64,000 nt of DNA from Microbacterium sp. Root166 (GTDB taxonomy: Bacteria; Actinomycetota; Actinomycetes; Actinomycetales; Microbacteriaceae). Under the pieces are notes generated by a model. That model made no database searches, was not told the origin of the DNA, and saw only the letters and a list, made by a program, of their open reading frames with translations. The position numbers were made by a program, and so were the translations under genes. The stretch spans positions 1,317,241 to 1,381,240 of the forward strand of contig NZ_LMGL01000001.1 in the NCBI RefSeq assembly GCF_001427145.1. Direction: 5' to 3'. This document shows positions 1 through 64,000 of the stretch, one piece after another. Positions within the stretch are counted from its first letter, which is position 1. Each line of letters opens with the position of its first letter.

Positions 1-119
1 TGTCGTCGTGGAACAAGATCTTCGCGATCGTCATCGTGTCGATGATCCCCATCCTGGCCTTCTACCTCTTCGCCCAGAAGCGCTTCATCCAGGGCTTCGC
101 AGGTGGGTTGAAGGGCTGA
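1..119 (+). CDS. Carbohydrate ABC transporter permease, C-terminal end (cut by window edge)
   Basis: Only the last 38 codons are present, read in the frame that begins at base 3 and ends at the TGA at 117-119. The peptide has a hydrophobic final membrane helix followed by FAQKRFIQGFAGGLKG. That ending (F-x-Q-K/R-x-F-x-x-G-x-x-x-G-x-x-K-G) is the usual C-terminus of MalG/UgpE-type inner-membrane subunits of sugar ABC importers. Its place directly upstream of C-glycoside catabolic genes suggests that it imports the glycoside or a related sugar, which is an inference. The rest of the transporter lies outside the window. Confidence 0.75.
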   Translation, partial: SSWNKIFAIVIVSMIPILAFYLFAQKRFIQGFAGGLKG

Positions 120-217
120 TCAGCATCTACCGATTCGAGGGCGGCCGGATCGTCGAGCACTGGGACGTGCTTCAGCAGGTTCCCGTGCATGCCGCCCACG
201 ACCATCCGATGTTCTGA
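120..217 (+). pseudogene. SnoaL-like (NTF2-fold) protein, C-terminal remnant
   Basis: About 30 codons ending at the TGA 215-217 encode IYRFEGGRIVEHWDVLQQVP followed by a short tail ending in HPMF. This is the typical last strand and tail of SnoaL-like proteins (usually I-x-x-F-x-x-x-x-G-K-I-V-E-H-W-D). No start codon or N-terminal 100 residues exist: the frame runs straight into the stop region of the permease in a different frame. It is best read as the stump of a gene deleted by recombination next to the permease. It probably makes no product. Confidence 0.6.
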
Positions 218-231
218 CTCTAAGGACGACC

Positions 232-1026
232 ATGTACCAGCTCGCACCCAATATCGAACTGCTCTTCACAGAGGCCGGCGACTATCACGACCGCGTGCGG
301 GCGGCCGCGGCATCCGGTTTCACGGCCGTCGAGATGTGGGGGCCTACGGGTGTCGACGCGCCTTCGACGCCCAAGGACCTGCCGGCGCTGAAGGCGGCGC
401 TGGATGAGACGGGGCTGCAGCTGACCGCGCAGCTCGCCGAGCCCCGCACGCAGTTCATGATCCCGCCGTGGGACCACTCCGAGTTCTACCGCAAGCTCGA
501 CGAGGGCGTCGAGATCGCCCATGTCCTGGGCACCCCGCGGATGGTCGTCGGAAGCGGCACCGGATTCGGCGGATGGAAGCGCCAGGTGCAGCTCGACAAG
601 CTCATCGAGATCTACCAGAAGGCCATCGCCCAGATCGAGGGATCGGGGATCACGCTGGTGCTCGAGCCGGTGAACGTCCGTGTCGATCACCCCGGGTCGC
701 TGCTGGACCGCACGAGCGAGGCGGTCTACGTCGCGCGCGGCGTCGACTCCCCGTTCTTCGGCGTGCTCTACGACCTGTACCACTCGACCGTCGAGGGGGA
801 GGACGTCGCGGCCGAGCTCGCGAACGCCGGCGACCTCATCCGGTACGTCCAGCTCGCCGACGCTCCGGGACGCGGCGAGCCCGGCACGGGTGCGATCGAC
901 TGGGAGGCCCGTCTGGGCGAGCTCCGCGCCTCGGGGTACGACGGCCCCATCGGCCTCGAGTACTACCCGCAGGCCCCGTCGGCCGAGTCGGTGAAGCGGA
1001 TCGTCGCACTGGCGGCCGCCGCATGA
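232..1026 (+). CDS. Sugar phosphate isomerase/epimerase, hydroxypyruvate-isomerase-like TIM barrel
   Basis: The 264-residue protein has the AP_endonuc_2/xylose-isomerase-like TIM-barrel pattern. It opens with APNIELLFTEAGDYHDRVRA and a following alpha/beta repeat with AVEMW, close to the start of Hyi-type hydroxypyruvate isomerases. Candidate metal and substrate residues are the Glu in LVLEPVN, the Asp/His of YDLYHS, and the Glu in GLEYYPQ near the C-terminus. The start is ATG 232 behind AAGGACG. Its TGA overlaps the ATG of the GMC oxidase, so the two are translationally coupled. In this setting it probably isomerises a keto-sugar released from a glycoside. The exact substrate cannot be read from sequence. 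Confidence 0.75.
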   Translation: MYQLAPNIELLFTEAGDYHDRVRAAAASGFTAVEMWGPTGVDAPSTPKDLPALKAALDETGLQLTAQLAEPRTQFMIPPWDHSEFYRKLDEGVEIAHVLGTPRMVVGSGTGFGGWKRQVQLDKLIEIYQKAIAQIEGSGITLVLEPVNVRVDHPGSLLDRTSEAVYVARGVDSPFFGVLYDLYHSTVEGEDVAAELANAGDLIRYVQLADAPGRGEPGTGAIDWEARLGELRASGYDGPIGLEYYPQAPSAESVKRIVALAAAA

Positions 1027-2546
1027 GCGCGCGCGCCTACCCGGACGCGGTCGACGTGGTGATCGTCGGCAGCGGCCCGACCGGAGCCGCATACGCCCGC
1101 ATCCTGAGCGAGGAGGCGCCGAACGCGACGATCGCGATGTTCGAGGTCGGACCCACCGTGTCGGACCCACCCGGTGCGCACGTGAAGAACATCGAGGATC
1201 CCGCCCGGCGATCCGCCGCCCAGCACGCATCCCAGGGCCCCTCGGCGGCAGCGGAGACGGTCAGCAACCCCGGAGCCGTCAAGAGCGGGCGGCGTCTCGC
1301 CCGGGCCGGCACCTTCCTGCTGGAAGACGGCTATCAGCAGCCCGGCGAGGACGGCCTGCCCGTCGCCGCGATGTCGAGCAACGTGGGTGGCATGGCGGCC
1401 CACTGGACCGCAGCGTGCCCGCGCCCCGGTGGCAGCGAGCGCGTCCCCTTCGTGCCCGACCTCGACGAACTGCTCGACGAGGCCGAGCGCCTGCTCGGCG
1501 TGACGACCCACGCCTTCGACGGCTCGCCGTTCGGCGACCTGGTGCGCGAGCGCCTGGCCAAGGCCGTCGACGAGGGGCGCGTCGACGAGACGCGCGTGCA
1601 GCGGATGCCGCTCGCCGTGCACCGCCGTGAGGACGGCCGCCTCGTATGGTCGGGATCCGACGTGGTGCTCGGCGAGACTACCCGGGCGAACGAGAACTTC
1701 TCCCTGCACGACGAGTCGCTCGTCACGCGGGTGCTGCTCGAGGACGGACGTGCGGTGGGCGTCGACGTGCGCGACGTGCGCTCAGGCGCGACCCACACCG
1801 TGCGTGCCCGCTTCGTCGTGGTCGCCGGCGATGCTCTGCGCACCCCGCAGCTGCTGTGGGCCTCGGGCATCCGCCCCGAGGCTCTCGGGCGCTACCTGAA
1901 CGACCAGGCCCAGATCGTGTTCGCGGTGCGACTGCGCGATGTGCCCCCGCTGGCCGCCGACGTGCCGGCAGACGGCGCGCTCGCGGAGTACAGCGGCGTC
2001 AGCTGGGTGCCGTTCACCGACGACGTGCCCTTCCATGGGCAGGTCATGCAGCTCGATGCCTCGCCGGTCCCGCTCGCCCTCGACGATCCGGTGCAGCCGG
2101 GATCGATTGTCGGCCTCGGCCTGTTCTGCGCGAAGGACCTGCGGCGAGAGGATCGGGTGGCCTTCGATGACGTCGAGCGCGACGCGTACGGGATGCCGGC
2201 GATTCGTCTTCACTACCGCCTGACCGAGGCTGACCACGCCGTCATGGAGCGGGCACGCGAAGAGATCGTACGCATGGGCGCCGCCATCGGTGACCCGCTC
2301 GACTCGCACCCCTTCACGATGCCGCTCGGCGCGTCCCTGCACTACCAGGGCACAACGCGCATGGGCCGCAGCGACGACGGCGAGAGCGTCTGCGACGCCG
2401 ACAGCCAGGTCTGGGCAGCCGGGGGCCTGTTCGTGGCGGGCAACGGCGTCATCCCGACGGCCACGGCGTGCAACCCGACTCTGACCAGCGTCGCGCTCGC
2501 TATACGCGGAGCATGGAAGGTCGCCGCCGAACTCGCTTACGGTTGA
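1023..2546 (+). CDS. GMC-family FAD oxidoreductase, CarA-like (glycoside C3 oxidase candidate)
   Basis: The 507-residue flavoprotein has an N-terminal dinucleotide motif VVIVGSGPTGAAYARIL (residues 13-29). It carries NVGGMAAHWTAACPRP in the FAD domain and a C-terminal GMC_oxred_C half with HYQGTTRMG, VAGNG and NPTLTS. The His and Asn in these last motifs are the expected catalytic pair. The layout resembles pyranose oxidases and CarA of Microbacterium, which oxidises the sugar of C-glycosides to the 3-keto form before C-C cleavage. It starts at ATG 1023, overlapping the previous stop, and is followed by CGD subunits, so oxidation of a glycosyl C3-OH is the leading hypothesis. A similar enzyme lies at 21439-23010. 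Confidence 0.8.
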   Translation: MSARAYPDAVDVVIVGSGPTGAAYARILSEEAPNATIAMFEVGPTVSDPPGAHVKNIEDPARRSAAQHASQGPSAAAETVSNPGAVKSGRRLARAGTFLLEDGYQQPGEDGLPVAAMSSNVGGMAAHWTAACPRPGGSERVPFVPDLDELLDEAERLLGVTTHAFDGSPFGDLVRERLAKAVDEGRVDETRVQRMPLAVHRREDGRLVWSGSDVVLGETTRANENFSLHDESLVTRVLLEDGRAVGVDVRDVRSGATHTVRARFVVVAGDALRTPQLLWASGIRPEALGRYLNDQAQIVFAVRLRDVPPLAADVPADGALAEYSGVSWVPFTDDVPFHGQVMQLDASPVPLALDDPVQPGSIVGLGLFCAKDLRREDRVAFDDVERDAYGMPAIRLHYRLTEADHAVMERAREEIVRMGAAIGDPLDSHPFTMPLGASLHYQGTTRMGRSDDGESVCDADSQVWAAGGLFVAGNGVIPTATACNPTLTSVALAIRGAWKVAAELAYG

Positions 2547-2572
2547 CTTATGTAGGAATACGACATTATACT
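2543..2572 (+). promoter_or_regulatory. Sigma70-type promoter upstream of the CGD genes
   Basis: TTGACT at 2543-2548 and TATACT at 2567-2572 are separated by 18 bases, a near-consensus housekeeping promoter that is unusual in such GC-rich DNA. The -35 overlaps the stop codon of the GMC oxidase. The spacer holds ATGT-N9-ACAT, an inverted repeat that could be an operator. It lies 34 bases before the GTG of the CGD beta gene and probably gives the deglycosylation operon its own transcript. Confidence 0.6.
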
Positions 2573-2606
2573 GTAGAAACAAGGACAAAGTAGTCAAGGA
2601 GGACTT

Positions 2607-3002
2607 GTGATCCCCGATCGCATCATCGAGCAGGGCACGCTGAAGACCGATGGCGCACGCGCCGCGGTCGAGGTGCGCATTCCCTGGTACCGAGCCCTTC
2701 CCGGCTCCTGCATCGCGGGCGCCGGCCTGAAGATCGACGGCGTCGCCGCTGATCCGCAGTCCCTCCGCTGGACCATGAACGGGCGCGAGTTCACCTTCGC
2801 CGAACTGGCGACGAACACCGACGAGTGGTGGTTCCCGCTGGACTCCGCTGTGCTGTCCGGCGATGTGGAGGCGGCCCCGGATGCCGAGCACGAGGTCGAG
2901 GTCGATCTCACGCTCTTCATCCCGTACATCGTCATCTCCGACTCCGAGGTGCTCCACATCGAGGAGCACGACAAGAAGACCATGAAGGCGGTGGCGGCAT
3001 GA
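2607..3002 (+). CDS. C-glycoside deglycosidase beta subunit (DUF6379-type), pair 1
   Basis: The 131-residue beta-rich protein matches the small subunit of C-glycoside deglycosidases. It has VRIPWYRALPGS (residues 25-36), an N-terminal beta-sandwich with KIDGV, the central DEWWFPLDSAVL and the strand VEVDLTLFIPYI. The same skeleton (PW-Y/I-R-S/A-L, WWF, V-x-V-x-x) recurs in the proteins at 5197-5613 and 9816-10229. In characterised systems this subunit binds the TIM-barrel alpha subunit and completes the active site for cleaving the C-C bond of 3-oxo-glycosides. The start is GTG 2607 behind AAGGAGG. It overlaps the alpha-subunit ATG by four bases. Confidence 0.8.
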   Translation: MIPDRIIEQGTLKTDGARAAVEVRIPWYRALPGSCIAGAGLKIDGVAADPQSLRWTMNGREFTFAELATNTDEWWFPLDSAVLSGDVEAAPDAEHEVEVDLTLFIPYIVISDSEVLHIEEHDKKTMKAVAA

Positions 3003-4099
3003 CCGAGCTCGGCACGCCCATCCAGGGCGTCACCCTCTACAGCTTCACCCGCGCCTTCCACGGCCGCGAGTACGACCTCGAGGGCCTCATCCGCAAGGTG
3101 GCTGCCGACGGCTACGGCCCCGGGCTCGAGATCATCGGCTTCTCGAGCTTCCGCGGCTTCCCCGATATCGACGACGCGTTCGCCGGATGGTTCCGGGACC
3201 TGGTCGACGAGGTGGGTCTCGTGACGACCTCACTCGCGGTCAACGCCGACATCGGCATCCACCGTGATCGCCTTCTCAATCAAGATGAGCTCATCGAGTA
3301 CATGCGCCGGCAGATCGCGGCCGCGGCCAAGCTCGGCTTCCCGATCGCGCGGGTGCAGATCTCGCTCACCCCCGACTCGATGGAGGCGCTGGCGCCGATC
3401 GCCGAGGAGTACGGTGTCACCCTCGCGCTCGAGGTGCACGCCGACCAGTACGCGTCGCATCCCCGGATCCTCGCTCTCCGCGACCGCTACGAGAAGGTCG
3501 GCTCGCCCTACCTGGGGTTCACGATGGACTGGGGCGCCACAGTCTCGGGCTTCGCCCCATCGCTCATCGAGGCCTACCGTCGCCGCGGCGCCTCGGAGGA
3601 GCTGCTCGCGCAGGTCACCGGGCTGTGGAACGAGTTCTACGAGCAGGGTCCGCCCGCTGATCAGGCCGAGCACGGCCAGCGCTTCGGCCGATTCATCGGA
3701 CTGGCTGCGCAGAACGGGCGCCCCGATCTCGGCATCGACTTCGGCATCAACGGCACAGGTCTGTTCGGGCCCGCCCGCGTGGACGATTGGCTCGAGATCA
3801 TGCCGTGGATCCGTCACGTGCACGGCAAGTTCTTCGGCATCGACGAGAGCGGCGAAGAGCCGTCGGTTCCGGTGCGCGACCTCATCCGCATTCTCGTTGA
3901 GAACGGCTACAACGGCGCCGTCTCCAGCGAGTACGAGGGCTGGCACTGGAACCACTGGCAGAGCCCCTTCGACATCATCGCCGGGGAGCAGGCGGTGCAG
4001 CGGTCGGCCGCGACGGATGCCGGCAGCCGCATGATCACGGATGCGGCCGAGGCCCGCGGCATCCTCTCCACCCACCTCGCTCAGCCCGTCCGCGGCTGA
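2999..4099 (+). CDS. C-glycoside deglycosidase alpha subunit (TIM barrel), pair 1
   Basis: The 366-residue xylose-isomerase-like barrel opens with GVTLYSFTRAFHGREYDLEG. Likely metal ligands are E145 (in LEVHAD, which also carries H147), D177 (TMDWGA), H275 (HVHGKF) and E311 (SSEYEG). All four are in the order expected for Mn-dependent CGD alpha subunits. ATG 2999 overlaps the beta-subunit stop (ATGA), which fits a 1:1 complex. The expected reaction is elimination of the aglycone from a 3-oxo-C-glycoside. The aglycone preference is unknown. A second alpha gene follows after 34 bases. Confidence 0.8.
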   Translation: MTELGTPIQGVTLYSFTRAFHGREYDLEGLIRKVAADGYGPGLEIIGFSSFRGFPDIDDAFAGWFRDLVDEVGLVTTSLAVNADIGIHRDRLLNQDELIEYMRRQIAAAAKLGFPIARVQISLTPDSMEALAPIAEEYGVTLALEVHADQYASHPRILALRDRYEKVGSPYLGFTMDWGATVSGFAPSLIEAYRRRGASEELLAQVTGLWNEFYEQGPPADQAEHGQRFGRFIGLAAQNGRPDLGIDFGINGTGLFGPARVDDWLEIMPWIRHVHGKFFGIDESGEEPSVPVRDLIRILVENGYNGAVSSEYEGWHWNHWQSPFDIIAGEQAVQRSAATDAGSRMITDAAEARGILSTHLAQPVRG

Positions 4100-4133
4100 T
4101 CCAACCGACTTTCGACAGGCTCAGGACCAGATC

Positions 4134-5186
4134 ATGACTGACAACGACGGCATCGCCGGCACGGGCATCAAGCTCGGGATCACCCTCTACTCGCTCACCT
4201 CGGAGTTCGCCGCCGGACTTTACACGCCCGAGACTCTGATCAAGGCGGCCGCCGACGAGGGTCTCGGCCCGGGCATCGAGTTCAACATCGCGCAGATGCT
4301 GCGCACCTACCCGGATGTGGACGACGAGTTCGTCCGCCTCTGGCGCGACAGCATGGACCGTTACGGCCTCGAGCCCAGCGCGATCGGCACGAATCTCGAT
4401 ATGGGACGCCGCAAGGAGCGCGACATGACGCGCGACGAGGAGCACGACTTCCTCGCGCGCCAGCTCAAGACCGCGCACACCCTCGGGTTCAAGAAGGTCG
4501 TGATCCGGTCCCATGGCAAGGAGTTGCTACGCAGCCTGCTGCCGCTCGCAGAGAAGTACGACCAGAAGCTGGGCTACGAGATCCACGCACCGTCAGGACC
4601 GAACAATCCGCAGGTGCTGCAGATGCGCGAGATGTATGAGGAGCTGCAGTCGGATCGCCTGGGGTTCACCGCCGACTTCTCGTCGACGATGCACTCGCTG
4701 TCGCCGACGCTGCTGCGCACGATGCGGCAGATGGGCATGCCTGAGGAGTACTTCTCGGTCATGGACGAGATCTGGCACGAGCCGACGCCGATGCACGTGC
4801 GCAACCAGAAGTTCGAGGACTTCCTCACGTCGCAGGACTTCGACTTCGCCCGGCTCGGGCCCTTCACCCGGCTCGCCTTCAACATGCACGGGCTCGTGCC
4901 GCCGGAGGAGTGGCTCGACATCATGCCGCAGATCTTCCACGTGCATGCGAAGTTCTACGACATCGACGAGAACGGCGACGAGCCGGCCATGGACATCCCG
5001 CGGATCGTGCGGCAGTTCGTCGAGGGCGGCTACCAGGGCTATCTCTCCAGCGAGTGGGAGGGCCACGCCTTCTCGGACCTCGGCGAGTCCGACCCCATCG
5101 ACCTCGTGAAGAAGCAGCACGCGCTGATGCGCCGCACCATCGAAGAATCCGTCGCAGCCGGCACCGTCGCCGGAACAGTCAGGTAG
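4134..5186 (+). CDS. C-glycoside deglycosidase alpha subunit (TIM barrel), pair 2
   Basis: The 350-residue paralogue of the preceding gene opens with GIKLGITLYSLTSEFAAG. The ligand series is conserved: E149 and H151 in YEIHAP, D181 in TADFSS, H271 in HVHAKF and E307 in SSEWEG. The start is ATG 4134 behind AGGA. It precedes its own beta subunit (alpha then beta, the reverse of pair 1). Divergence in the loops after strand 6, for example NMHGLVPPEEW here against NGTGLFGPARVDDW in pair 1, points to a different aglycone specificity. This is inferred from loop differences only. Confidence 0.8.
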   Translation: MTDNDGIAGTGIKLGITLYSLTSEFAAGLYTPETLIKAAADEGLGPGIEFNIAQMLRTYPDVDDEFVRLWRDSMDRYGLEPSAIGTNLDMGRRKERDMTRDEEHDFLARQLKTAHTLGFKKVVIRSHGKELLRSLLPLAEKYDQKLGYEIHAPSGPNNPQVLQMREMYEELQSDRLGFTADFSSTMHSLSPTLLRTMRQMGMPEEYFSVMDEIWHEPTPMHVRNQKFEDFLTSQDFDFARLGPFTRLAFNMHGLVPPEEWLDIMPQIFHVHAKFYDIDENGDEPAMDIPRIVRQFVEGGYQGYLSSEWEGHAFSDLGESDPIDLVKKQHALMRRTIEESVAAGTVAGTVR

Positions 5187-5196
5187 GGGACAGGCC

Positions 5197-5613
5197 ATGG
5201 CCACTCACAACTCGCTCTTCTCCGAGAAGGACGTCCGCCGTCGCGAGGACGGGATCGGCGTCGCCGTCCAGCTGCCCTGGTACCGGAGCCTGTGGCTCTC
5301 GGCGGTCGACGACGTCTCGGCATCCGTCAACGGCGTGCCGGTGCCCAAGGAAGACCTGCGGTTCGAGCTCAACGGCACGAGCTACCGCATCGAGGAGCTG
5401 CCCGAGCAGTGGGACACGCTCTGGTTCGTCGCCGACAAGCCTGAGGTCGTCATCCCCATGGATCACGCCCCCGAGGCGGGGGAGAAGCTGACCGTCGAGG
5501 TCGTGCTGACGATGCGCCTGCTGTACATGCAGATCATGCCCGGTCAGGACGGCGGACCCGGTCGCTACGTGACCAACCGGGTGCCCGTCGAGCGCGAGGT
5601 CGTGCTGGCATGA
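5197..5613 (+). CDS. C-glycoside deglycosidase beta subunit, pair 2
   Basis: The 138-residue homologue of the protein at 2607-3002 has VQLPWYRSLWLSAVDD, SVNGVPVPKEDL, WDTLWFVADKPEV and VEVVLTMRLLYM in the same order. A C-terminal segment, MPGQDGGPGRYVTNRVPVER, is longer than in pair 1. The start is ATG 5197 with a weak GGGGAC leader 10 bases after the alpha stop, and its TGA overlaps the next ATG. It is expected to form a complex with the alpha subunit just upstream. Confidence 0.78.
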   Translation: MATHNSLFSEKDVRRREDGIGVAVQLPWYRSLWLSAVDDVSASVNGVPVPKEDLRFELNGTSYRIEELPEQWDTLWFVADKPEVVIPMDHAPEAGEKLTVEVVLTMRLLYMQIMPGQDGGPGRYVTNRVPVEREVVLA

Positions 5614-6797
5614 CGCTGCGCGTCGCCATGATCGGATACGGCTTCATGGGCGCCGCGCACTCGGTCGGGTGGCGTCAGGCACCCCGGATGTTCCCATTGC
5701 ACGAAGAGGTCGAGATGGCCGTTGTCGTGGGCCGCAACGCCGAAGCGGTCGCGGATGCCGCGGCTCAGTGGGGCTGGCAGGAGTCGGCGACCGACTGGCG
5801 CAGTGTCATAGCGCGGGACGACATCGACATCGTCGACATCGTGACACCCGGCGACTCACATGCCGCGATCGCGATCGCCGCGCTCGACGCGGGGAAGCAC
5901 GTACTCTGCGAGAAGCCTCTGGCCAACACGGTTGCTGAGGCCGAGGCGATGGCCGCTGCCGCGGCTCGCGCGGCCGCGAACGGCGTCCGCTCGATGGTCG
6001 GCTTCACATACCGGCGGGTACCTGCGGTGACTTTCCTGCGGGACCTCATCGCACAGGGCGCGGTCGGTGAGATCGCGCAGGTCCGCGCGGCCTACCGTCA
6101 GGATTGGCTGGTCGACCGCGACGTGCCGCTCGCGTGGCGCCTGCAGAAGGATCACGCGGGCTCGGGCGCGCTCGGCGACATCGGCGCCCACATCGTCGAC
6201 ATGACCCAGTTCGTCACCGGACTCGATGTGACCGCGGTCTCGGGAGTCGTCGACACGATAGTCAAGGAGCGCCCCCTGCAAGGCAGCGGCTCGGGTCTTT
6301 CCGGCCGCGCGCGGGAGGGCTACGGCGAAGTCACGGTCGACGACATCGCGATCTTCACGGGGAGACTGTCGACCGGCGCGCTCGTCTCCTTCGAGGCGAC
6401 CCGCTTCGCCACGGGTCGCAAGAACGACCTGTCGATCGAGGTATCCGGCGACAAGGGCGCGCTGCGATTCGACCTCGAGGACCTCAACACGCTCTGGTTC
6501 CACGACCGCACCGCCCCGAACGCCACGCAGGGCTTCACCCGGATCCTGGTGACCGAACCGCAGCACCCCTATGTCGGGGCGTGGTGGCCCGCAGGGCACG
6601 GTCTCGGCTACGAGCACGGCTTCAGCCATCAGGTCGTCGACCTCGTGACCGCCATCGCGGAGCGGGCTGACCCGCACCCGTCCTTCGCCGAGGGTCTCGC
6701 CATCCAGCGTGTGCTGGCCGCCGTCGAGGAGAGCGCGGCGCATGACTCCGCCTGGGTGCACATCGCGGCGACGGTGGCGGCGCCGCCCAGCCGCTGA
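5610..6797 (+). CDS. Gfo/Idh/MocA-family NAD(P)-dependent oxidoreductase
   Basis: The 395-residue dehydrogenase has a Rossmann motif [11 protein letters not shown] (residues 8-18), the family EKP motif with its catalytic Lys at residues 101-103 (CEKPLANTV), and the C-terminal [16 protein letters not shown] carrying the Asp/His pair. It starts at ATG 5610 overlapping the CGD beta stop. In known C-glycoside pathways a Gfo/Idh/MocA enzyme (DgpA) interconverts glucose and 3-oxo-glucose species. This enzyme may recycle the keto-sugar left after deglycosylation or may itself oxidise the glycoside. Substrate assignment is inference from context. Confidence 0.78.
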
Positions 6798-6840
6798 CCA
6801 TCTCGCCGAACCATCCCGACCCACCAAGCGAAGGAGCTCC

Positions 6841-7842
6841 ATGTCCCGTCCGATCACTCTGTTCACCGGCCAGTGGGCCGACCTCCCATTCGAAGAGGTC
6901 GCGCGGCTCGCGGGCGAGTGGGGCTACGACGGCCTCGAGATCGCGTGCTGGGGTGATCACATCGACGTCTCACGCTGGGATGACGACCAGTACGTGCAGT
7001 CGCGACTCGATATCCTCAAGCGCCACAACCTGCAGGTCTGGGCGATTTCGAACCACCTGACCGGCCAGGCCGTGTGCGATGAGCCGATCGACGCACGTCA
7101 TCGCGGCATCCTCTCGGACCGGGTGTGGGGCGACGGCGACCCCGAAGGCGTGCGTCAGCGCGCCGCCGAGGACATGAAGAACACCGCGCGGTTCGCAGCG
7201 AAGCTCGGCGTGAAGACCGTGAACGGCTTCACCGGCTCGTCGATCTGGAAGGCCGTTGCCATGTTCCCGCCGGCACCCGACGAATGGATCGACGCCGGCT
7301 ACCGAGATTTCGCCGCCCGGTGGAACCCCATCCTCGACGTCTTCGAGGACGTGGACGTGCGGTTCGCTCTCGAAGTGCATCCCAGCGAGATCGCCTACGA
7401 CTACTGGACGACGAAGCGGACGCTCGAGGCCGTCGGGCACCGGGTTTCCTTCGGCCTGAACTTCGACCCGTCGCACTTCATGTGGCAGCAGCTCGACCCG
7501 ATCGCTTTCGTCCTGGACTTCGCGGACCACATCTTTCACGTGCACGTGAAGGAGTCCGTGACCAACCTCGACGGCCGCAACGGCGTGCTCGGCTCGCATC
7601 TGCCGTGGGCGAATCCACGTCGCGGCTGGACCTTCGTGTCCACCGGGCACGGCGCCGTCCCCTGGGAGCCGCTGTTCCGTGCGCTCAACGCGATCGGCTA
7701 CGACGGCCCCACCTCGGTCGAGTGGGAGGACGCGGGGATGGACCGCCTGCACGGTGCACCGGAGGCGCTCGCATTCGTCCGCAGACTCAACGAGATCACG
7801 CCGCCGGCCGCCGCGTTCGACGCCGCCTTCTCGACGAAGTGA
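6841..7842 (+). CDS. Sugar phosphate isomerase/epimerase (xylose-isomerase-like TIM barrel)
   Basis: The 333-residue barrel has metal-site motifs FALEVHPSE (Glu/His), [11 protein letters not shown] (Asp/His), HVHVKES (His) and [10 protein letters not shown] (Glu). It opens with [20 protein letters not shown]. The start is ATG 6841 with an excellent GAAGGAGCT leader. The set of ligands is complete, so it should be an active divalent-metal isomerase or epimerase. It lies 43 bases after the Gfo/Idh gene, a frequent pairing in sugar-derivative catabolism. It probably acts on the keto- or anhydro-sugar formed by CGD. Confidence 0.78.
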
Positions 7843-7850
7843 GGACCGAG

Positions 7851-8720
7851 ATGACCGATGTCGTCAACGTGCTGATCCTCTCCGGTCACATGACACGTGA
7901 ACACGACAACGAGCATCGGAGCTTCCGTCAGCACAACCAGTGGCTGACTACTCTTCTCGAGGACACCGGACGATTCAGGGTCCGAGTCGTCGAGGATCCG
8001 CGTGGACTGGGCCGCGACGTCATCGACAAGTACGACGTGGCGATAGTGGTCTTCGAAGGCCGCGACGGATATCACGACAAGGCTGTCGGCTTCGGTGCCG
8101 AGACGGATGCCGCGCTGCTGCGCTTCGTCTATGACGACGGCAAGGGAATCGTCTGGTTCCACGGGTCAGCGGCGCAGGAGGACGACTGGGGCTATCCCGA
8201 CGAGTACAACGTGATGCGCGGCTCCCGGCTGACGGTGGCGGGCGGTCTGCGTCCGCGCCCGTGGGGTGAAGCGCAGCTCGACACCGTCGAGCCGCGCCAC
8301 CCGATCACCGAGGGCATCAGCGCGCGATGGACGGTGACCGGTGACGACATCCTGACAGGGGTCGAGATCGCCGAAGGCGCCAGGGTGCTGCTGACGACTT
8401 TCGACGACCTCGAATCATATGAGAATGCGCCCGTGTGGCCGATGTCGCACTACCCGGTCGCGATTCCCCCGGAGGGGATCGCCGCGCTGCCGGGCATGAA
8501 CACCGACCAGCCGATCGCGTGGGTCAACGAGTACGGCGCCGGGCGCTCCTTCACGATCACGATCGGCCACGACATCGACACGTTCCGCCGCATCGAGTTC
8601 ATCCGCATGTTCCCGCGCGGAGTGGAGTGGGCGGCGACCGGCGAGATCTCGCTGCAGGGGCCGGATCGTCGTGGCGAGCGGCGGTTTCTGCCCTGGCCGT
8701 ACTACAACCGCGAGGGGTGA
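7851..8720 (+). CDS. ThuA-like protein
   Basis: The 289-residue ThuA-domain protein (glutamine-amidotransferase-like fold) opens with NVLILSGHMTREHDNEHRSF. It has YDVAIVVFEGRD, GKGIVWFHGSAAQEDDWGYP and a late RSFTITIGHDIDTFRRIEF. ThuA proteins accompany Gfo/Idh enzymes in trehalose, trehalulose and 3-keto-sugar pathways, but their activity is poorly defined. The start is ATG 7851, eight bases after the isomerase stop. It is the last gene of the first + strand run and faces the convergent CGD pair 3. Confidence 0.75.
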   Translation: MTDVVNVLILSGHMTREHDNEHRSFRQHNQWLTTLLEDTGRFRVRVVEDPRGLGRDVIDKYDVAIVVFEGRDGYHDKAVGFGAETDAALLRFVYDDGKGIVWFHGSAAQEDDWGYPDEYNVMRGSRLTVAGGLRPRPWGEAQLDTVEPRHPITEGISARWTVTGDDILTGVEIAEGARVLLTTFDDLESYENAPVWPMSHYPVAIPPEGIAALPGMNTDQPIAWVNEYGAGRSFTITIGHDIDTFRRIEFIRMFPRGVEWAATGEISLQGPDRRGERRFLPWPYYNREG

Positions 8721-8732
8721 CCTCGGAGGTTC

Positions 8733-8776
8733 AGCCGGCCTCGCGACGCTCAGGGAAGCGCGCCGCGGGGCCGGCT
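8733..8776. terminator. Hairpin between convergent genes
   Basis: AGCCGGCC (8733-8740) and GGCCGGCT (8769-8776) form a perfect 8-bp stem with a 28-base loop in the 66-base gap between ThuA and CGD alpha 3. There is no T-tract. It is a plausible bidirectional termination structure. Confidence 0.35.
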
Positions 8777-8786
8777 GCTCGCGTGG

Positions 8787-9797
8787 TCAGGCGGCGAGCG
8801 ATGCAGCGCCGTCTGCCAACGCGGCGCTCGCGAGCTCGAGGTGGGCGCGCGTGGTCGCCAGCGGATCGTCGTCGAGCCACTCCTGGCCGCCCCACTCGCT
8901 GCAGAGCGTCCCGGCGAAGCCGACTCGGTGCAGCGCGGCGGCCAGGTCGCGGATGGGCTGCGACACCCGCGCATCGGAGTCGTCCAGGTCCCAGAACTTC
9001 AGGTGGGCCGCGGACAGCAGCGGCAGGACCGGGACGACGTCGGCGATGCTGCTGCGCCCGAAGCGCACGAGCAGGTTCATGTAGAGCGTGTGCACCTGGG
9101 GGGGCACGGCGCCCGAGCGCAGAACATCGACGACGGCGGCGGCGGTCGCCGGGTCCTGCCACTCGTCCCGCAGGCGGCGCACCAGATCCGATGGCAGGCC
9201 AGCCGTCTCGAGCTGTTCGAGGTAGGTCGTCGGCAGCGCGGGCATCAGCATGCTGATGTCCAGCAGCAGGCGCACGTGCGGGCTGTCGATGCGCGCCAGC
9301 GTCTCGTACGCCGGCGCCGCTCCGGGGTTGCCGGGAGCGCCCTGGCCCTGTGCCTCCTCGAAGAGCACGAGGTCCAGCTCCTCCAGCAGAGGCACGAGCC
9401 GGCCCAGAAGCACGGGTCCCGCCTGACCGAGCGGCAGGCGGAGGCCGGTGGCGCCCATTTCGGCCGTCGCGCGCAGCTGCGGCTCGAGGAAAGCGTAGCG
9501 CTCGTCCTCGGAGCGTCTGCGGCCGGCAGGGGTCCAGTCGTCGAGGCTTCCGCCCACGATGCTGACACGGCCGTCGATGCGCGCGAGGCGCTCGCCGAAG
9601 GCCGTGGCCTCCGCGGTCGAGGGCTCGGGGAACGAGCGCCACAGCTGCCCGAGTTCGACCTCGATGTGCGTAGCGAGGCCCTCTTCGATGAGGGATGCCG
9701 CGACATCGGGCGCGGTGCGATCGGCGGCGATCACGGTCGGGGTGAGGTTGAACGCGCTGGCCGAGAGGGTCCAGCCGGTGGGGAGTGCTCGGGTCAT
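8787..9797 (-). CDS. Divergent CGD alpha-like TIM barrel, pair 3
   Basis: The 336-residue protein aligns end to end with the two CGD alpha subunits in the window but is clearly diverged. Putative metal ligands are kept: E148 (in LFEEAQ), D180 (LLLDIS), H265 (AAHLKFWD) and E301 (CSEWGG). The histidine two residues after the first glutamate (H147 and H151 in the paralogues) is Q150 here. It follows its beta partner on the - strand by 18 bases. The metal site argues for an active enzyme, while the His-to-Gln change argues for an altered substrate or chemistry. ATG 9797 is the only good start. Confidence 0.68.
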   Translation of the reverse strand: MTRALPTGWTLSASAFNLTPTVIAADRTAPDVAASLIEEGLATHIEVELGQLWRSFPEPSTAEATAFGERLARIDGRVSIVGGSLDDWTPAGRRRSEDERYAFLEPQLRATAEMGATGLRLPLGQAGPVLLGRLVPLLEELDLVLFEEAQGQGAPGNPGAAPAYETLARIDSPHVRLLLDISMLMPALPTTYLEQLETAGLPSDLVRRLRDEWQDPATAAAVVDVLRSGAVPPQVHTLYMNLLVRFGRSSIADVVPVLPLLSAAHLKFWDLDDSDARVSQPIRDLAAALHRVGFAGTLCSEWGGQEWLDDDPLATTRAHLELASAALADGAASLAA

Positions 9798-9815
9798 TTT
9801 TCGCTCCGGCTCGTA

Positions 9816-10229
9816 TCAGGCGACATCGCGCGAAACGGTCGCGACGGCGGTCGGGGCATCCGTCACGAGTGTCCGTGACGCGGTGAAGGGGAGGCGCAGC
9901 GGCCCGTCCGGACCGGACTGGAGGTACGGCACCACGAGCTCGAACACGACGGTGACCTCATGAGCGCCGGGTGCGACAGGCCTCCGACCCCGGAGGACGA
10001 CGCGATCCTGGACGAACCACCATTCCCGCTCGTGGACCAGCGCCTCGGACGGGATCGACCGATCGCCGATCTGCACCAGCAGCGGACCTGAGGGGGCGCC
10101 GTCGATCCGCACGACCGGGCCTGAAAGGCTCGCGACCGGGAGCGATCGGATCCAGGGCAATGACAGTCGCAGCGCGAACCCGTCAGTCGTCGAGGACAGC
10201 GCGTCCGCACGCAGGGCATGGAGCGTCAT
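9816..10229 (-). CDS. CGD beta-like small subunit, pair 3
   Basis: The 137-residue protein keeps the beta-subunit skeleton: LRLSLPWIRSLPVASL, VVRIDGAPSGP, EREWWFVQDRVVL and VTVVFELVVPYL. The usual Tyr of PWYRSL is Ile. ATG 10229 has a strong GAAGGAG leader. It is transcribed ahead of the alpha-like gene and directly downstream of the ROK regulator, so the three probably form one unit. The 64 bases between it and the ROK gene hold TTATGT at 10272-10277, a word also found in the promoter at 2543-2572. Confidence 0.68.
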   Translation of the reverse strand: MTLHALRADALSSTTDGFALRLSLPWIRSLPVASLSGPVVRIDGAPSGPLLVQIGDRSIPSEALVHEREWWFVQDRVVLRGRRPVAPGAHEVTVVFELVVPYLQSGPDGPLRLPFTASRTLVTDAPTAVATVSRDVA

Positions 10230-10293
10230 GGCTCTCCTTCGATCCGTCGCTTATGCGTCGAACCTACACCCTTATGTCGAAAGAGCGAAGAAG

Positions 10294-11550
10294 TTACATA
10301 GTCAGCGACGCCGGCGGCTGCTGGTCCGCGAACCAACGCGGGAACGTCGCATCGAAGAGCTGCTCCTTCACCATCTCGACGCCGCCGCGCAACGGCTCGG
10401 TGACGTCATTGATCGACTGGACGATGCTGAGGTCGCGCGTCGCGAGCGGAAGCGAGAGTTCGTAGACCCGCTGTCGCACCTCAGCGAGGAACACCTCACC
10501 GGCCGCGGCCACTGCGCCGCCGATCACGATCACGCTCGGGTTGAACATATTCACCAGTGCGGCGATCGACTCGCCCACGACGCGGGCGGAGGCCTGGATC
10601 AGCGAGATCGCGAAGGCGTCGCCGTTCTCGGCCGCGCGGGAGATGTTCTCGGGGGTCGGCGGGATGCCGTCCGCGGCCTGGCGGGCGAGCTGTCCGCCGG
10701 CGCCGGCGGCGATCGCCGCTTCGGCGTCGCGGGTGAGCGCCCAGCCCCCCGCGACCGCTTCGAGGCACCCGACCTTGCCGCACCGGCACTGCAGATCGGA
10801 TCCAGCCACGCGCACGTGCCCGATGTCGCCCGCCGCGCCGTTGGCCCCGCGGTGGATGTGACCGCGCGACAGCAGGCCGGCACCGATCCCGGAGCCGATC
10901 TTGCAGTAGATCAGGTCGATGTCGTCCTCGTGGCGGCGGGCGCGCTCTCCGTAGGCGAGCAGGTTGACGTCGTTGTCGACCCAGACCGGCGCGTCGAAGT
11001 GCTGTTCAAAGCGACGGCGCACATCGAACCCGTTCCATCCCGGCATGATCGGCGGTGCCACCGGACGACCGGTTGCGAAGTCGACGGGACCGGGAAGGCC
11101 CACGGCTACGCCCCACACCGGCCGCTCATCGTGGCGCTCACGCAGCTCGTGGACCATCGCGAGCGTGGCCTCCAGTGTCTCCGCGGGGCCCCGGGAGATC
11201 TCCCAGTCGCGGTGACTCTGATCGATGATGACGCCGTCCAGGTCGGACAGCCCGACGTGGATGTGCAGCGCGCCCAGGGCGCAGATCACGATGTGCCCGC
11301 GATCGGACCGGAATCGAAGCGTGCGCGGAGCCCGTCCGCCCGATGAGGGCCCGTAGTCGCCGTCGCCGAGGAATCCCATTTCAATCGCCTGGTCCACGCG
11401 CTGCGCCACCACGCCGCGACCGAGGCCGGTCACGCGGCCGATGTCGGGGCGCGTCGTCGCGTCGCCCGTTCGCACCATGTTGACGATGCGCAGAAGGCTC
11501 GTCACCTCGTCCGTCTGAGCGCCGAAGCGCAGTGTCGTTCGCGTCGCCAT
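10294..11550 (-). CDS. ROK-family transcriptional regulator
   Basis: The 418-residue protein has an N-terminal winged helix (residues 10-65, with TSLLRIVNMVRTGDATTRPD) and a ROK sugar-kinase-like domain. It carries GVAVGLPGPVDF, VDNDVNLLAYGE, GSGIGAGLL and the zinc motif CRCGKVGCLEAVAGG. Such proteins (NagC/XylR type) bind a sugar and release DNA. ATG 11550 is preferred over GTG 11565 because AGGA sits six bases ahead of it. It is divergent from the Gfo/Idh gene and upstream of CGD pair 3, so it is the obvious local regulator of the C-glycoside genes. Confidence 0.85.
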   Translation of the reverse strand: MATRTTLRFGAQTDEVTSLLRIVNMVRTGDATTRPDIGRVTGLGRGVVAQRVDQAIEMGFLGDGDYGPSSGGRAPRTLRFRSDRGHIVICALGALHIHVGLSDLDGVIIDQSHRDWEISRGPAETLEATLAMVHELRERHDERPVWGVAVGLPGPVDFATGRPVAPPIMPGWNGFDVRRRFEQHFDAPVWVDNDVNLLAYGERARRHEDDIDLIYCKIGSGIGAGLLSRGHIHRGANGAAGDIGHVRVAGSDLQCRCGKVGCLEAVAGGWALTRDAEAAIAAGAGGQLARQAADGIPPTPENISRAAENGDAFAISLIQASARVVGESIAALVNMFNPSVIVIGGAVAAAGEVFLAEVRQRVYELSLPLATRDLSIVQSINDVTEPLRGGVEMVKEQLFDATFPRWFADQQPPASLTM

Positions 11551-11680
11551 GGTTGATCCTGACACAACTGCCCGTTGCTGGAGCGCAAGCTAGAGCAGTC
11601 TTGCGGCATTATGTTCCAACTTGGGCTTTAAAGCGACCGAAGTCCGGGTTACGCTCGAGGCCCAACGATCGGAGTCCGGG

Positions 11681-12721
11681 ATGCACAACGTGGGTGTGAT
11701 CGGCGCAGGGCCCGGCGTGCGGGCGCTCCACGTGCCGACTCTCGGGTCGCTGACCGACGACTACCGGATCGTGCATGTCGCGGACGCCGGCGGCGGTCGG
11801 GCAGAAGGGGTCGCGCGAACCGTCGACGCGCGCTGGTCTGGGTCCGCGGACGCGCTACTCGCAGATCCGGCGGTCGACATCGTCGCCATCTGCACGCCTC
11901 CGGCCACGCACGCCGCCCTCATCCTCGCGGCCGTCGCCGCCGGCAAGCGTGCGATCTTCTGCGAGAAGCCGCTCGCCGTCTCCACCGAGGAGCTCGACGC
12001 GGTGCTGCGAGTCTGCGCGGCGAACGACGTGGTGCTGGTGGTGGGGACCAACCACCTGTTCGATCCGGCCTGGGACCGCGTGAAGCAGCACCTCGACCGG
12101 ACCCGCGCCCGCGTTCTCAGCGTGTCCTCGACGGTCGCGCTCGCGCCGAACGACCGCTACCACGCCCTCGTCGCCGACACGGTGCCCGCCGCTGTGCCGG
12201 AGCCTCGGCCGCCGATCGACCTCTCGGACCCGATCATGTCCGCCGCCATCGTCCGTCAGCTGCTCACCGGACTCGCGATCCACGACCTCCCTCTCGTGCG
12301 GGATCTGCTTCCCGAGTTCGAAAGCGTCGAGTTCGGGCGTGCCGTGGCGCCGATCGGGTACGACGTCGGGATCCGGGCTGGCGGAGCACTCGCCCGCCTG
12401 TCGGCCGTCATGCTCCCCGCGGGTGCGGACAGTCGGTGGCGCTTCACGATCGTGACCACCCATGACCGCGTCGAGATCGACTTCCCGCCCCCGTTCGTCC
12501 ATGTCGGCAGCGCCCGCGTGAGGGTGCGAGACGAGGCAGGCCGGGTGACGCGCTTCCCTGTGGTCGACGAGGACGGATATCAGGCCGAGTGGCGATCACT
12601 GGCGGAGATCCTGCGTGGCGAGCGACCCATGGAGTACGACGAGCTCGAGGCCGACGCACGCTTCGCCATCGCGCTGGCGGACGCTGCGGCCGACGTCGTG
12701 CGACGAGGAGCGGCGGCATGA
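11681..12721 (+). CDS. Gfo/Idh/MocA-family oxidoreductase
   Basis: The 346-residue protein has a nucleotide motif GVIGAGPGVRALHVP (residues 4-18) and CEKPLAVS with the catalytic Lys at residue 96. It lacks the typical D-x-G-x-H signature of simple glucose-fructose oxidoreductases but keeps the overall fold (IHDLPLVRDLLPEF). ATG 11681 is chosen because homology begins there; the open frame extends upstream to 11621 without a ribosome site. It is divergent from the ROK gene and overlaps the next ORF by four bases (ATGA). Confidence 0.72.
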   Translation: MHNVGVIGAGPGVRALHVPTLGSLTDDYRIVHVADAGGGRAEGVARTVDARWSGSADALLADPAVDIVAICTPPATHAALILAAVAAGKRAIFCEKPLAVSTEELDAVLRVCAANDVVLVVGTNHLFDPAWDRVKQHLDRTRARVLSVSSTVALAPNDRYHALVADTVPAAVPEPRPPIDLSDPIMSAAIVRQLLTGLAIHDLPLVRDLLPEFESVEFGRAVAPIGYDVGIRAGGALARLSAVMLPAGADSRWRFTIVTTHDRVEIDFPPPFVHVGSARVRVRDEAGRVTRFPVVDEDGYQAEWRSLAEILRGERPMEYDELEADARFAIALADAAADVVRRGAAA

Positions 12722-13479
12722 CCCGCCTACCGGTGTGGGGGGAGGATGCCGCGTTCCGCGCCGCGATCGCGCAGCTGGCGGATCGCGCACGGCCGGCTAC
12801 CGGTCCCGCCGGAGCGGTCTGCGTCATCGACGGTGGTCGCGCAGCAGCCCAGTACCCGCACGTCGCAACCGCCGGCCCGCTCGCGCTGATCGTCACCGAC
12901 CCCGCTCGCGTCGCGGATTCACTGCTCGCCGAAATGTCGACGGCCGGCGTCCCGGTGATCGTCCACCGCCCTCGGCTGCGCAGTGACGACGTGGCTGTGA
13001 CCGGTGACCCAGGGTCGCTCCGCCTCCTCACCGTCGACGTCGTGGCGTCGGGGGCGGAGCTGCGGGAGACGACGGTCGACGCCGTCGGGTGGGCCCGCTC
13101 GCTCGCCGGCGGGCCGCTGGTGCTGCGCGGCGGCGCCCGGTCGGAGGCGGCGCTCCTCGTGGCACTCGACGGCCCTGGCGGTGTACCCGTCTCGCTGAGC
13201 ATCACGCGGCTGATGTCGGCCACGAGCCCGTCACTCCTCGTCGTCGGTGTCGGGGAACGGCGTGTCGAGGTCGAGATCGAGGAGGTCCTGGGGGTGCACG
13301 ATGTGAGGATCCACGACGCCGATGGCGAGTGGCGGCCCCGCCCTCGCCATGAGGCTGCAGCGAGACTCGCCCTCCGCCGTGCGCTCGCCGCGGTGGACGG
13401 GGCTGTCGTCGGCGATCTGGACGACCTCGTCCATGACCGGGCGCTGGCGGACACCATGCTGCGCGGCTTCTCCTCATAA
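12718..13479 (+). CDS. Unknown protein, possible degenerate Gfo/Idh-like partner
   Basis: The 253-residue protein was not recognised as a named family. Its order of elements parallels the preceding Gfo/Idh enzyme: a LALIVTDPARVADSLLAEMS stretch followed by VPVIVHRPRL where the neighbour has RAIFCEKPLAV. A beta-rich C-terminal half (SLSITRLMS, RRVEVEIEEVLG, RIHDADGE) is followed by a final LDDLVHDRALADTML helix. The catalytic EKP is replaced by HRP (residues 83-85) and no glycine-rich nucleotide loop is visible. ATG 12718 overlaps the Gfo stop, implying a stoichiometric partner. A regulatory or structural subunit is possible, but this is a weak inference. Confidence 0.55.
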   Translation: MTRLPVWGEDAAFRAAIAQLADRARPATGPAGAVCVIDGGRAAAQYPHVATAGPLALIVTDPARVADSLLAEMSTAGVPVIVHRPRLRSDDVAVTGDPGSLRLLTVDVVASGAELRETTVDAVGWARSLAGGPLVLRGGARSEAALLVALDGPGGVPVSLSITRLMSATSPSLLVVGVGERRVEVEIEEVLGVHDVRIHDADGEWRPRPRHEAAARLALRRALAAVDGAVVGDLDDLVHDRALADTMLRGFSS

Positions 13480-13485
13480 GCATCG

Positions 13486-13502
13486 TCGATGCCAGGCATC
13501 GA
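13486..13502. promoter_or_regulatory. 17-bp perfect palindrome upstream of the ring-cleavage genes
   Basis: TCGATGCC-A-GGCATCGA (13486-13502) is a perfect 8-1-8 inverted repeat in the 107-base gap before the VOC dioxygenase. It is too short in loop to be a usual terminator and is well placed as an operator. No regulator gene is adjacent. Confidence 0.4.
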
Positions 13503-13586
13503 CATGATCTGCTTCCCTGATGCGCGACTTCGGCCGGATAGTGGAAGAAGGGTCGGGATCCGCCGCCCCACCGGAAAGGATCGAAG

Positions 13587-14606
13587 ATGATCAAGCTGCT
13601 GTCCCACCTGTCGTTCGTCGCGATCACGACGCCGGACATCGAGGCATCCGTCGACTTCTACGTCAACCAGGTCGGCCTCGTCGAGGTCGCCCGTGAGGAT
13701 GACCGTGTCTACCTCCGCTGCTGGGGGGACTACTACAAGTACTCCGTCGTGGTGGTCAAGGGCGACGAACCGGGGCTCGAAACCATGGCGTGGCGCACGT
13801 CGAGCGCCGAGGCTCTCGAAGAGGCCGCGAAGCGCATCGAGGCGGCCGGCGCACAGGGCGAGTGGTTCGACGGCGAGGGCATCGGGCGCGCCTACCGCTT
13901 CACCGGCCCCTTCGGCCACAGCATGACGCTGCACTGGGACGTCACCCGCCACCACGACAGCGAGGGTGACGCGGCATCCATCTACCCCGACCGTCCCTCG
14001 CGTCGTAGCAAGATCGCCGGCGCACCCCGCCAGCTCGACCACGTCACGATCGCGACGAGCGACGTGGACGGCTTCGTGAAGTGGTACGTCGACACCCTCG
14101 GCTTCCGCTTCATGGCGCGCACCGTGCTCGACGAGGCCCCCATCTCGGTGTTCTCCGTGCTCACGACGAACGAGAAGTCGCACGACCTCGGCGTCGTCCT
14201 CGACGGCTCGTCCCGTGCGGGCCGCATCAACCACTATGCCTTCTGGGTCGACACCCGCGAAGAGTTGCTGATCGCCGCCGACGTGCTGGGCGAGAACGGC
14301 TACCCGATCGAGTACGGCCCGTCGATCCACGGCATCGGCGAGCAGAACTTCCTCTACTACCGCGAGCCGTCGAGCCTGCGCATCGAGCTCAACACCGGCG
14401 GCTACCGCAACTACGTGCCGGACTGGGAGGCGAACACCTGGAAGCCTTCGCAGGGGTCGAACAACTTCTACCGGAACAGCGTCATGCCGATGTCGATGAC
14501 CGAGTCGTTCCCGCCCGCCGACGGTCCCAGCGCGACCGAAGAGGGCGTCCCCGACGAGATCAAGGACGCTCTGCTGAACCCGTACCAGAAGCAGGGACAG
14601 GGCTGA
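13587..14606 (+). CDS. VOC-family extradiol-type ring-cleavage dioxygenase
   Basis: The 339-residue protein has two vicinal-oxygen-chelate modules. The first (LSFVAITTPDIEASVDFYVN) lacks metal ligands. The second carries the H-H-E facial triad of type I extradiol dioxygenases: H152 (QLDHVTIATSD), H216 (RINHYAFWVD) and E267 (LRIELNTGGYR). This is the pattern of catechol 2,3-dioxygenases. It starts at ATG 13587 after GAAAGGATCG. Neighbouring FAH, cyclase-family and decarboxylase-like enzymes support meta-cleavage of an aromatic ring, presumably the aglycone freed by the CGD enzymes. The actual catechol substrate is not determinable here. Confidence 0.8.
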   Translation: MIKLLSHLSFVAITTPDIEASVDFYVNQVGLVEVAREDDRVYLRCWGDYYKYSVVVVKGDEPGLETMAWRTSSAEALEEAAKRIEAAGAQGEWFDGEGIGRAYRFTGPFGHSMTLHWDVTRHHDSEGDAASIYPDRPSRRSKIAGAPRQLDHVTIATSDVDGFVKWYVDTLGFRFMARTVLDEAPISVFSVLTTNEKSHDLGVVLDGSSRAGRINHYAFWVDTREELLIAADVLGENGYPIEYGPSIHGIGEQNFLYYREPSSLRIELNTGGYRNYVPDWEANTWKPSQGSNNFYRNSVMPMSMTESFPPADGPSATEEGVPDEIKDALLNPYQKQGQG

Positions 14607-14612
14607 CACCGC

Positions 14613-14653
14613 CGCGGGCGGCCCTAGGCTCCTCCTTGCCGGGGCCGCCCGCG
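14613..14653 (+). terminator. Strong GC hairpin after the dioxygenase gene
   Basis: CGCGGGCGGCCC (14613-14624) pairs perfectly with GGGCCGCCCGCG (14642-14653) over a 17-base loop, in the 88 bases before the next FAH-family gene. There is no T-run, so it may be an attenuator or mRNA-stabilising stem rather than a full stop. Confidence 0.45.
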
Positions 14654-14694
14654 ACACCACTTCGCACGACGATGAGCGATGGGACGCACAGACG

Positions 14695-15660
14695 ATGACG
14701 ACCACTGCAGGACCCGAGGCGCCGTTCGCGCTCGCACGCTTCCGAGAGGGGGCGGGCAGCCGGCTCGGCCTGGTGGCGGGCGACCGCATCAGACCGCTCT
14801 CCGAGCAAGACCTCGGCGCCGCGTCGCTCAACGAGTTCCTCGCCGAGCCCGACTGGGACCGCCTCGCCGCGCTCGCCGATGCGGAGGGGGAGTGGATGCC
14901 GCTCTCCGCCGTCACACTGACGGCGCCGGTCGAGCCTCGCCAGGTGCTGCAGACCGGGGCGAACTACCGCCAGCACGTGATCGAGCTGGTCGTCGCCGGA
15001 CTCACTCAGGACGGCACCCGCACGCCGGATCAGGCACGCTCGTTCGCGGCCGACATCATGGACAACCGCAAGCGCAACGGCGAGCCGTACTTCTTCATCG
15101 GCCTTCCCGCGTGCGTCGTCGGTGACGACCAGACGCTCGCCCTGCCGGCCTACAGCAAGGTGCACGACTGGGAGCTCGAGCTCGCCGTCGTGATCGGACG
15201 CGAGGCGTTCCGGGTGTCGCCCGAGGACGCGATGAGCCATGTCGCGGGCTACACGATCGCCAACGACATCACCACGCGCGACTACGTCTTCCGCAAGGAC
15301 ATGAAGGAGATCGGCACCGACTGGTACCGGGCCAAGAACGCTCCGGGCTTCCTTCCCACGGGCCCGTTCCTGGTCCCGGCGGCGTTCGTCGAGGGCGGCA
15401 ATCTGACCGTGCGCCTCGAGCTGAACGGTCAGGTGATGCAGGATGCCTCGACCAGCGACCTGCTGTTCGACATCCCGGCCCTCGTCTCCGCGGCGTCTCA
15501 GACCATGCCGCTGCTGCCCGGTGATCTGCTGCTCACCGGAAGCCCCGCGGGCAACGGCCAGCACTGGAAGCGGTTCCTCCAGGACGGGGACGTCATGACC
15601 GGCTCCATCCAGGGGCTGGGAACGCAGGTCGTCCGCTGCGTCGAGGAGCCGGCGCGGTGA
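14695..15660 (+). CDS. Fumarylacetoacetate hydrolase (FAH) family protein
   Basis: The 321-residue FAH-fold enzyme has the metal ligands in VHDWELELAVVIGRE (Glu-x-Glu) and the Asp of IANDITTRD. Later come PTGPFLV and LLTGSPAGNG, which are family signatures. FAH enzymes cleave acylpyruvates or hydrolyse and decarboxylate ring-fission products. It follows the extradiol-type dioxygenase and is overlapped by the next gene (GTGA). It starts at ATG 14695. The long N-terminal part (QVLQTGANYRQHV) is typical of the 2-hydroxyhepta-2,4-diene-dioate isomerase/hydratase subgroup. Confidence 0.8.
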   Translation: MTTTAGPEAPFALARFREGAGSRLGLVAGDRIRPLSEQDLGAASLNEFLAEPDWDRLAALADAEGEWMPLSAVTLTAPVEPRQVLQTGANYRQHVIELVVAGLTQDGTRTPDQARSFAADIMDNRKRNGEPYFFIGLPACVVGDDQTLALPAYSKVHDWELELAVVIGREAFRVSPEDAMSHVAGYTIANDITTRDYVFRKDMKEIGTDWYRAKNAPGFLPTGPFLVPAAFVEGGNLTVRLELNGQVMQDASTSDLLFDIPALVSAASQTMPLLPGDLLLTGSPAGNGQHWKRFLQDGDVMTGSIQGLGTQVVRCVEEPAR

Positions 15661-16655
15661 CCACGCCGACGGAGGATCCGGCCGAGCTGGACCGCAGCGA
15701 TCCCGCAGCGGAGGTCGCTGCGCGCGCCGCCGCCTTCCGGAACTGGGGTCGCTGGGGCGAGGACGACGTGCTGGGCACCCTCAACTTCATCGAGCCGTCC
15801 AAACGCGTCGAGGCCGCCGCCCTCGTGACCGAGGGTCGCATCGTCTCCCTGGCGCAGGCCTTCGACACGAACGGTCCACAGAAGGGCTGGCGGCGGCGCA
15901 CCAATCCGGTGCACACCATGACCGACACCGGCACCGACGCCGAACGCGGCAGCCAGGGGTTCCCGCACGGCATCGGCGGCGCGGACGACGTCATCGCCAT
16001 GCCCCTCCAGTGCTCGACGCAGTGGGACGGCCTCGGCCACATCTTCGACCACGGCAACGCCTGGAACGGCCGCCGTGCCGGTGACGTCGTGACCAGCGAC
16101 GGCGACCTCGTCACGGGCATCGAGCACGCGGCATCCGTCATCGTCTCGCGCGGTGTGCTGCTCGACATGGGGCGGCACCTGCAGACGGAGACGGGCGAAC
16201 TGCCGGACGGGTACGCGATCACCGTCGCCGACCTCGAGGCGTGCGTCGCCGCGCAGGGCGCGAGCAGCGCCGTCGGCCGCGGCGACATCGTGCTCGTCCG
16301 CACCGGGCAGTACGCGCGGACGCGTCGCGACGGCTGGGGCGACTACGCCGGCGGACCGGCGCCGGGGCTCTCGCTCACCACCGCGGGCTGGCTCCACCGC
16401 ACTGAGATCGCGGCGATCGCCACCGACACGTGGGGTTTTGAGGTGCGGCCGAACGAATTCGACGCCCCCGCCTTCCAGCCGCTGCATCAGGTGGTCATCC
16501 CGAACATCGGACTGACCATCGGCGAGATGTGGAACCTCGACGAGCTCGCCGAGGCGTGCCTCGAGCGTTCCCGCTGGGACTTTCTCCTCTCGGCGGCGCC
16601 GCTGCCGATCACGGGTGCGGTCGGTTCGCCGATCAACCCCGTCGCCATCCTCTGA
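15657..16655 (+). CDS. Cyclase-family (kynurenine-formamidase-like) metal hydrolase
   Basis: The 332-residue protein resembles the Cyclase family (Pfam PF04199). It has the metal-binding region QCSTQWDGLGHIFDHGNAWN, where the canonical H-x-G-T-H-x-D is partly altered to S-T-Q-W-D followed by GLGHI. It also has GRGDIVLVRTGQ and a downstream WGFEVRPNEFDAP. Such enzymes open lactone, formamide or ester rings in aromatic degradation. It starts at GTG 15657, overlapping the FAH stop by four bases. It likely acts on an intermediate between hydroxylation and side-chain cleavage. Confidence 0.7.
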   Translation: MTTPTEDPAELDRSDPAAEVAARAAAFRNWGRWGEDDVLGTLNFIEPSKRVEAAALVTEGRIVSLAQAFDTNGPQKGWRRRTNPVHTMTDTGTDAERGSQGFPHGIGGADDVIAMPLQCSTQWDGLGHIFDHGNAWNGRRAGDVVTSDGDLVTGIEHAASVIVSRGVLLDMGRHLQTETGELPDGYAITVADLEACVAAQGASSAVGRGDIVLVRTGQYARTRRDGWGDYAGGPAPGLSLTTAGWLHRTEIAAIATDTWGFEVRPNEFDAPAFQPLHQVVIPNIGLTIGEMWNLDELAEACLERSRWDFLLSAAPLPITGAVGSPINPVAIL

Positions 16656-16691
16656 CCCATCCGTCCCTCACCAGAACATGGAGGTTCTGAC

Positions 16692-17828
16692 ATGACCGCA
16701 GTCTCGAAGGTCGCGATCGCCGGTGCCGGCGTCGTCGGGCTTGCCGCTGCCATCCAGCTCGCTAAGGCGGGTGTCGAGGTCGATCTGTTCGAGTCCAAGC
16801 CCGAGCTCAGCGCTCTGGGCTCGGGCATCTCGTTGCAGGGCAACGCGCTCCGCGCGTTCGACGCGCTGGGCGCGTGGGACGACATCCGGGCCGCCGGCTA
16901 CCCGTTCGAGGGCCTCACGCTTCGCGCGCCCGGCCCCGACGCGCCTGTGGTGGCGAACCTGCCCGACGTCAAGACCGGCGGACCGGATTACCCCGCCGCG
17001 ATGGGGATGCCGCGGCCCGAGCTCGCGCGCATCCTCGTGCGCCACGCCGAGGAAGCGGGCGCGAAGATCCACTTCGGTCGCAAGGTGACAGGGCTCGACG
17101 CCCGCGCGAGCGATGCGGTCGAGGTCTTCGTCGACGACGAGTCGATGGGCGCCTACGACCTCTTGATCGGTGCGGACGGCCTGCACTCGGTCGTCCGGGG
17201 GCTGATCGGCATCGAGACCGTGCCCGAGCCGAACGGCATGGGCATCTGGCGCACGTTCGTGTCGCGCCCGGCCGAGGTCGAGCGCACCGAGCTCTACTAC
17301 GGCGGCCCGGTGTACATCGCCGGCTACACCCCGACCGGGGAGGACTCGATGTACGCGTTCCTGGTCGAGAAGTCGCAGGACCGCTTCGGGGTGCCAGACG
17401 AGGAGGCGACGAGCATCATGCTCGAGGAGTCCCGCGCCTACGGCGGGCCCTGGAACTCGATCCGCGCCGATCTCGAGAAGGGCGCCCGCGCGAACTACAC
17501 GTGGTTCACGAAGCACATCGTCGAGGGCGCGTGGAACCGCGGACGCGTCGTCATCATCGGCGACGCCGCCCATTCCTGCCCTCCGACCATCGCCCAGGGT
17601 GCCGCTCAGGGCCTCGAGGACGCCGTCGTGCTCACCGAGCTCCTCGTCGGTCGCGACAGCGTCGACGACTCGCTGTGGGATGCCTTCCACGCGCGCCGCC
17701 TGCCTCGCGCCAAGGCCGTGGTCGAGGCATCCGCTCAGCTGGCGCAGTGGCAGATCGACGGCAACCGTGAGGCGGACGCCGGCGGGCTCATCTTCGGACT
17801 CGCCCAGCAGATGGCCGTGCCCGCATGA
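16692..17828 (+). CDS. FAD-dependent aromatic monooxygenase
   Basis: The 378-residue single-component flavoprotein hydroxylase (PHBH type) has the three expected motifs: GAGVVGLAAAIQLAKAG (residues 10-26), the DG motif LLIGADGLHSVVR, and GD motif RVVIIGDAAHSCPPTIAQG. It uses NAD(P)H and O2 to hydroxylate a phenolic ring, which here would prepare the ring for the extradiol enzyme. ATG 16692 lies behind GGAGG. Its stop overlaps the amidohydrolase start. Confidence 0.82.
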   Translation: MTAVSKVAIAGAGVVGLAAAIQLAKAGVEVDLFESKPELSALGSGISLQGNALRAFDALGAWDDIRAAGYPFEGLTLRAPGPDAPVVANLPDVKTGGPDYPAAMGMPRPELARILVRHAEEAGAKIHFGRKVTGLDARASDAVEVFVDDESMGAYDLLIGADGLHSVVRGLIGIETVPEPNGMGIWRTFVSRPAEVERTELYYGGPVYIAGYTPTGEDSMYAFLVEKSQDRFGVPDEEATSIMLEESRAYGGPWNSIRADLEKGARANYTWFTKHIVEGAWNRGRVVIIGDAAHSCPPTIAQGAAQGLEDAVVLTELLVGRDSVDDSLWDAFHARRLPRAKAVVEASAQLAQWQIDGNREADAGGLIFGLAQQMAVPA

Positions 17829-18829
17829 TCACCGACGTCCACGCGCACCTGCTGCTTCCTTCACTCCACGCCGAGGTCGAACGCCGCGCGCCGGAGCTCG
17901 TAGCCGAGGCCGCCGACCTCGAGCGCCGGCGCAACGGCGTGGAGAGCCTGAAGGCATCGGGCGCCATGATCGGGGCGCGCATCCCGCGCCTGACCGACGT
18001 CGCCGCGCGGCTCGCAGCGATGGACGACCAGGGCGTCGACCGGCAGTGGGTCAGCGTCTCGCCCAACCACTTCTACCCCTGGGCGCCGGAAGGGCTGGCG
18101 GTCTGGGTGGCGATGGAGACGAACCGGCTCATCGCCGAGCACGTCGCTCAGGCGCCGGACCGCCTCGTCGGGCTCGGAGTCGTTCCGCTGCAGCATCCGG
18201 AGCGCGTCGTGGAGTATCTCGACGACGCCGTGCTCGGCCGCGGGCTCGCCGGTGTCGAGATCTCGTCATTCGCGGGCGATGTCGAACTGTCCGACGAGCG
18301 GCTGGAGCCGTTCTGGGCCCGCGCAGCCGAGCTGGGCTGCGTCGTCTTCCTGCACCCGTTCGGCTGCAGCCTCGACGAGCGCCTGGACCGCTTCTATCTG
18401 TCGAACACCGTCGGGCAGCCCACGGAGAACGCGGTCGCACTGTCGCACCTGATCTTCTCGGGAGTGCTCGACCGCCATCCCGGGCTTAAGATCGTGGCCG
18501 CCCACGGCGGCGGCTACCTGCCGTTCGCCATCGGACGCTCGGATCGCGCGTGGCACGTCCGCCCCGAGGCGCGACGCTGCGAGCACGCGCCGTCGACGTA
18601 CCTGCGACGGCTCTGGTTCGACACCGTCGTGCACGACCCGCTCGCTCTTCGGCATCTGGTCGATGCGGCCGGTGCCTCGCGCGTGCTGCTGGGGAGCGAC
18701 TTCCCCTTCGACATGGGACTGGACGATCCGGCGGGCTTCGTGCGCTCGGCGGATCTGCCGGGCGACGTCACGGCCGGCATCCTCGGCGACAACGCCGACG
18801 ACCTCCTCCGGACCCGGGTGCGGGCATGA
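17825..18829 (+). CDS. Amidohydrolase-family protein, ACMSD-like decarboxylase/hydrolase
   Basis: The 334-residue TIM-barrel metalloenzyme has the H-x-H at residues 6 and 8 (DVHAHLLLP), a His in VFLHPFGCS, the His of IVAAHGGGYLPFAIGR, and the terminal Asp in LLGSDFPFDMG. The pattern is that of alpha-amino-beta-carboxymuconate semialdehyde decarboxylase and gamma-resorcylate decarboxylase relatives. It therefore probably decarboxylates an aromatic acid or ring-fission product. It is coupled by ATGA overlaps to genes on both sides. Confidence 0.78.
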   Translation: MITDVHAHLLLPSLHAEVERRAPELVAEAADLERRRNGVESLKASGAMIGARIPRLTDVAARLAAMDDQGVDRQWVSVSPNHFYPWAPEGLAVWVAMETNRLIAEHVAQAPDRLVGLGVVPLQHPERVVEYLDDAVLGRGLAGVEISSFAGDVELSDERLEPFWARAAELGCVVFLHPFGCSLDERLDRFYLSNTVGQPTENAVALSHLIFSGVLDRHPGLKIVAAHGGGYLPFAIGRSDRAWHVRPEARRCEHAPSTYLRRLWFDTVVHDPLALRHLVDAAGASRVLLGSDFPFDMGLDDPAGFVRSADLPGDVTAGILGDNADDLLRTRVRA

Positions 18830-19803
18830 GGATCGCGCGCTGGATCGACGGCGCCGAACTCGGGGAGGGGTTCGTCGTCGGCGACGAGGTCGTCGCGTTC
18901 CCGAACGGACTCCGTGTGGCACAGGTGCTCGCCCAGGGCCTGCCGGCAGCGCACCGGCTCTTCGAGCGCGTCGCCGCCGGCCCCCGCATTCCGCTCCAGT
19001 CTGTCCGCCTGATCGCACCGCTGGAGCCGACGTCGATCCGCGACTTCGTCGCCTTCGAGGAGCACGTCGAAGGCGTCAGCGCCGGCGTGGAGGGCAAGAG
19101 TCACGTGGCACCGGAGTGGTACGAGGCGCCGACCTTCTACTTCACCAACCCCCACACCGTGCTCGGACCCGGTGAAGCCGTGTCGCCGCCCGTGACCGAG
19201 CGCCTCGACTTCGAGCTCGAGCTCGCCCTGGTGATCGGCGGAGTCGAGGGCTCGGCGGGGCGCAACCTCACGCCCGAAGAGGCGGGCTCGCACATCTTCG
19301 GGTACACGATCATGAACGACTGGTCCGCCCGTGACCTTCAGGCGCGAGAGATGAAGGTGCGGCTCGGACCCGCCAAGGGCAAGGACTTCGGTACGTCGCT
19401 CGGGCCCTGGATCGTGACGGCCGACGAGTTCGCATCGCGGCACGACGAGGACGGCTTCCTCCCGCTGCGCGCCGAGGTCTACGTCAACGACGAGCTCATC
19501 GGGTACGACCTGTTGTCGAACGCCGGCTGGCCTTTCCCGGAGTTCGTCGCGTACGCCTCCCGCAACTCACGCGTCATGCCCGGAGACGTGCTGGGGTCCG
19601 GCACGGTCGGCAATGGCGGATGCCTCGGCGAGCTGTGGGGTCGCAACGGCGGCCTCACTCCGCCTCCGCTGGCTCCCGGCGACGTCGTCCGCATGTCGAT
19701 CGAGGGCATCGGCGAACTGCTCGGAACCGTACGGGAGCCGGTGCCGGCGCCGCTCATTCCCGCTGCTCGCCCGCGACCTCGGCTTCGCACCCGCGTACTT
19801 TAG
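18826..19803 (+). CDS. Second FAH-family hydrolase
   Basis: The 325-residue FAH-fold protein has ligand motifs RLDFELELALVIGG and IMNDWSARDLQAREM. A family-typical KGKDFGTSLGPWIVT and VLGSGTVGNGG follow. This subgroup includes true fumarylacetoacetases and related C-C hydrolases. ATG 18826 overlaps the amidohydrolase stop. With the FAH enzyme at 14695-15660 it gives two hydrolases in one pathway, suggesting two successive cleavages of the opened ring or side chain. Its last residues are basic and Pro/Arg-rich, after the conserved domain. Confidence 0.8.
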   Translation: MRIARWIDGAELGEGFVVGDEVVAFPNGLRVAQVLAQGLPAAHRLFERVAAGPRIPLQSVRLIAPLEPTSIRDFVAFEEHVEGVSAGVEGKSHVAPEWYEAPTFYFTNPHTVLGPGEAVSPPVTERLDFELELALVIGGVEGSAGRNLTPEEAGSHIFGYTIMNDWSARDLQAREMKVRLGPAKGKDFGTSLGPWIVTADEFASRHDEDGFLPLRAEVYVNDELIGYDLLSNAGWPFPEFVAYASRNSRVMPGDVLGSGTVGNGGCLGELWGRNGGLTPPPLAPGDVVRMSIEGIGELLGTVREPVPAPLIPAARPRPRLRTRVL

Positions 19804-19860
19804 TTCTTTTCTGACCTAAGTGTGCTAGCATGATCGTGACGTCGGGGCCCTCGGGTCCGT

Positions 19861-19886
19861 CCCCGTTCGCGAGGTCGCGAACGGGG
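19861..19886. promoter_or_regulatory. 26-base perfect inverted repeat in the leader of the MFS gene
   Basis: CCCCGTTCGCGA-GG-TCGCGAACGGGG (12-2-12) lies 46 bases before the preferred MFS start. A comparatively AT-rich stretch with CTAGCAT (19804-19832) precedes it. It could be an operator for an unlinked regulator or, as RNA, a strong stem that attenuates read-through from the catabolic operon. Confidence 0.5.
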
Positions 19887-19931
19887 CACACACCGTCGCG
19901 TCGATGGCCCGATCGTTCGGGCGACCCACGC

Positions 19932-21419
19932 ATGCAGCTGTCACCTCTGAGGCTCCGCCTCCTCGTCATCTCCCTTCTCTCGGTGTCGTTCCTCGGCGCC
20001 CTGGACCACACCGTGGTCTCGACCTCGCTCGCCACGATCGCCGGCGACCTGGGCGCTCTCGAGCAGATGAGCTGGGTGGTGGTGGGCTACACGCTCTCCA
20101 GCACCGTGCTGCTTCCGGTGATCGGAAAGCTCGGCGACGCGATCGGTCCGCGTCGGGTGTTCCTCACCTCGCTCGTCGTCTTCCTCGTGGCCTCCGCGCT
20201 GTGCGGGTTCGCGGCGAGCATGCCGTGGCTGATCGTGGCCCGCGTGCTCCAGGGCATGGCGTCGGCGGGCATCCAGTTGATGTCGCAGACGATCATCGCC
20301 CACGTGACCACGCCGCGCGAGCGCCCGCGGCACATGGCCGTCATCGGCGCCGCGTTCCCCATCGCAATCCTGATCGGACCCGTCGTCGGCGGACTCATCA
20401 CCGAGTACTGGGGCTGGCCGTGGATCTTCTGGATCAACATCCCCATCGGCGCCGCCGCGCTCGCGCTGGCGGTCTTCGCGATCCCCCACATCGAGGGGGC
20501 AGCCGTGAGGCGCTTCGATGCCGCCGGCGCGCTCACCTTCACCATGGCGCTGGTCGCGCTCGTGCTCGCCGTCTCATGGGTGGCGGACCCGGATGCCGCG
20601 GCCGCCGCCGCCGTCGCGTTCGTCGTCGCGCTCATCTCCTTCGCCGCCTTCGCGGTGGTCGAGCTGCGTGCCGCCGAGCCGATGCTGCCGCCGAGCCTCC
20701 TCCGCAACCGGACGATCGCCGCCGGGCTCGCACTCTCCGCGATCATCGGGATCGGGCTCTTCTCGGTGACGGCCTACCTGCCCACGTACTTCCAGATGGC
20801 CTACCGCACGTCGGTGACGGTGTCCGGGCTGGTGCCCATCGCCACCGTGCTGGGCATGCTCGTGAGCAACCTCGCGACGGGATTCCTGGCGAGCCGCTCG
20901 GGGCGCTACCGCGTGTTCGCGATCGGGGGCACGGCTCTTGCCGCGCTGGGTCTCCTCATCATGTCGATCCTTCCCGTCGGCCTTCCGCTGTGGGTGCCGA
21001 TGGCGGTGATGTTCGGGGTGGGCGTCGGGACCGGCGCCTTCATGAGCCTCATCATCGCGGTGGTCCAGAGCGCCGTTCCGCGCACGGAGCTGGGCACGGT
21101 CACGGCCGCCGTCAACCTCGTCCGTCAGGTCGGAGCGACGGTGACGACAGCCCTGATCGGCGGTGTCGTCGCCGTCGGCGTCGCGGCTCTGCTGCCTGCC
21201 ACGATCGACGCGGCGACGCTGACCCCCGCGATCGTGCACGGCGCGCCGGCCGCCGTGCAGGCGGAAGTCGCGGCCATCTACACCGCCGTGTTCTCTCCCG
21301 TCTTCCTCGGCCTGGCGATCGCCTACGGCATCGGCCTCATCGCGGCGGTGCTCCTGCCCGCCGGGACACTCTCCGCAGAGCGCGCCGTCCGTGTCGACGC
21401 CGAACCCCTCACCGCCTAG
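19932..21419 (+). CDS. MFS transporter (DHA2-like drug/metabolite exporter or aromatic importer)
   Basis: This is a 495-residue integral membrane protein with about 14 hydrophobic segments. It has the DHA2 motif C region (RVLQGMASAGIQLMSQTIIA) and motif A GKLGDAIGPRRVF. ATG 19932 is chosen because the first helix (LRLLVISLLSVSFLGALDHT) begins just after it. An upstream in-frame ATG at 19830 would add a low-complexity 34-residue tail across the hairpin. It sits between the ring-cleavage genes and a CarA-like oxidase, so it may move the glycoside, the aglycone or a toxic product. Confidence 0.75.
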   Translation: MQLSPLRLRLLVISLLSVSFLGALDHTVVSTSLATIAGDLGALEQMSWVVVGYTLSSTVLLPVIGKLGDAIGPRRVFLTSLVVFLVASALCGFAASMPWLIVARVLQGMASAGIQLMSQTIIAHVTTPRERPRHMAVIGAAFPIAILIGPVVGGLITEYWGWPWIFWINIPIGAAALALAVFAIPHIEGAAVRRFDAAGALTFTMALVALVLAVSWVADPDAAAAAAVAFVVALISFAAFAVVELRAAEPMLPPSLLRNRTIAAGLALSAIIGIGLFSVTAYLPTYFQMAYRTSVTVSGLVPIATVLGMLVSNLATGFLASRSGRYRVFAIGGTALAALGLLIMSILPVGLPLWVPMAVMFGVGVGTGAFMSLIIAVVQSAVPRTELGTVTAAVNLVRQVGATVTTALIGGVVAVGVAALLPATIDAATLTPAIVHGAPAAVQAEVAAIYTAVFSPVFLGLAIAYGIGLIAAVLLPAGTLSAERAVRVDAEPLTA

Positions 21420-21438
21420 TCCTCGAGAAGGAGACACC

Positions 21439-23010
21439 ATGTCCACTGCTCCGCACGTCGTCATCGTCGGCAGCGGCCCCATCGGCTCGGCGTATGCCCG
21501 GACGGTGCTCGAGAATCACCCGACGGCTACGGTCACCATGTTCGAGGCCGGACCGCAGCTCACCGAGGTGCCGGGCGAGAGCGTTCGCAACATCGCCGAT
21601 CCCGTGGCGAAGGAGCGCGCCAGGGAGATGTCCCAGGGTCCCCAGGCCGGCGCGCACCGCGAGTCGCTCGGGATCCCCGCCGGAGCGGTGGTCGAGGGCA
21701 TGTTCACCGCGCGTCAGGGAACGCACCTCCTGGACTTCGGAGGCGACGGATCGGCGCATGCGCCCACGTTCCCCGCCGTGGCGGCGGCGACCAACGTGGG
21801 CGGACAGGGTGCTCACTGGACGTGCGCGATCCCGCGCCCCGCTTTCAGCGAACGGGTCGCCTTCATTCCGGATGCCGAGTGGGATGAGCTGATCGGCACC
21901 GCCGAGTCACTGCTCCACGCGCAGAGCGCGGCGTTCGCGGACTCGGCGATCGGCGGAGCCATCCGCTCGCTCCTCGAGGCGGAGTTCGGAGCTGAGCTGC
22001 CTTCGGGGTACGGCGTGGGGACCCTCCCAGTCGCCGGCGACCCGCAGCCCGACGGGTCCATGCGCTGGGCGGGCGCCGACGTCGTCCTCGGGCCCCTCAT
22101 CGACCCCGCCCATCCGCTGTCCCGCCGGTTCACGCTCCGGGATCTGTCCTTCGTGCGGCGCATCGTACGCGACGGAGATCGGGCGACCGGTGTGGTCGTC
22201 GACGACCTCCGCACTCGCACGGAAACCCCCGTCGACGCGGACATCGTCGTCGTCGCGGCGGACGCCTTCCGCTCTCCGCAGCTGCTGTGGGCCTCTGGCA
22301 TCCGTCCCGCCGCCCTCGGGCGGTATCTCACCGAGCATCACGTCGTGATCTCCACCGTCGCGCTGGACGGCGACCGCATGGGCGATCTCGTCAGCGACGA
22401 CCAGCTCGACGAGGAGCTGGCCCGCCGAGCGCAGCACGCCGCCGATCCGGTGGCGGCGGTGAACCGCATCCCGTTCTCCGAACCCGACCATCCGTTCTCG
22501 CTACAGGTTATGTACGCCGAAAAACCGCCCTTCCCGCTGGATCCTTCACACCCCCACGCGGGAAGCCGCTGGGGTTACGTGAATATGGGGTACGGCGTGC
22601 GCAAGCATCCTCGGGTCGACGACGGGGTGACCTTCTCGGACGCCGAGCTCGACTACCGCGGACTGCCCAACATGACGATCGAGTACGCCCTCACCCCCGC
22701 GGAGGAGGACGAGATCGCGCAGGCGACGGAGCGCCTCCGTCGCGCCGGGAGCGCGCTCGGAACCTTCGTCGCAGAGCCGCGGCTGCTGCCGAACGGGTCG
22801 AGCCTGCACTACATGGGCACGATGCGCATGGGCGACGTCGATGACGGCACCTCGGTTGCGGACCCGTACTCGCGGGTGTGGGGGATCGAGAACCTGGTCG
22901 TCGGGGGCAACGCGCTGATCCCGACCGCGAACACGATGAACCCCACGCTCATGAGCGTGGCGATCGCCGTGCGCGGCGCGCGCGAGATCGCCCGCGAGCT
23001 TCAGCGATAG
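21439..23010 (+). CDS. Second GMC-family FAD oxidoreductase, CarA-like
   Basis: The 523-residue paralogue of the enzyme at 1023-2546 has VVIVGSGPIGSAYARTVL at the N-terminus, NVGGQGAHWTCAIPRP in the FAD domain, and the C-terminal HYMGTMRMG, VVGGNALIPTA and NPTLMS. The His/Asn pair is intact. ATG 21439 has a strong GAGAAGGAG leader 19 bases after the MFS stop, so the two genes form an operon. Its insert around residues 310-370 differs from the first copy, suggesting a different glycoside. It is the last gene before the candidate island end. Confidence 0.8.
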   Translation: MSTAPHVVIVGSGPIGSAYARTVLENHPTATVTMFEAGPQLTEVPGESVRNIADPVAKERAREMSQGPQAGAHRESLGIPAGAVVEGMFTARQGTHLLDFGGDGSAHAPTFPAVAAATNVGGQGAHWTCAIPRPAFSERVAFIPDAEWDELIGTAESLLHAQSAAFADSAIGGAIRSLLEAEFGAELPSGYGVGTLPVAGDPQPDGSMRWAGADVVLGPLIDPAHPLSRRFTLRDLSFVRRIVRDGDRATGVVVDDLRTRTETPVDADIVVVAADAFRSPQLLWASGIRPAALGRYLTEHHVVISTVALDGDRMGDLVSDDQLDEELARRAQHAADPVAAVNRIPFSEPDHPFSLQVMYAEKPPFPLDPSHPHAGSRWGYVNMGYGVRKHPRVDDGVTFSDAELDYRGLPNMTIEYALTPAEEDEIAQATERLRRAGSALGTFVAEPRLLPNGSSLHYMGTMRMGDVDDGTSVADPYSRVWGIENLVVGGNALIPTANTMNPTLMSVAIAVRGAREIARELQR

Positions 23011-23184
23011 CCGCTGTCGCGTCAGCCGCCGGGGCCGACCGGGTCGTCACCTTGACGATGGCGCGGCGTCGTGGGAAAACCCGACGAAAGAAGAGGTCCA
23101 TCGCTGCCTAGTAGCGAAAGGTCGAAGTCCGCGGAATGACGGGGGAAGTCCACGTTCGCGCACCCTAGAAAGGTGATCCCATTA

Positions 23185-23210
23185 GGGTTCAAATCCCACC
23201 GTCACCGCCA
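23185..23210 (+). other. Candidate attachment site: 3' end of a tRNA-Ser gene
   Basis: The 26 bases run from the T-arm (GGGTTCAAATCCCAC) through the acceptor strand CGTCACC, discriminator G and encoded CCA. The 5' partner strand (it would be GGTGACG) and the rest of a tRNA are absent upstream; the T-stem 5' side is already mismatched at 23183-23184. Such truncated tRNA 3' ends are the scars left by site-specific integrases. The intact tRNA-Ser copy should lie at the other end of the element, to the left of this window. Confidence 0.6.
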
Positions 23211-23211
23211 G

Positions 23212-23239
23212 AAAACCCCTGACTCGTCAGGGGTTTTTT
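23212..23239 (+). terminator. Intrinsic terminator behind the tRNA fragment
   Basis: AAAACCCCTGA (23212-23222) and TCAGGGGTTTT (from 23227) form an 11-bp stem with a CTCG loop, ending in a run of six T. It is the best factor-independent terminator in the window and probably the native terminator of the original tRNA gene. Confidence 0.85.
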
Positions 23240-23436
23240 CTTGCCCGATGGGCCGGGGGGAAAGAAATGGGAAAGCCCTCGCTCCACCACGTTTCACGCG
23301 GGCATTCGAGTCGGGTCCGGCCGCGACCCGAGCCACCGGTAACACCCCGGGCGCCCGCGCTGCCGGGTACCTGGTTCGCGGGAATGTCTCGCGACGAGGT
23401 TCCGCAGCCGCGGTACCGACCGGACGCCTGATCCGG

Positions 23437-24072
23437 TCAGTCCGTGCCGGTCGTGGCGAGCAACCGCATCAGCCGCTCCATGAGGGGCAGGACGTCGCGG
23501 CCGGGATCGAGCAGCGCCTGGATGCGCAGACCGTCCATCATGGCGAGCACCATCGTGACCTTGTCGTCGGCCGTGAGCTCCTCATGGTCCTGCGTGGTGG
23601 CCAGGCGGCCGGTGGTGAAGCTCTGACGCATTCGGTCGCGACGTGCGAGGAAGAAGTCATGAGCCGGGTGCTCGGGGTTCGTCGCAGCCACGGTGATCGC
23701 GAGCCAGTTGCGCTGCTGGTCCGGATGGGCGAACTCCTCGCGGAGGACGGTGGACAGCACGCGTTCGGGCGGGACGTCTGACTCCACGATGTGCCGGGCC
23801 AGTTCCTCGTCCTGCTCGTCGCGCAGCGCCAGCGCCGCGACGAGGAGCTCATCCTTGCTGGCGAAGTGCCGCAGCAGCGCCGCGTGCGTCACGTTGGCGC
23901 GTGCGGCGATGTCGCGCAGCGACGCGCGCTCGTAGCCGTGCTCGGCGAAGCTCGCCGAGGCGGCACGCACGATCTCGGCTCGACGTGCGGGTGTGGTCGC
24001 GTATGGCCCACGTCGACGGCCGGCGGGCGACGGCGACTCGTCGGATACGACCTCAGCGGCGGCTGCGGGCAT
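23437..24072 (-). CDS. TetR-family transcriptional regulator
   Basis: This is a 211-residue repressor. The N-terminal TetR HTH spans about residues 25-70 (RRAEIVRAASASFAEHGYER, then LRDIAARANVTHAALLRHFASKDELL). The all-helical C-terminal ligand domain follows. ATG 24072 is chosen over GTG 24090 because GAGGGA lies six bases ahead. It is divergent from the transporter-rhamnosidase operon across a 174-base region with two GGTTAC-type inverted repeats, so it very likely represses that operon until a glycoside or sugar binds. Confidence 0.85.
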   Translation of the reverse strand: MPAAAAEVVSDESPSPAGRRRGPYATTPARRAEIVRAASASFAEHGYERASLRDIAARANVTHAALLRHFASKDELLVAALALRDEQDEELARHIVESDVPPERVLSTVLREEFAHPDQQRNWLAITVAATNPEHPAHDFFLARRDRMRQSFTTGRLATTQDHEELTADDKVTMVLAMMDGLRIQALLDPGRDVLPLMERLMRLLATTGTD

Positions 24073-24120
24073 CGGAGCTCCCTCGAACACGACGACGAGT
24101 GCGCCGTACGAATTGCCAAG

Positions 24121-24168
24121 TGTAACCGGAGCGGTTACATTCTACGAAGAGTTACCGACGTGGTTACT
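24121..24168. promoter_or_regulatory. Two TetR operator-like inverted repeats
   Basis: Site 1, TGTAACC-GGAGC-GGTTACA (24121-24139), is a perfect 7-5-7 inverted repeat. Site 2, AGTTACC-GACGT-GGTTACT (24150-24168), has the same 7-5-7 layout but is imperfect. Centres are 29 bases apart, about three helical turns. They sit between the divergent TetR gene and the transporter gene, the classic position for control of both promoters. Confidence 0.7.
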
Positions 24169-24246
24169 TTTGGTGGTCGTGCAGTCGACCGCCCAGATGG
24201 TCCGCGATGCCGCGGACGAGGAACCTCACACTGATGAAGGAGTCTG

Positions 24247-25602
24247 GTGTCCAAGAACGCACAGGACGGTCGTATCGTCGCCGAAGGACTCTCGGCGGCT
24301 GAGCCGCTTCCGGGCAACGAGACCGCGCTCGACAGTCGCGCCGAATCCGGAAGCGGAACCGCAGGGCCGACCACCCCGATGAGCCGGTCGTACATCTTCT
24401 GGCTCATGCTCGCCAGCTTCGGTGCGTCGATCGCGATGATGGTTCCGCTGTCCTACGGCATCGCGGTGCGGATCACCGAACTCGCACCCGGCCACGAGGA
24501 AGTCCTCGGCTACATCACGGGCACCGCGCAAGGCGTCTACCTGCTGATCAGCCCGCTCGTCGGAATCTGGAGCGACCGGACCCGATCGCGCTTCGGTCGC
24601 CGTAGCCCGTTCATCTACCTCGGCACGGCCATCGGTCTCGTTGGACTGGTCGTGATCGGACTCGCCCCCGACCTGCTGATCGTCGGAGCCGGATGGATCC
24701 TCGGAATGGCCGGCTGGTCGATCGCCGGCGCCGCGCTGCAGACGCTCCAGGCGGACAAGCTCCCCGAGAAGCAGCGCGGAAAGGTGTCCGCCCTCACCGG
24801 CCTGATGACGCAGATCGCCCCCGTGTTCGGCATCGGCGTGGCCTACGCGGTGTCGTCCAGCACGATGCTCATCTTCCTCGTGCCGGGCATCATCGGCGCG
24901 GTCATGCTGGCGCTGTTCCCCCTCGTGATGCCGGAGGGCAGCTCGAAGGCGCTTCCCCAGAGCAGCGGCGTCACCGTGAAGTCCGTCGTCACCAGCTACG
25001 GATTCAACGTGCGCAAGTACCCCGACTTCGCGTGGAACTGGCTCGGCCGCTTCGTCTTCTTCGTCGGCCTCTACTTCAACACCACGTTCGGCACCTTCTT
25101 CTACGCCCAGCGGCTCGACCTGCCGGTGCGCGAGGTCGCGGGCATCGTCGCGACCGTCGGCATGATCGGCGTCCTCGCCGCCGCGAGCGGTGCGCTCGTG
25201 GGCGGCTTCCTCTCCGACAAGCTGCAGCGTCGACGGCTGTTCGTCATGCTGGCCGCGCTCATCTTCGTCGCCGGCGCGATCGTCGAGGCGACAGCCTGGT
25301 CGCTGCCGCAGATCATCGTCGGAGCCGTCCTCATGCAGCTGGCGATCGCCGTTTTCGCGACCGTCGATCAGGCCATCGTCTACACGATCATCCCGGAGCG
25401 GGACCAGGCGGGCCGCTACATGGCGGTGATCCAGTTCGCGCAGAAGATCCCCAGTGCGGTCGCGCCGCTGCTGGCCGGCATCGTCATCACGATCGGCGCC
25501 GTCGGCGACGAGAAGAACTACACGCTGCTGTACATGCTGGGCGCCGTCTTCGCCCTGGTGGGCGGGCTCATCATCCTGCTCAAGGTCAAGTCCGTCCGCT
25601 GA
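24247..25602 (+). CDS. MFS sugar transporter (GPH-like)
   Basis: The 451-residue membrane protein has about 12 hydrophobic segments after a 45-residue hydrophilic N-terminus. The loop GIWSDRTRSRFGRRSPFIYLG is the signature of GPH/SUC-type glycoside and sucrose symporters (D-R-T-R-x-R-x-G-R-R). The start is GTG 24247 with AAGGAG five bases ahead. It is first in the operon with alpha-L-rhamnosidase and beta-glucosidase, so import of a rhamnose-containing glycoside is likely. Confidence 0.8.
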   Translation: MSKNAQDGRIVAEGLSAAEPLPGNETALDSRAESGSGTAGPTTPMSRSYIFWLMLASFGASIAMMVPLSYGIAVRITELAPGHEEVLGYITGTAQGVYLLISPLVGIWSDRTRSRFGRRSPFIYLGTAIGLVGLVVIGLAPDLLIVGAGWILGMAGWSIAGAALQTLQADKLPEKQRGKVSALTGLMTQIAPVFGIGVAYAVSSSTMLIFLVPGIIGAVMLALFPLVMPEGSSKALPQSSGVTVKSVVTSYGFNVRKYPDFAWNWLGRFVFFVGLYFNTTFGTFFYAQRLDLPVREVAGIVATVGMIGVLAAASGALVGGFLSDKLQRRRLFVMLAALIFVAGAIVEATAWSLPQIIVGAVLMQLAIAVFATVDQAIVYTIIPERDQAGRYMAVIQFAQKIPSAVAPLLAGIVITIGAVGDEKNYTLLYMLGAVFALVGGLIILLKVKSVR

Positions 25603-25629
25603 GCAGCCCGATTCGAGGTTCTGAGCATC

Positions 25630-28287
25630 ATGCTTCCCCACCCGCCCTATGCCCTGAGCGTCGACAGCGGTGGTGACGAGTTCGCTGTCACCTCGGCCAG
25701 CCCGCGTCTGTCCTGGAAGAGTCGCGTCGATGCCCGCGCGTGGGTCGTCGAAGCGGTGATCGACGACCGCGATCCCGTGGCGGCGCAGGTCACCGGCCAC
25801 CGATTCATCGCCTGGCCGTTCGGTGCGCTGGCGAGTGCGAGCCGCGTGCAGTGGCGGGTACGGCAGGCGGGAACGGATGCCGCGTGGTCAGCGCCCGCGT
25901 ACTTCGAGGTCGGGTTGCTCGACCACGACTGGACCGCTGAGTGGATCTCGCCCGTCGAGTCAGCTGACCCCGGCTACGGACAGCGCTCCGCGTACGTGCT
26001 GACCGGCCGCTTCGACCTGCCGGACGACATCGTGTCGGCACGGCTGTACGCCACGGCCCTCGGTGTGTACACCGCGACAGTCAACGGCGGCCGCGTGGGC
26101 CGTGATGAGCTCGCCCCCGGATCGACTTCGTACGACCGCACGCTGTACGCGCAGGCCCATGACGTCACGTGGCAGGTCGCGCCCGGCGAGAACCGCATCG
26201 AGATCGAGCTGTCGGACGGCTGGTTCCGGGGTCAGGTCGGCGCCTTCCGGCTGCCCGCCGGCTGGGGGACCACGACGGGTGCACGCGTGGAGCTGCACAC
26301 GCGTCTCGGCGATGGATCGGTACGGGTCTTCGCGAGTGACGGGACGTGGACCAGCGCCCCGTCGACCATGACCCGCGCCGATCTCATGGACGGCCAGACC
26401 GTCGACTACACCGTGACGGCGGCCGATCCGGTCCCCGCGCGTGTCGGCGCCGTGGTCGATGCGCCGGCGATCGACTGGTCTCCGGCGCCGCCGGTACGCG
26501 TGATGGAGACGCGGTCGCCCGTGGCCGTCCACGAGATCCGCGACGGCGTGTGGGTGCTCGACTTCGGGCAGAACGCGTCGGGCTGGATCCGTCTCGCCGA
26601 CCTGGGGGCGCCCGGGACGCGCACGGCGATCGAGTACGGCGAATACCGGGATGCCAGCGGCGACCTGTCGACGGAGCACCTCGACTCGCAGCGCCCCGGC
26701 GAAGCGCGGCTCCCGTTCCTCCAGCGGGACGAGGTGATCGCCGGCGCCGACGGCGACGTCTTCGAACCCCGGCACACGGTCCACGGGTTCCAGTACGCAC
26801 GCGTCACCCGCACGGGGACGCCGCTGGACCCGGCATCCGTCACCATGCAGATCGTGCACACCGACTTCGCGTCCACGGGATCCTTCGCCGGCAGCGACGA
26901 TGACCTGAACCGTCTTCACCGGATCGCCGACTGGAGCTTCCGTGGCAACGCGGTCGACGTGCCCACCGACTGCCCGACGCGCGAGCGCCTCGCCTGGACG
27001 GGGGACTACCAGGTCTTCGCGCCGACGGCGACACGGCTGTACGACGTGCTCGGCTTCACCCGCAAGTGGCTGCAGTCGGTGCGCGACGACCAGCTCGACG
27101 ACGGCCGCATCACGAACTTCGCTCCCGATGGACGACGCATCAAGCATCACCTCGACGATCAGTTCGCCATGATGACCGGATCATCGGGCTGGGGCGACGC
27201 CATCGTCGCGGTGCCGTGGGAGATGTATCTCGCGTACGGCGACCGCGCCGTGCTCGAGGAGAACTACGGCGCCATGGTGCGCTGGGTGGAGTGGGCGCTC
27301 GAGCAGGCGCGCAGCTCCCGCCACCACGCCCGAGTGCAGGCCTCCGCAGAGCCGGCTCCGTTCGAGCAGTACCTGTGGGACGGCACCTTCCACTGGGGCG
27401 AGTGGACCGAGCCCAAGCAGCGCGACGCCGACGGCAACCCGATCGACCCGATCCAGCACAACCCGATGGCCTGGTTCATGGCCGACAAGGGCGAGACCGG
27501 CACCGCCTACCTGCATCGCTCGACGGCGACGCTCGCGCGGATCGCGATGATCCTGGGAAGACCGGATGCCGCGCAGTACGCTGCCACGTCGCAACGGGTG
27601 GCGGACGCCTGGCGCAAGGCCTACCTACGGGAAGACGGGACGACCGTCACCGACACCCAGGCGGCGTACGTCCGGGCCCTGTCTTTCGGCCTCATCCCCG
27701 ACAGCCTGCACGGGGCCGCGGTCGAGCGCCTCGTCGGCCTGATCCGCGCGGCGGGCACGCACTTGGGCACCGGATTCCTCGCCACCGGCGACCTGCTGCC
27801 GGTGCTTGCCGATGCCGGCCGCGCGGACGTCGCCTATGAGCTGCTCGCTCAGCGCACGGCACCGTCGTGGCTGTACATGCTCGACCGCGGAGCCACGACT
27901 GTATGGGAGGGGTGGGAAGGCATCGACGAGCGCGGCGTCGCCCACGACTCGCTCAACCATTACAGCAAGGGCGCGGTGATCCGGTTCCTCCACACCCACA
28001 CGCTCGGGCTGCGGCAGGACGACGACTCCATCGCATGGGAGAAGGTGGTCGTCGCACCGGTTCCGGCACCCGGGATGACGTGGGCGCGCGGGTCGCACGA
28101 CGGACCCCAGGGCGAGATCGCCGTCGAGTGGGTCATCGAGGACGGCCGCATCCGCATCGCCGCCGACATCCCTGCAGGCACCACCGCGGTGGTCGTCTTC
28201 CCCGACGGCACGACCCACGAGACCGGTCCCGGCAGGTTCGAGCACTCCGCCGCGCTGCCGGCATCCGATCCCGTCGCCTCACGGTGA
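25630..28287 (+). CDS. Alpha-L-rhamnosidase, glycoside hydrolase family 78
   Basis: The 885-residue protein has the GH78 order. An N-terminal fibronectin-like domain is followed by the Bac_rhamnosid_N beta-sandwich (SARLYATALGVYTATVNG, ELAPGSTSYDRTLYAQAHDV). Next is the (alpha/alpha)6 catalytic domain with VDVPTDCPTRERLAWTGDYQ starting near residue 443, then GATTVWEGWEGIDERG and a C-terminal beta domain. The Asp/Glu cluster around D447 matches the family's catalytic acid region. No signal peptide is visible, so it acts in the cytoplasm on imported rhamnosides. It lies 28 bases after the transporter. Confidence 0.9.
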   Translation: MLPHPPYALSVDSGGDEFAVTSASPRLSWKSRVDARAWVVEAVIDDRDPVAAQVTGHRFIAWPFGALASASRVQWRVRQAGTDAAWSAPAYFEVGLLDHDWTAEWISPVESADPGYGQRSAYVLTGRFDLPDDIVSARLYATALGVYTATVNGGRVGRDELAPGSTSYDRTLYAQAHDVTWQVAPGENRIEIELSDGWFRGQVGAFRLPAGWGTTTGARVELHTRLGDGSVRVFASDGTWTSAPSTMTRADLMDGQTVDYTVTAADPVPARVGAVVDAPAIDWSPAPPVRVMETRSPVAVHEIRDGVWVLDFGQNASGWIRLADLGAPGTRTAIEYGEYRDASGDLSTEHLDSQRPGEARLPFLQRDEVIAGADGDVFEPRHTVHGFQYARVTRTGTPLDPASVTMQIVHTDFASTGSFAGSDDDLNRLHRIADWSFRGNAVDVPTDCPTRERLAWTGDYQVFAPTATRLYDVLGFTRKWLQSVRDDQLDDGRITNFAPDGRRIKHHLDDQFAMMTGSSGWGDAIVAVPWEMYLAYGDRAVLEENYGAMVRWVEWALEQARSSRHHARVQASAEPAPFEQYLWDGTFHWGEWTEPKQRDADGNPIDPIQHNPMAWFMADKGETGTAYLHRSTATLARIAMILGRPDAAQYAATSQRVADAWRKAYLREDGTTVTDTQAAYVRALSFGLIPDSLHGAAVERLVGLIRAAGTHLGTGFLATGDLLPVLADAGRADVAYELLAQRTAPSWLYMLDRGATTVWEGWEGIDERGVAHDSLNHYSKGAVIRFLHTHTLGLRQDDDSIAWEKVVVAPVPAPGMTWARGSHDGPQGEIAVEWVIEDGRIRIAADIPAGTTAVVVFPDGTTHETGPGRFEHSAALPASDPVASR

Positions 28288-28333
28288 CACCCAGACACCC
28301 AGCCCGCACATCGATGTGAAAGAGAGCATGACA

Positions 28334-29575
28334 ATGACCGAGACCCGCTTCCCCGACGGATTCCTCTGGGGCGCCGCCACCGCCGGACACCAGATCGAAG
28401 GGAACAACGTCAACAGCGACTGGTGGGCTCGCGAGCAGATGATGCCCGGCATGGAGCTCTCCGGCGACGCCGTCGACAGCTACCACCGCTACCGCGAAGA
28501 CATCCAGCTGCTCGCCGACGCCGGCCTGACCTCGTACCGGTTCAGCTTCGAATGGTCGCGCATCGAGCCCGTCCGCGGCCACTTCTCCAAGGCGGAGTTG
28601 GCGCACTACCGCCGCATGATCGACTTCTGCCTCGAGCGGGGCGTCACGCCCGTGGTGACCCTGCAGCACTTCACGGCTCCGCAGTGGTTCGCCGCGCTCG
28701 GCGGGTGGGACTCGCCCGAGGCGGAGTCGCTGTTCTGCGCGTATGTCGAGCAGGCGTGCACGATCCTCGACGGTGTCGAGTGGGTCGCGACGATGAACGA
28801 GCCCAACATGCAGGCCGCGATCATGACCGCGATGCGGCGCCTGGCCGCATCCGGCGGTGACTGGACCAGCCCGACGGTCGAAGCCGAGGGCGACGACGAG
28901 AAGAAGCAGACCCACAGCGAGTTCCTCACTTACGCGGATCCCGAGATCGGTCGCCTCTTCACCCGGGTCCACCATGCGGCGCGTGAGATCGTGCGCGCCC
29001 GCACCGGAGCGAAGGTCGGATGGACCATCGCGGCCGGGGCGCTCACGGCTGCGCCGGGCGGTGAGGAGAAGCTTCTCCAGATCCGGTACGGCAAGGAGGA
29101 CGTGTACTGGGAAGGCAGCCGCGGCGACGACTTCGTCGGCGTCCAGGCCTACTCGTCCCAGCAGGTCGACGCCAACGGGCTCGTCCCGCACCCGCCGCAC
29201 CCGGACAACACCCTCGTCGGCACCTCCTTCCGCCCCGACGCGTTGGCGATGGCGGTTCGCCACGCCTGGGAGGTCAGCGAGCACACGCCGATCCTCATCA
29301 CCGAGAACGGCATCGCGACCGGCGACGACGCGCAGCGGGTCCGCTACACGGACGCGGCGCTGCGAGGACTGCTCTACACGATCGCCGAGGGCATCGACGT
29401 GCGCGGCTACCTGCACTGGTCGCTGCTCGACAACTTCGAGTGGGGCCACTGGGAGCCGACGTTCGGTCTCATCGCGGTCGACCGCGACACCTTCGTGCGC
29501 ACGCCGAAGCGCAGCCTCGCGTGGCTCGGCGCGGTCGCGCAGCGGAACTGCCTCGCGGCGGAGGTGACCGCGTGA
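28334..29575 (+). CDS. Beta-glucosidase, glycoside hydrolase family 1
   Basis: The 413-residue GH1 enzyme opens with FPDGFLWGAATAGHQIEGNN. The acid/base is E156 in TMNEPN and the nucleophile is E324 in ILITENGIA. GYLHWSLLDNFEWGHW near the end carries the family's substrate-binding Trp and Glu. The start is ATG 28334, placed six or more bases after AAAGAGAG; in-frame GTG 28316 and ATG 28328 are less well spaced. Paired with the GH78 enzyme it would remove glucose after rhamnose, as needed for rutinosides or similar. The SDR start overlaps its stop. Confidence 0.9.
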   Translation: MTETRFPDGFLWGAATAGHQIEGNNVNSDWWAREQMMPGMELSGDAVDSYHRYREDIQLLADAGLTSYRFSFEWSRIEPVRGHFSKAELAHYRRMIDFCLERGVTPVVTLQHFTAPQWFAALGGWDSPEAESLFCAYVEQACTILDGVEWVATMNEPNMQAAIMTAMRRLAASGGDWTSPTVEAEGDDEKKQTHSEFLTYADPEIGRLFTRVHHAAREIVRARTGAKVGWTIAAGALTAAPGGEEKLLQIRYGKEDVYWEGSRGDDFVGVQAYSSQQVDANGLVPHPPHPDNTLVGTSFRPDALAMAVRHAWEVSEHTPILITENGIATGDDAQRVRYTDAALRGLLYTIAEGIDVRGYLHWSLLDNFEWGHWEPTFGLIAVDRDTFVRTPKRSLAWLGAVAQRNCLAAEVTA

Positions 29576-30399
29576 GCCATCCCTTCGCCGACGTCTCCGC
29601 GCGCCCGCTCACCGATCTGCTGTCGCTCAGTGGCCGTCGCGCGGTCGTCACGGGCGGCGCGCAGGGGCTGGGTCGCGCCATCGCCGAGCGTCTCGCCGAG
29701 GCCGGTGCGGCCGTGGCGATCGCGGACCTCGACGTCCAGAAGGCATCGGATGCCGCGGCCGCCGTCGCGAGCGCGCACGGCACGCCGGCCATGGGCGTCC
29801 GCATGGATGTCTCAGATTCGGCATCCGTGCGCGAGGGGACCGACGCGGTCGTGGCGGAGCTCGGGGGAGTCGACATCTGGGTCAACAACGCCGGGGTCTT
29901 CCCCAGCGCCCCGGTGCTCGAGATGAGCGACGAGCAGTGGGATCACGTGTTCGCCGTCAACGCGCGCGGGGTGCGCAACGGTGCTCGTGAGGCGGCTCGG
30001 CGCATGGACGACGGGGGAGTGGTGATCAACGTGGTCTCGACCGCCGGCTTCCGCGGCACGGCCCCGGGCCTTTCGGCCTACGTCGCCTCGAAGCACGCCG
30101 TGCGCGGCATGACGAAGCAGATGGCGCTCGAGTTCGCGCCTCGCGGCATCCGCGTGCTCGGGGTGGCTCCGTCCTACGTTCCCACCGAGGGCAACATGGG
30201 GGCGGCCGCCGCGGCCATGGAGAAGATGGCGGCGTCCGGCATGGACATGTCGAGCGTCCCGGCCGCGATGTCGCAGAGCCTGATCGGGCGCGTCGGCAAA
30301 CCGGACGACATCGCCCGGGTCGTGCTGTTCTGCGCCAGCGATCTGTCGCTCATCATGACCGGGAGCACCCTGCTGGCCGACGCAGGAGAGACGATCTGA
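29572..30399 (+). CDS. Short-chain dehydrogenase/reductase (SDR)
   Basis: The 275-residue classical SDR has TGGAQGLGRAIAERL (nucleotide binding), the NNAG motif in WVNNAGVF, and the catalytic Ser in NVVSTAGF. YVASK (Tyr-x-x-x-Lys) and a C-terminal SLIMTGSTLLADAG complete the family pattern. It starts at GTG 29572 overlapping the GH1 stop (GTGA). It probably oxidises a free sugar such as L-rhamnose or glucose, or acts on the aglycone. The choice cannot be made from sequence. Confidence 0.8.
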   Translation: MSHPFADVSARPLTDLLSLSGRRAVVTGGAQGLGRAIAERLAEAGAAVAIADLDVQKASDAAAAVASAHGTPAMGVRMDVSDSASVREGTDAVVAELGGVDIWVNNAGVFPSAPVLEMSDEQWDHVFAVNARGVRNGAREAARRMDDGGVVINVVSTAGFRGTAPGLSAYVASKHAVRGMTKQMALEFAPRGIRVLGVAPSYVPTEGNMGAAAAAMEKMAASGMDMSSVPAAMSQSLIGRVGKPDDIARVVLFCASDLSLIMTGSTLLADAGETI

Positions 30400-30403
30400 G
30401 CCG

Positions 30404-31384
30404 ATGGTGACCTGGGGGATCGTCGGGACCGGCGACATCTCGGACAAGCTCGTGCCGGACCTCCTCGCGGTGGCGCCGGGATCGGTCGCGGGCGTCTGGG
30501 GGCGCACGCGCGCACGGGCGGAGCACTTCGCGGCCGTGCACGGCATCCCGTTCGCCACCGAGGACTTGTCCGAGCTGTTCGAGCGCGCCGACATCGACGC
30601 GGTCTACATCGCCACGCCCGCGCACACGCACGCCGACGTCGCGATAGAGGCGCTCGCCGCGGGCAAGCACGTCCTCGTCGAGAAGCCGATCGCCGAGAGC
30701 GCCGCGGACGCGGAGCGCATCTTCGCCGCCGCCCGCGCCGCCGGTCGCTTCGCGATGGAAGCGATGTGGATGCGTTTCAATCCGCTGCACGTCGAGCTGC
30801 TCGACCGCATCGGGTCCGGACTGCTGGGCGAAGTGAGCAGCGTCCGGGCGAGCTTCGGCACGCCGTTCCGGGCGCGCGGCAGGATCTTGACTCCCGCGCA
30901 GGCCGGCAGCGCGCTGCTGGATCGCGGCATCTACACCGTCACCATCGCCCGCTGGTTCCTCGGTGACCCGACGCGGGTCGTCGCAGCGGGGACCTTCGCG
31001 GAGGACACCGATGTCGCGGGTCATGCGACGGTCGAGTCCGAGCGAGGGTTCGCGCAGCTCGCCTGGTCGGGAACGGAGTTCCTCGATCTCTCCGCGACGA
31101 TCAGCGGCCAACAGGGCTGGATCACCCTCGATCCCATGTTCTGGGCGGGGACCCGTGCGCGCGTGCACGCGGGCTCGGTCGAGCGGATCTTCGGCTCTCC
31201 GGACGTCATCGAGCATCCCCGCGAGGGGAACGGGTATCGCCCGATGCTCGCCGCCGTGTCGGCCGCGATCGAGGACGGGCTCCTCGAGCACCCGTGGCAC
31301 ACGCACGCCGACACTCTCGCGGTGGCCCGCACGATGGACGATGTCCTGACGCAGATGCGCCGGGGCGCGGCATCCGGGAACTGA
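30404..31384 (+). CDS. Gfo/Idh/MocA-family oxidoreductase
   Basis: The 326-residue enzyme has the nucleotide loop WGIVGTGDISDK (residues 4-15), VEKPIAES with catalytic Lys 94, and MEAMWMRFNP and LLDRGIYTVTIARWFLGDP, typical of the dimeric dihydrodiol/glucose dehydrogenase-like subgroup. It starts at ATG 30404 four bases after the SDR stop. It is the last member of the rhamnosidase operon before a 165-base gap. Oxidation or reduction of a sugar is expected. Confidence 0.8.
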   Translation: MVTWGIVGTGDISDKLVPDLLAVAPGSVAGVWGRTRARAEHFAAVHGIPFATEDLSELFERADIDAVYIATPAHTHADVAIEALAAGKHVLVEKPIAESAADAERIFAAARAAGRFAMEAMWMRFNPLHVELLDRIGSGLLGEVSSVRASFGTPFRARGRILTPAQAGSALLDRGIYTVTIARWFLGDPTRVVAAGTFAEDTDVAGHATVESERGFAQLAWSGTEFLDLSATISGQQGWITLDPMFWAGTRARVHAGSVERIFGSPDVIEHPREGNGYRPMLAAVSAAIEDGLLEHPWHTHADTLAVARTMDDVLTQMRRGAASGN

Positions 31385-31549
31385 ACCGGACAGCGGAGAA
31401 GCACCTGCGTGCCGAATGCGTGCTGTGCGTGCCGTTGTGTTTCTATTCCAGAGCGTCATCACCGGCATAACGTTGCGTTCGTCTCACCCAGCCCGCCTCG
31501 GTTGAACACCGACGGCGTCGAGACGAACACCCGAAGGAGAGTGAACGCG

Positions 31550-33046
31550 ATGGCGCGTACCCCCAAGCAGACCGCGAGTGAAGCGGATGGAGTTTCCTAC
31601 CGGCGCGCGCGCACGTGGGAGATCGCCTTCTCCCAGCTGAACAACGGCTCGGCGATGATCTTCTACGTCCTCGTCGGACTCATGAGCTACCTGCAGAACG
31701 CCGGCTACGGCATCGCGGTGGCCGTGGCGGGCCTGATCCTGACGCTCACGCGCGTGTTCGACGGGATCATCGATCCCCTGCTCGCCCTGATCATCGACCG
31801 GGTCACCCTTCCGTTCGGCAAGCTGCGGTTCTTCATGCTCACCGGGTGGGCCATCCGCTCCCTCGCGATCCTCCTGCTATTCGTCTGGGCGCCCGACACA
31901 GGGCTCGGCGCGCTGTTCTTCATCGCGATCTACGTCGTCTACATCATCGGCTCGTCGATGAACGACATCGCCGGGCAGATGTCCGGACCCGTGCTCACCA
32001 ACGACCCCCGGCAGCGACCGACCGTGCAGGTGTGGGCCACGACCTACGCGTACCTTGTTCCCGCGATCTTCACGATCATCTCGACGGTGGTGTTCCTGCC
32101 GCGCCACGGCAACGAGTTCACCGTCGACATGCTCCGGGAGACCGCCATCACCTATGTGGCGTGCTCCCTCGTCTTCCAGCTGCTCGCGTGCCTCGGCGTC
32201 TGGCGGATCGACAAGCCGGAGAACTTCGCCCACCTGTCCGACCAGCCCATCAAGGCGGACGTCACCCTGCGCGACATGTGGCACCTCCTCACGCGCAACG
32301 GTCCGTTCCAGCGGTATCTGATCAGCGGCGCCTCCGACAAGCTCGCGCAGGTCGTGCGGTCTCAAGCCGTGATCGGCACCCTCATGTGGGGCATCCTGCT
32401 CGGCAACATGCAGATCGGGACGACGCTCAGCCTGATCGCGATCCTTCCCGGCATCCTGTTCGCCATTCTCGGCGCTCGCTACACCGGCAGGCGCGGGGCC
32501 AAGGCCGCGACGGTCGTGTCGACCTGGATCTGCCTCATCCTCGCGGGTCTCCTCACCGTCTTCTGCTTCGCGGTGGACATGCGATCGATCCTCGGCAGCA
32601 TGCCGCTGACCATCGCGTTCTTCCTCGTGTACCTGCTGCTGAACGGCGCATCCATGGTGGTGACCGTCGCGTCCGGTGCGATGCGGGCTGACATCATCGA
32701 CTACGAGCTCGACCGCTCCGGAAAGTACCTCCCCGCCACGGTCACCGCGACCTACAACATCGTCGACCAAATCATCTCGTCGCTCGGTGCCAGCCTGGCT
32801 CTGGGAGCCGTCGCGCTGATCGGCTTCACGCAGGTCATGCCGCAGCCCACGGACAGCCCGACCACGCCCATCCTGATGATGACCTTGCTCCTGTTCTTCG
32901 GCCTTCCGATCCTGGGCTGGGTGTGCACGCTGATCGCGATGCGCGGCTACGTGCTCGATCGCACCGGCATGATCGAGGTGCAGCAGCGCGTGGCCGAACG
33001 CAAGGCGGCGCTCCAGGCTCCCGAGCCGGCCGAATCGCTGACGTAA
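31550..33046 (+). CDS. GPH-family MFS glycoside:cation symporter
   Basis: The 498-residue protein has about 12 membrane segments. The first loop DGIIDPLLALIIDRVTLPFG and the conserved central R-P-T-V-Q-V-W resemble MelB/GusB-type symporters. ATG 31550 lies 10 bases after AAGGAGA. It has its own upstream gap and a terminator behind it, so it is probably a separate unit. It is the second GPH transporter of the locus and may serve the GH2 enzyme nearby. Confidence 0.8.
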   Translation: MARTPKQTASEADGVSYRRARTWEIAFSQLNNGSAMIFYVLVGLMSYLQNAGYGIAVAVAGLILTLTRVFDGIIDPLLALIIDRVTLPFGKLRFFMLTGWAIRSLAILLLFVWAPDTGLGALFFIAIYVVYIIGSSMNDIAGQMSGPVLTNDPRQRPTVQVWATTYAYLVPAIFTIISTVVFLPRHGNEFTVDMLRETAITYVACSLVFQLLACLGVWRIDKPENFAHLSDQPIKADVTLRDMWHLLTRNGPFQRYLISGASDKLAQVVRSQAVIGTLMWGILLGNMQIGTTLSLIAILPGILFAILGARYTGRRGAKAATVVSTWICLILAGLLTVFCFAVDMRSILGSMPLTIAFFLVYLLLNGASMVVTVASGAMRADIIDYELDRSGKYLPATVTATYNIVDQIISSLGASLALGAVALIGFTQVMPQPTDSPTTPILMMTLLLFFGLPILGWVCTLIAMRGYVLDRTGMIEVQQRVAERKAALQAPEPAESLT

Positions 33047-33064
33047 CGGGCTCCGTCGTCTGAG

Positions 33065-33104
33065 GACTCGACCCGCATCCCCGCGAAGGGATGCGGGTCG
33101 AGTC
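33065..33104. terminator. Bidirectional terminator hairpin
   Basis: A perfect 17-bp stem, GACTCGACCCGCATCCC (33065-33081) with its complement at 33088-33104, closes over CGCGAA. It separates the convergent transporter and AraC genes and overlaps the AraC stop codon by two bases. Confidence 0.75.
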
Positions 33105-34311
33105 ATCTGGTGTGGGCGTCCCGGTACGCCGTCGGGGTGACCCCGTACGCCGCCCGGAAGACCTTGACGAAGTAGTTCGCGTCGTCGTATCCGACGAACA
33201 GCGCGATGTCGCGCACGCTCTGCGAGGTGGTGGAGAGCAGCCGCGCGGCGCGTTCGGTGCGCTGGCGCGCGACGTAGTCGGCGACGGTCATGCCCGTGGC
33301 CTCCTTGAACCGCCGCGCGAGGGTCGAGGTCGAGACGCCCAGCCGTTCGGCGAGCTCCGGGGTCGAGACCCGGTGGCTGAGGTGCAGGTCGATCTCGTCG
33401 GTCACCTTCCTCACGAGCGGCGGATAGGTGCGCTGCCGATGTCGCCGGACGTGGCGGCAGAAGTCGGTGACCATCTCGGAGGTGAACCCGACCGTCCGCC
33501 GGGGATCCGTGGTGTGGCCGACGCGGTGCAGCCGTTGCGCGTACTCCTGAGAGATCGCGTCGATCGTGACCGCGGGCAGGCCACCGCGCTGCGCCGCGAC
33601 CCGGGCCATGATCCGGAGGATGGTCGTGCCGAGGAACGGCGTCGTCAAGTAGCTGATGGTCTGCGGCATCCCCGCCAGGCGCTGAAGAGCGGCCAGCGCA
33701 GCGTCCGCGGATCCGTCGGCCACGGCATCCATGAACTCCTGCTCGAGGCGATAGCGCTCTTCGATCACCGAGAACGAGGCCGATTGCGGCGTCTCTCCGT
33801 AGCCGGGTGCGATGGTCCCGCCCTCCGCCTTGATCTGATGCAGGCTGCCGAGGAGATCCTCGCTGCCCGAGGCCTTCAGCAGTGACGCAGCCGCGCGGTG
33901 GACGTACGCGGCATCAACGATCGGGTAGCGCGTGCGGTAGAGCTTGTACAGCCGCAGGTGCACCATCGGGATGCCGAGCCTGCTCATGACCTCCTCGCCG
34001 GCGCCCGGGTACATGGGTTCGTGCGTGTAGGGGCCGATGATCAGCAGCCGGTCATCCCAGCGCGCCATGGTCACCGCCATTCCCAGCGGCTCCCGGATCT
34101 CGTGCACGACCTGCGGAGCCATCTCCCGGACGAACTCGCGAAGCGCCGCGGCCGTGAAGGCAGGCTGGATGCGGGGCCCCAGGCAATGCTCGGCCTCGAA
34201 CGCGCTCAGAGCGCCGGGGACATCGGTCGTCAGGGTGATTGGGCAGCTCAGCACTTCGGTGAGCGCACCAACGATCGGATCGAGCGGACCGTCGGGTGTC
34301 GCCGGCGACAT
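33103..34311 (-). CDS. AraC-family transcriptional regulator
   Basis: The 402-residue protein has a C-terminal double-HTH AraC domain of about 100 residues (LAERLGVSTSTLARRFKEAT, RDIALFVGYDDANYFVKVFR, then ending in AYGVTPTAYRDAHTR). The N-terminal 300 residues form a PocR-like sensory part (LSCPITLTTDVPGALSAFEA) and a helical linker. ATG 34311 is eight bases after GGGAG; ATG 34317 is only two bases from it and is less likely. Divergent from the GH2 gene with CAGTTCT direct repeats between, it probably activates GH2 and perhaps the transporter. Confidence 0.82.
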   Translation of the reverse strand: MSPATPDGPLDPIVGALTEVLSCPITLTTDVPGALSAFEAEHCLGPRIQPAFTAAALREFVREMAPQVVHEIREPLGMAVTMARWDDRLLIIGPYTHEPMYPGAGEEVMSRLGIPMVHLRLYKLYRTRYPIVDAAYVHRAAASLLKASGSEDLLGSLHQIKAEGGTIAPGYGETPQSASFSVIEERYRLEQEFMDAVADGSADAALAALQRLAGMPQTISYLTTPFLGTTILRIMARVAAQRGGLPAVTIDAISQEYAQRLHRVGHTTDPRRTVGFTSEMVTDFCRHVRRHRQRTYPPLVRKVTDEIDLHLSHRVSTPELAERLGVSTSTLARRFKEATGMTVADYVARQRTERAARLLSTTSQSVRDIALFVGYDDANYFVKVFRAAYGVTPTAYRDAHTR

Positions 34312-34350
34312 CGCCATAGCTCCCTTCACTGCACCCAGCCGCTGTTGAAT

Positions 34351-34380
34351 CAGTTCTGATGATGCGTCACCAGTTCTATC
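34351..34380. promoter_or_regulatory. Direct repeats suited to an AraC-family dimer
   Basis: CAGTTCTGAT (34351-34360) and CAGTTCTATC (34371-34380) begin exactly 20 bases apart, near two helical turns, in the divergent gap between the AraC and GH2 genes. Tandem half-sites at this spacing are typical of AraC-family binding. Confidence 0.5.
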
Positions 34381-34453
34381 ACCATGCTTCCGGCGATCCA
34401 TACATTCGTACGACCGGTATGTCCCGTTGCCGCGCCTGTCGAAGGAGACCCCC

Positions 34454-36691
34454 ATGACGCGACCGCCCGTCGACCGCCCCCGTCGGATGACGCTCATTCA
34501 CGACGACTGGGCGTTCGCACCCGTCGCGCTGCCGTCGGATTCGACCTGGGAGGATGTCGCTGCGGCGGGGTCGTACGTGACGCTGCCGCACACGTGGAAC
34601 GCGATCGACGGACAAGCGGGCGGCGAGTATCGCCGCGGGCGGTCCACGTACGCCCGACGCGTCGTGGCCGAAGCGGCGGACGTGCGGACCTGGGTCGAGT
34701 TCGAGGGTGTGAACTCCTCTGCCGAGGTGTACCTGAACGGCCGACTGGTCGCTGCGCACGACGGCGGATACTCGACCTTCCGGGCGGACCTGACCGGACA
34801 CCTCGAGAACGGTGCCGGGACCCTTGTGGTCATCGTCGACAACGCCGCCAACGAGCGCGTGTACCCGCAGCAGGCAGACTTCACCTTCTACGGCGGCATC
34901 TACCGAGACGTCCGGCTCATCACCCTGGGAGCGCCGCACTTCGCCCTCGACGACCACGGCGGACTCGGGCTGACCGTGACGCCGATCGTCGACGGTGTCC
35001 GGGCGGACGTGGCGCTCGCGGCCGACGTCGACGGCGAGGCTTCGGCAGTGCGCTTCGTCATCGACGGCGAAGCGTCGGTCACCGTTCCCCTTCTCGACGG
35101 CGTCGCGACCAGCGAGCTGACGATCGAGCGCGTGCGCCGCTGGCACGGGCTGCGCGATCCCCACCTCTACACCGCACGTGCCGAGCTCCTGGTGGGCGAA
35201 GCCGTGGTCGATGCGGTCGAGCTGCGGTTCGGCTGCCGTGAGTTCGCGGTGGACCCCGATCGGGGCTTCCTGCTGAACGGCGAGCAGTACCCCCTGCGCG
35301 GGGTATCCCGCCACCAGGATCACGAGGGCGTGGGCAACGCCGTCACCGAGGAGATGAAGCAGACCGATCTCGCCCTGCTGCGCGAGCTGGGCGCGACCAC
35401 GGTGCGTCTCGCGCACTACCAGCATGATCAGCGGTTCTACGACCTGTGCGACGAGGCCGGGCTCGTGGTGTGGGCGGAGATCCCGCAGATCACTGTCTTC
35501 CTCCCCGGTGCCGTCGACAACGCCCGCGATCAGCTCACGGAGCTCATCGTGCAGAACCGCCACCACGCGAGCATCATCAGCTGGGGGCTCTCGAACGAGA
35601 TCACGCTCGCCGGCGCCGGTGAAGACGTCCTCGCCGCCCACCGTGAGCTCAACGACCTGGCGCACCGACTCGATCCCGGCCGGCTCACGGCGATGGCCCA
35701 CCTGTTTCTGCTCGAGACCGACAACCCGCTGGTCGCGCTGGCAGACGTCATGTCCTACAACCTCTACTTCGGCTGGTACGTGGGCGAGGCCGCCGACAAC
35801 GACACCTGGCTGGACGACTTCCACACGTCTTATCCGGAGGTCGCCATCGGTCTCTCCGAGTACGGGGCGGACGCCAACCCGCAGTACCAGTCCGCAGCGC
35901 CCGTCAAGGGCGACTACACCGAGAGCTACCAGGCGCTGTATCACGAGCACATGGTCACGATGATCGAGCAGCGGCCCTGGCTGTGGGCGACGCACGTGTG
36001 GAACCTCGCCGACTTCGGGTCGGCGGGTCGCGATGAGGGCGGAGTCGCCGGGCGGAACCAGAAGGGTCTGGTCACCTTCGATCGCGGGCTGAAGAAGGAC
36101 GCGTTCTACGTGTACAAGGCTGCCTGGTCGGATGAGCCCTTCGTGCACGTGGCCGGCCGGCGCAGGGCCGAACGGGTAGAGGATGTGACCGAGGTCATCG
36201 TCTACTCCAACCAGAAGCACGTCACGCTCCTGGTCGACGGCGTCGAGGTCGGCTCCCTCACGGGGGAGCGGGCGTTCCGTTTCCAGGTGCCTCTGTCGGG
36301 CGAGCATGAGATCACCGCCCGGTCCGGCGACCTCGCCGACACGATCACGCTGCGCAAGGTCGACCACGTCGCCGCGGCCAGTGTCATGCCCACCACGACC
36401 ATCGCGAACTGGTTCGACGATGCGGCGCTGCCGACTCCGGCCGGATACTTCTCCATCCGTGACACGCTCGGCGAGATCAAGCAGTCCGAGGACGGCGCGC
36501 GGATCATCTCGTCCGTGCTCGAGGCCGTGGCCGTCAGCCGCGGCGAGGTGGGCCGGGGAGCCCAGATCCCGCCCGCGATGCAGTCCATCGTCGACAGGAT
36601 GAGCGTCGAGAAGCTCATCCTTCAGGCCGGAGGCGTGCCCGTCGAGCGTATTGCGGCACTGAACGCCGAACTCAACCTCATAGCCAAGTAA
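34454..36691 (+). CDS. Glycoside hydrolase family 2 enzyme (beta-galactosidase/beta-glucuronidase type)
   Basis: The 745-residue protein has the GH2 order: jelly-roll sugar-binding domain (TYARRVVAEAADVRTWVEFE, SSAEVYLNGRLVAAHDGGYS), immunoglobulin-like domain, then a TIM barrel with GVSRHQDHEG. The acid/base is E382 in WGLSNEI and the nucleophile is E469 in GLSEYGAD. A C-terminal Ig-like domain and a short helical tail (residues about 650-745) follow. No signal peptide is seen. ATG 34454 has GAAGGAG seven bases ahead. The sugar specificity is open. The AraC gene is its likely regulator. Confidence 0.85.
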   Translation: MTRPPVDRPRRMTLIHDDWAFAPVALPSDSTWEDVAAAGSYVTLPHTWNAIDGQAGGEYRRGRSTYARRVVAEAADVRTWVEFEGVNSSAEVYLNGRLVAAHDGGYSTFRADLTGHLENGAGTLVVIVDNAANERVYPQQADFTFYGGIYRDVRLITLGAPHFALDDHGGLGLTVTPIVDGVRADVALAADVDGEASAVRFVIDGEASVTVPLLDGVATSELTIERVRRWHGLRDPHLYTARAELLVGEAVVDAVELRFGCREFAVDPDRGFLLNGEQYPLRGVSRHQDHEGVGNAVTEEMKQTDLALLRELGATTVRLAHYQHDQRFYDLCDEAGLVVWAEIPQITVFLPGAVDNARDQLTELIVQNRHHASIISWGLSNEITLAGAGEDVLAAHRELNDLAHRLDPGRLTAMAHLFLLETDNPLVALADVMSYNLYFGWYVGEAADNDTWLDDFHTSYPEVAIGLSEYGADANPQYQSAAPVKGDYTESYQALYHEHMVTMIEQRPWLWATHVWNLADFGSAGRDEGGVAGRNQKGLVTFDRGLKKDAFYVYKAAWSDEPFVHVAGRRRAERVEDVTEVIVYSNQKHVTLLVDGVEVGSLTGERAFRFQVPLSGEHEITARSGDLADTITLRKVDHVAAASVMPTTTIANWFDDAALPTPAGYFSIRDTLGEIKQSEDGARIISSVLEAVAVSRGEVGRGAQIPPAMQSIVDRMSVEKLILQAGGVPVERIAALNAELNLIAK

Positions 36692-36857
36692 CCCGACTGG
36701 GCACGCACGCGTTCGCCCACTAATGCGAGCATCTCGGGTTAGCAGACGCTGGAACCGAGCGCCTCAAGCCCGGTTCGGCCAATCAGCCTGAGCCGACCTG
36801 ATGACCCGACCGGTGCACGCTTTGGCACTGGCCCTTCAGCGACGCCTATGCCACGTA

Positions 36858-36900
36858 GAAGCCCCGAGATCCCTGGTAAACACTGGGATCGCGGGGCTTC
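36858..36900 (+). terminator. Terminator after the GH2 gene
   Basis: GAAGCCCCGAGATCCC and GGGATCGCGGGGCTTC pair over 16 positions with one mismatch and an 11-base loop (36858-36900), then TCTCTCG. It lies between convergent GH2 and manganese catalase genes and can serve both. The rest of the 236-base gap shows nothing else. Confidence 0.7.
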
Positions 36901-36927
36901 TCTCGTCGCGGAGATCGAACCGATGGG

Positions 36928-37878
36928 TCAGGGCAGTCTGCCGAACGTCGCATCGATGTCGGCGAGCTCCATCGCTGCGGTCGCTTCGATGAGCGCGATG
37001 AGGTCTTCGTCCGCGCCGGGCGAGAACTCTTCCGGGCGTTCTGGGGCGATCTCGATGGGCACCCCCTCCGGTGCCTGCTCCCTCGCTTCGAGGTTCGTTC
37101 CGTCCCCGGACGGCGACAAGCCCTGGAAGATCTTGCCTGCTTCGGACTGGTCGCCGAGGTCGAAGGAGTATTGCTTGTTCTGCAGCCCCAGGTCCAGGAG
37201 TCGCTTGACTTCTGGGAAGCGCTCTGCATTGGTCTTGGGGATCGGCAGCGTGTTCCTCCACTTCACCCCCAGCGTCTCGAGGGCCTTGGCGTAGGCGTTC
37301 TCGTGCGCCTGGTCGCGGACGATCAGATACGAGATCGTGGATCGGGCCGTCTTGTTGTCGGTCATCTCATACAGCCGGCATTTCTGCAGACGCCCGGTGG
37401 ATTCGAGCATCAGGTTGTAGAGCAGGTCCAGCACGAGGTTGCCGGAGTTGTAGACATAGCTGCCGCTCCACGGATTGCCGACGGCGTCCACGGGCAACGC
37501 TCCCTGCGCGCCCACCAGGTAGTGGTGGATGTTGCCGTGGTCGAGCGCGATCTCGAGGGGAGTGGCTCCCTTGGCGCCCGGCATGTCCACCGGAGCGCCT
37601 GCCTTGCCCTGGTAGGCGGGCGAGCCGTCCAGCAGCCGGGCGATCGTGGTGCCGATCAACTCGACGTGGCTGATCTCCTCCGTGCCGATGCCCTGGATCA
37701 GATCCTTGTAGGGCTTGGCGTTGGGACCTCGGAAGTTGATGCTCTGGAACAGGTACTGCATCATCGTTCGCATCTCGCCGAATTGCCCCCCGAGCCCTTC
37801 CTGCAGCGCGTTCGCCGCCGCGGGATCGGGCTCGTCCTGCTCGATCGGGTTGATGAGATTCTGCAAGTGGAAGTACAT
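36928..37878 (-). CDS. Manganese catalase
   Basis: The 316-residue di-manganese catalase has all five metal ligands in order: E35 (FGEMRTMM), E68 and H71 (GTEEISHVEL), E159 (LMLESTGR) and H192 (RDQAHENAY). The C-terminal 60 residues are Glu/Pro-rich, normal for the family. ATG 37878 lies behind GAGAGGA. It decomposes H2O2 in the cytoplasm, useful beside GMC oxidases and flavin monooxygenases that can release peroxide. It is monocistronic, with a 570-base upstream region. Confidence 0.92.
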   Translation of the reverse strand: MYFHLQNLINPIEQDEPDPAAANALQEGLGGQFGEMRTMMQYLFQSINFRGPNAKPYKDLIQGIGTEEISHVELIGTTIARLLDGSPAYQGKAGAPVDMPGAKGATPLEIALDHGNIHHYLVGAQGALPVDAVGNPWSGSYVYNSGNLVLDLLYNLMLESTGRLQKCRLYEMTDNKTARSTISYLIVRDQAHENAYAKALETLGVKWRNTLPIPKTNAERFPEVKRLLDLGLQNKQYSFDLGDQSEAGKIFQGLSPSGDGTNLEAREQAPEGVPIEIAPERPEEFSPGADEDLIALIEATAAMELADIDATFGRLP

Positions 37879-38448
37879 GAGGGTCCTCTCGTCGGCTTGT
37901 GACCGACCACCCTCCGGCGGCTGCGCGGGATCGCCGTGGGATGGACACGATGGAATGCGCCGCGTAGCATCCAGGCCGCGTCGCCCAGATGCACTCCGCC
38001 GGGTGCCCTCGAGAGCCCGGTGTTGTTCGCGATCACGCGGAGAACGGCACGTGTCATCGTTGCGATCGCGTCGGAACATGAGCGGAGACTGTTCGAGGCG
38101 GAGCTCCGCGCTGCATGCACGCCGGCGGACACAGGCGAGCGAAGCAGAGCCGCTCGACGCCTCGCTCCACGTCACGACTGCGGGTGCAGCCCCGCCTCCG
38201 AAGGATCTTGAGGCCCCAGGTCTCGCGATCGCGATGGGGCGGGGCTGCATGCTTGTCTCTCCCCAGAGTTGCAAGCGTTCCGTCGCGTCATCGGTGAAGG
38301 ACGTCGAGGAATACTTCCTCGGTGAGAGAGATGCGGAGCCACGCGTTTCGTTACGCGAACGTCGAAAGAACTTGCTGCATCCAAAAGGTGCGTTCGCCGG
38401 AAGAACTCCTTACAGGGCGGAACCCCGCATATCCCGAAGGAGAACAAC
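37879..38448. other. Gene-free region between divergent catalase and DUF4397 genes
   Basis: No gene is supported in these 570 bases. It has one notable structure: TGCAGCCCCGCC (38185-38196) is perfectly complementary to GGCGGGGCTGCA (38238-38249), with a 41-base loop that itself contains the 12-base palindrome TCGCGATCGCGA. The leader before 38449 has a clear AAGGAG. No consensus promoter was convincing. Confidence 0.4.
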
Positions 38449-39273
38449 GTGCGCAGGACACTCGCAGCAGGCGTGGTCGCCGGCTTTGTCGTGGCGGCGG
38501 GCTTCGCAGCCCCGGCCCAGGCGATTTCCGAGACCACCGCAGATCTTTATGTGCTTCACGCCATTCCAGCGACTCCGGTCGACGTCTACGTGAACGGAAC
38601 GCTCACCCTGGACGACTTCCAGCCCGGCACCCTGGCCGGACCGCTCGATCTCCCGGCCGGCGACTACGCGGTCGCCCTGACCGCTCCCGACGCTGCGGAC
38701 GACAGCGCGCCGGTGCTCGGTCCGGCGACCATCACCCTCACGGCCGGAACGAGCTACACGGCCACAGCCAACCTCGATGACGCGGGTGCGCCGGCGCTGA
38801 ACCTTTTCACGAACGACATCGCGACGACCAGCGCAGGCGAAGGTCGCCTCACGGTGCGCCACGTCGCTGCCGCTCCGGCCGTCGATGTCCTCGCCGGAGG
38901 GGCTCCGGTCGTGGAGGACTTGGCCAACCCCGATGAGGCCACGCTCAACCTGCCCGTCGGCACCGTCGCCGCCTCCGTAGCGCTCGCCGGGACAACCGAT
39001 CCTGTGATCGGTCCGGCAGACGTCGCCATCGAGGACGGCAAGCTCACGATCGTCTACGCCTGGGGCAGCGCCGAGGAGGGCACCCTCGCCCTGGCGACCC
39101 AGAGCATCACCGTCGGACACTCCACCCCCGGTGGCGTCAATTCCGGCACCGCCGGCTATGCGGCAGAGCGCGACGCGCTCATGCAAGCGAGCTGGATCTT
39201 CGGCGGAGCAGTGATCGCGATCGGCCTGCTGGCCGCGCTGGTGATCCGCCGCCGCGCGCACATCGAGTCCTGA
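38449..39273 (+). CDS. Secreted DUF4397-domain protein with C-terminal membrane anchor
   Basis: The 274-residue protein has an N-terminal signal peptide (basic RR, hydrophobic core, cleavage near APAQA-IS at about residue 25). The DUF4397 module begins YVLHAIPATPVDVYVNG and appears to repeat as VRHVAAAPAVDVLAGG about 105 residues later. A C-terminal helix, ASWIFGGAVIAIGLLAALVI, followed by RRRAH anchors it. There is no LPxTG motif ahead of the helix. It starts at GTG 38449 after AAGGAG. It sits just ahead of a class F sortase, a frequent pairing whose purpose is unknown. Confidence 0.8.
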   Translation: MRRTLAAGVVAGFVVAAGFAAPAQAISETTADLYVLHAIPATPVDVYVNGTLTLDDFQPGTLAGPLDLPAGDYAVALTAPDAADDSAPVLGPATITLTAGTSYTATANLDDAGAPALNLFTNDIATTSAGEGRLTVRHVAAAPAVDVLAGGAPVVEDLANPDEATLNLPVGTVAASVALAGTTDPVIGPADVAIEDGKLTIVYAWGSAEEGTLALATQSITVGHSTPGGVNSGTAGYAAERDALMQASWIFGGAVIAIGLLAALVIRRRAHIES

Positions 39274-39278
39274 CCACA

Positions 39279-39317
39279 GCCTGCGGACCGCGAGGACTTC
39301 TCCCGCGGTCCGCAGGC
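39279..39317 (+). terminator. Hairpin between DUF4397 and sortase genes
   Basis: GCCTGCGGACCGCG (39279-39292) pairs perfectly with CGCGGTCCGCAGGC (39304-39317) around an 11-base loop. It has no T-run and lies 35 bases before the sortase ATG. It may reduce sortase expression relative to the surface protein. Confidence 0.45.
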
Positions 39318-39352
39318 CGCGCCAACAGCGACACCACCCGTTGGAAGGAAGC

Positions 39353-39985
39353 ATGCCCCACAGGTTCAGCGCTGGCGTCGCGCTGCTTCTTGTGCTCACG
39401 CTGACGGCGTGTGCCGGCCCGACTCGTCCCGTCGGTGCCGAGCCCTCCCCGATCACATCAACGGCCCCGCCGGCGCCGGCGCCCACGCCGACGATCCAGG
39501 TGCCTGTGGCGTCTGCGGCACTGACGGAACCGGTCGCGGTCGTGCCGCCAATTTCGGTGCGCATCGAGGCCCTCGGCATCGAGGTGCCGGTGATACCCGT
39601 CGGCGTGGAATCCGACAGCTTCATGGAGCTGCCGGAGGACCCGGCGATCGCCGGCTGGTACCGATTCGGGCCGGCCCCCGGCACGGGCTCGGGCAACACC
39701 GTCATCTCCGCGCACATCGACTCGCCCAGATACCCCATCGGGCCCTTCGCCGCGCTGCGCGACGTGCCGGTCGGGGCCGAGGTGTCAGTGGCTTCGGCTG
39801 ACGGCTCTTCCGTTCGCTACGCCGTGGAGAGCGTGACCTACTACGCCAAGACCGAGCTTCCGGTCGACGAGCTCTTCGCTCGAGGCGGCCCACCGGCACT
39901 CGTGCTCATCACCTGCGGCGGCGAGTTCGACAGCGCCACAGGCCGCTACCGCGACAACGTGGTGCTCATCGCCCGGTCCATGTGA
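39353..39985 (+). CDS. Class F sortase, lipoprotein type
   Basis: The 210-residue protein has a lipobox LTAC with Cys 20 after a hydrophobic stretch, then a Pro/Thr/Ala-rich linker (residues 30-65) and a sortase beta-barrel. The catalytic residues are H121 (ISAHIDS), C188 (LITCGG) and R200 (GRYRDNVV). Class F sortases are transpeptidases of actinobacteria, often with no obvious LPxTG partner nearby, as here. ATG 39353 is chosen because GGAAGG precedes it. Extracytoplasmic, lipid-anchored. Confidence 0.85.
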   Translation: MPHRFSAGVALLLVLTLTACAGPTRPVGAEPSPITSTAPPAPAPTPTIQVPVASAALTEPVAVVPPISVRIEALGIEVPVIPVGVESDSFMELPEDPAIAGWYRFGPAPGTGSGNTVISAHIDSPRYPIGPFAALRDVPVGAEVSVASADGSSVRYAVESVTYYAKTELPVDELFARGGPPALVLITCGGEFDSATGRYRDNVVLIARSM

Positions 39986-40001
39986 GCATCTGCTCACGCG
40001 A

Positions 40002-40169
40002 TCAGGTGTCGCGGATGTCCGGCGCGTCGTCTTCGCGGTGATCGTCGTCCCCGCCTGCGGGGTACGCGGCCAACTCCGGGCGAGCGCGCAGGAACAGGAT
40101 GCTGGCGATCAGCCCTCCCCACACCAGCACGAGCGCGAGCAGCAGGAAGGTGATGGCGATACCGGTCAT
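40002..40169 (-). CDS. metS: Small subunit of methionine/alanine importer, MetS-like
   Basis: This 55-residue peptide starts MTGIAITFLLLALVLVWGGL: one membrane helix, then FLRARPELA and an acidic tail. This matches MetS, the small partner of the sodium-dependent MetP transporter described in Corynebacterium glutamicum. ATG 40169 overlaps the stop of the transporter gene (TCATG on the + strand), so the pair is coupled. It is too short for many gene finders. A small GTGAGCA/TGCTCAC stem (39982-39997) separates it from the convergent sortase gene. Confidence 0.8.
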   Translation of the reverse strand: MTGIAITFLLLALVLVWGGLIASILFLRARPELAAYPAGGDDDHREDDAPDIRDT

Positions 40170-41743
40170 GAGCGCTTCTCCTTCTCGACCACTGCGTATT
40201 CCGGCCAGGCGGTGAAGTCGTCAGGGTCCCGTTTCCACCGCAGTTTCGTGAAGAGGACCGCTGCGACGATGATGAACGCGATCGTTCCCCAGCCGACCAC
40301 CCCGAGGTACCACGCCGGCAGGTCGGCGTAGCCGTCGACGATCAGTGTGATGATCCGCGAGATGAGCATGTAGGCGAGCACGACCGGCGCGAGGATGCCG
40401 ACGAGGAAGATCCACACCTTGCCGACGCGGAACGTCGAGACGGCGTTGAGGTGGAAACGGAGTTCGTCACCTTTCCGCACCACCCAGACGACGAGGATGG
40501 TCGACAGGACGGCTGAGGCGACGATTCCGATGTTGTTCGCCCACTGATCTGCGGTGTCGAGGGCCAGCAGGCCGGTCGTGGTCGAGAAGATGAGGATCGA
40601 CAGGATGGCGGACACTCCGCCGACGCGCACGGCGGCCTGGCGAGGCGACAGGCCGAACTTCTCCTGGAATGCCGCAGAGACGACCTGCAGCACCGAGAGG
40701 AGAGACGTGAAGCCGGCCATCGTGAGAGAGCCGAAGAACAGTGCGCCGAAGATCGGCCCTCCGGGCATCTGCGAGACGATCGCGGGGAAGGTGATGAACG
40801 ACAGTCCGACCCCGGTGAGCCCTTCGAGCTCGCTGACATCGACGCCCTGCTGGAACGCGAAGAAGCCGAGGGTGGCGAACACACCGATGCCCGCGAGGAT
40901 CTCGAACGACGAGTTCGCGAACGCCACCACGAGCCCCGGTGCCGTCAGATTGGCCTTGCGCTTGCGATAGGACGCGTAGGTGATCATGATCCCGAACGCG
41001 ATCGACAGCGAGAAGAAGATCTGGCTGTAGGCGGCGATCCACACGTTCGGATCGCCCAGCGCTTCCCAGTTCGGGGTGAACAGCGCGTTGAGTCCTTCGG
41101 CCGCGCCGTCGAGGAAGAGCGCGCGCACGACCAGCACCGCGAATGCCACCACCAGAAGGGGAAGGAAGATCACGTTCGCGCGCTGCACGCCCTTGGCCAC
41201 ACCGGCGGCGAGGACCGCGATGGTCACGATCCAGACGATCGCGAGCGGGATCAGGACACCCGGCACGAAGTCGAAGGAGAAGCCTGGGTCGCCGACCTGC
41301 AGGTATTCACCGGTGAGGAACGAGGCCGGGTCATCACCCCATCGCAGGTCGAACGAGAAGACGAAGTAACTCAGTGCCCAGGCGATGACGACTGTGTAAT
41401 ACAGGCCGATCACGAACGCGATCGCCACCTGGAACCACCCGAGTCCCTCGAGCCAGCGGCCTGATCGGCGCCCTCCCAGACGTCGGAACGCCGTCGGTGC
41501 GGATCCGCGGAAGCGATGACCGATCGCGTAGTCCAGAAACAGGATCGGGATGCCGGCGGTGATCAGCGCGACGAGGTACGGGATGAGGAACGCGCCTCCG
41601 CCGTTCTCGTACGCGACACCGGGGAAGCGCCAGATGTTCCCGAGGCCGACCGCGGAGCCGATCGCTGCGAGGATGAACCCGACCTGCCCTGTCCATTGCT
41701 CGCGGGGCGGTGCTGCCGACTGCGGTCTGGGTGCTGCGGACAT
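40166..41743 (-). CDS. metP: Sodium-dependent amino acid transporter, NSS family (MetP-like)
   Basis: The 525-residue protein has about 12 membrane helices. The NSS signature in helix 1 is IGSAVGLGNIWRFPGVAYENGG, which builds the Na+ and substrate site, followed by GIPILFLDYAIGHRFRG. The downstream overlapping MetS-like peptide identifies it as the MetPS type, which imports methionine and alanine with sodium. ATG 41743 has GAGGAG ahead. Substrates are inferred from that pairing. Confidence 0.85.
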   Translation of the reverse strand: MSAAPRPQSAAPPREQWTGQVGFILAAIGSAVGLGNIWRFPGVAYENGGGAFLIPYLVALITAGIPILFLDYAIGHRFRGSAPTAFRRLGGRRSGRWLEGLGWFQVAIAFVIGLYYTVVIAWALSYFVFSFDLRWGDDPASFLTGEYLQVGDPGFSFDFVPGVLIPLAIVWIVTIAVLAAGVAKGVQRANVIFLPLLVVAFAVLVVRALFLDGAAEGLNALFTPNWEALGDPNVWIAAYSQIFFSLSIAFGIMITYASYRKRKANLTAPGLVVAFANSSFEILAGIGVFATLGFFAFQQGVDVSELEGLTGVGLSFITFPAIVSQMPGGPIFGALFFGSLTMAGFTSLLSVLQVVSAAFQEKFGLSPRQAAVRVGGVSAILSILIFSTTTGLLALDTADQWANNIGIVASAVLSTILVVWVVRKGDELRFHLNAVSTFRVGKVWIFLVGILAPVVLAYMLISRIITLIVDGYADLPAWYLGVVGWGTIAFIIVAAVLFTKLRWKRDPDDFTAWPEYAVVEKEKRS

Positions 41744-41884
41744 GGGATCTCCTCGACATCCGGCCCGGGACGACGGACGAGCGCCGGGCGGTACGCCTCA
41801 GGTTAGACAAGAAATCACGCGTCCCCAAGACTCGAGTCCGCGAGGGCTGTGGTGGACCCGCACGGCACCCGAGCAGTGTCGGCC

Positions 41885-43015
41885 CTACGGGCTCTCGGTC
41901 GGCTCCGCCGAAGGCGTCGGCTCAGGTTCGGGCGCTGTGAGCTCCGCGAGGGCCTCGTTGAAGGCCGCGATCGTGACGGCATCGACGCTGCCGGTCGGTT
42001 CGACGCCGAGGGCGGTCTGGAACTCCTTGAGAGCCTCGGTGAGTTCCGGGGTCCACGTTCCGTCCACCGGCCCCTTCCAGAAACCCGCGAGCTTGAGGGT
42101 CTGCTGGACCGCGGCGGTCGTGGCGACCGCCTCTTGCGCAGCGACCCCGCCCAGAGCGAGCAGCTCCGCGTTGAGCGCCTCGGCGGTCGCCTTGTCGACC
42201 GTGCCCGTGACCGGCAGACCGTTCGCGCTCTGCAGGTCCTCGACGGCTGCGACGGTGGCGGGGCCGTAGATGCCGTCGATGGCGCCGGCGTAGCGTCCTG
42301 CGTCAGCGAGATTCTGCTGCAGCGCCGCGGTGTAGGCGCTCACCGCCGCCAATGCCGTCTGCTGCTGCGCGTCGCTGAGGCATCCGGCATCCGCGAACAA
42401 CCGCAGCCACGCCATCTCCAGCGCGACGGCCGCGCTGTTGAACTGCTCCGAGGCGTCGGCCAGGGTCGTCTGATCGGTGACCGCCTCCTGCGCAGCCGAG
42501 AACTCGTCATCGGCCTGCTTCACCCGCTCGATGGAGTCGGTCGGAACCGACGGCGTCGGAGCCGGCGGCTCGGCGGCCTCGGACGGAGCGGGGGCGCCCG
42601 TCTCGGCGAGCGTCAGAGCCGCGGTGGCCTCGGCCAGATCCTCCTCCGCTTCGACGAGCTCCTGCTGCGCCTGCCCGGCGGCTTCGGCGTCGTCGAACGC
42701 GTCGTCGCGGAGATCGGTCAGGTCGCTGCCGGCATCCCTGACGTCACCGACGGTCGGCGCGGTGTCATTGAGGACGTCGCCGTAGCGATCGAGCGCGGTG
42801 ATGTAGGTCTTGCTCGTGTCGCAGAAGGTCTCCGCCGCAGTGGTGAGATCGGCCTGCGCCTGCGCCACATCCTTCTCAGCCAGGGTCACGCGGGCCTTCG
42901 CCCGGTCGACGTCGCTGACCTCGCCCGAGCAGCCCGCCAGCCCGATCGCCGCCACCGCCAGCCACAGCAGGGCTGCAGTCCGGATGCCGAGCGTCTTCGC
43001 GTCCTGGCTGCTCAC
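41885..43015 (-). CDS. Lipoprotein with two peptidoglycan-binding domains
   Basis: The 376-residue protein has a lipobox LAGC (Cys 29). A long alpha-helical, Ala/Asp/Glu-rich region (residues 35-135, coiled-coil-like) is followed by a Pro-rich linker. Two PG_binding_1 repeats come next, the first with YAGAIDGIYGPATVAAVEDLQ and the second with FWKGPVDGTWTPELTEALKE. The tail is Pro/Glu/Ser-rich. It probably ties the membrane to the cell wall. ATG 43015 is the natural start before the signal peptide. Confidence 0.8.
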   Translation of the reverse strand: MSSQDAKTLGIRTAALLWLAVAAIGLAGCSGEVSDVDRAKARVTLAEKDVAQAQADLTTAAETFCDTSKTYITALDRYGDVLNDTAPTVGDVRDAGSDLTDLRDDAFDDAEAAGQAQQELVEAEEDLAEATAALTLAETGAPAPSEAAEPPAPTPSVPTDSIERVKQADDEFSAAQEAVTDQTTLADASEQFNSAAVALEMAWLRLFADAGCLSDAQQQTALAAVSAYTAALQQNLADAGRYAGAIDGIYGPATVAAVEDLQSANGLPVTGTVDKATAEALNAELLALGGVAAQEAVATTAAVQQTLKLAGFWKGPVDGTWTPELTEALKEFQTALGVEPTGSVDAVTIAAFNEALAELTAPEPEPTPSAEPTESP

Positions 43016-43074
43016 GGCGGCCCTCCTATCGATGCGACCACGCTAGTGAGCGTCTTCCGGGTCGCCGTCACCCC

Positions 43075-43102
43075 TCGAGAGTGATCCCACAGGGACTCTC
43101 GA
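43075..43102. promoter_or_regulatory. Inverted repeat upstream of the DUF1269 gene
   Basis: TCGAGAGT (43075-43082) and ACTCTCGA (43095-43102) form a perfect 8-bp inverted repeat, with an inner TCCC-aca-GGGA, between the divergent lipoprotein and DUF1269 genes. It could be an operator or terminator-like stem. Confidence 0.35.
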
Positions 43103-43201
43103 AACTGCGGTAGGCCCAGGCATAGGATCACAGCACCGTCAGGAAGCGAAGCTCGCAGGCGACCGGCCGAACGTTTCCGGCGTGGATCGAAGGAGATATC
43201 G

Positions 43202-43729
43202 ATGGGCGCGCAGAACCTCGTGCTGGTGGTCGGGTCGTATGACGATGCTGCCGCAGCCTCTGTCGACTACGACGGACTCAAGAGCGGTCAGGATGCCGGC
43301 GGCTATGAGATCGTCGGCGCCGTTGTGTTGGAGCGCGACAAGGACGGAAAGGTCCAGGTCAAGGAGCACGGCGACAAGTCCGTCGGGCACGGTGTGGCCC
43401 TGGGTGCCGGCGCGGGCGTGGTCATCGGACTGTTCGCACCACCGCTGTTGGCGGCTACTGCGGTGGGCGCGGGCATCGGCGCAATCCTCGGCGCCATCAA
43501 GAAGGGGCACGAGGAGAAGAAGATCGGCGACGACATCGACGAGTACCTCGCGCCCGGGACGTCGGCGATCGTGGCGGTCGTGGACGACAAGTGGGCCGAC
43601 CGAGTCGAGGACGCGCTGGTGCGCGCGGAGAAGCGCATCACCAAGGCGATCGACTCGGAGAACTACGAGAAGCTGCGCAAGGCCATCGAGGAGTCGGACG
43701 ATGACATCGTCGCGCAGCTCAACTCCTAG
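43202..43729 (+). CDS. DUF1269-family protein
   Basis: The 175-residue protein has an N-terminal alpha/beta part opening NLVLVVGSYDDAAAASVDYD. A central Gly/Ala-rich hydrophobic hairpin (GAGAGVVIGLFAPPLLAATA) and C-terminal GDDIDEYLAPGTSAIVAVVD follow, the usual DUF1269 layout, plus an acidic helix. The function is unknown; related proteins are often stress-induced and membrane-associated. ATG 43202 has GAAGGAG ahead. It is a single gene. Confidence 0.75.
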   Translation: MGAQNLVLVVGSYDDAAAASVDYDGLKSGQDAGGYEIVGAVVLERDKDGKVQVKEHGDKSVGHGVALGAGAGVVIGLFAPPLLAATAVGAGIGAILGAIKKGHEEKKIGDDIDEYLAPGTSAIVAVVDDKWADRVEDALVRAEKRITKAIDSENYEKLRKAIEESDDDIVAQLNS

Positions 43730-43770
43730 CTGACCTTGATCCGGGAGAGCAGGCCGGCACCGAGTCCCGG

Positions 43771-44424
43771 TCAGCGTAGCGAGCGCCCGCCCTCGTGAGC
43801 CCAGATGGCGAGCTCGACGCGATTGCGCGCACCGATCTTCGTCATGATGCTGGCGATGTGCGTCTTCACCGTGCCGAGCGAGATGTGCAGTTCCCGGCCG
43901 ATTTCGCCGTTGCTGAGCCCGCGGGCGACCGCCTCCACGACATCCTCCTCACGATCGGTGAGGGGACTCGGCGCGCGAGAGGTCCGCTGCGGGGCTGAGT
44001 CTGCGAACGCCTCGATCAGTCGCACCGTGACGGCGGGGTCGATCAGGGCGTCGCCGCGGGCGGCGGCGCGCACCGCGTCCGCCAGAAGCACGGGTCCGGC
44101 ATCCTTCAGGAGAAACCCCCGCGCTCCGGCTCGCAAGGCGGCGAACACGTGCTCGTCGAGGTCGAACGTCGTGATCACGACGACGGGGATCGGCTCGGCG
44201 ACGGTCGGCCCTGCGAGCTCGCGGGTCGCCTCGAGGCCGTCCATCACCGGCATCCGGATGTCGATGAGGCACACGTCAGGGCGGAGGCGCCGCGCGAGCG
44301 CGACGGCCTCGGCACCGTCGGAGGCGACGCCGACCACCTCGATGTCGGTCTGCGCGTCGAGGATCATCCGCAGGCCGGTGCGCACCAGTTCCTGATCGTC
44401 CGCGATCAGCACCCGCACGCTCAC
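43771..44424 (-). CDS. NarL/LuxR-type response regulator
   Basis: The 217-residue protein has a receiver domain (VLIADDQELVRTGLRMIL) with phospho-acceptor D55 in LIDIRMPVMDG. The C-terminal LuxR HTH is LTDREEDVVEAVARGLSNGE, then HISLGTVKTHIASIMTKIGA. GTG 44424 overlaps the histidine-kinase stop (GTGA) and has GGAG nine bases ahead; ATG 44433 is an alternative with poor spacing. It is the partner of the kinase upstream. Targets are unknown. Confidence 0.85.
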   Translation of the reverse strand: MSVRVLIADDQELVRTGLRMILDAQTDIEVVGVASDGAEAVALARRLRPDVCLIDIRMPVMDGLEATRELAGPTVAEPIPVVVITTFDLDEHVFAALRAGARGFLLKDAGPVLLADAVRAAARGDALIDPAVTVRLIEAFADSAPQRTSRAPSPLTDREEDVVEAVARGLSNGEIGRELHISLGTVKTHIASIMTKIGARNRVELAIWAHEGGRSLR

Positions 44425-45554
44425 GCCGACCATCTCCGACGCGGAAGCCAGGCCGTCACGACCCAGCCGCCATCGGGGCCGGGGCCTGCCTCGCAGGTGC
44501 CGCCGAACAGCGCTGCTCGTTCGCGCATGCCCGCCAGACCGAACCCTTCGGGAGCGGATGCCGCGTCCCGCCCGTCGTCGCGCACTTCGATGTGGGCTCC
44601 GGTCTCGTCGATGCGCACGCTCAGCTCCACGCGCGTAGCAAGCTTCGCGTGCCGACGTGCATTCGTGACCCCCTCCTGGGCGATCCGGAAGACGGCCGCA
44701 GCGACAGGTGACGTCACGGCATCCGCATCTCCTTCCAGACGCACCTCGATGACGGGAGCACGGGGGCCGCCTCGATCGAGCCGGACGAGATCGTCCAGTC
44801 CCGGCATCGGGGCGAGATCGGGAGCATCGCCCGAGTGCCGCAGCACGCCGACGATCGAGCGCATGTCGTGCAGTGTGCGCGACGCCTCGCCCTCGATCGT
44901 GCGCAGCGCCGCGAGCGCGGCGGCGGGGTCGGTCGAGGCGACGGCCGTGCCGGCTTGGGCCTGGATGGCGATCGCGGACACGTGATGGGCGACGGTGTCG
45001 TGGAGGTCGCGCGCGAGCTGCTCGCGTTCGAGCATCCGCACGCCCTCGAGCTCGCGTCGACGCGCGCCCGCGCGCAACCGGAACGCCAGGCCGAGCGTGG
45101 CCGTCATGGCGGCGACGGCCAGCCCGCCGATGACGTCGCCGAGGACGGGAGCGCTGCCCACGAGAGACAGCCCGATGCCGCAGATCACGAGCGCGGAACC
45201 CAGCACGAGCGCGCGCCCGGATCCCCAGCGGAAGAGCGCGTAGAGCAGCACGAGGAAGTACGCCGTCGTGAACAGCTGCGAGTCGCCGCCGGTCACGATT
45301 CCGACGACCGTGCCGGCGCCGAAGGCGATGGCGAACATCAGGAAGGGGCGCGCTCGCCGCCAGAGCAGCGTCGGTGCCAGCGCGACGAGCACGCCGGCCC
45401 ACAGCCAGCGCCACGGCACGTCCGGGCGGAGGGATGCCTCCAGCACCGCGAGCACGGGGACCAAGCCGACGAGCGGCCAATCCCGCCAGACCCGTCGAGG
45501 CGGCTCCGGCGATGCCGCCGGCGCTCCCCAGAGCTGGCGGACCGGGCTCGTCAT
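44421..45554 (-). CDS. Sensor histidine kinase, HisKA_3 (NarX/DesK-like)
   Basis: The 377-residue kinase has about four to six N-terminal membrane helices (residues 28-158). The HisKA_3 motif with H185 (ARDLHDTVAHH) and a HATPase domain (AQEGVTNARRHA, then DDGRD and GFGLAGMRERAALFGG) follow. There is no extracellular sensor domain, so it may sense membrane state or an intramembrane partner. It starts only four bases after the DUF2306 gene's stop, which suggests that protein as the sensed or controlled partner. Confidence 0.85.
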   Translation of the reverse strand: MTSPVRQLWGAPAASPEPPRRVWRDWPLVGLVPVLAVLEASLRPDVPWRWLWAGVLVALAPTLLWRRARPFLMFAIAFGAGTVVGIVTGGDSQLFTTAYFLVLLYALFRWGSGRALVLGSALVICGIGLSLVGSAPVLGDVIGGLAVAAMTATLGLAFRLRAGARRRELEGVRMLEREQLARDLHDTVAHHVSAIAIQAQAGTAVASTDPAAALAALRTIEGEASRTLHDMRSIVGVLRHSGDAPDLAPMPGLDDLVRLDRGGPRAPVIEVRLEGDADAVTSPVAAAVFRIAQEGVTNARRHAKLATRVELSVRIDETGAHIEVRDDGRDAASAPEGFGLAGMRERAALFGGTCEAGPGPDGGWVVTAWLPRRRWSA

Positions 45555-45558
45555 GCCC

Positions 45559-46266
45559 TCATGATAGGTGCGCGACGGAGCCGGATGCCGGGGCGACGGC
45601 TCGCCTCAGTGGACCCGCGCCTCGTGCGCGACGCCGGATGACGACCTCGGCGACGGCGAGGTTGATGGCCCAGCCCGCGCCCATCAGCACCGTGTGCACG
45701 GTCTGCGACGGTGGCGTGCCGACGATGAGCGCGCACGGCAGGAACGTGAGCACCTGGGTGCCCGCCCCGAGCCCGATGGCATAGGCCCGCGTCATCCAGG
45801 CACTGTGCACAGCCACGTTCCCCCGGCGGATGGCGAGGAAGGCCACCACGAGTCCGCCGGCCATGACCGTCGCCAGCACGAGACGCATCACGTACAGGCC
45901 CGGTCCGTTGACCGCCGGCATGGAGTAGAAGAGCGTCATCCACAGTGCGGACAGTGCAGACAGCAGGCCGGCTGGGAGGGCGATGCGGCCGGCGATCCGA
46001 TGCCAGTGCCTGCGGCGCAGGGACGGCACGAACTGGAGCGCGCCGAGGACGAGGAACACTGTCGACCCTGCGATGTGCACGATGACCGGGGCCGGCGATG
46101 TCACGAACCGGGCGTTCTCCGCAGTCACCTCTGCTCCGACCGCGAGCGACGTCACCCTCAGCGCGCCGGCGAGGATCGGGACCAGGCTCAGCGCGGTCAG
46201 GCCCGCTGGCACGAGCCATTCCGGGCGCTGGCGACGGGTCCGCACGAGCGCATCAGTGATTGTCAT
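45559..46266 (-). CDS. DUF2306-family membrane protein
   Basis: The 235-residue protein has about six membrane helices and polar loops. Motifs include PAPVIVHIAGSTVFLVLGAL, HRIAGRIALPAGLLSALSAL and HSAWMTRAYAIGLGAGTQVL, with conserved His residues in two helices, as in the DUF2306 family. The function is unknown. It is first in the operon with the two-component system (DUF2306, kinase, regulator). ATG 46266 has only a weak ribosome site. Confidence 0.72.
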   Translation of the reverse strand: MTITDALVRTRRQRPEWLVPAGLTALSLVPILAGALRVTSLAVGAEVTAENARFVTSPAPVIVHIAGSTVFLVLGALQFVPSLRRRHWHRIAGRIALPAGLLSALSALWMTLFYSMPAVNGPGLYVMRLVLATVMAGGLVVAFLAIRRGNVAVHSAWMTRAYAIGLGAGTQVLTFLPCALIVGTPPSQTVHTVLMGAGWAINLAVAEVVIRRRARGAGPLRRAVAPASGSVAHLS

Positions 46267-46399
46267 TGCGCCATGCTCGCGCTCTGGGCAGGTGCGCCGC
46301 ATCGGCCTGCCGGCCGGACCCGCCTCAGCCGAACGGCCGATCCTGCTCGCACGGCCGTGCACTGACGCCGCGCGCTCGAGGCCCCCTAGGGTGAGCCCT

Positions 46400-47419
46400 A
46401 TGCGGGAAAGCGAACTCGATGTGGCGGATGTGCAGCAGCGCGCCGGGACCGGGGCGCTTCCGCCGGGGGATCGGATCGACGACCTGGTCCGCGAGGCATA
46501 CGGCCGCGCCCGCACCCACGCCGAGGGAGAGGTCGCCGACTACATCCCCATCCTCGCCGAGGCGGATCCAGCGTCCTTCGGTGTCTGCGTCGCAGGGGTC
46601 GACGGCGAACTCCACGAGATCGGCGACACCCGCATCCGGTTCTCGATTCAGTCGATCTCCAAGGCCTTCGTCTACGCGCTCGTCTGCGATGCCCTCGGTC
46701 ATGAGAAGGCCTTCGACGTCATCGGCGTCAACAACACCGGGCTCGCCTTCAACTCCGTCGTCGCAATCGAGCTCAACGACGGCCACCCGATGAACCCCAT
46801 GGTCAACGCAGGCGCGCTGGCGGCGACGGCGATGGTCCCCGGAGACACCGCTGCGGAGAAGTGGGATGCCGTGGTCTCGGGGCTGTCGAGATTCGCGGGT
46901 CGCGAGCTCGTCGTCGACGAGACCGTCTACCGCTCGGAGGTGGAGACCAATCTGCGCAATCGCGCGATCGCCCAGCTGCTCGAGAGCTATGGGCGCATCA
47001 CCGTCGATCCGCTGGAGGTAGTGGACGTCTACACCCGCCAGTGCGCGCTTCTCGTCGACGCGCGCGACCTGGCAGTCATGGGGGCGACTCTCGCCGACGG
47101 CGGCGTCAACCCGCTCACCGGCGAGAGGGTGGTGTCGGCATCCGTGTGCCGCGATCTGCTCGCAGTGCTTGCGGCCACCGGCCTCTACGAGCGGTCAGGG
47201 GAGTGGCTGTTCGAGATCGGGCTTCCCGGCAAGTCCGGCGTCGCGGGCGGACTGGTTACGGTCGCGCCGGGCAAGGTCGGCATCGGAACGTACTCGCCGC
47301 CCCTGGATTCCGCCGGCAACAGCGTCCGGGGCCAGATCGCGACCGCCTACCTGTCCCGAGGCCTTGGTCTCAACATCTTCGCGTCCGACTCCCACTTCTC
47401 CGGAAGGACTCCCCGATGA
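46400..47419 (+). CDS. glsA: Glutaminase
   Basis: The 339-residue serine-dependent glutaminase (beta-lactamase-like fold) has the catalytic S-x-x-K at S85 and K88 (FSIQSISKAF). Other motifs are NDGHPMNPMVNAGALAA, NRAIAQLLESYGRI and LPGKSGVAGGLV. It hydrolyses L-glutamine to glutamate and ammonia in the cytoplasm. It starts at ATG 46400; the leader is short and GTG 46391 is an in-frame alternative. Its TGA overlaps the ATG of an MFS gene, linking the two functions. Confidence 0.9.
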   Translation: MRESELDVADVQQRAGTGALPPGDRIDDLVREAYGRARTHAEGEVADYIPILAEADPASFGVCVAGVDGELHEIGDTRIRFSIQSISKAFVYALVCDALGHEKAFDVIGVNNTGLAFNSVVAIELNDGHPMNPMVNAGALAATAMVPGDTAAEKWDAVVSGLSRFAGRELVVDETVYRSEVETNLRNRAIAQLLESYGRITVDPLEVVDVYTRQCALLVDARDLAVMGATLADGGVNPLTGERVVSASVCRDLLAVLAATGLYERSGEWLFEIGLPGKSGVAGGLVTVAPGKVGIGTYSPPLDSAGNSVRGQIATAYLSRGLGLNIFASDSHFSGRTPR

Positions 47420-49068
47420 CCGCTCCGACGACCGTGGACGCCAGCATCCGCACCTCCTGGGTGCCGATGATCGGCCTCTTCCTCGCCCAGATCCTCATGT
47501 CGTACAACGTCTCGGCGCTTCCCGTCTCGCTGGGAGGGATGGTCGAGACGTTCGGCGTGCCACCCACCGACGTGAGCACCGCGATCGTCACTTACGGGCT
47601 CGTCGTCGCGGCGCTCGTGATGCTTGGGGCCAAGATCGGCCAGCGAGTGGGATGGGTGCCGATGTTCCGCATCGTCGTCGCACTGTTCGCGGTGTCGGCC
47701 CTGCTCATGATCTTCGCGCCGACCGTCGAGTATGTCATCGCCGCGCAGGCTATGGCGGGAGCGGCGGCAGCCATCATCGTCCCCTCCCTCGTCGCGCTGA
47801 TCGCCGAGAACTACCGCGGCCGGCAGCAGGAGACGGCGATCGGGTCCCTCGGGTCGGCCCGCGCCCTCGCCGGAGTGAGCGCCTTCCTCATCGGCGGGAC
47901 GCTCGCGACCCTGGTCGGATGGCGGCAGGTCTTCGTCGTGGTCCTCATCCTCGCGGTCGCGGTCTTCGTCCTCAGCTTCTGGCTCCGCGGGCTGCCCGGC
48001 AATCCCGCGATCAAGATCGACCTGGTCGCGGCGGCCCTCATCGGCTTCGGCATCGTCGCGCTCACGCTCGGCGTCAACAATCTCAACAACTGGGGCATCG
48101 TGCTGGCTCGCCCCGGAGCGCCGTTCGACATCCTCGGTCTCTCGCCGGCGCCGCTGCTCATCCTCATCGGTCTCGTGCTCGCGCAGCTGTTCTTCCTGTG
48201 GACGCGGCGGCGGACGAAGACGGGCAAGGTGCCGCTCGTCAGCCTGTCGGTGTTCGGGTCCTCGCGCGAACGCGCCGCGGTGTACGCGATGTTCATCGTC
48301 GTCGGCCTCGAAGCCGCGCTCAACTTCTCGATCCCCCTCTATATCCAGATCGTCCAGGGGCGGACGCCGTTCGACACGTCACTGGCGATGCTGCCGTTCA
48401 ACCTCACGGTCTTCGTGACCGCGACCGTCGTCGTGCGGTTCTACCGCCGCTTCCCACCCCGCGTCATCGGGATGTTCGGGTTCGGGCTCACCACGATCGC
48501 GCTCCTGTGGCTCGCCTTCGTCGTGACCAACAACTGGGAGACCCTGCCCACGATCCTGGGCCTTTTCGTGTTCGGCGTCGGCCAGGGCGCCCTGGTCACG
48601 CTCGTCTTCAACGTGCTCGTGACCGCTTCGCCCAAGGAACTCGCCGGCGACGTGGGCTCGGTGCGAGGCACGACGCAGAACCTCGCGTCCGCGGTCGGCA
48701 CCGCCGTCTCCGGCGCGCTGCTGATCGGCATCCTGAGCCTCAACGTCGTCTCGGCGCTCGCGGAGCACCCGCAGCTGACCCCGGAGCTCGTGTCGCAGGT
48801 CGACCTCGACAGCATCAACTTCGTCAGCAACGACCGCCTCGACGACGTGCTCACCGAGCAGACGGACGCCACTCCCGAGCAGGTTGATGCCGCCGTGGCA
48901 CTGAACGAGCAAGCCCGGTTGAGCGCGCTGAAGCTCGGCCTGCTGATCCTCGCCGGCGTCAGCGCGCTCGCGATCGTTCCTGCCAGCCGGCTGCCCCGGT
49001 TCCGTCCCGGAGAGGTGCCGGAGTCCGTCGCGACCGGCGAGGCGACGAAAAGCGATCCCGCAGTCTGA
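47416..49068 (+). CDS. MFS transporter, DHA2-like, coupled to glutaminase
   Basis: This is a 550-residue protein with about 14 membrane segments. Motif A-like LGAKIGQRVGWVPMFRIVVA and motif C-like QAMAGAAAAIIVPSLVALIA place it in the 14-helix DHA2 group. A 70-residue hydrophilic stretch (HPQLTPELVSQVDLDSINFV onward) lies before the last helix. ATG 47416 overlaps the glutaminase stop. A role in glutamine/glutamate or ammonium-related transport is suggested by coupling but not shown. Export of a toxic compound is equally possible from family membership. Confidence 0.75.
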   Translation: MTAPTTVDASIRTSWVPMIGLFLAQILMSYNVSALPVSLGGMVETFGVPPTDVSTAIVTYGLVVAALVMLGAKIGQRVGWVPMFRIVVALFAVSALLMIFAPTVEYVIAAQAMAGAAAAIIVPSLVALIAENYRGRQQETAIGSLGSARALAGVSAFLIGGTLATLVGWRQVFVVVLILAVAVFVLSFWLRGLPGNPAIKIDLVAAALIGFGIVALTLGVNNLNNWGIVLARPGAPFDILGLSPAPLLILIGLVLAQLFFLWTRRRTKTGKVPLVSLSVFGSSRERAAVYAMFIVVGLEAALNFSIPLYIQIVQGRTPFDTSLAMLPFNLTVFVTATVVVRFYRRFPPRVIGMFGFGLTTIALLWLAFVVTNNWETLPTILGLFVFGVGQGALVTLVFNVLVTASPKELAGDVGSVRGTTQNLASAVGTAVSGALLIGILSLNVVSALAEHPQLTPELVSQVDLDSINFVSNDRLDDVLTEQTDATPEQVDAAVALNEQARLSALKLGLLILAGVSALAIVPASRLPRFRPGEVPESVATGEATKSDPAV

Positions 49069-49079
49069 GATTCGTCGGC

Positions 49080-49107
49080 GTGTTGTCCCCCAAATGGGGG
49101 ACAACAC
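49080..49107 (+). terminator. Perfect 12-bp hairpin after the MFS gene
   Basis: GTGTTGTCCCCC-AAAT-GGGGGACAACAC (49080-49107) closes the glutaminase-MFS operon. It lacks a T-run but has an ideal tetraloop. Confidence 0.7.
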
Positions 49108-49233
49108 ACAGGTTCAGTCCTGTACCGTCCTTCTTTGGAGCGGTGCTCAGTTCCGGCTCATCCCCCCTGAGCTGATGAACGAGCACCGCTCTTCCACCAG
49201 CCATTTCCGCGCCACGCCGCTGGGGAAACACCG

Positions 49234-49268
49234 CGCCCCGCCGAACCGATGATCGGTTCGACGGGGCG
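49234..49268 (-). terminator. Terminator of the subtilase gene
   Basis: The stem CGCCCCG / CGGGGCG with inner CGAACCGA-TGA-TCGGTTCG (49234-49268) sits 15 bases beyond the stop of the S8 peptidase gene on the - strand. The 126 bases between this and the previous hairpin show nothing recognisable. Confidence 0.65.
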
Positions 49269-49282
49269 CAGTGGTACTTCGG

Positions 49283-52200
49283 CTAGTCGCGCATCGAGGC
49301 GGGGATGCTCAGCATCACCGAGCTCGAGTCCGAGCCGTTCGCTCCGCCCTCTCCGTAGAGCATCAGCTGGTGCTCGTTGTTGATGTCGAAGCTGTACAGC
49401 GGCAGGAACCAGCCGCCGTTCTCGACGGGCACCATGCCCGACAGGTCCCACAGGCGACCCTGCGGATCCCACAGGGACGACACCGCGAAGTCGGGCGCGA
49501 GCTCGACCGTGCCGAGCACCCAGCCGTCGTCCGTGACCTTCTCGGCCGTCGCGTTATAGCCGTAGTCGGCGAGACGCGTCATGCCGCCCGTCTCCGTCCA
49601 CACGAAGGCGTCGTCACCGCTCGTGCCGACCACGGTGCCCGACGCGTTCACATCGAGGCCCATCGCCATGTACTGACCCGGAAGCGTGCCGAGGTTGCGC
49701 ACGGCGCCGGTTGCGGCATCCCACGTCACCGCATTCGGTGCGTACTCGGCGGTGTTCGCGTACCCGACGACGGTGCCTGCGGCGTTGATGGCCCGCGTCT
49801 GCGTGCCCGACGGGTCGTCCGACAGTTGCTCCAGCTTGTGGAACACTCCGTCGGGCGTGCGGGTGAACGGGTCGCTGTAGCTGTGCCACATGCCGTCCTC
49901 GCCCTGCTCCATGAGCTCGGCGAACCCGGTGACGATGCCGTCGTCGTTGATCGCCGTGGCGTAGCCGCCCGGGTACGCACGCCAATCCGGAACGCCGATG
50001 ACCGTGAGCGCGCCGTCGGCCGTCCACATCGAGGGCTGGTAACCCCAGAAGCTGTCGGTCAGGATGCCGACCGCGGTCTGGTCCTCGTTGATGCCGAGCG
50101 CCATGCCGTGGCGGGAGTCGCCCATGTGGAGGTTGACGAACCCGTTCTCGGCGGACCACGTCGTGGGCGTCATCCGCTCCTCGTACTGACGGTCTCCGGC
50201 GACGACCCCGCCGTCGGTCATCTCAGCGCCGACGAACGGCCCGGCCCAGCCGACGACGTCGAGCTGCGGCACCTCGACGGCCTTGATCGCGACGCTGGCT
50301 GCGCCGATGATCGTGCCGTGCTCGTTGGCCACGCGCACGCGTCCGACCATGGCCTCGGTCGTCAACTGACGAGCACTGACCGTCAGCGCGCCCTCGACGG
50401 GCATGGTCTCACCCGGGGCGAGAGAGTACGTCGCATCCGACGTCGGGGTGACGGTGCCCTGACCCTTCGAGAACAGCTCCTGGTGGTAGTCGAAGGTGAC
50501 ACCCTCGCCCGGCACGCTGACTCCCGCGACCACGATGTAATACGTGCCCGGCTGCGGGTCGTCGATGACGATCCGCTCTGCGCCAACACCCGTGGTCGCG
50601 CTCTGCCCGATGGGGCGTCCGCCGAAGAACACGTAGAAGTCCAGGTCGGCGGACTCGCGAGCCGTGAGCGTCACATCCAGTCGCGTGGATTCGCGCGGGA
50701 TATAGAGCATGTTCGCGATCTGCTCGCCCTGAGCGACCGTCGCGAACAGGTTCGTGACCGTGCCGATCTCCCCGGTCGCGACGTGGGCCTCGACGGCGCC
50801 GAACGCGTTCGTTCCCGTCATGCTCACGTCGGTCGGCTCGTGCATCGTCACCGAGTCGATGGTCGTCGACACCGGTGCCACGGTCAGGCCCTGCAGCGCC
50901 ACCGACGCGGAGTAGGCGTTGGCGTCGGTGCCGGAGGTGCGGCGCGCCTCGATGACGAACTCCCAGACACCGGGCTTCGGGCGGTAGATCGCACGTGCGG
51001 TCGCATCGCACTCCGCGGGATCGGCGTAGTCCGTGTAGCAGTGGTTGCTCGCATTGGAGTCCGCCGGCATGCCGTCCGGGTCGACCGGGAGGATGCGCAT
51101 CTGGCTGCCGTCGACGATCCCGTCGAGCGTCAGCTGCAGCGCCTCCACACCCGCGGGCACGGGCACCAGCACCGAGGTGCTGCCGCCGCGCGGCAGGACG
51201 CCGGAGTCGGTCACCGCGAAGTCCGGGCCGGTGAGCGGCGCGGTCGCGAGAACGGTCACGCCGACGAACTGATCGATACCGGGGGTCGCCGGGTCGTCGA
51301 TCGTCATGATCGCACTGTGCAGGCCCGACGTCGCCGCGTCGGCCGTGACGGTCACGCCCGAGGCCTTGTCCTTTTTCAGGGGGAGGGAGCCACGTGCGCT
51401 GAAGGTGCCGTCGTTGCCGATCCACCCGATCTTGTGGCCGATGCTCTTGTCGGAGCCGCTGGTGCGGGTGACCTGGATCCCGTAGGTCTTCTCCTGACCG
51501 GTCACCTGTCCGCCTGCTTCGGGCAGGCAACGGTTGTAGACGCCCGCTCCGACGTGCGGGGTGTCGAGCATTCCCGACAGCGAGGTGCACACGGGTGCTG
51601 CGATCTCGAGCTCGTTGACCGAGACCTTCTTCGCGAGGGTCTTCCAGGCGGCGACGGTGTCGATGACACCCGCACCCTGTGCGGTGGTCGGGATGCCGGG
51701 GATCAGGCTCGCGGTGCCGATCAGCGCCGTCTTGAGCGCCGACGCCGAGACCGTGACCTTGGACGCCTTCGCCGCCGACAGCAGCAGTGCCGCGGAGCCC
51801 GCGACCTGTGGGGCCGCCATGGACGTGCCGTTGAACATGCCGTAGCCGGCGGGCAGGTCGTACCCCGTCTCGAGGACGGCCTGGCCGGGCAGCCACATCG
51901 GGATGGGCGACACCGCGGAGCCGGGAGCCGCGACCTGCGGCGCGAGGCCGCCGTTCTCAGCGGGGCCCCGCGACGAGAAGCCGAAGATGCCCTCGTCGGT
52001 CGAGACCTGGGAGCCGTAGTTGGCCCACCAGGTGGACGAGCTGACCGAGGCGGCGACCGAGATGACCTCGGCGGCGACCGACGGCGAGCCGACCGTGTTG
52101 GTGCCCAGACCATCGTTGCCCGCGGCGACGACGATCTGCACGCCGTACTGCTCGATGAGCTGGTCGTAGAGGTCGGCGATCACGTCCGAGCCGTCGTTGA

Positions 52201-53668
52201 GCGGCGGGAGGCCGCCGATCGACAGGTTGACGACGTCGACGTCGCGGTTCACGACCAGGTCGATCATTCCCTCGGTCAGTGCGGCCTGCGTGCAGCCGCC
52301 TGCGAAGGTGCACGCCCGCGACGAGACGATCTGCGCGCCGGGCGCGGCGCCGTGCATCTCGCCGCCGAACATCGAGGTCGCCGCGACGATGCCGGCGACG
52401 TGCGTGCCGTGGGCGCCGGACGGGATGCCGATGTTGACGAAGGTGCCCGTCGTGCCCGCTTCGCCGCCCGCGGGGGCCATGTCGACGCCTTCGCGGTACT
52501 CGACGACGAACGGGATCTGCTCGTTCTGTGCCGTTGCCGGGTCGTCGGCACCGAAGTGGCTCAGCTGCTGGTCGATTCCGAACGGCGCCATGGCGGGCTG
52601 GTTCGTGAAGTCCTTGTCGTTGTCGGCATCCACCCAGATCGTGTGCGTCGACGGCTCGTACAGCACGCCGAAGGCATCCCACTTGGTGCCGTTGCCGTCG
52701 AGGTCGCCCGAGAGCTCGGCACCCATCGTGTAGTACTCGTAGAAGTTGCCGATGAGGAACTCGCCTGCGGGTGCGGTCCACTCGTAGCCGGCGAAGCGGA
52801 ACGCGGGGCCGCTCTTCGCGGTCGCCATCTCGACCCACGTGCCGTCGCGGTCCTGGATCGGATCGGTCGCCGTCACCCAGTCGATGATCTTGGGCTTGCC
52901 GTCGCTCGTCGTCTGGAGGGCCGGGTGGCCCAGGTCGACGCCGGTGTCGACGACGCCGACCACGGTGCCTCGGCCGTCCCACTCGGGATTCGCCGTGAGG
53001 AAGGAGAGCGCGCCGGTCTCGTCGATCGGCATGTACGGGTTCGCCGCCGGGGTACTCGCGTCGGGAGCGCTCGGGCCTGCGCCGAGTGCGAACGGCGAGG
53101 CGGTGACGCCGGCTCCTCGGTCGGGCGCGGGCACCTGGAAGGTGCGGTTCAGGTCGATCGCCTTGACGCTCGGCATCGCGGCCAGCGTGGCGACGGCATC
53201 GGTGGGCACGGTGGCCCGGACGTAGCCGAGTTCTTCGGTCGTCGAGCCGACGACGCCGCCGGCCTGGTGCACAGCGGCGATGATCTCCTCGTCGGCCCCG
53301 TCGCGGGCGAGCATCATGACCGTGACGGTCTCGGCCTCGTCGGACTGGGCCTGCTGCAGGAGCCGGGTGTCGGCTTCCCCCAGCTTGTCGGTGGCGTCGT
53401 CGGTCGATCCGATCGAGTCGATCGGGTGGAACCCGGCTTCTCCCTCGGGCTCGTAGAGCTTGTCTCCGGCCGCCTGCTGCTGATCGATCGCCTCGTCGGC
53501 GAGAGGGCGGTCGGCGGCGAATGGACCACTCGGGTCGGGCGCCGCCGAAGGGTCCCGCTCGGGGAGCGGCGTGGGCGCTGCCACGGCGGTCCCGAGCGGC
53601 GCGATCACCATCGCGGCGGAGATCAGCGCCGCTGACGCGGCCCCGACCAGCTTCTTACGTTTACTCAT
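49283..53668 (-). CDS. Large secreted subtilisin-like serine peptidase (S8)
   Basis: The 1,461-residue exoprotein has a signal peptide (MSKRKK, hydrophobic core, cleavage near AVAA at about residue 31). An I9-like propeptide spans about residues 105-165 and the S8 triad follows: Asp ~241 (GVVDTGVDLG), His ~422 (GAHGTHVAGIVA) and Ser ~615 (NGTSMAAPQVAGSAA). A 180-residue insert lies between Asp and His. Several beta-sandwich repeats follow. Residues about 1150-1450 hold HAF/beta-propeller-like repeats (INEDQTAVGILTDS, INAAGTVVGYANT, VNASGTVVGTSGDD). No LPxTG anchor is seen. It likely degrades extracellular protein. It is monocistronic. Confidence 0.85.
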   Translation of the reverse strand: MSKRKKLVGAASAALISAAMVIAPLGTAVAAPTPLPERDPSAAPDPSGPFAADRPLADEAIDQQQAAGDKLYEPEGEAGFHPIDSIGSTDDATDKLGEADTRLLQQAQSDEAETVTVMMLARDGADEEIIAAVHQAGGVVGSTTEELGYVRATVPTDAVATLAAMPSVKAIDLNRTFQVPAPDRGAGVTASPFALGAGPSAPDASTPAANPYMPIDETGALSFLTANPEWDGRGTVVGVVDTGVDLGHPALQTTSDGKPKIIDWVTATDPIQDRDGTWVEMATAKSGPAFRFAGYEWTAPAGEFLIGNFYEYYTMGAELSGDLDGNGTKWDAFGVLYEPSTHTIWVDADNDKDFTNQPAMAPFGIDQQLSHFGADDPATAQNEQIPFVVEYREGVDMAPAGGEAGTTGTFVNIGIPSGAHGTHVAGIVAATSMFGGEMHGAAPGAQIVSSRACTFAGGCTQAALTEGMIDLVVNRDVDVVNLSIGGLPPLNDGSDVIADLYDQLIEQYGVQIVVAAGNDGLGTNTVGSPSVAAEVISVAASVSSSTWWANYGSQVSTDEGIFGFSSRGPAENGGLAPQVAAPGSAVSPIPMWLPGQAVLETGYDLPAGYGMFNGTSMAAPQVAGSAALLLSAAKASKVTVSASALKTALIGTASLIPGIPTTAQGAGVIDTVAAWKTLAKKVSVNELEIAAPVCTSLSGMLDTPHVGAGVYNRCLPEAGGQVTGQEKTYGIQVTRTSGSDKSIGHKIGWIGNDGTFSARGSLPLKKDKASGVTVTADAATSGLHSAIMTIDDPATPGIDQFVGVTVLATAPLTGPDFAVTDSGVLPRGGSTSVLVPVPAGVEALQLTLDGIVDGSQMRILPVDPDGMPADSNASNHCYTDYADPAECDATARAIYRPKPGVWEFVIEARRTSGTDANAYSASVALQGLTVAPVSTTIDSVTMHEPTDVSMTGTNAFGAVEAHVATGEIGTVTNLFATVAQGEQIANMLYIPRESTRLDVTLTARESADLDFYVFFGGRPIGQSATTGVGAERIVIDDPQPGTYYIVVAGVSVPGEGVTFDYHQELFSKGQGTVTPTSDATYSLAPGETMPVEGALTVSARQLTTEAMVGRVRVANEHGTIIGAASVAIKAVEVPQLDVVGWAGPFVGAEMTDGGVVAGDRQYEERMTPTTWSAENGFVNLHMGDSRHGMALGINEDQTAVGILTDSFWGYQPSMWTADGALTVIGVPDWRAYPGGYATAINDDGIVTGFAELMEQGEDGMWHSYSDPFTRTPDGVFHKLEQLSDDPSGTQTRAINAAGTVVGYANTAEYAPNAVTWDAATGAVRNLGTLPGQYMAMGLDVNASGTVVGTSGDDAFVWTETGGMTRLADYGYNATAEKVTDDGWVLGTVELAPDFAVSSLWDPQGRLWDLSGMVPVENGGWFLPLYSFDINNEHQLMLYGEGGANGSDSSSVMLSIPASMRD

Positions 53669-53833
53669 CGTGCTCCTTGGTGGGGGGTGAGCACGGCGTC
53701 ATATCGGCGCCGGACCGTGCCCGGGCGCAGACGACGTTGTCCGCCCGGCACACGCGTCCGAATCTCTCAGCGCCGTTCCCCGAGGGCAATCGATAATGGC
53801 GGCGGATGAGTGCCATGGCACGTTGTCGCCGCG

Positions 53834-54916
53834 CTACCGCCCGCGGAGCACCCGCTGCAGCAGCTGGATGTGCAGCTGGAAGCTCCTCGTCATCTCCTTT
53901 GTCGAGTGGAGGTTGAGCACGATCGTGATGTCTCGCTCGGGGTCGGAGAACAGATGGACGCCGGTCACTCCGAGGTGGCCGATCGTGCGCGGGAGGCCGA
54001 GCAGCAGCGGGAAGAAACCGGGATAGCGCAGCTGCATGAGTCCGGCTCCGTAGTGGATGCCGGGGCGGAACCGGTTCTCGATCCGCGCCATCCTTGCCCG
54101 CGACTCGGCGCCGAGGAGCGCACCGGAGTGCCAGGCGGCGGCGAACCGGTGCAGGTCGTCGACGGTGGTGACGACCCCGCCTCCGCCCCAGTCGCAACTC
54201 AGGCTCTGCGCACGGCTGAGGTCGACGCCGTCCACCAGGATCGGCGCGATGTCGAGCGCGCGGCCGGGGTCCGGATCGACGGATGCCGCGCCCCCGGGCA
54301 TCGTGTGGAACAGCAGGCACGAGGCATCCATCCCCGACGGCCCGAGGATGCGCTCGTGCAGCTGCGTGCCGAGCGGAGCGCCACCCGACTCCTCGATCAC
54401 GCGGGCCAGCAGCACGTAGCCCGTGTCGGAGTACGAGAAGCGCTCGCCGGGGCGGCCGACCGGCCTCTGGTGCTCGCGGGAGAAGGCGAGCAGGTCCGCC
54501 GGGGTGTACTCCCGGTCGAGGTCCCGGGTCGCCTGTGCTGTGAACGTCTCTCCGGTGTCGTTGCGCCCGCCGAAGTAGTCGGCGACACCGCTGGTGTGGG
54601 TGAGGAGGTGAAGAGCGGTGACGGATGCCGCGGCATCCCCATCCGAGAACAGCCCGTCCGTCTCACCGGGCGGGAGCAGCGAGGGCAGGGGAGCAGTGAG
54701 GTCGAGGTCGCCGCGCTCTGCGAGCTGGAACGCGAGGGTGGCCGTCAGCATCTTGCCCACGCTGGCGGCATGGAAGCGGCGCGCGCGGTCTCCGGACGCG
54801 AACTCCACGCCCGGCGCGCGGACCAGCACCTGCGGGGCCGGCAAGTCGGGACGCTTGCGAGCGAACCGCTCAGCGATCGCGGTGAGATCGGATTCGATGT
54901 CGCGATAACGGGCCAT
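53834..54916 (-). CDS. Serine hydrolase of the beta-lactamase/class C family
   Basis: The 360-residue protein has the S-x-x-K motif at S52-K55 (AASVGKMLTA), the Y-S-D variant of Y-x-N at 162-164 (RFSYSDTGYVLLARV), and IGHLGVTGVHLFSD in place of the KTG strand. No signal peptide is visible, so it is cytoplasmic, unlike true beta-lactamases; an esterase or D-aminopeptidase-like role is more likely. ATG 54916 has AAGGGAG ahead and is preferred over an upstream in-frame ATG at 54955. It is divergent from a PadR regulator. Confidence 0.8.
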   Translation of the reverse strand: MARYRDIESDLTAIAERFARKRPDLPAPQVLVRAPGVEFASGDRARRFHAASVGKMLTATLAFQLAERGDLDLTAPLPSLLPPGETDGLFSDGDAAASVTALHLLTHTSGVADYFGGRNDTGETFTAQATRDLDREYTPADLLAFSREHQRPVGRPGERFSYSDTGYVLLARVIEESGGAPLGTQLHERILGPSGMDASCLLFHTMPGGAASVDPDPGRALDIAPILVDGVDLSRAQSLSCDWGGGGVVTTVDDLHRFAAAWHSGALLGAESRARMARIENRFRPGIHYGAGLMQLRYPGFFPLLLGLPRTIGHLGVTGVHLFSDPERDITIVLNLHSTKEMTRSFQLHIQLLQRVLRGR

Positions 54917-54975
54917 GGCACTCCCTTGTGATATATCTAAGGGATAGGTTGCCACAGATGCGACAGGATGGGCAC

Positions 54976-55494
54976 ATGCAGTTCGTCATCCTGGGCCTGC
55001 TCATGATGCGGCCGATGTCGCTCTACGACCTCCATGCCCAGTTCTCGGCCGGTCCGTCGCTGTTCTACAGCGCCAGCTTCGGCAGCATCCATCGCGCGCT
55101 CCGGCAGCTGGTCGCCCAGGGCATGGTGACGGTCGACGACGCCCCCGACTCGGCTCGAGGGCGCAAGCTGCACACGCCGACGCCGGCGGGCGTGGACGCC
55201 TGGCGGCAGTGGATGCACGAGCCGATCGGCGGGTCGAATGCCGAAACGGCGATGCTGGCGAAGGTCTACCTCCTCGGGCTGCTCGACGACGGCGACGAAC
55301 GCCGCAGCGCCGTCGCCGTGCTGAAGGCCAGCGTCACCGAAGAGCTCTCCGCGCTGCGCGCCGTCGCCGCCGACCTGGATGCGACCGACATCCCCGAGGA
55401 GTACGCCGGTGTCTTCCGGTATCAGCGGGCGACTCTGGACTACGGCCTCCGCTCCCACGAGCTCGCGCTGGCCTGGCTCGATGACCTGGTCTGA
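54976..55494 (+). CDS. PadR-family transcriptional regulator
   Basis: The 172-residue protein has an N-terminal winged helix (VILGLLMMRPMSLYDLHAQF, SIHRALRQLVAQGMVTVDDA) and a C-terminal helical dimerisation half, the long PadR/Vir type. ATG 54976 is seven bases after AGGAT; the frame is open to 54928. The 59-base divergent gap to the serine hydrolase holds the palindrome GATATATC (54930-54937), a likely operator and -10 region. It probably represses itself and the hydrolase. Confidence 0.82.
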   Translation: MQFVILGLLMMRPMSLYDLHAQFSAGPSLFYSASFGSIHRALRQLVAQGMVTVDDAPDSARGRKLHTPTPAGVDAWRQWMHEPIGGSNAETAMLAKVYLLGLLDDGDERRSAVAVLKASVTEELSALRAVAADLDATDIPEEYAGVFRYQRATLDYGLRSHELALAWLDDLV

Positions 55495-55503
55495 GGACGC
55501 GAA

Positions 55504-55536
55504 AACGGGCCGCACCCGGCAGGTGTGCGGCCCGTT
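55504..55536 (+). terminator. Terminator after the PadR gene
   Basis: AACGGGCCGCAC and GTGCGGCCCGTT flank CCGGCAGGT (55504-55536), between the convergent PadR and DUF4234 genes. The stem sequence recurs almost unchanged at 55945-55976. Confidence 0.75.
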
Positions 55537-55553
55537 CTGCGTTGCTGATGCGT

Positions 55554-55856
55554 TCAGCTGGCCTTGCGGCGGTTGATGCGGGCCTGCACGAACGCCTGGC
55601 CGATCCAGCCGAGGAGGAGCATGAGGGCGAAGTTCGCGCCCTTGCTGGCGCCGGTGACCTCTTCGATCGCCTTGGAGAGCGACCACAGGTAGATGAAGGA
55701 CATGATCGGGACGATCAGCCACCAGGTCGTCATCGGCTTCGCGCCGTTGCGCGCCATGTCACCGCGGGTCTTGGCGTACCAGACGATCGAGTAGATGCCG
55801 AAGGTGATGAGGGGAAGCCAGAAGACGGCGGCCGCGGAGCGGTGGGTGAGATTCAC
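55554..55856 (-). CDS. DUF4234-domain small membrane protein
   Basis: The 100-residue protein has three hydrophobic segments. FWLPLITFGIYSIVWYAKT is the DUF4234 signature (F-x-x-x-I-x-x-W-Y), then WWLIVPIMSFIYLWSLSKAI and LMLLLGWIGQAFVQARINRR. The start is GTG 55856 with AGGA five bases ahead. It is enclosed by two similar GC-rich hairpins, so it is probably a one-gene unit. The function is unknown. Confidence 0.75.
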   Translation of the reverse strand: MNLTHRSAAAVFWLPLITFGIYSIVWYAKTRGDMARNGAKPMTTWWLIVPIMSFIYLWSLSKAIEEVTGASKGANFALMLLLGWIGQAFVQARINRRKAS

Positions 55857-55944
55857 GAGGGTCCTGTCGAGCGAGGGTGTAGGGCGCGGCGAGTACCGGT
55901 GCCGGTGCTCACCGTACAGGTGCCGAAGGCTCTCGCCGGACGAA

Positions 55945-55976
55945 AACGGGCCGCACCCTGCAGGGTGCGGCCCGTT
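55945..55976 (-). terminator. 32-base perfect palindrome after the ABC exporter operon
   Basis: AACGGGCCGCACCCTG joined to its exact complement (55945-55976), 18 bases beyond the stop of the ABC permease gene. It is followed on the - strand by TTTTCG. The stem is shared with 55504-55536. Confidence 0.75.
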
Positions 55977-55993
55977 CCGGCAGTGCCACGGGA

Positions 55994-56755
55994 TCAGCTG
56001 ATCTTGCGGCGGTAGATCGCCATCGCCCAGAAGTACGCGACGACCAGGATGCCGACGCACCACGCCAGTGCGATCCAGATGCCGTCGCCGACCGGCTGGC
56101 CGGCGAACAGGTCGCGGAGGGTGTTGACGATCGGCGTGACCGGCTGGTTCTCGGCGAACCAGGCGACCGGCGCCGGCATCGTGTCGGTGGGAACGAAGGC
56201 CGAGCTGATGAACGGCAGGAAGATGAGCGGGTACGAGAACGCGCTCGCTCCGTCCACCGTCTTGGCCGAGAGCCCTGCGACCACGGCCAGCCAGGTCAGT
56301 GCCAGGGTGAACAGCACCAGGATGCCGGCTACCGCGAGCCAGTCCCACAGGTTCGCCTCGGTGCGGAAGCCCATCGCGAATCCGACGCCGATCACGATGA
56401 CCAGCGAGATGACGTTCGCCACCAGTGACGTGAGCACGTGCGCCCAGAGCGCGGCGGACCGCGCGATCGGCATCGACTGGAAGCGCTCGAAGATGCCGCC
56501 CTGCATGTCCATGAACAGGCGGTACGCCGTGTAGGCGATGCCGGAGGCGATCGTGATGAGCAGGATGCCGGGCAGCATGTAGTCGATGTACGACGTGCCG
56601 CCGGTGTCGATGGCCCCGCCGAAGACGAAGACGAACAGGACCATGATGGCCACCGGGGTGACGGCGGTGGTGATGATGGTGTCGGGGCTGCGCAGGATGT
56701 GCCGCAACGACCGACCGGTGAGGACGGCGGTGTCGCCGGCGAAGTGCGTGGTCAT
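55994..56755 (-). CDS. ABC-2 type permease, DrrB-like
   Basis: The 253-residue protein has six membrane helices in the ABC-2 pattern, including TAVTPVAIMVLFVFVFGGAI, MLPGILLITIASGIAYTAYR and the conserved FLPFISSAFVPTDTMPAPVA before the last helix pair. It is the membrane half of a DrrAB-type exporter with the ATPase gene nine bases upstream. It likely pumps out a hydrophobic compound. The ATG is at 56755. Confidence 0.85.
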   Translation of the reverse strand: MTTHFAGDTAVLTGRSLRHILRSPDTIITTAVTPVAIMVLFVFVFGGAIDTGGTSYIDYMLPGILLITIASGIAYTAYRLFMDMQGGIFERFQSMPIARSAALWAHVLTSLVANVISLVIVIGVGFAMGFRTEANLWDWLAVAGILVLFTLALTWLAVVAGLSAKTVDGASAFSYPLIFLPFISSAFVPTDTMPAPVAWFAENQPVTPIVNTLRDLFAGQPVGDGIWIALAWCVGILVVAYFWAMAIYRRKIS

Positions 56756-56764
56756 CGTCGTTCC

Positions 56765-57553
56765 TTACTTGTCTGTGGTGGCGGCGTCGGGGACGAGCCC
56801 GTCGTCGCCGGTGATCGCGAGGAAGACCTCCTCGAGGGTGGGCTGCTTCTCGACGTACTCGACGGTCGCGGCCGGCAGCAGGCGCTTGAGCTCGGCCAGC
56901 GTGCCGTTGACGATGATGCGCCCCTGGTGCAGGATCGCGATCCGGTCGGCGAGCTGCTCGGCCTCGTCGAGGTACTGCGTCGTCAGCAGCACGGTTGTGC
57001 CGCTGTCGGCGAGCTCCTTGATCGTCTGCCAGACCTCGATGCGCGCTTGCGGGTCGAGGCCGGTCGTCGGCTCGTCGAGGAAGATCACCGGCGGCCTGCC
57101 GATGAGGCTCATCGCGATGTCGAGCCGGCGGCGCATCCCGCCCGAGTACGTGCCCGCCCTGCGCCCGCCCGCCTCGGTCAGCGAGAAGCGGGCGAGCAGC
57201 TCGTCGGCGATCGCGCCCGGGTCCTTCAGGTGGCGGAGGCGAGCGAGCAGCACGAGGTTCTCGCGCCCAGTGAGGATCTCGTCCACCGCGGCGAACTGCC
57301 CGGTCAGGCTGATTGACTCCCGCACCTTCTGCGGCTGGGACGCCACGTCGAAGCCATGGACGTCGGCCGAGCCGGCATCCGCCTTCAGCAGGGTGGCGAG
57401 GATCCGCACCACCGTCGTCTTGCCGGCGCCGTTGGAGCCGAGCAGGGCGAAGATGCTGCCGCGGGCGACGTCGAAGTCGACGCCCTTCAGCACGTGGAGG
57501 TCCTTATAGGACTTCTCCAGTCCGGTCACCCGGATCGCGGCATCCGTGGTCAT
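56765..57553 (-). CDS. ABC transporter ATP-binding protein, DrrA-like
   Basis: The 262-residue ATPase has Walker A GSNGAGKTT (residues about 39-47), Q-loop SLTGQFAAVDE, signature YSGGMRRRLDIA, Walker B VIFLDEPTTGLD, and the H-loop replaced by TTQYLDEAEQLADR, as is usual in the DrrA group. The C-terminal extension (VEYVEKQPTLEEVFLAITGD) is also DrrA-like. ATG 57553 overlaps the stop of the DUF1048 gene. It acts with the permease downstream. Confidence 0.88.
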   Translation of the reverse strand: MTTDAAIRVTGLEKSYKDLHVLKGVDFDVARGSIFALLGSNGAGKTTVVRILATLLKADAGSADVHGFDVASQPQKVRESISLTGQFAAVDEILTGRENLVLLARLRHLKDPGAIADELLARFSLTEAGGRRAGTYSGGMRRRLDIAMSLIGRPPVIFLDEPTTGLDPQARIEVWQTIKELADSGTTVLLTTQYLDEAEQLADRIAILHQGRIIVNGTLAELKRLLPAATVEYVEKQPTLEEVFLAITGDDGLVPDAATTDK

Positions 57554-57918
57554 TTCTTCTCTCCTTCTTCGGCGTCGTCCATCGCCTTCGTCAGACGGGC
57601 GCGTTCCTTGTCGATCCACTGCTTGCCGGTGTACGCCTGCGCGAACGTCTCGGCGAACTCGACGGGGTCATCGCCCACGATGTCGCGGACGGGGGTGCCG
57701 TCGACCGCTGCGCGCTCCCACAGATCGGCCAGGTCGGTGTACATCGTGATGAGCGTGGGGCCGTCGGTGATGCCGCCGGAGTACATGAGGTACCGGTGCA
57801 TCGCCTTGGCGGCGGCGGCGTACGGCTCGGGCAGGGCGTCGATGCGGGCCTTGTCCTTCTTGTACTGCTTCTTTTCTGCGAGCGCGCCGGTGAAGAGCTC
57901 GATCCACTTCGCGGTCAT
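57550..57918 (-). CDS. DUF1048-family protein
   Basis: This 122-residue soluble helical protein reads KWIELFTGALAEKKQYKKDK, then PYAAAAKAMHRYLMYSG and PVEFAETFAQAYTGKQWIDK. DUF1048 proteins are usually encoded between a PadR regulator and DrrAB-type transporters, as here, and may be accessory regulators. ATG 57918 overlaps the PadR stop and its own stop overlaps the ATPase start. Confidence 0.8.
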   Translation of the reverse strand: MTAKWIELFTGALAEKKQYKKDKARIDALPEPYAAAAKAMHRYLMYSGGITDGPTLITMYTDLADLWERAAVDGTPVRDIVGDDPVEFAETFAQAYTGKQWIDKERARLTKAMDDAEEGEKK

Positions 57919-58262
57919 GCGCTGTCTCCTTGGTCGTTGCTGCTGTCGTGGAGCTGTTCGATGCGTTCTGCGAGGAAGCTCCACGTCCTCCAGAAGTCCT
58001 CGAGCTGTTCGCGTCCCTGCGCGTTGATCGAATAGACCTTGCGCGGCGGCCCCTTCTCGGAGGGGACCTTCTCGACATCCACGAAGCCGCGCTGCTCGAC
58101 GCGGACGAGGAGCGCGTACACCGTGCCCTCGGCGAGGTCGGAGAAGCCCTGCTCGCGCAGTCGCGCGGTGATGTCGTAGCCGTACGCGGGACGATGCGAC
58201 ACGATCGAGAGCACGATGCCCTCGAGAGTGCCCTTGAGCATCTCCGTCATCTGACTGGCCAT
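57915..58262 (-). CDS. PadR-family regulator of the ABC exporter
   Basis: The 115-residue short-form PadR repressor has a winged helix (LSIVSHRPAYGYDITARLRE, then LAEGTVYALLVRVEQRGFVD) and a C-terminal helix. ATG 58262 has GGAGGTGAG ahead. It is the first gene of a four-gene operon (PadR, DUF1048, ATPase, permease) with ATGA overlaps at the first two junctions. A palindrome at 58310-58327 upstream is its likely operator. Confidence 0.88.
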   Translation of the reverse strand: MASQMTEMLKGTLEGIVLSIVSHRPAYGYDITARLREQGFSDLAEGTVYALLVRVEQRGFVDVEKVPSEKGPPRKVYSINAQGREQLEDFWRTWSFLAERIEQLHDSSNDQGDSA

Positions 58263-58309
58263 GCTCACCTCCTCTACTCTGTGCTGCTGACTACCACTAG
58301 ACGGTAACA

Positions 58310-58327
58310 CTAAGTACCGGTAGTTAG
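58310..58327. promoter_or_regulatory. PadR operator candidate
   Basis: CTAAGTACC-GGTAGTTAG is an 18-base palindrome with one mismatched pair and a TACCGGTA centre, 48 bases upstream of the PadR start and 42 before the YaeQ start. The surrounding AT-rich sequence could hold divergent promoters. Confidence 0.6.
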
Positions 58328-58368
58328 CAACACTGAATACTGAACTTCTTCGCGTAGGCTCCTGACCT

Positions 58369-58920
58369 ATGGCACTGGGCGCGACGATCATCACCTTCAC
58401 GGTGCAGCTGGCAGACGTCGATCGCGGGGTGTACGAGGAGCTCGCGCTGCGTGTGGCGCGGCATCCCTCCGAGACGGAGGCGTACATGATGACGCGCCTC
58501 CTCGCCTACTGCCTCGAGTACGAAGAGGGCATCGTGTTCAGTGACGGGATCTCGCAGACCGACGAGCCCGCCGTGCTGGTGCGCGACATGACGGGCCGGA
58601 TCACCGCGTGGATCGAGATCGGCGCACCCGACGCGGAGCGCCTGCACTACGGCAGCAAGCTCGCCGACCGTGTCGCCGTGTACACGCACCGCGATCCGGC
58701 CAAGGTCGCGGCGCCCTGGACCGGGAAGAAGATCCACCAGGCCGAGGCGATCACGCTGTACAGCTTCGACCCGGGCTTCATCGACGATGCCGTCAGGCCC
58801 CTCGAACGTCGCAACGACATGACCGTCTCGGTCACCGAGCGCCAGCTGTACCTCGAGCTGAACGGAACGACGCTGAGCACGGAGATCCACGCGCACCCGG
58901 TCGTGGCGCCCGCTCTCTGA
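58369..58920 (+). CDS. YaeQ-family protein
   Basis: This 183-residue protein runs ITFTVQLADVDRGVYEELAL, HPSETEAYMMTRLLAYCLEY, GSKLADRVAVYTHRD, GKKIHQAEAITLYSFDPGFI, the complete YaeQ pattern. YaeQ has a PD-(D/E)xK nuclease-like fold, but its role is unsettled. ATG 58369 follows directly the divergent region with the PadR operon. It is a single gene. Confidence 0.88.
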   Translation: MALGATIITFTVQLADVDRGVYEELALRVARHPSETEAYMMTRLLAYCLEYEEGIVFSDGISQTDEPAVLVRDMTGRITAWIEIGAPDAERLHYGSKLADRVAVYTHRDPAKVAAPWTGKKIHQAEAITLYSFDPGFIDDAVRPLERRNDMTVSVTERQLYLELNGTTLSTEIHAHPVVAPAL

Positions 58921-59029
58921 GGCCCCGTAAATCCGGGCTTTCCCGCCGTGCGGAGGGAAAGGATAAACGCTTGACCGGATGCTGGCAACCCAGGCTCTGA
59001 ACGGCCGGGTCCCGGCTTATCGTCTGGCT

Positions 59030-59737
59030 ATGAGCACCTCAAGCACGCCCCGTGACTCCGCAGGTCGCCCGATCGACGACTCGGGTCGCCCGATCGACGA
59101 CCGCGCGTACACGGCGGACGACCGCGCCTACACGGCACCGGTCGACCGCGAACTCGCGCACTCCGACGCCCTCGCGCTCGAGAACCGCCGGTTCCGCGGC
59201 GTCAAGTTCGGCTCGGCGTTCTTCGGATGGCTGACGGCGTTCGGCGCCGCGGTGCTGCTGACCGCCGTGGTGGGCGCCATCGGCGCCGCGATCGGCGTCA
59301 ACACCGGGACCACGGTTGAAGAAGCAGCGGATGCCGCGGCTGACAACGCCGAGACGGTCGGCATCGTCGGCATCATCGCGGTGGCCGTCGTGCTCTTCGT
59401 CGCCTACCTCGCGGGTGGCTACGTCGCCGGGCGCATGGCTCGGTTCAGCGGAGCGCTGCAGGGCGTCGCGGTGTGGGTGTGGGGCATCGTGATCGCGCTC
59501 CTCGTGGCCATCCTCTCGATGATCCTGGGTGCGCAGTGGGACATCCTCGGCAACCTCGACAGCTTCCCGCGGATCCCCATGGCCGACTCCGCCACCACCA
59601 CGGGCATCATCACGGCGGTCGTCGCCGCGGTCATCACGCTGGGCGGCGCAATCCTCGGCGGCATGGCCGGCATGAAGTACCACCGCCGGGTCGACAGCGT
59701 CGGCCTCGGCGACGAGCGCGTCGTGCGGGATCGATGA
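59030..59737 (+). CDS. Membrane protein with hydrophilic N-terminal repeats, unknown function
   Basis: The 235-residue protein has an N-terminal 60-residue polar tail with short repeats (GRPIDDSGRPIDD, RAYTADDRAYTA). About four membrane helices follow, including FGWLTAFGAAVLLTAVVGAI, IAVAVVLFVAYLAGGYVAGR, and a glycine-rich last helix. This is a common actinobacterial layout, and I do not recognise a named family. It lies 49 bases before a CsbD-family gene, suggesting co-transcription and perhaps an envelope stress role. Confidence 0.65.
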   Translation: MSTSSTPRDSAGRPIDDSGRPIDDRAYTADDRAYTAPVDRELAHSDALALENRRFRGVKFGSAFFGWLTAFGAAVLLTAVVGAIGAAIGVNTGTTVEEAADAAADNAETVGIVGIIAVAVVLFVAYLAGGYVAGRMARFSGALQGVAVWVWGIVIALLVAILSMILGAQWDILGNLDSFPRIPMADSATTTGIITAVVAAVITLGGAILGGMAGMKYHRRVDSVGLGDERVVRDR

Positions 59738-59786
59738 CGCACGCGATGGATCGGCGGCACGAGGCCGCCGGAGAGGAGAAGAGCCC

Positions 59787-59972
59787 ATGGGCATGGACGA
59801 CGACATGAAGCACGGCGCCGAGGAGATGAAGGGCAAGGTCAAGGAGTCGGTCGGAGACATGACCGACAACGAGCGCCTTCAGGCCGAAGGCAAGATGGAC
59901 CAGGCCAAGGCCAACATCAAGCAGGCCGGCGACGATGTGAAGGACGCGTTCACCGACGACGACCGGAGGTGA
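59787..59972 (+). CDS. CsbD-family stress protein
   Basis: The 61-residue acidic, hydrophilic protein reads MKGKVKESVGDMTDNERLQA then EGKMDQAKANIKQAGDDVKD, the defining CsbD pattern. Homologues are general-stress proteins of unknown mechanism. ATG 59787 follows GGAGAGGAG. A perfect terminator hairpin lies 12 bases after the stop. Confidence 0.88.
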   Translation: MGMDDDMKHGAEEMKGKVKESVGDMTDNERLQAEGKMDQAKANIKQAGDDVKDAFTDDDRR

Positions 59973-59984
59973 TCCGCACCTCTG

Positions 59985-60012
59985 GTGCCCCCCGCGCAGA
60001 CGCGGGGGGCAC
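59985..60012 (+). terminator. Terminator after the CsbD gene
   Basis: GTGCCCCCCGCG-CAGA-CGCGGGGGGCAC (59985-60012) is a perfect 12-bp stem with a tetraloop. Confidence 0.75.
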
Positions 60013-60026
60013 TGGTGTGTCAGCGG

Positions 60027-60145
60027 TCAGTCTCCGGTGAGGACGACGAGCTGCTGGGTCGCGCGGGTCATCGCGACGTAGCGGTCGACGGCTCCCTCGA
60101 TGCCGAGCCCCACCCGTCAGGCTCGACGAGCACCACCAGGTTGAA
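60027..60145 (-). pseudogene. C-terminal remnant of a UvrD/HelD-like helicase, frameshifted
   Basis: On the - strand the segment reads FNLVVLVEP in one frame and then GIEGAVDRYVAMTRATQQLV followed by VLTGD and a stop (TCA at 60027-60029) in a shifted frame. Y-V-A-M-T-R-A-T is motif VI of superfamily 1 helicases. The upstream 5' part of the gene is gone, replaced by the promoter region of the GntR gene. About 40 codons of a once longer gene remain, with one frameshift near 60105-60115. Confidence 0.65.
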
Positions 60146-60187
60146 CCCGGCAGCCGGTCCTGCGGGTCTATCTCCTATAGTGAGCGG

Positions 60188-60874
60188 ATGCCGAACGGAG
60201 AACCCCTGCAGATCCCGAGGCGCCAGATCCTCTCCGATCACGTCTACGCACAGCTGAAGAGCCTGATCATGAACGGCCAGGTGCCGCCCGGCGAGCGCCT
60301 GAACATCGAGGACCTCTCACGACGACTCGACGTGTCGCCGACGCCCGTGCGCGAAGCGCTCGCCCGTCTGGAGTCGGAGGAGCTCACGATCAAGCTTCCG
60401 CTCCGCGGTTACACGACGACGGCTCTGCTGGACCGCGAACAGATTCTCGACCTCTACGATCTCCGGTTCCTCCTCGAGGTTCCCTCCGCCAAGCGAGCGG
60501 CCACGCGTGTTTCGGCGGCCGACGCCGATGCGCTGCGGGCCGAACTGGCGACCGTTCAGAACGCGCCGCACGCGGACGGGTACGAGACGTACCGGGTCTT
60601 CATCGATCACGATGCCCGCTTTCACCGACTCGTCCTCGATCTGGCGGGGAACGAGATGGTCACCCAGGCGTTCCTGCGCACGCACTGTCATCTCCACCTC
60701 TATCGGCTCGCATACGACGGAACGTCCGGCAGCGATGCCGTCGAAGAGCATGCGGTGCTGGTGGATGCGCTCGTCAGCGGCGATCCCGAGGCGGCTGAAG
60801 AGTCCATGCGCAACCATCTCGCCCTCGCGCGCGACCGCGTGCTCGCCGGCCTCGACGCTCGCCCGGCTCCCTGA
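60188..60874 (+). CDS. GntR-family regulator, FadR/FCD subgroup
   Basis: The 228-residue protein has an N-terminal winged helix (HVYAQLKSLIMNGQVPPGER, LNIEDLSRRLDVSPTPVREA) and an FCD ligand domain with metal-binding Asp/His residues (FIDHDARFHRLVLDLAGNEM, HCHLHLYR, EEHAVLVDALVSGD). Ligands in this subgroup are usually small organic acids. ATG 60188 follows TATAGT by eight bases, so the transcript may be leaderless. It is convergent with the pantothenate operon. Targets are unknown. Confidence 0.85.
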   Translation: MPNGEPLQIPRRQILSDHVYAQLKSLIMNGQVPPGERLNIEDLSRRLDVSPTPVREALARLESEELTIKLPLRGYTTTALLDREQILDLYDLRFLLEVPSAKRAATRVSAADADALRAELATVQNAPHADGYETYRVFIDHDARFHRLVLDLAGNEMVTQAFLRTHCHLHLYRLAYDGTSGSDAVEEHAVLVDALVSGDPEAAEESMRNHLALARDRVLAGLDARPAP

Positions 60875-60891
60875 GGCGAGCAGAGGGAACG

Positions 60892-61764
60892 TCAGCCGCC
60901 GAGCAGCTCGTGAAGCCGGGTGACCTCGGCCTCCGGCATCCCGTAGCCGTGCTCTTCTTCGGGGTAGCGACCTGAGCGGACGTCCTCGGCGTAGGCCGTG
61001 ACGGCAGCGATCATCTCGCCGCGCAGCTCGGCGTAGCGCTTGACGAAGCGCGCGGCATGGCCGTCGTAGATGCCGAGCAGGTCGTGGAACACCAGCACCT
61101 GTCCGTCGGTTCCGGGACCGGCGCCGATGCCGATCACGGGCACCGACAGCCGGGGCATGATGGCGTCGGTGACCGCGGTGGGGATGGCCTCGAAGACGAG
61201 GGCGAAGCACCCTGCCTCCTCGAGGGCGCGGGCGCTCTCGAGGAGAGTCACGGCCTCGTCGGCGGTGCGGCCCTGCGAGCGGTAGCCGCCGATCGTCGCG
61301 GCGGTCTGCGGGGTGAGCCCGATGTGGCCCATGACCGGGATGCCGGCGGCGACGATGGCCCGGGCGCGCTGCACCGACGTGCCGCCCCGTTCGATCTTCA
61401 CGCCGTCGCAGCCCGTCGTCTTCACGAACCGCTGCGCGGTGGCCACGGCCTGCTCGTCCGATCCCTCGTACGAGCCGAAGGGGAGATCGGCGATGAGCAG
61501 CGGGGTCGAGAGACCTCGCCGAACCGCCGAGGTCAGCACGAGCATCTCGTCCACGGTGATGGGGACGGTGCTGTCATATCCGAGCACCGTCATCGCGCCC
61601 GAGTCGCCGACGAGCACGACGTCGACGCCCGCGGCCTCGGCGATCTGCGCGCTCGGGTAGTCGTACGCGGTGACCATCGCGATCGGATCCCCGGCGGCCT
61701 TCTGGGCGGCCAGGTCGGCGAAGGTGCGTCGCCGGGCGGGCGTCGCGGTGGGTCCTGTGCTCAT
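60892..61764 (-). CDS. panB: 3-methyl-2-oxobutanoate hydroxymethyltransferase
   Basis: The 290-residue TIM-barrel enzyme makes ketopantoate from 2-oxoisovalerate using methylene-tetrahydrofolate. Motifs are MVTAYDYPSAQIAEAAGVDV, VLVGDSGAMTVLGYDSTVPI, GDGVKIERGG-like CDGVKIERGG, GHIGLTPQ and the catalytic Glu region VFEAIPTAVTD, plus GIGAGPGTDGQVLVFHDLLG. ATG 61764 overlaps the panC stop. Last gene of the three-gene pantothenate operon. Confidence 0.95.
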   Translation of the reverse strand: MSTGPTATPARRRTFADLAAQKAAGDPIAMVTAYDYPSAQIAEAAGVDVVLVGDSGAMTVLGYDSTVPITVDEMLVLTSAVRRGLSTPLLIADLPFGSYEGSDEQAVATAQRFVKTTGCDGVKIERGGTSVQRARAIVAAGIPVMGHIGLTPQTAATIGGYRSQGRTADEAVTLLESARALEEAGCFALVFEAIPTAVTDAIMPRLSVPVIGIGAGPGTDGQVLVFHDLLGIYDGHAARFVKRYAELRGEMIAAVTAYAEDVRSGRYPEEEHGYGMPEAEVTRLHELLGG

Positions 61765-62612
61765 GCGTGGGCCTCCAGAATCCGGTTGTCGATGAGGCGT
61801 GCGGCGCCGACGCGCGCGGCGACCGCGAGCAGTGCGGCGTCGTCGACGGTGTCGACCGGAGCGAGGTCGCCGGCGGACCGCAGCTCGAGATACTCGGGCT
61901 CGATGCCTGCGGCGTCGAGCACCGATCGCGCCGCCGCGACCACGGCCGCGGCATCCGTCTCTCCCGCGGCGACAGCCGCTTCGGCGGCGTCGAGCGCACG
62001 GTTGATGTGCGCGGCGCGCGCACGGGCTCCGGCGTCGAGGTAGACGTTGCGCGAGCTCATCGCCAGACCGTCGGGCTCGCGGACGATCGGGCAGGCCTCG
62101 ATGCGCACCGGGATGTCGAGGTCGCGCACCACGCGGCGCACCACGAGCACCTGCTGGGCGTCCTTCTGCCCGAAGTAGGCGGTGTCGGGCGCGACGATCT
62201 GCAGCAGCTTCGTGACGACGGTGGCGACGCCGTCGAAGTGGCCCGGGCCGCGCGTCGCCCCGCAGAGCACGTCGGTGATCCCGGAGACATGGATGCTCGT
62301 GGCGAAGCCGTGCGGATACACCTCGTCGACGGCGGGAGCGAACAGGATGTCGGCGCCCGCGCCCGCGGCGAGCTCGGCGTCGCGGGCCTCGTCGCGGGGG
62401 TACGCGGTGAGATCTTCGCCCGCGCCGAACTGCGTGGGGTTGACGAACAGCGAGACGACGACGAGATCGGTGCCGGCCCGAGCGGCGCGGATCAGCGAGA
62501 GGTGGCCCTCGTGGAAGGCGCCCATCGTGGGCACCAGCCCGACGGTACGGCCCTCGGCACGGGCTGCGCGCACGGCGGAGCGGACGTCGGCGACGGTTCT
62601 CAGGATCCTCAT
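61761..62612 (-). CDS. panC: Pantoate-beta-alanine ligase
   Basis: The 283-residue ligase condenses pantoate and beta-alanine with ATP to form pantothenate. Motifs are VPTMGAFHEGHLSLIRAARA (the HIGH-type nucleotide loop with H-x-G-H), VVSLFVNPTQFGAGEDLTAY, YFGQKDAQQVLVVRRVVRDL and the KMSKS-like AMSSRNVYLD. It starts at ATG 62612, overlapping the previous gene's stop, and overlaps panB in turn. Confidence 0.96.
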   Translation of the reverse strand: MRILRTVADVRSAVRAARAEGRTVGLVPTMGAFHEGHLSLIRAARAGTDLVVVSLFVNPTQFGAGEDLTAYPRDEARDAELAAGAGADILFAPAVDEVYPHGFATSIHVSGITDVLCGATRGPGHFDGVATVVTKLLQIVAPDTAYFGQKDAQQVLVVRRVVRDLDIPVRIEACPIVREPDGLAMSSRNVYLDAGARARAAHINRALDAAEAAVAAGETDAAAVVAAARSVLDAAGIEPEYLELRSAGDLAPVDTVDDAALLAVAARVGAARLIDNRILEAHA

Positions 62613-63346
62613 GCGGTGTGCTCCTCGGCAGCGGCCAGCGCGCGCGTGCGCTCGACCAGGATGTCGAACAGCGGAAGCTCTGCGGGTGTTCCGGCGCGGA
62701 CCGCTTCTCGCTGCCGGTCGACCGTCACCTCGTCACCGCGCGCGACGGGTCCGGTGAGGGCTGCGCGCGGTCCGTGCTGCGCCCAGTTGTCGACCGTTCC
62801 GTGCACGAGGGGCACGAGGTGGCGGCGCAGCACGACGGGATCCAGGCCCGATGCCGCGGCCGTAGCCTCGGCCGCCGCGGCGAGGGTGACGAAGAAGTTG
62901 GAGGCGATCGAGGCGGCCGCGTGGTACCCGGCGCGCTGATCGTCGGTCACGGTGAACGCCTCGCCGCCGACGGCGGCCACGAGGTCGCCGGCCGCGCTCA
63001 GGGCGTCGGGCGAGACGCCCGCAACGGCGCAGCCGATCCCCTGGAACGCGTCGGGTCCCTCGTCGCCGACGAACGCCCGCAGCGGATGCAGCCCGAAGTC
63101 CGCGCCGGATTCGCTCAGGGTGGTGGCGCCCGACGTGTGCCCGACCAGCGCGGCGCCGGCTCGCGCAGCGCGCACCGCCGCAGAGATCTCGCGGTCGGGA
63201 ACGCACAGCAGCACGATGTCGGCCGGCTCCACCGGCTCGCCGCGACCGGTCGGTCCGTTGACCCGGTATCCGGCGGCGCGCAGCGCGGTTGCCGCGGCCC
63301 GGCCCAGGCGTCCGGGGCCGACGATGCTGATGGTCGCTGCGCTCAT
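62609..63346 (-). CDS. Rossmann-like/DUF2520 protein of the pantothenate operon
   Basis: The 245-residue protein has an N-terminal NADP-binding fold (SIVGPGRLGRAAATALRAAG, then IVLLCVPDREISAAVRAARA). The C-terminal DUF2520 domain includes GYHAAASIASNFFVTLAAAA and LVPLVHGTVDNWAQHG. It resembles ketopantoate reductases in fold and lies first in the operon with panC and panB. No PanE/KPR is seen in the window, so it is a candidate for the missing reductase step, though this is inference. Confidence 0.82.
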   Translation of the reverse strand: MSAATISIVGPGRLGRAAATALRAAGYRVNGPTGRGEPVEPADIVLLCVPDREISAAVRAARAGAALVGHTSGATTLSESGADFGLHPLRAFVGDEGPDAFQGIGCAVAGVSPDALSAAGDLVAAVGGEAFTVTDDQRAGYHAAASIASNFFVTLAAAAEATAAASGLDPVVLRRHLVPLVHGTVDNWAQHGPRAALTGPVARGDEVTVDRQREAVRAGTPAELPLFDILVERTRALAAAEEHTA

Positions 63347-63465
63347 GGTCTCTTCCGCAGGCGGCTGCGGTGCGCCACCCAGTATCGCACCACCCCTCCG
63401 GCCCGCGAACTCGCGCGAATGTCACCATCGCAGCGGAGAGCGGTAGGTACTGCCAGAATCCAGGC

Positions 63466-64000
63466 ATGGCCGCACCGCGCACTGAGCTCAAGAGCACCGG
63501 ATACGAGATCTTCATCGGGCTGCTCTCGATGCTGTCGATCGCCAACCTCGTCCTCGTCTACGCCTTCGTGCACGACCCGGCACTGCAGCAGATCCTCAGT
63601 GTGATGAACGCGTTGTTCAGCGTGATCTTCCTGATCGACTTCATCTATCGCATCAGGACCGCGCCTTCGGCGGGCGCGTATTTCTTCAAGCACTTCGGCT
63701 GGGCAGACCTCCTCGCGAGCCTTCCCTTCCCGCAGGCGAAGATCCTGCGCGTCTTCCGCCTGGTGCGCGTCGCGCGCCTCATGCGAGATGTCGGACCTCG
63801 CAACCTCTGGAAGGCGATCGTTCGCGACCGCGCGGGTAGCGCGCTCCTGCTGCTCCTGCTCATGGGCATCCTCGTCCTCCAGTTCGGCAGCCTGATGGTG
63901 CTGCGCGTGGAGCAGTACGCCAACGGCGCGAACATCACGTCGGCCTCGGACGCGCTCTGGTACACCATCGTGACGATCTCGACCGTCGGCTACGGCGATC
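63466..64000 (+). CDS. Voltage-gated-type potassium channel (cut by window edge)
   Basis: The first 178 residues of an ion channel are present. Hydrophobic segments are followed by an Arg-rich S4-like helix KILRVFRLVRVARLMRDV. A pore region ends in the selectivity filter TVGYGD exactly at the window edge. ATG 63466 is near CCAGG and homology starts soon after. It is divergent from the pantothenate operon across 119 bases. It is probably a K+ channel of the inner membrane. Confidence 0.88.
   Translation, partial: MAAPRTELKSTGYEIFIGLLSMLSIANLVLVYAFVHDPALQQILSVMNALFSVIFLIDFIYRIRTAPSAGAYFFKHFGWADLLASLPFPQAKILRVFRLVRVARLMRDVGPRNLWKAIVRDRAGSALLLLLLMGILVLQFGSLMVLRVEQYANGANITSASDALWYTIVTISTVGYGD

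Follow-up and report, generated by a model that had tools for sequence, protein, structure and literature searches.

The breakdown of C-glycosides has so far been described as two steps, oxidation followed by C-C cleavage. In AgCGD2, a C-glycoside deglycosidase (CGD) of Arthrobacter globiformis, Mn is bound by Glu147, Asp179, His269, Lys271 and Glu305; His149 is the proposed base, Glu307 is connected to His149 via a water, and Tyr17 contacts the aglycone (PMC8563793). Exchange of the His for Ala left 10.4% of the activity in PuCGD and 1.8% in MiCGD, and exchange of the Glu for Ala left 49.8% and 1.9%, respectively (PMC8563793). In the beta subunit of PuCGE, Tyr39betaPhe lowered C-glycoside activity about 1.2 x 10^4-fold and activity on 3-keto-phlorizin, a 3-keto-O-glycoside, only 2.4-fold, and Tyr39beta is described as specifically required for C-C cleavage of C-glycosides (PMC10628242). 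A literature search over passages of open-access papers (PMC8563793, PMC10628242, PMC12724307, PMC10646112, PMC11673046, PMC7676230) yielded no CGD relative without the base His.

The DNA analyzed here (the window) is a stretch of 64,000 nt from Microbacterium sp. Root166 (GCF_001427145.1, contig NZ_LMGL01000001.1, positions 1,317,241-1,381,240 of the forward strand). Its third CGD-like pair, alpha3 and beta3 (pair 3; Table 1), is encoded on the minus strand together with a ROK-family regulator, with gaps of 18 nt between alpha3 and beta3 and 64 nt between beta3 and the ROK gene, so that the pair was correctly placed directly under the ROK gene by the first-pass annotation. A sigma-70 and terminator scan of positions 8600-11900 found nothing. 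Alpha3 matched AgCGD2 (7dnm_A) with E 3.2e-23 in phmmer and E 7.9e-31 with a 12-sequence profile, and scored 17.3 bits against PF01261 (cut-off 31.1). Beta3 is a weak but consistent relative of CGD beta subunits (8umc_B, E 9.4e-5; PF19906, E 0.012, under its cut-off). Neither protein matched an NCBIfam model at E 0.01. As judged from sequence, pair 3 is homologous to CGDs: it has the predicted TIM-barrel alpha subunit, the beta partner and the metal-ligand residues (two Glu, one Asp, one His and one Lys), and it lacks the base His, its partner Glu and the beta Tyr.

Table 1. Coordinates of pair 3, its active-site codons and neighboring features (window positions; residues of alpha3 unless stated otherwise).
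Feature	Position	Strand	Remarks
Two beta-alpha fused CGD genes	window -7086 to -4242 (L053:10155-12999)		Tandem, just upstream
GMC oxidoreductase	1023-2546	+	Pyranose oxidase / C-glycoside oxidase type; PF05199; TIGR02462 E 3.7e-67, under cut-off
Pair 1 (beta1, alpha1)	2607-4099	+	Ordinary CGD type; His147, Glu313 numbered as in MiCGD
Pair 2 (alpha2, beta2)	4134-5613	+	Ordinary CGD type, close to AgCGD2 (658 bits)
alpha3	8787-9797	-	336 aa; TIM-barrel alpha subunit, Q-type CGD homologue
Gly303 codon	8889-8891	-	Base-partner position (AgCGD2 Glu307 / PuCGD Glu301 / MiCGD Glu313)
Glu301 codon	8895-8897	-	Metal-ligand position (AgCGD2 Glu305)
His265-Leu-Lys267 codons	8997-9005	-	Metal-ligand positions (AgCGD2 His269, Lys271)
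Asp180 codon	9258-9260	-	Metal-ligand position (AgCGD2 Asp179)
Gln150 codon CAG	9348-9350	-	CGD catalytic-base position (AgCGD2 His149, PuCGD His143, MiCGD His147)
Glu148 codon	9354-9356	-	Metal-ligand position (AgCGD2 Glu147)
beta3	9816-10229	-	137 aa; beta subunit, divergent CGDB/DUF6379 protein
beta3 Ile27 codon ATC	10149-10151	-	In PWIRSL; PuCGE Tyr39beta position
ROK-family regulator	10294-11565	-	Directly upstream of beta3; PF00480 E 8.7e-52
Gfo/Idh/MocA protein and protein without Pfam/NCBIfam match	11681-13479	+	Divergent from ROK-beta3-alpha3; relatives in 69/80 and 66/80 loci

The residues of the active site were read from the codons and from alignments with characterized CGD alpha subunits. 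The first-pass annotation, by hand alignment, had set E148-A-Q150 of alpha3 against the E-x-H of pairs 1 and 2 (E145/H147 and E149/H151); the codons bear this out, and MAFFT, phmmer to 7dnm_A and the 12-sequence profile all align the motif ungapped to the CGD E-x-H. D180, H265 and E301, stated to remain, are retained, as is K267, the fifth AgCGD2 ligand. Two residues past the metal ligand E301, Gly303 turns 'SEWEG' into 'SEWGG', and Phe16 stands at the position of AgCGD2 Tyr17. The PWIRSL of beta3, for PWYRSL, was likewise read correctly; when DgpB was aligned with beta2, Tyr39 fell on the Tyr of PWYRSL, where beta3 has Ile27 and the four other CGD-like beta subunits of the genome have Tyr. 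The E-x-H and the second Glu are present in all seven solved alpha subunits compared (7dnm, 8qvc, 9m3a, 7bvr, 7xrf, 9m3b and 8qrz); 7bvr and 7xrf are both DgpC, and 7bvs also matched, outside the seven compared at these positions. The earlier observation is thus confirmed and is larger than stated: Gly303 and the role of beta Ile27 had been missed. Its description of the site as metal-competent but altered is supported at the level of sequence by the five conserved ligand positions and by the replacement, throughout the clade, of base His, partner Glu and, in the main clade, beta Tyr.

No other His was found at the base position, and it was judged unlikely that one fills it, the 12-row alignment having only H265 (a metal ligand) and H319 as invariant His residues. 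H319, in the last helix, is specific to the Gln-type proteins (the alignment there is possibly one residue off) and, judged from the position of the helix in the model, is unlikely to reach the active site. Of the 80 loci, 59 have His and 19 have Gln at position 305; the window copy has Gln.

AlphaFold2 models were obtained for alpha3 (pLDDT 95.2, pTM 0.92) and for a natural beta3-alpha3 fusion, L121 (pLDDT 90.5, pTM 0.90; the linker, residues 131-143, is weak). In the alpha3 model, E148, D180, H265 and E301 fall on strands 5 to 8. The best fold matches of alpha3 were CGDs (Z 25-33), followed by isomerases and ketose 3-epimerases (Z about 21); the match list for the L121 fusion probes mainly the alpha part.

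Relatives were collected from GTDB genome contigs with the patterns EWGG[QH]EW and KFWDLDD, which gave 88 relatives; 80 loci were retained. With gaps set aside, Gln150 was present in 80/80 loci and Gly303 in 78/78 readable loci, the first pattern being biased toward Gly303 and neither covering Gln150. The metal positions were E148 in 80/80, D180 in 79/79, H265 and K267 each in 78/79 and E301 in 78/78 readable loci, and beta3 Ile27 was found in 79/79. Metal-ligand positions were still kept in loci that have diverged to 50-73% identity with the window alpha3. Searches free of the patterns gave the same picture: a whole-protein search recovered 12 intact alpha3 copies (window included) and one frameshifted copy, all with Gln and SEWGG, and a family-level profile search recovered 17 Gln-type loci with Gln and Gly in all 17. 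Gln150 is therefore neither a chance event nor an oddity of one strain, since it is found in all 80 loci and in two deep relatives at about 31-33% identity (L149 and L150).

Orthologues of alpha3 were found in Microbacterium, Agromyces, Leifsonia, Herbiconiux, Subtercola, Pseudoclavibacter, Arthrobacter and others, including A. globiformis NBRC 12137 (L108), the source strain of AgCGD1 and AgCGD2, and M. trichothecenolyticum (L121), the species of MtCGD. Contigs labeled Stenotrophomonas maltophilia and Planococcus (L084, L086) bear Microbacterium-like CGD clusters and are probably contaminated or mislabeled assemblies. Among 98 genomes searched, alpha3 was present in 13, all of which hold other, ordinary CGD-like genes. 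The CGD beta family was found in 13 of 96 genomes searched; 12 of these have alpha3, broken in one (G019), the exception being an assembly that is 88% complete in 650 contigs (G044). A family sample of 299 genomes contained 20 with any CGD-like match (E 1e-6) and 17 with a Gln-type alpha subunit, each of the 17 having at least one further CGD-like match. Among the matches listed for class and order samples (393 and 396 genomes; E limits 1e-20 and 1e-46), no genus other than that of the window had a Gln-type alpha; these samples are thin or the limits strict, because the contig scan found the Gln type in other Micrococcales genera.

The Gln-type alignment set (n=80) comprised 77 of the 80 loci (all but L074, L131 and L133, which are broken), the window copy and the two deep relatives. 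For the His type, 78 of 132 distinct sequences were taken (at most 25 per class), of which 8 turned out to be Gln-type fusions and were excluded, leaving 70. Among the 150 aligned alpha subunits, which are not independent sequences, 70 had His with Glu, 80 had Gln with Gly, and none was mixed. In a maximum likelihood tree of 61 rows, in which both trait columns were kept, a single branch (100/100 support) separated the 29 Gln-type rows from the others; the program warned of long branches for L149, L150, L174 and L130. Glu/Asp48, Glu147, Arg245 and Trp269 were present in 80/80 Gln-type subunits, whereas none of the 70 His-type subunits had an acidic residue at position 48 or 147, Arg at 245 or Trp at 269. 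In the deep relatives L149 and L150, the alpha subunit carries EEVQG and SEWGG and the beta subunit still carries PWYR. The double change in alpha probably preceded the change in beta, since these two already combine Gln and Gly with a beta Tyr. L150 lies within a full CGD cluster, and in the neighborhood of L149 there are CGD-like genes and one related to the gene at 6841-7842.

Selection was estimated from eight locus pairs drawn from 36 loci and filtered at 75% identity and dS under 0.5. The median dN/dS was 0.19 for alpha3, 0.04 for alpha2 and 0.05 for the ROK gene; for alpha3 the values were 0.14-0.26 in seven of the eight pairs and 0.76 in one distant pair (L117/L120). Alpha3 is under purifying selection, clearly weaker than that on its neighbors, and evolves faster. 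Over 2358 alpha3 pairs, far-diverged pairs included, the median was 0.40. An unfiltered comparison of 629 pairs, in which alpha3 (0.42) and 'alpha2' (0.43) showed no difference, was set aside, as 'alpha2' paralogues were mixed and many pairs were far diverged. Pseudogene status or random decay was ruled out for most alpha3 copies by dN/dS and the invariant metal site. Broken copies were seen in G019/L133, G298, L131 (a two-piece match) and L074 (a short frame), through frameshift or stop or sequencing error; in G019/L133 the neighboring CGD genes match over their length.

A beta3 match lay beside alpha3 in 80/80 loci: the two share a single open frame in 28, are distinct genes on the same strand in 37, and are adjacent with beta3 inverted in 15 (L092, L093, L103, L107-L109, L111, L114, L116, L118-L120, L123, L125 and L128; ten are Arthrobacter). 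In these 15 loci the inversion of beta3 relative to alpha3 makes a shared transcript impossible. A ROK gene was found in the flank of 77/80 loci; in 64 of these it lay no more than 350 nt from the beta3 match. The protein encoded at 12718-13479 (253 aa, no Pfam or NCBIfam match) has its relatives in 66/80 loci at only 32-47% identity.

The region holds five CGD-like systems, namely pairs 1 to 3 and the two tandem beta-alpha fusions upstream of the window, and only pair 3 is without E-x-H. One of the fusions is the orthologue of the M. testaceum CGD 8qrz (868 bits) and the other matched AgCGD2 with 434 bits. The 8qrz-type fusion (L053:10182-11507) has Gln-x-Lys for the metal His-x-Lys, as do 3/3 aligned copies and 8qrz itself. 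A single His-to-Gln change need not mean a new reaction, because this type of CGD has Gln at the metal-His265 position. The cluster also contains isomerase-like TIM-barrel genes at 232-1026 and 6841-7842 (strong PF01261 matches), Gfo/Idh/MocA genes, one of them levoglucosan dehydrogenase-like (under cut-off), and aromatic-ring genes (catechol 2,3-dioxygenase-like and FAA hydrolase). The genes at 13587-19803 (a ring-cleavage dioxygenase, FAA hydrolases, a putative cyclase and an FAD monooxygenase) look like aglycone breakdown; the ring-cleavage dioxygenase and FAA hydrolases are absent from the 6-kb flanks of ten Arthrobacter loci.

As the first-pass annotation suggested, the altered site most likely points to a new reaction or substrate. 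Pair 3 is most likely a rewired keto-glycoside enzyme, probably metal-dependent, rather than a C-C lyase. More specifically, and with somewhat less than even confidence, it may be a CGD-related alpha/beta complex that has lost C-C cleavage and carries out proton transfer on a keto-glycoside instead of elimination; an isomerase or epimerase role is the preferred guess. Binding of a keto-sugar and of a divalent metal would persist in such a complex, and its beta subunit would cover the aglycone side. The metal-bound carboxylates Glu148 and Glu301, perhaps with the new acidic residues, would probably move protons, as in ketose 3-epimerases, and with no His base to eliminate the aglycone, elimination would be lost. 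Glu48, Glu147 and Gln150 are assumed, from their strand positions in the model, to face the metal site. The reaction preferred here moves a proton between C2 and C3 of an oxo-glycoside, because alpha3 keeps both Glu positions and loses the requirements for elimination. The most useful reaction would be 2-oxo/3-oxo isomerization or epimerization of oxidized glycosides, handing the 3-oxo form to the adjoining ordinary CGDs. The conserved metal site, the joint replacement of the base dyad, the Ile in place of the beta Tyr and the persistence of the pair in C-glycoside clusters count for this reading, as do the fold matches to CGDs and ketose 3-epimerases, the near-constant co-occurrence of alpha3 with CGD genes and the purifying selection on it. 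Against it stand the faster evolution of alpha3 compared with alpha2, which fits weaker constraint, the Gln at a metal-ligand position of the 8qrz-type CGD, and the 2-/3-keto exchange of oxidized puerarin, which is already fast without an enzyme (PMC10628242). The broader proposal, that pair 3 founds an enzyme class of heterodimeric metal-dependent keto-glycoside isomerases/epimerases derived from C-C lyases, which turn unproductive 2-oxo or wrongly configured C-glycosides into 3-oxo substrates for neighboring CGDs, is speculative and on the whole unlikely.

The retained beta subunit, often fused and covering the aglycone, also fits an eliminase for another glycoside. In that case pair 3 would act as a beta-eliminase on other 3-oxo-glycosides (O-, N- or unusual C-glycosides), with Glu48, Glu147 or a metal-bound water as base, which is possible, though we hold it to be unlikely. 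The residues acidic at positions 48 and 147 in every Gln-type and in no His-type subunit would suit it, and the loss of the beta Tyr is no bar, since PuCGE Tyr39betaPhe keeps O-glycoside elimination (PMC10628242). However, the three oxidized O-glycosides tested with PurA shed their sugar without enzyme, so that a special enzyme is less needed (PMC12724307); the His base is essential also in the unrelated AtOGE, where H134A is inactive (PMC10628242); and Gln in place of His leaves no base where removal of the C2 proton fits.

What speaks most strongly for a non-catalytic role is that alpha3 evolves faster than alpha2 and the ROK gene; in such a role pair 3 would bind the C-glycoside, its oxo form or the released sugar as a sensor, a carrier or a partner of the CGDs or the ROK protein. 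The joint loss of base and partner and the nearby ROK gene in most loci are consistent with this. Retention of all five metal positions despite the divergence of the loci argues against it, as do the new charged residues, whose invariance would not be needed for binding alone. On balance this role is considered improbable.

A hydratase or isomerase acting on the released sugar (2-hydroxy-3-keto-D-glucal) and not on the glycoside is more doubtful still. In the levoglucosan pathway, the step that acts on this sugar uses the Mn-stimulated, sugar-isomerase-like LgdB2 (PMC7676230), and there are preliminary indications of a similar protein in Agrobacterium (PMC10628242); however, the genes at 232-1026 and 6841-7842 look like better candidates, and an aglycone-covering beta subunit would have no obvious use. 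That pair 3 is an ordinary CGD in which Gln150 or another residue supports C-C cleavage is very unlikely: fold and cluster are the same and PuCGD H143A retains 10.4% activity (PMC8563793), but three residues of tested role are replaced and fixed clade-wide, and Tyr39betaPhe alone abolished effectively all C-glycoside activity (PMC10628242).

Many soil actinobacteria thus carry a CGD relative in which the metal center is kept and the cutting residues are swapped, which suggests a different job beside the CGDs. If actinobacteria, even a strain whose CGD was crystallized, keep a base-less CGD complex, the two-step pathway would have a missing step or a layer of control. Pair 3 is a natural experiment in what the CGD metal site does without its His base.

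Among the known systems, the ketose 3-epimerases (D-tagatose/D-allulose) share the TIM barrel with alpha3, at a lower structural match (Z about 21) than the CGDs. Their E/D/H/E metal site, in which two metal-bound Glu residues move the proton, has its counterpart in E148, D180, H265 and E301 of alpha3, and they are not known to have a beta subunit. A profile search of PDB sequences (E 0.1, 8 sequences matched) returned no ketose 3-epimerase, and the match to them is one of fold. The Agrobacterium O-glycoside beta-eliminase AtOGE resembles pair 3 in its similar Mn site and keto-glucoside substrate class, but keeps the catalytic His134 and has no second subunit (PMC10628242). The M. testaceum CGD 8qrz is a beta-alpha fusion, as are 28/80 pair-3 loci, but has E-x-H, SEYEG and a Gln at the metal-His position, and its orthologue in this genome and pair 3 lie on opposite sides of the Gln/His branch. 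PuCGD/PuCGE (DgpB-DgpC; 7bvr, 7exz, 7drd) shares the fold (Z 27.5-29.0), the metal-ligand positions and the beta partner, whereas its mutation-tested His143, Glu301 and Tyr39beta are all replaced in pair 3. The closest is AgCGD2 (AgCarB2-C2, PDB 7dnm/7dnn), the best fold match (7dnm_A, Z 33.4, rmsd 3.0, 326 aligned), which has the same alpha/beta make-up and five metal-ligand positions and differs at His149 (Gln in pair 3), Glu307 (Gly), Tyr17alpha (Phe) and the beta Tyr (Ile), with 25% identity over the structural alignment.
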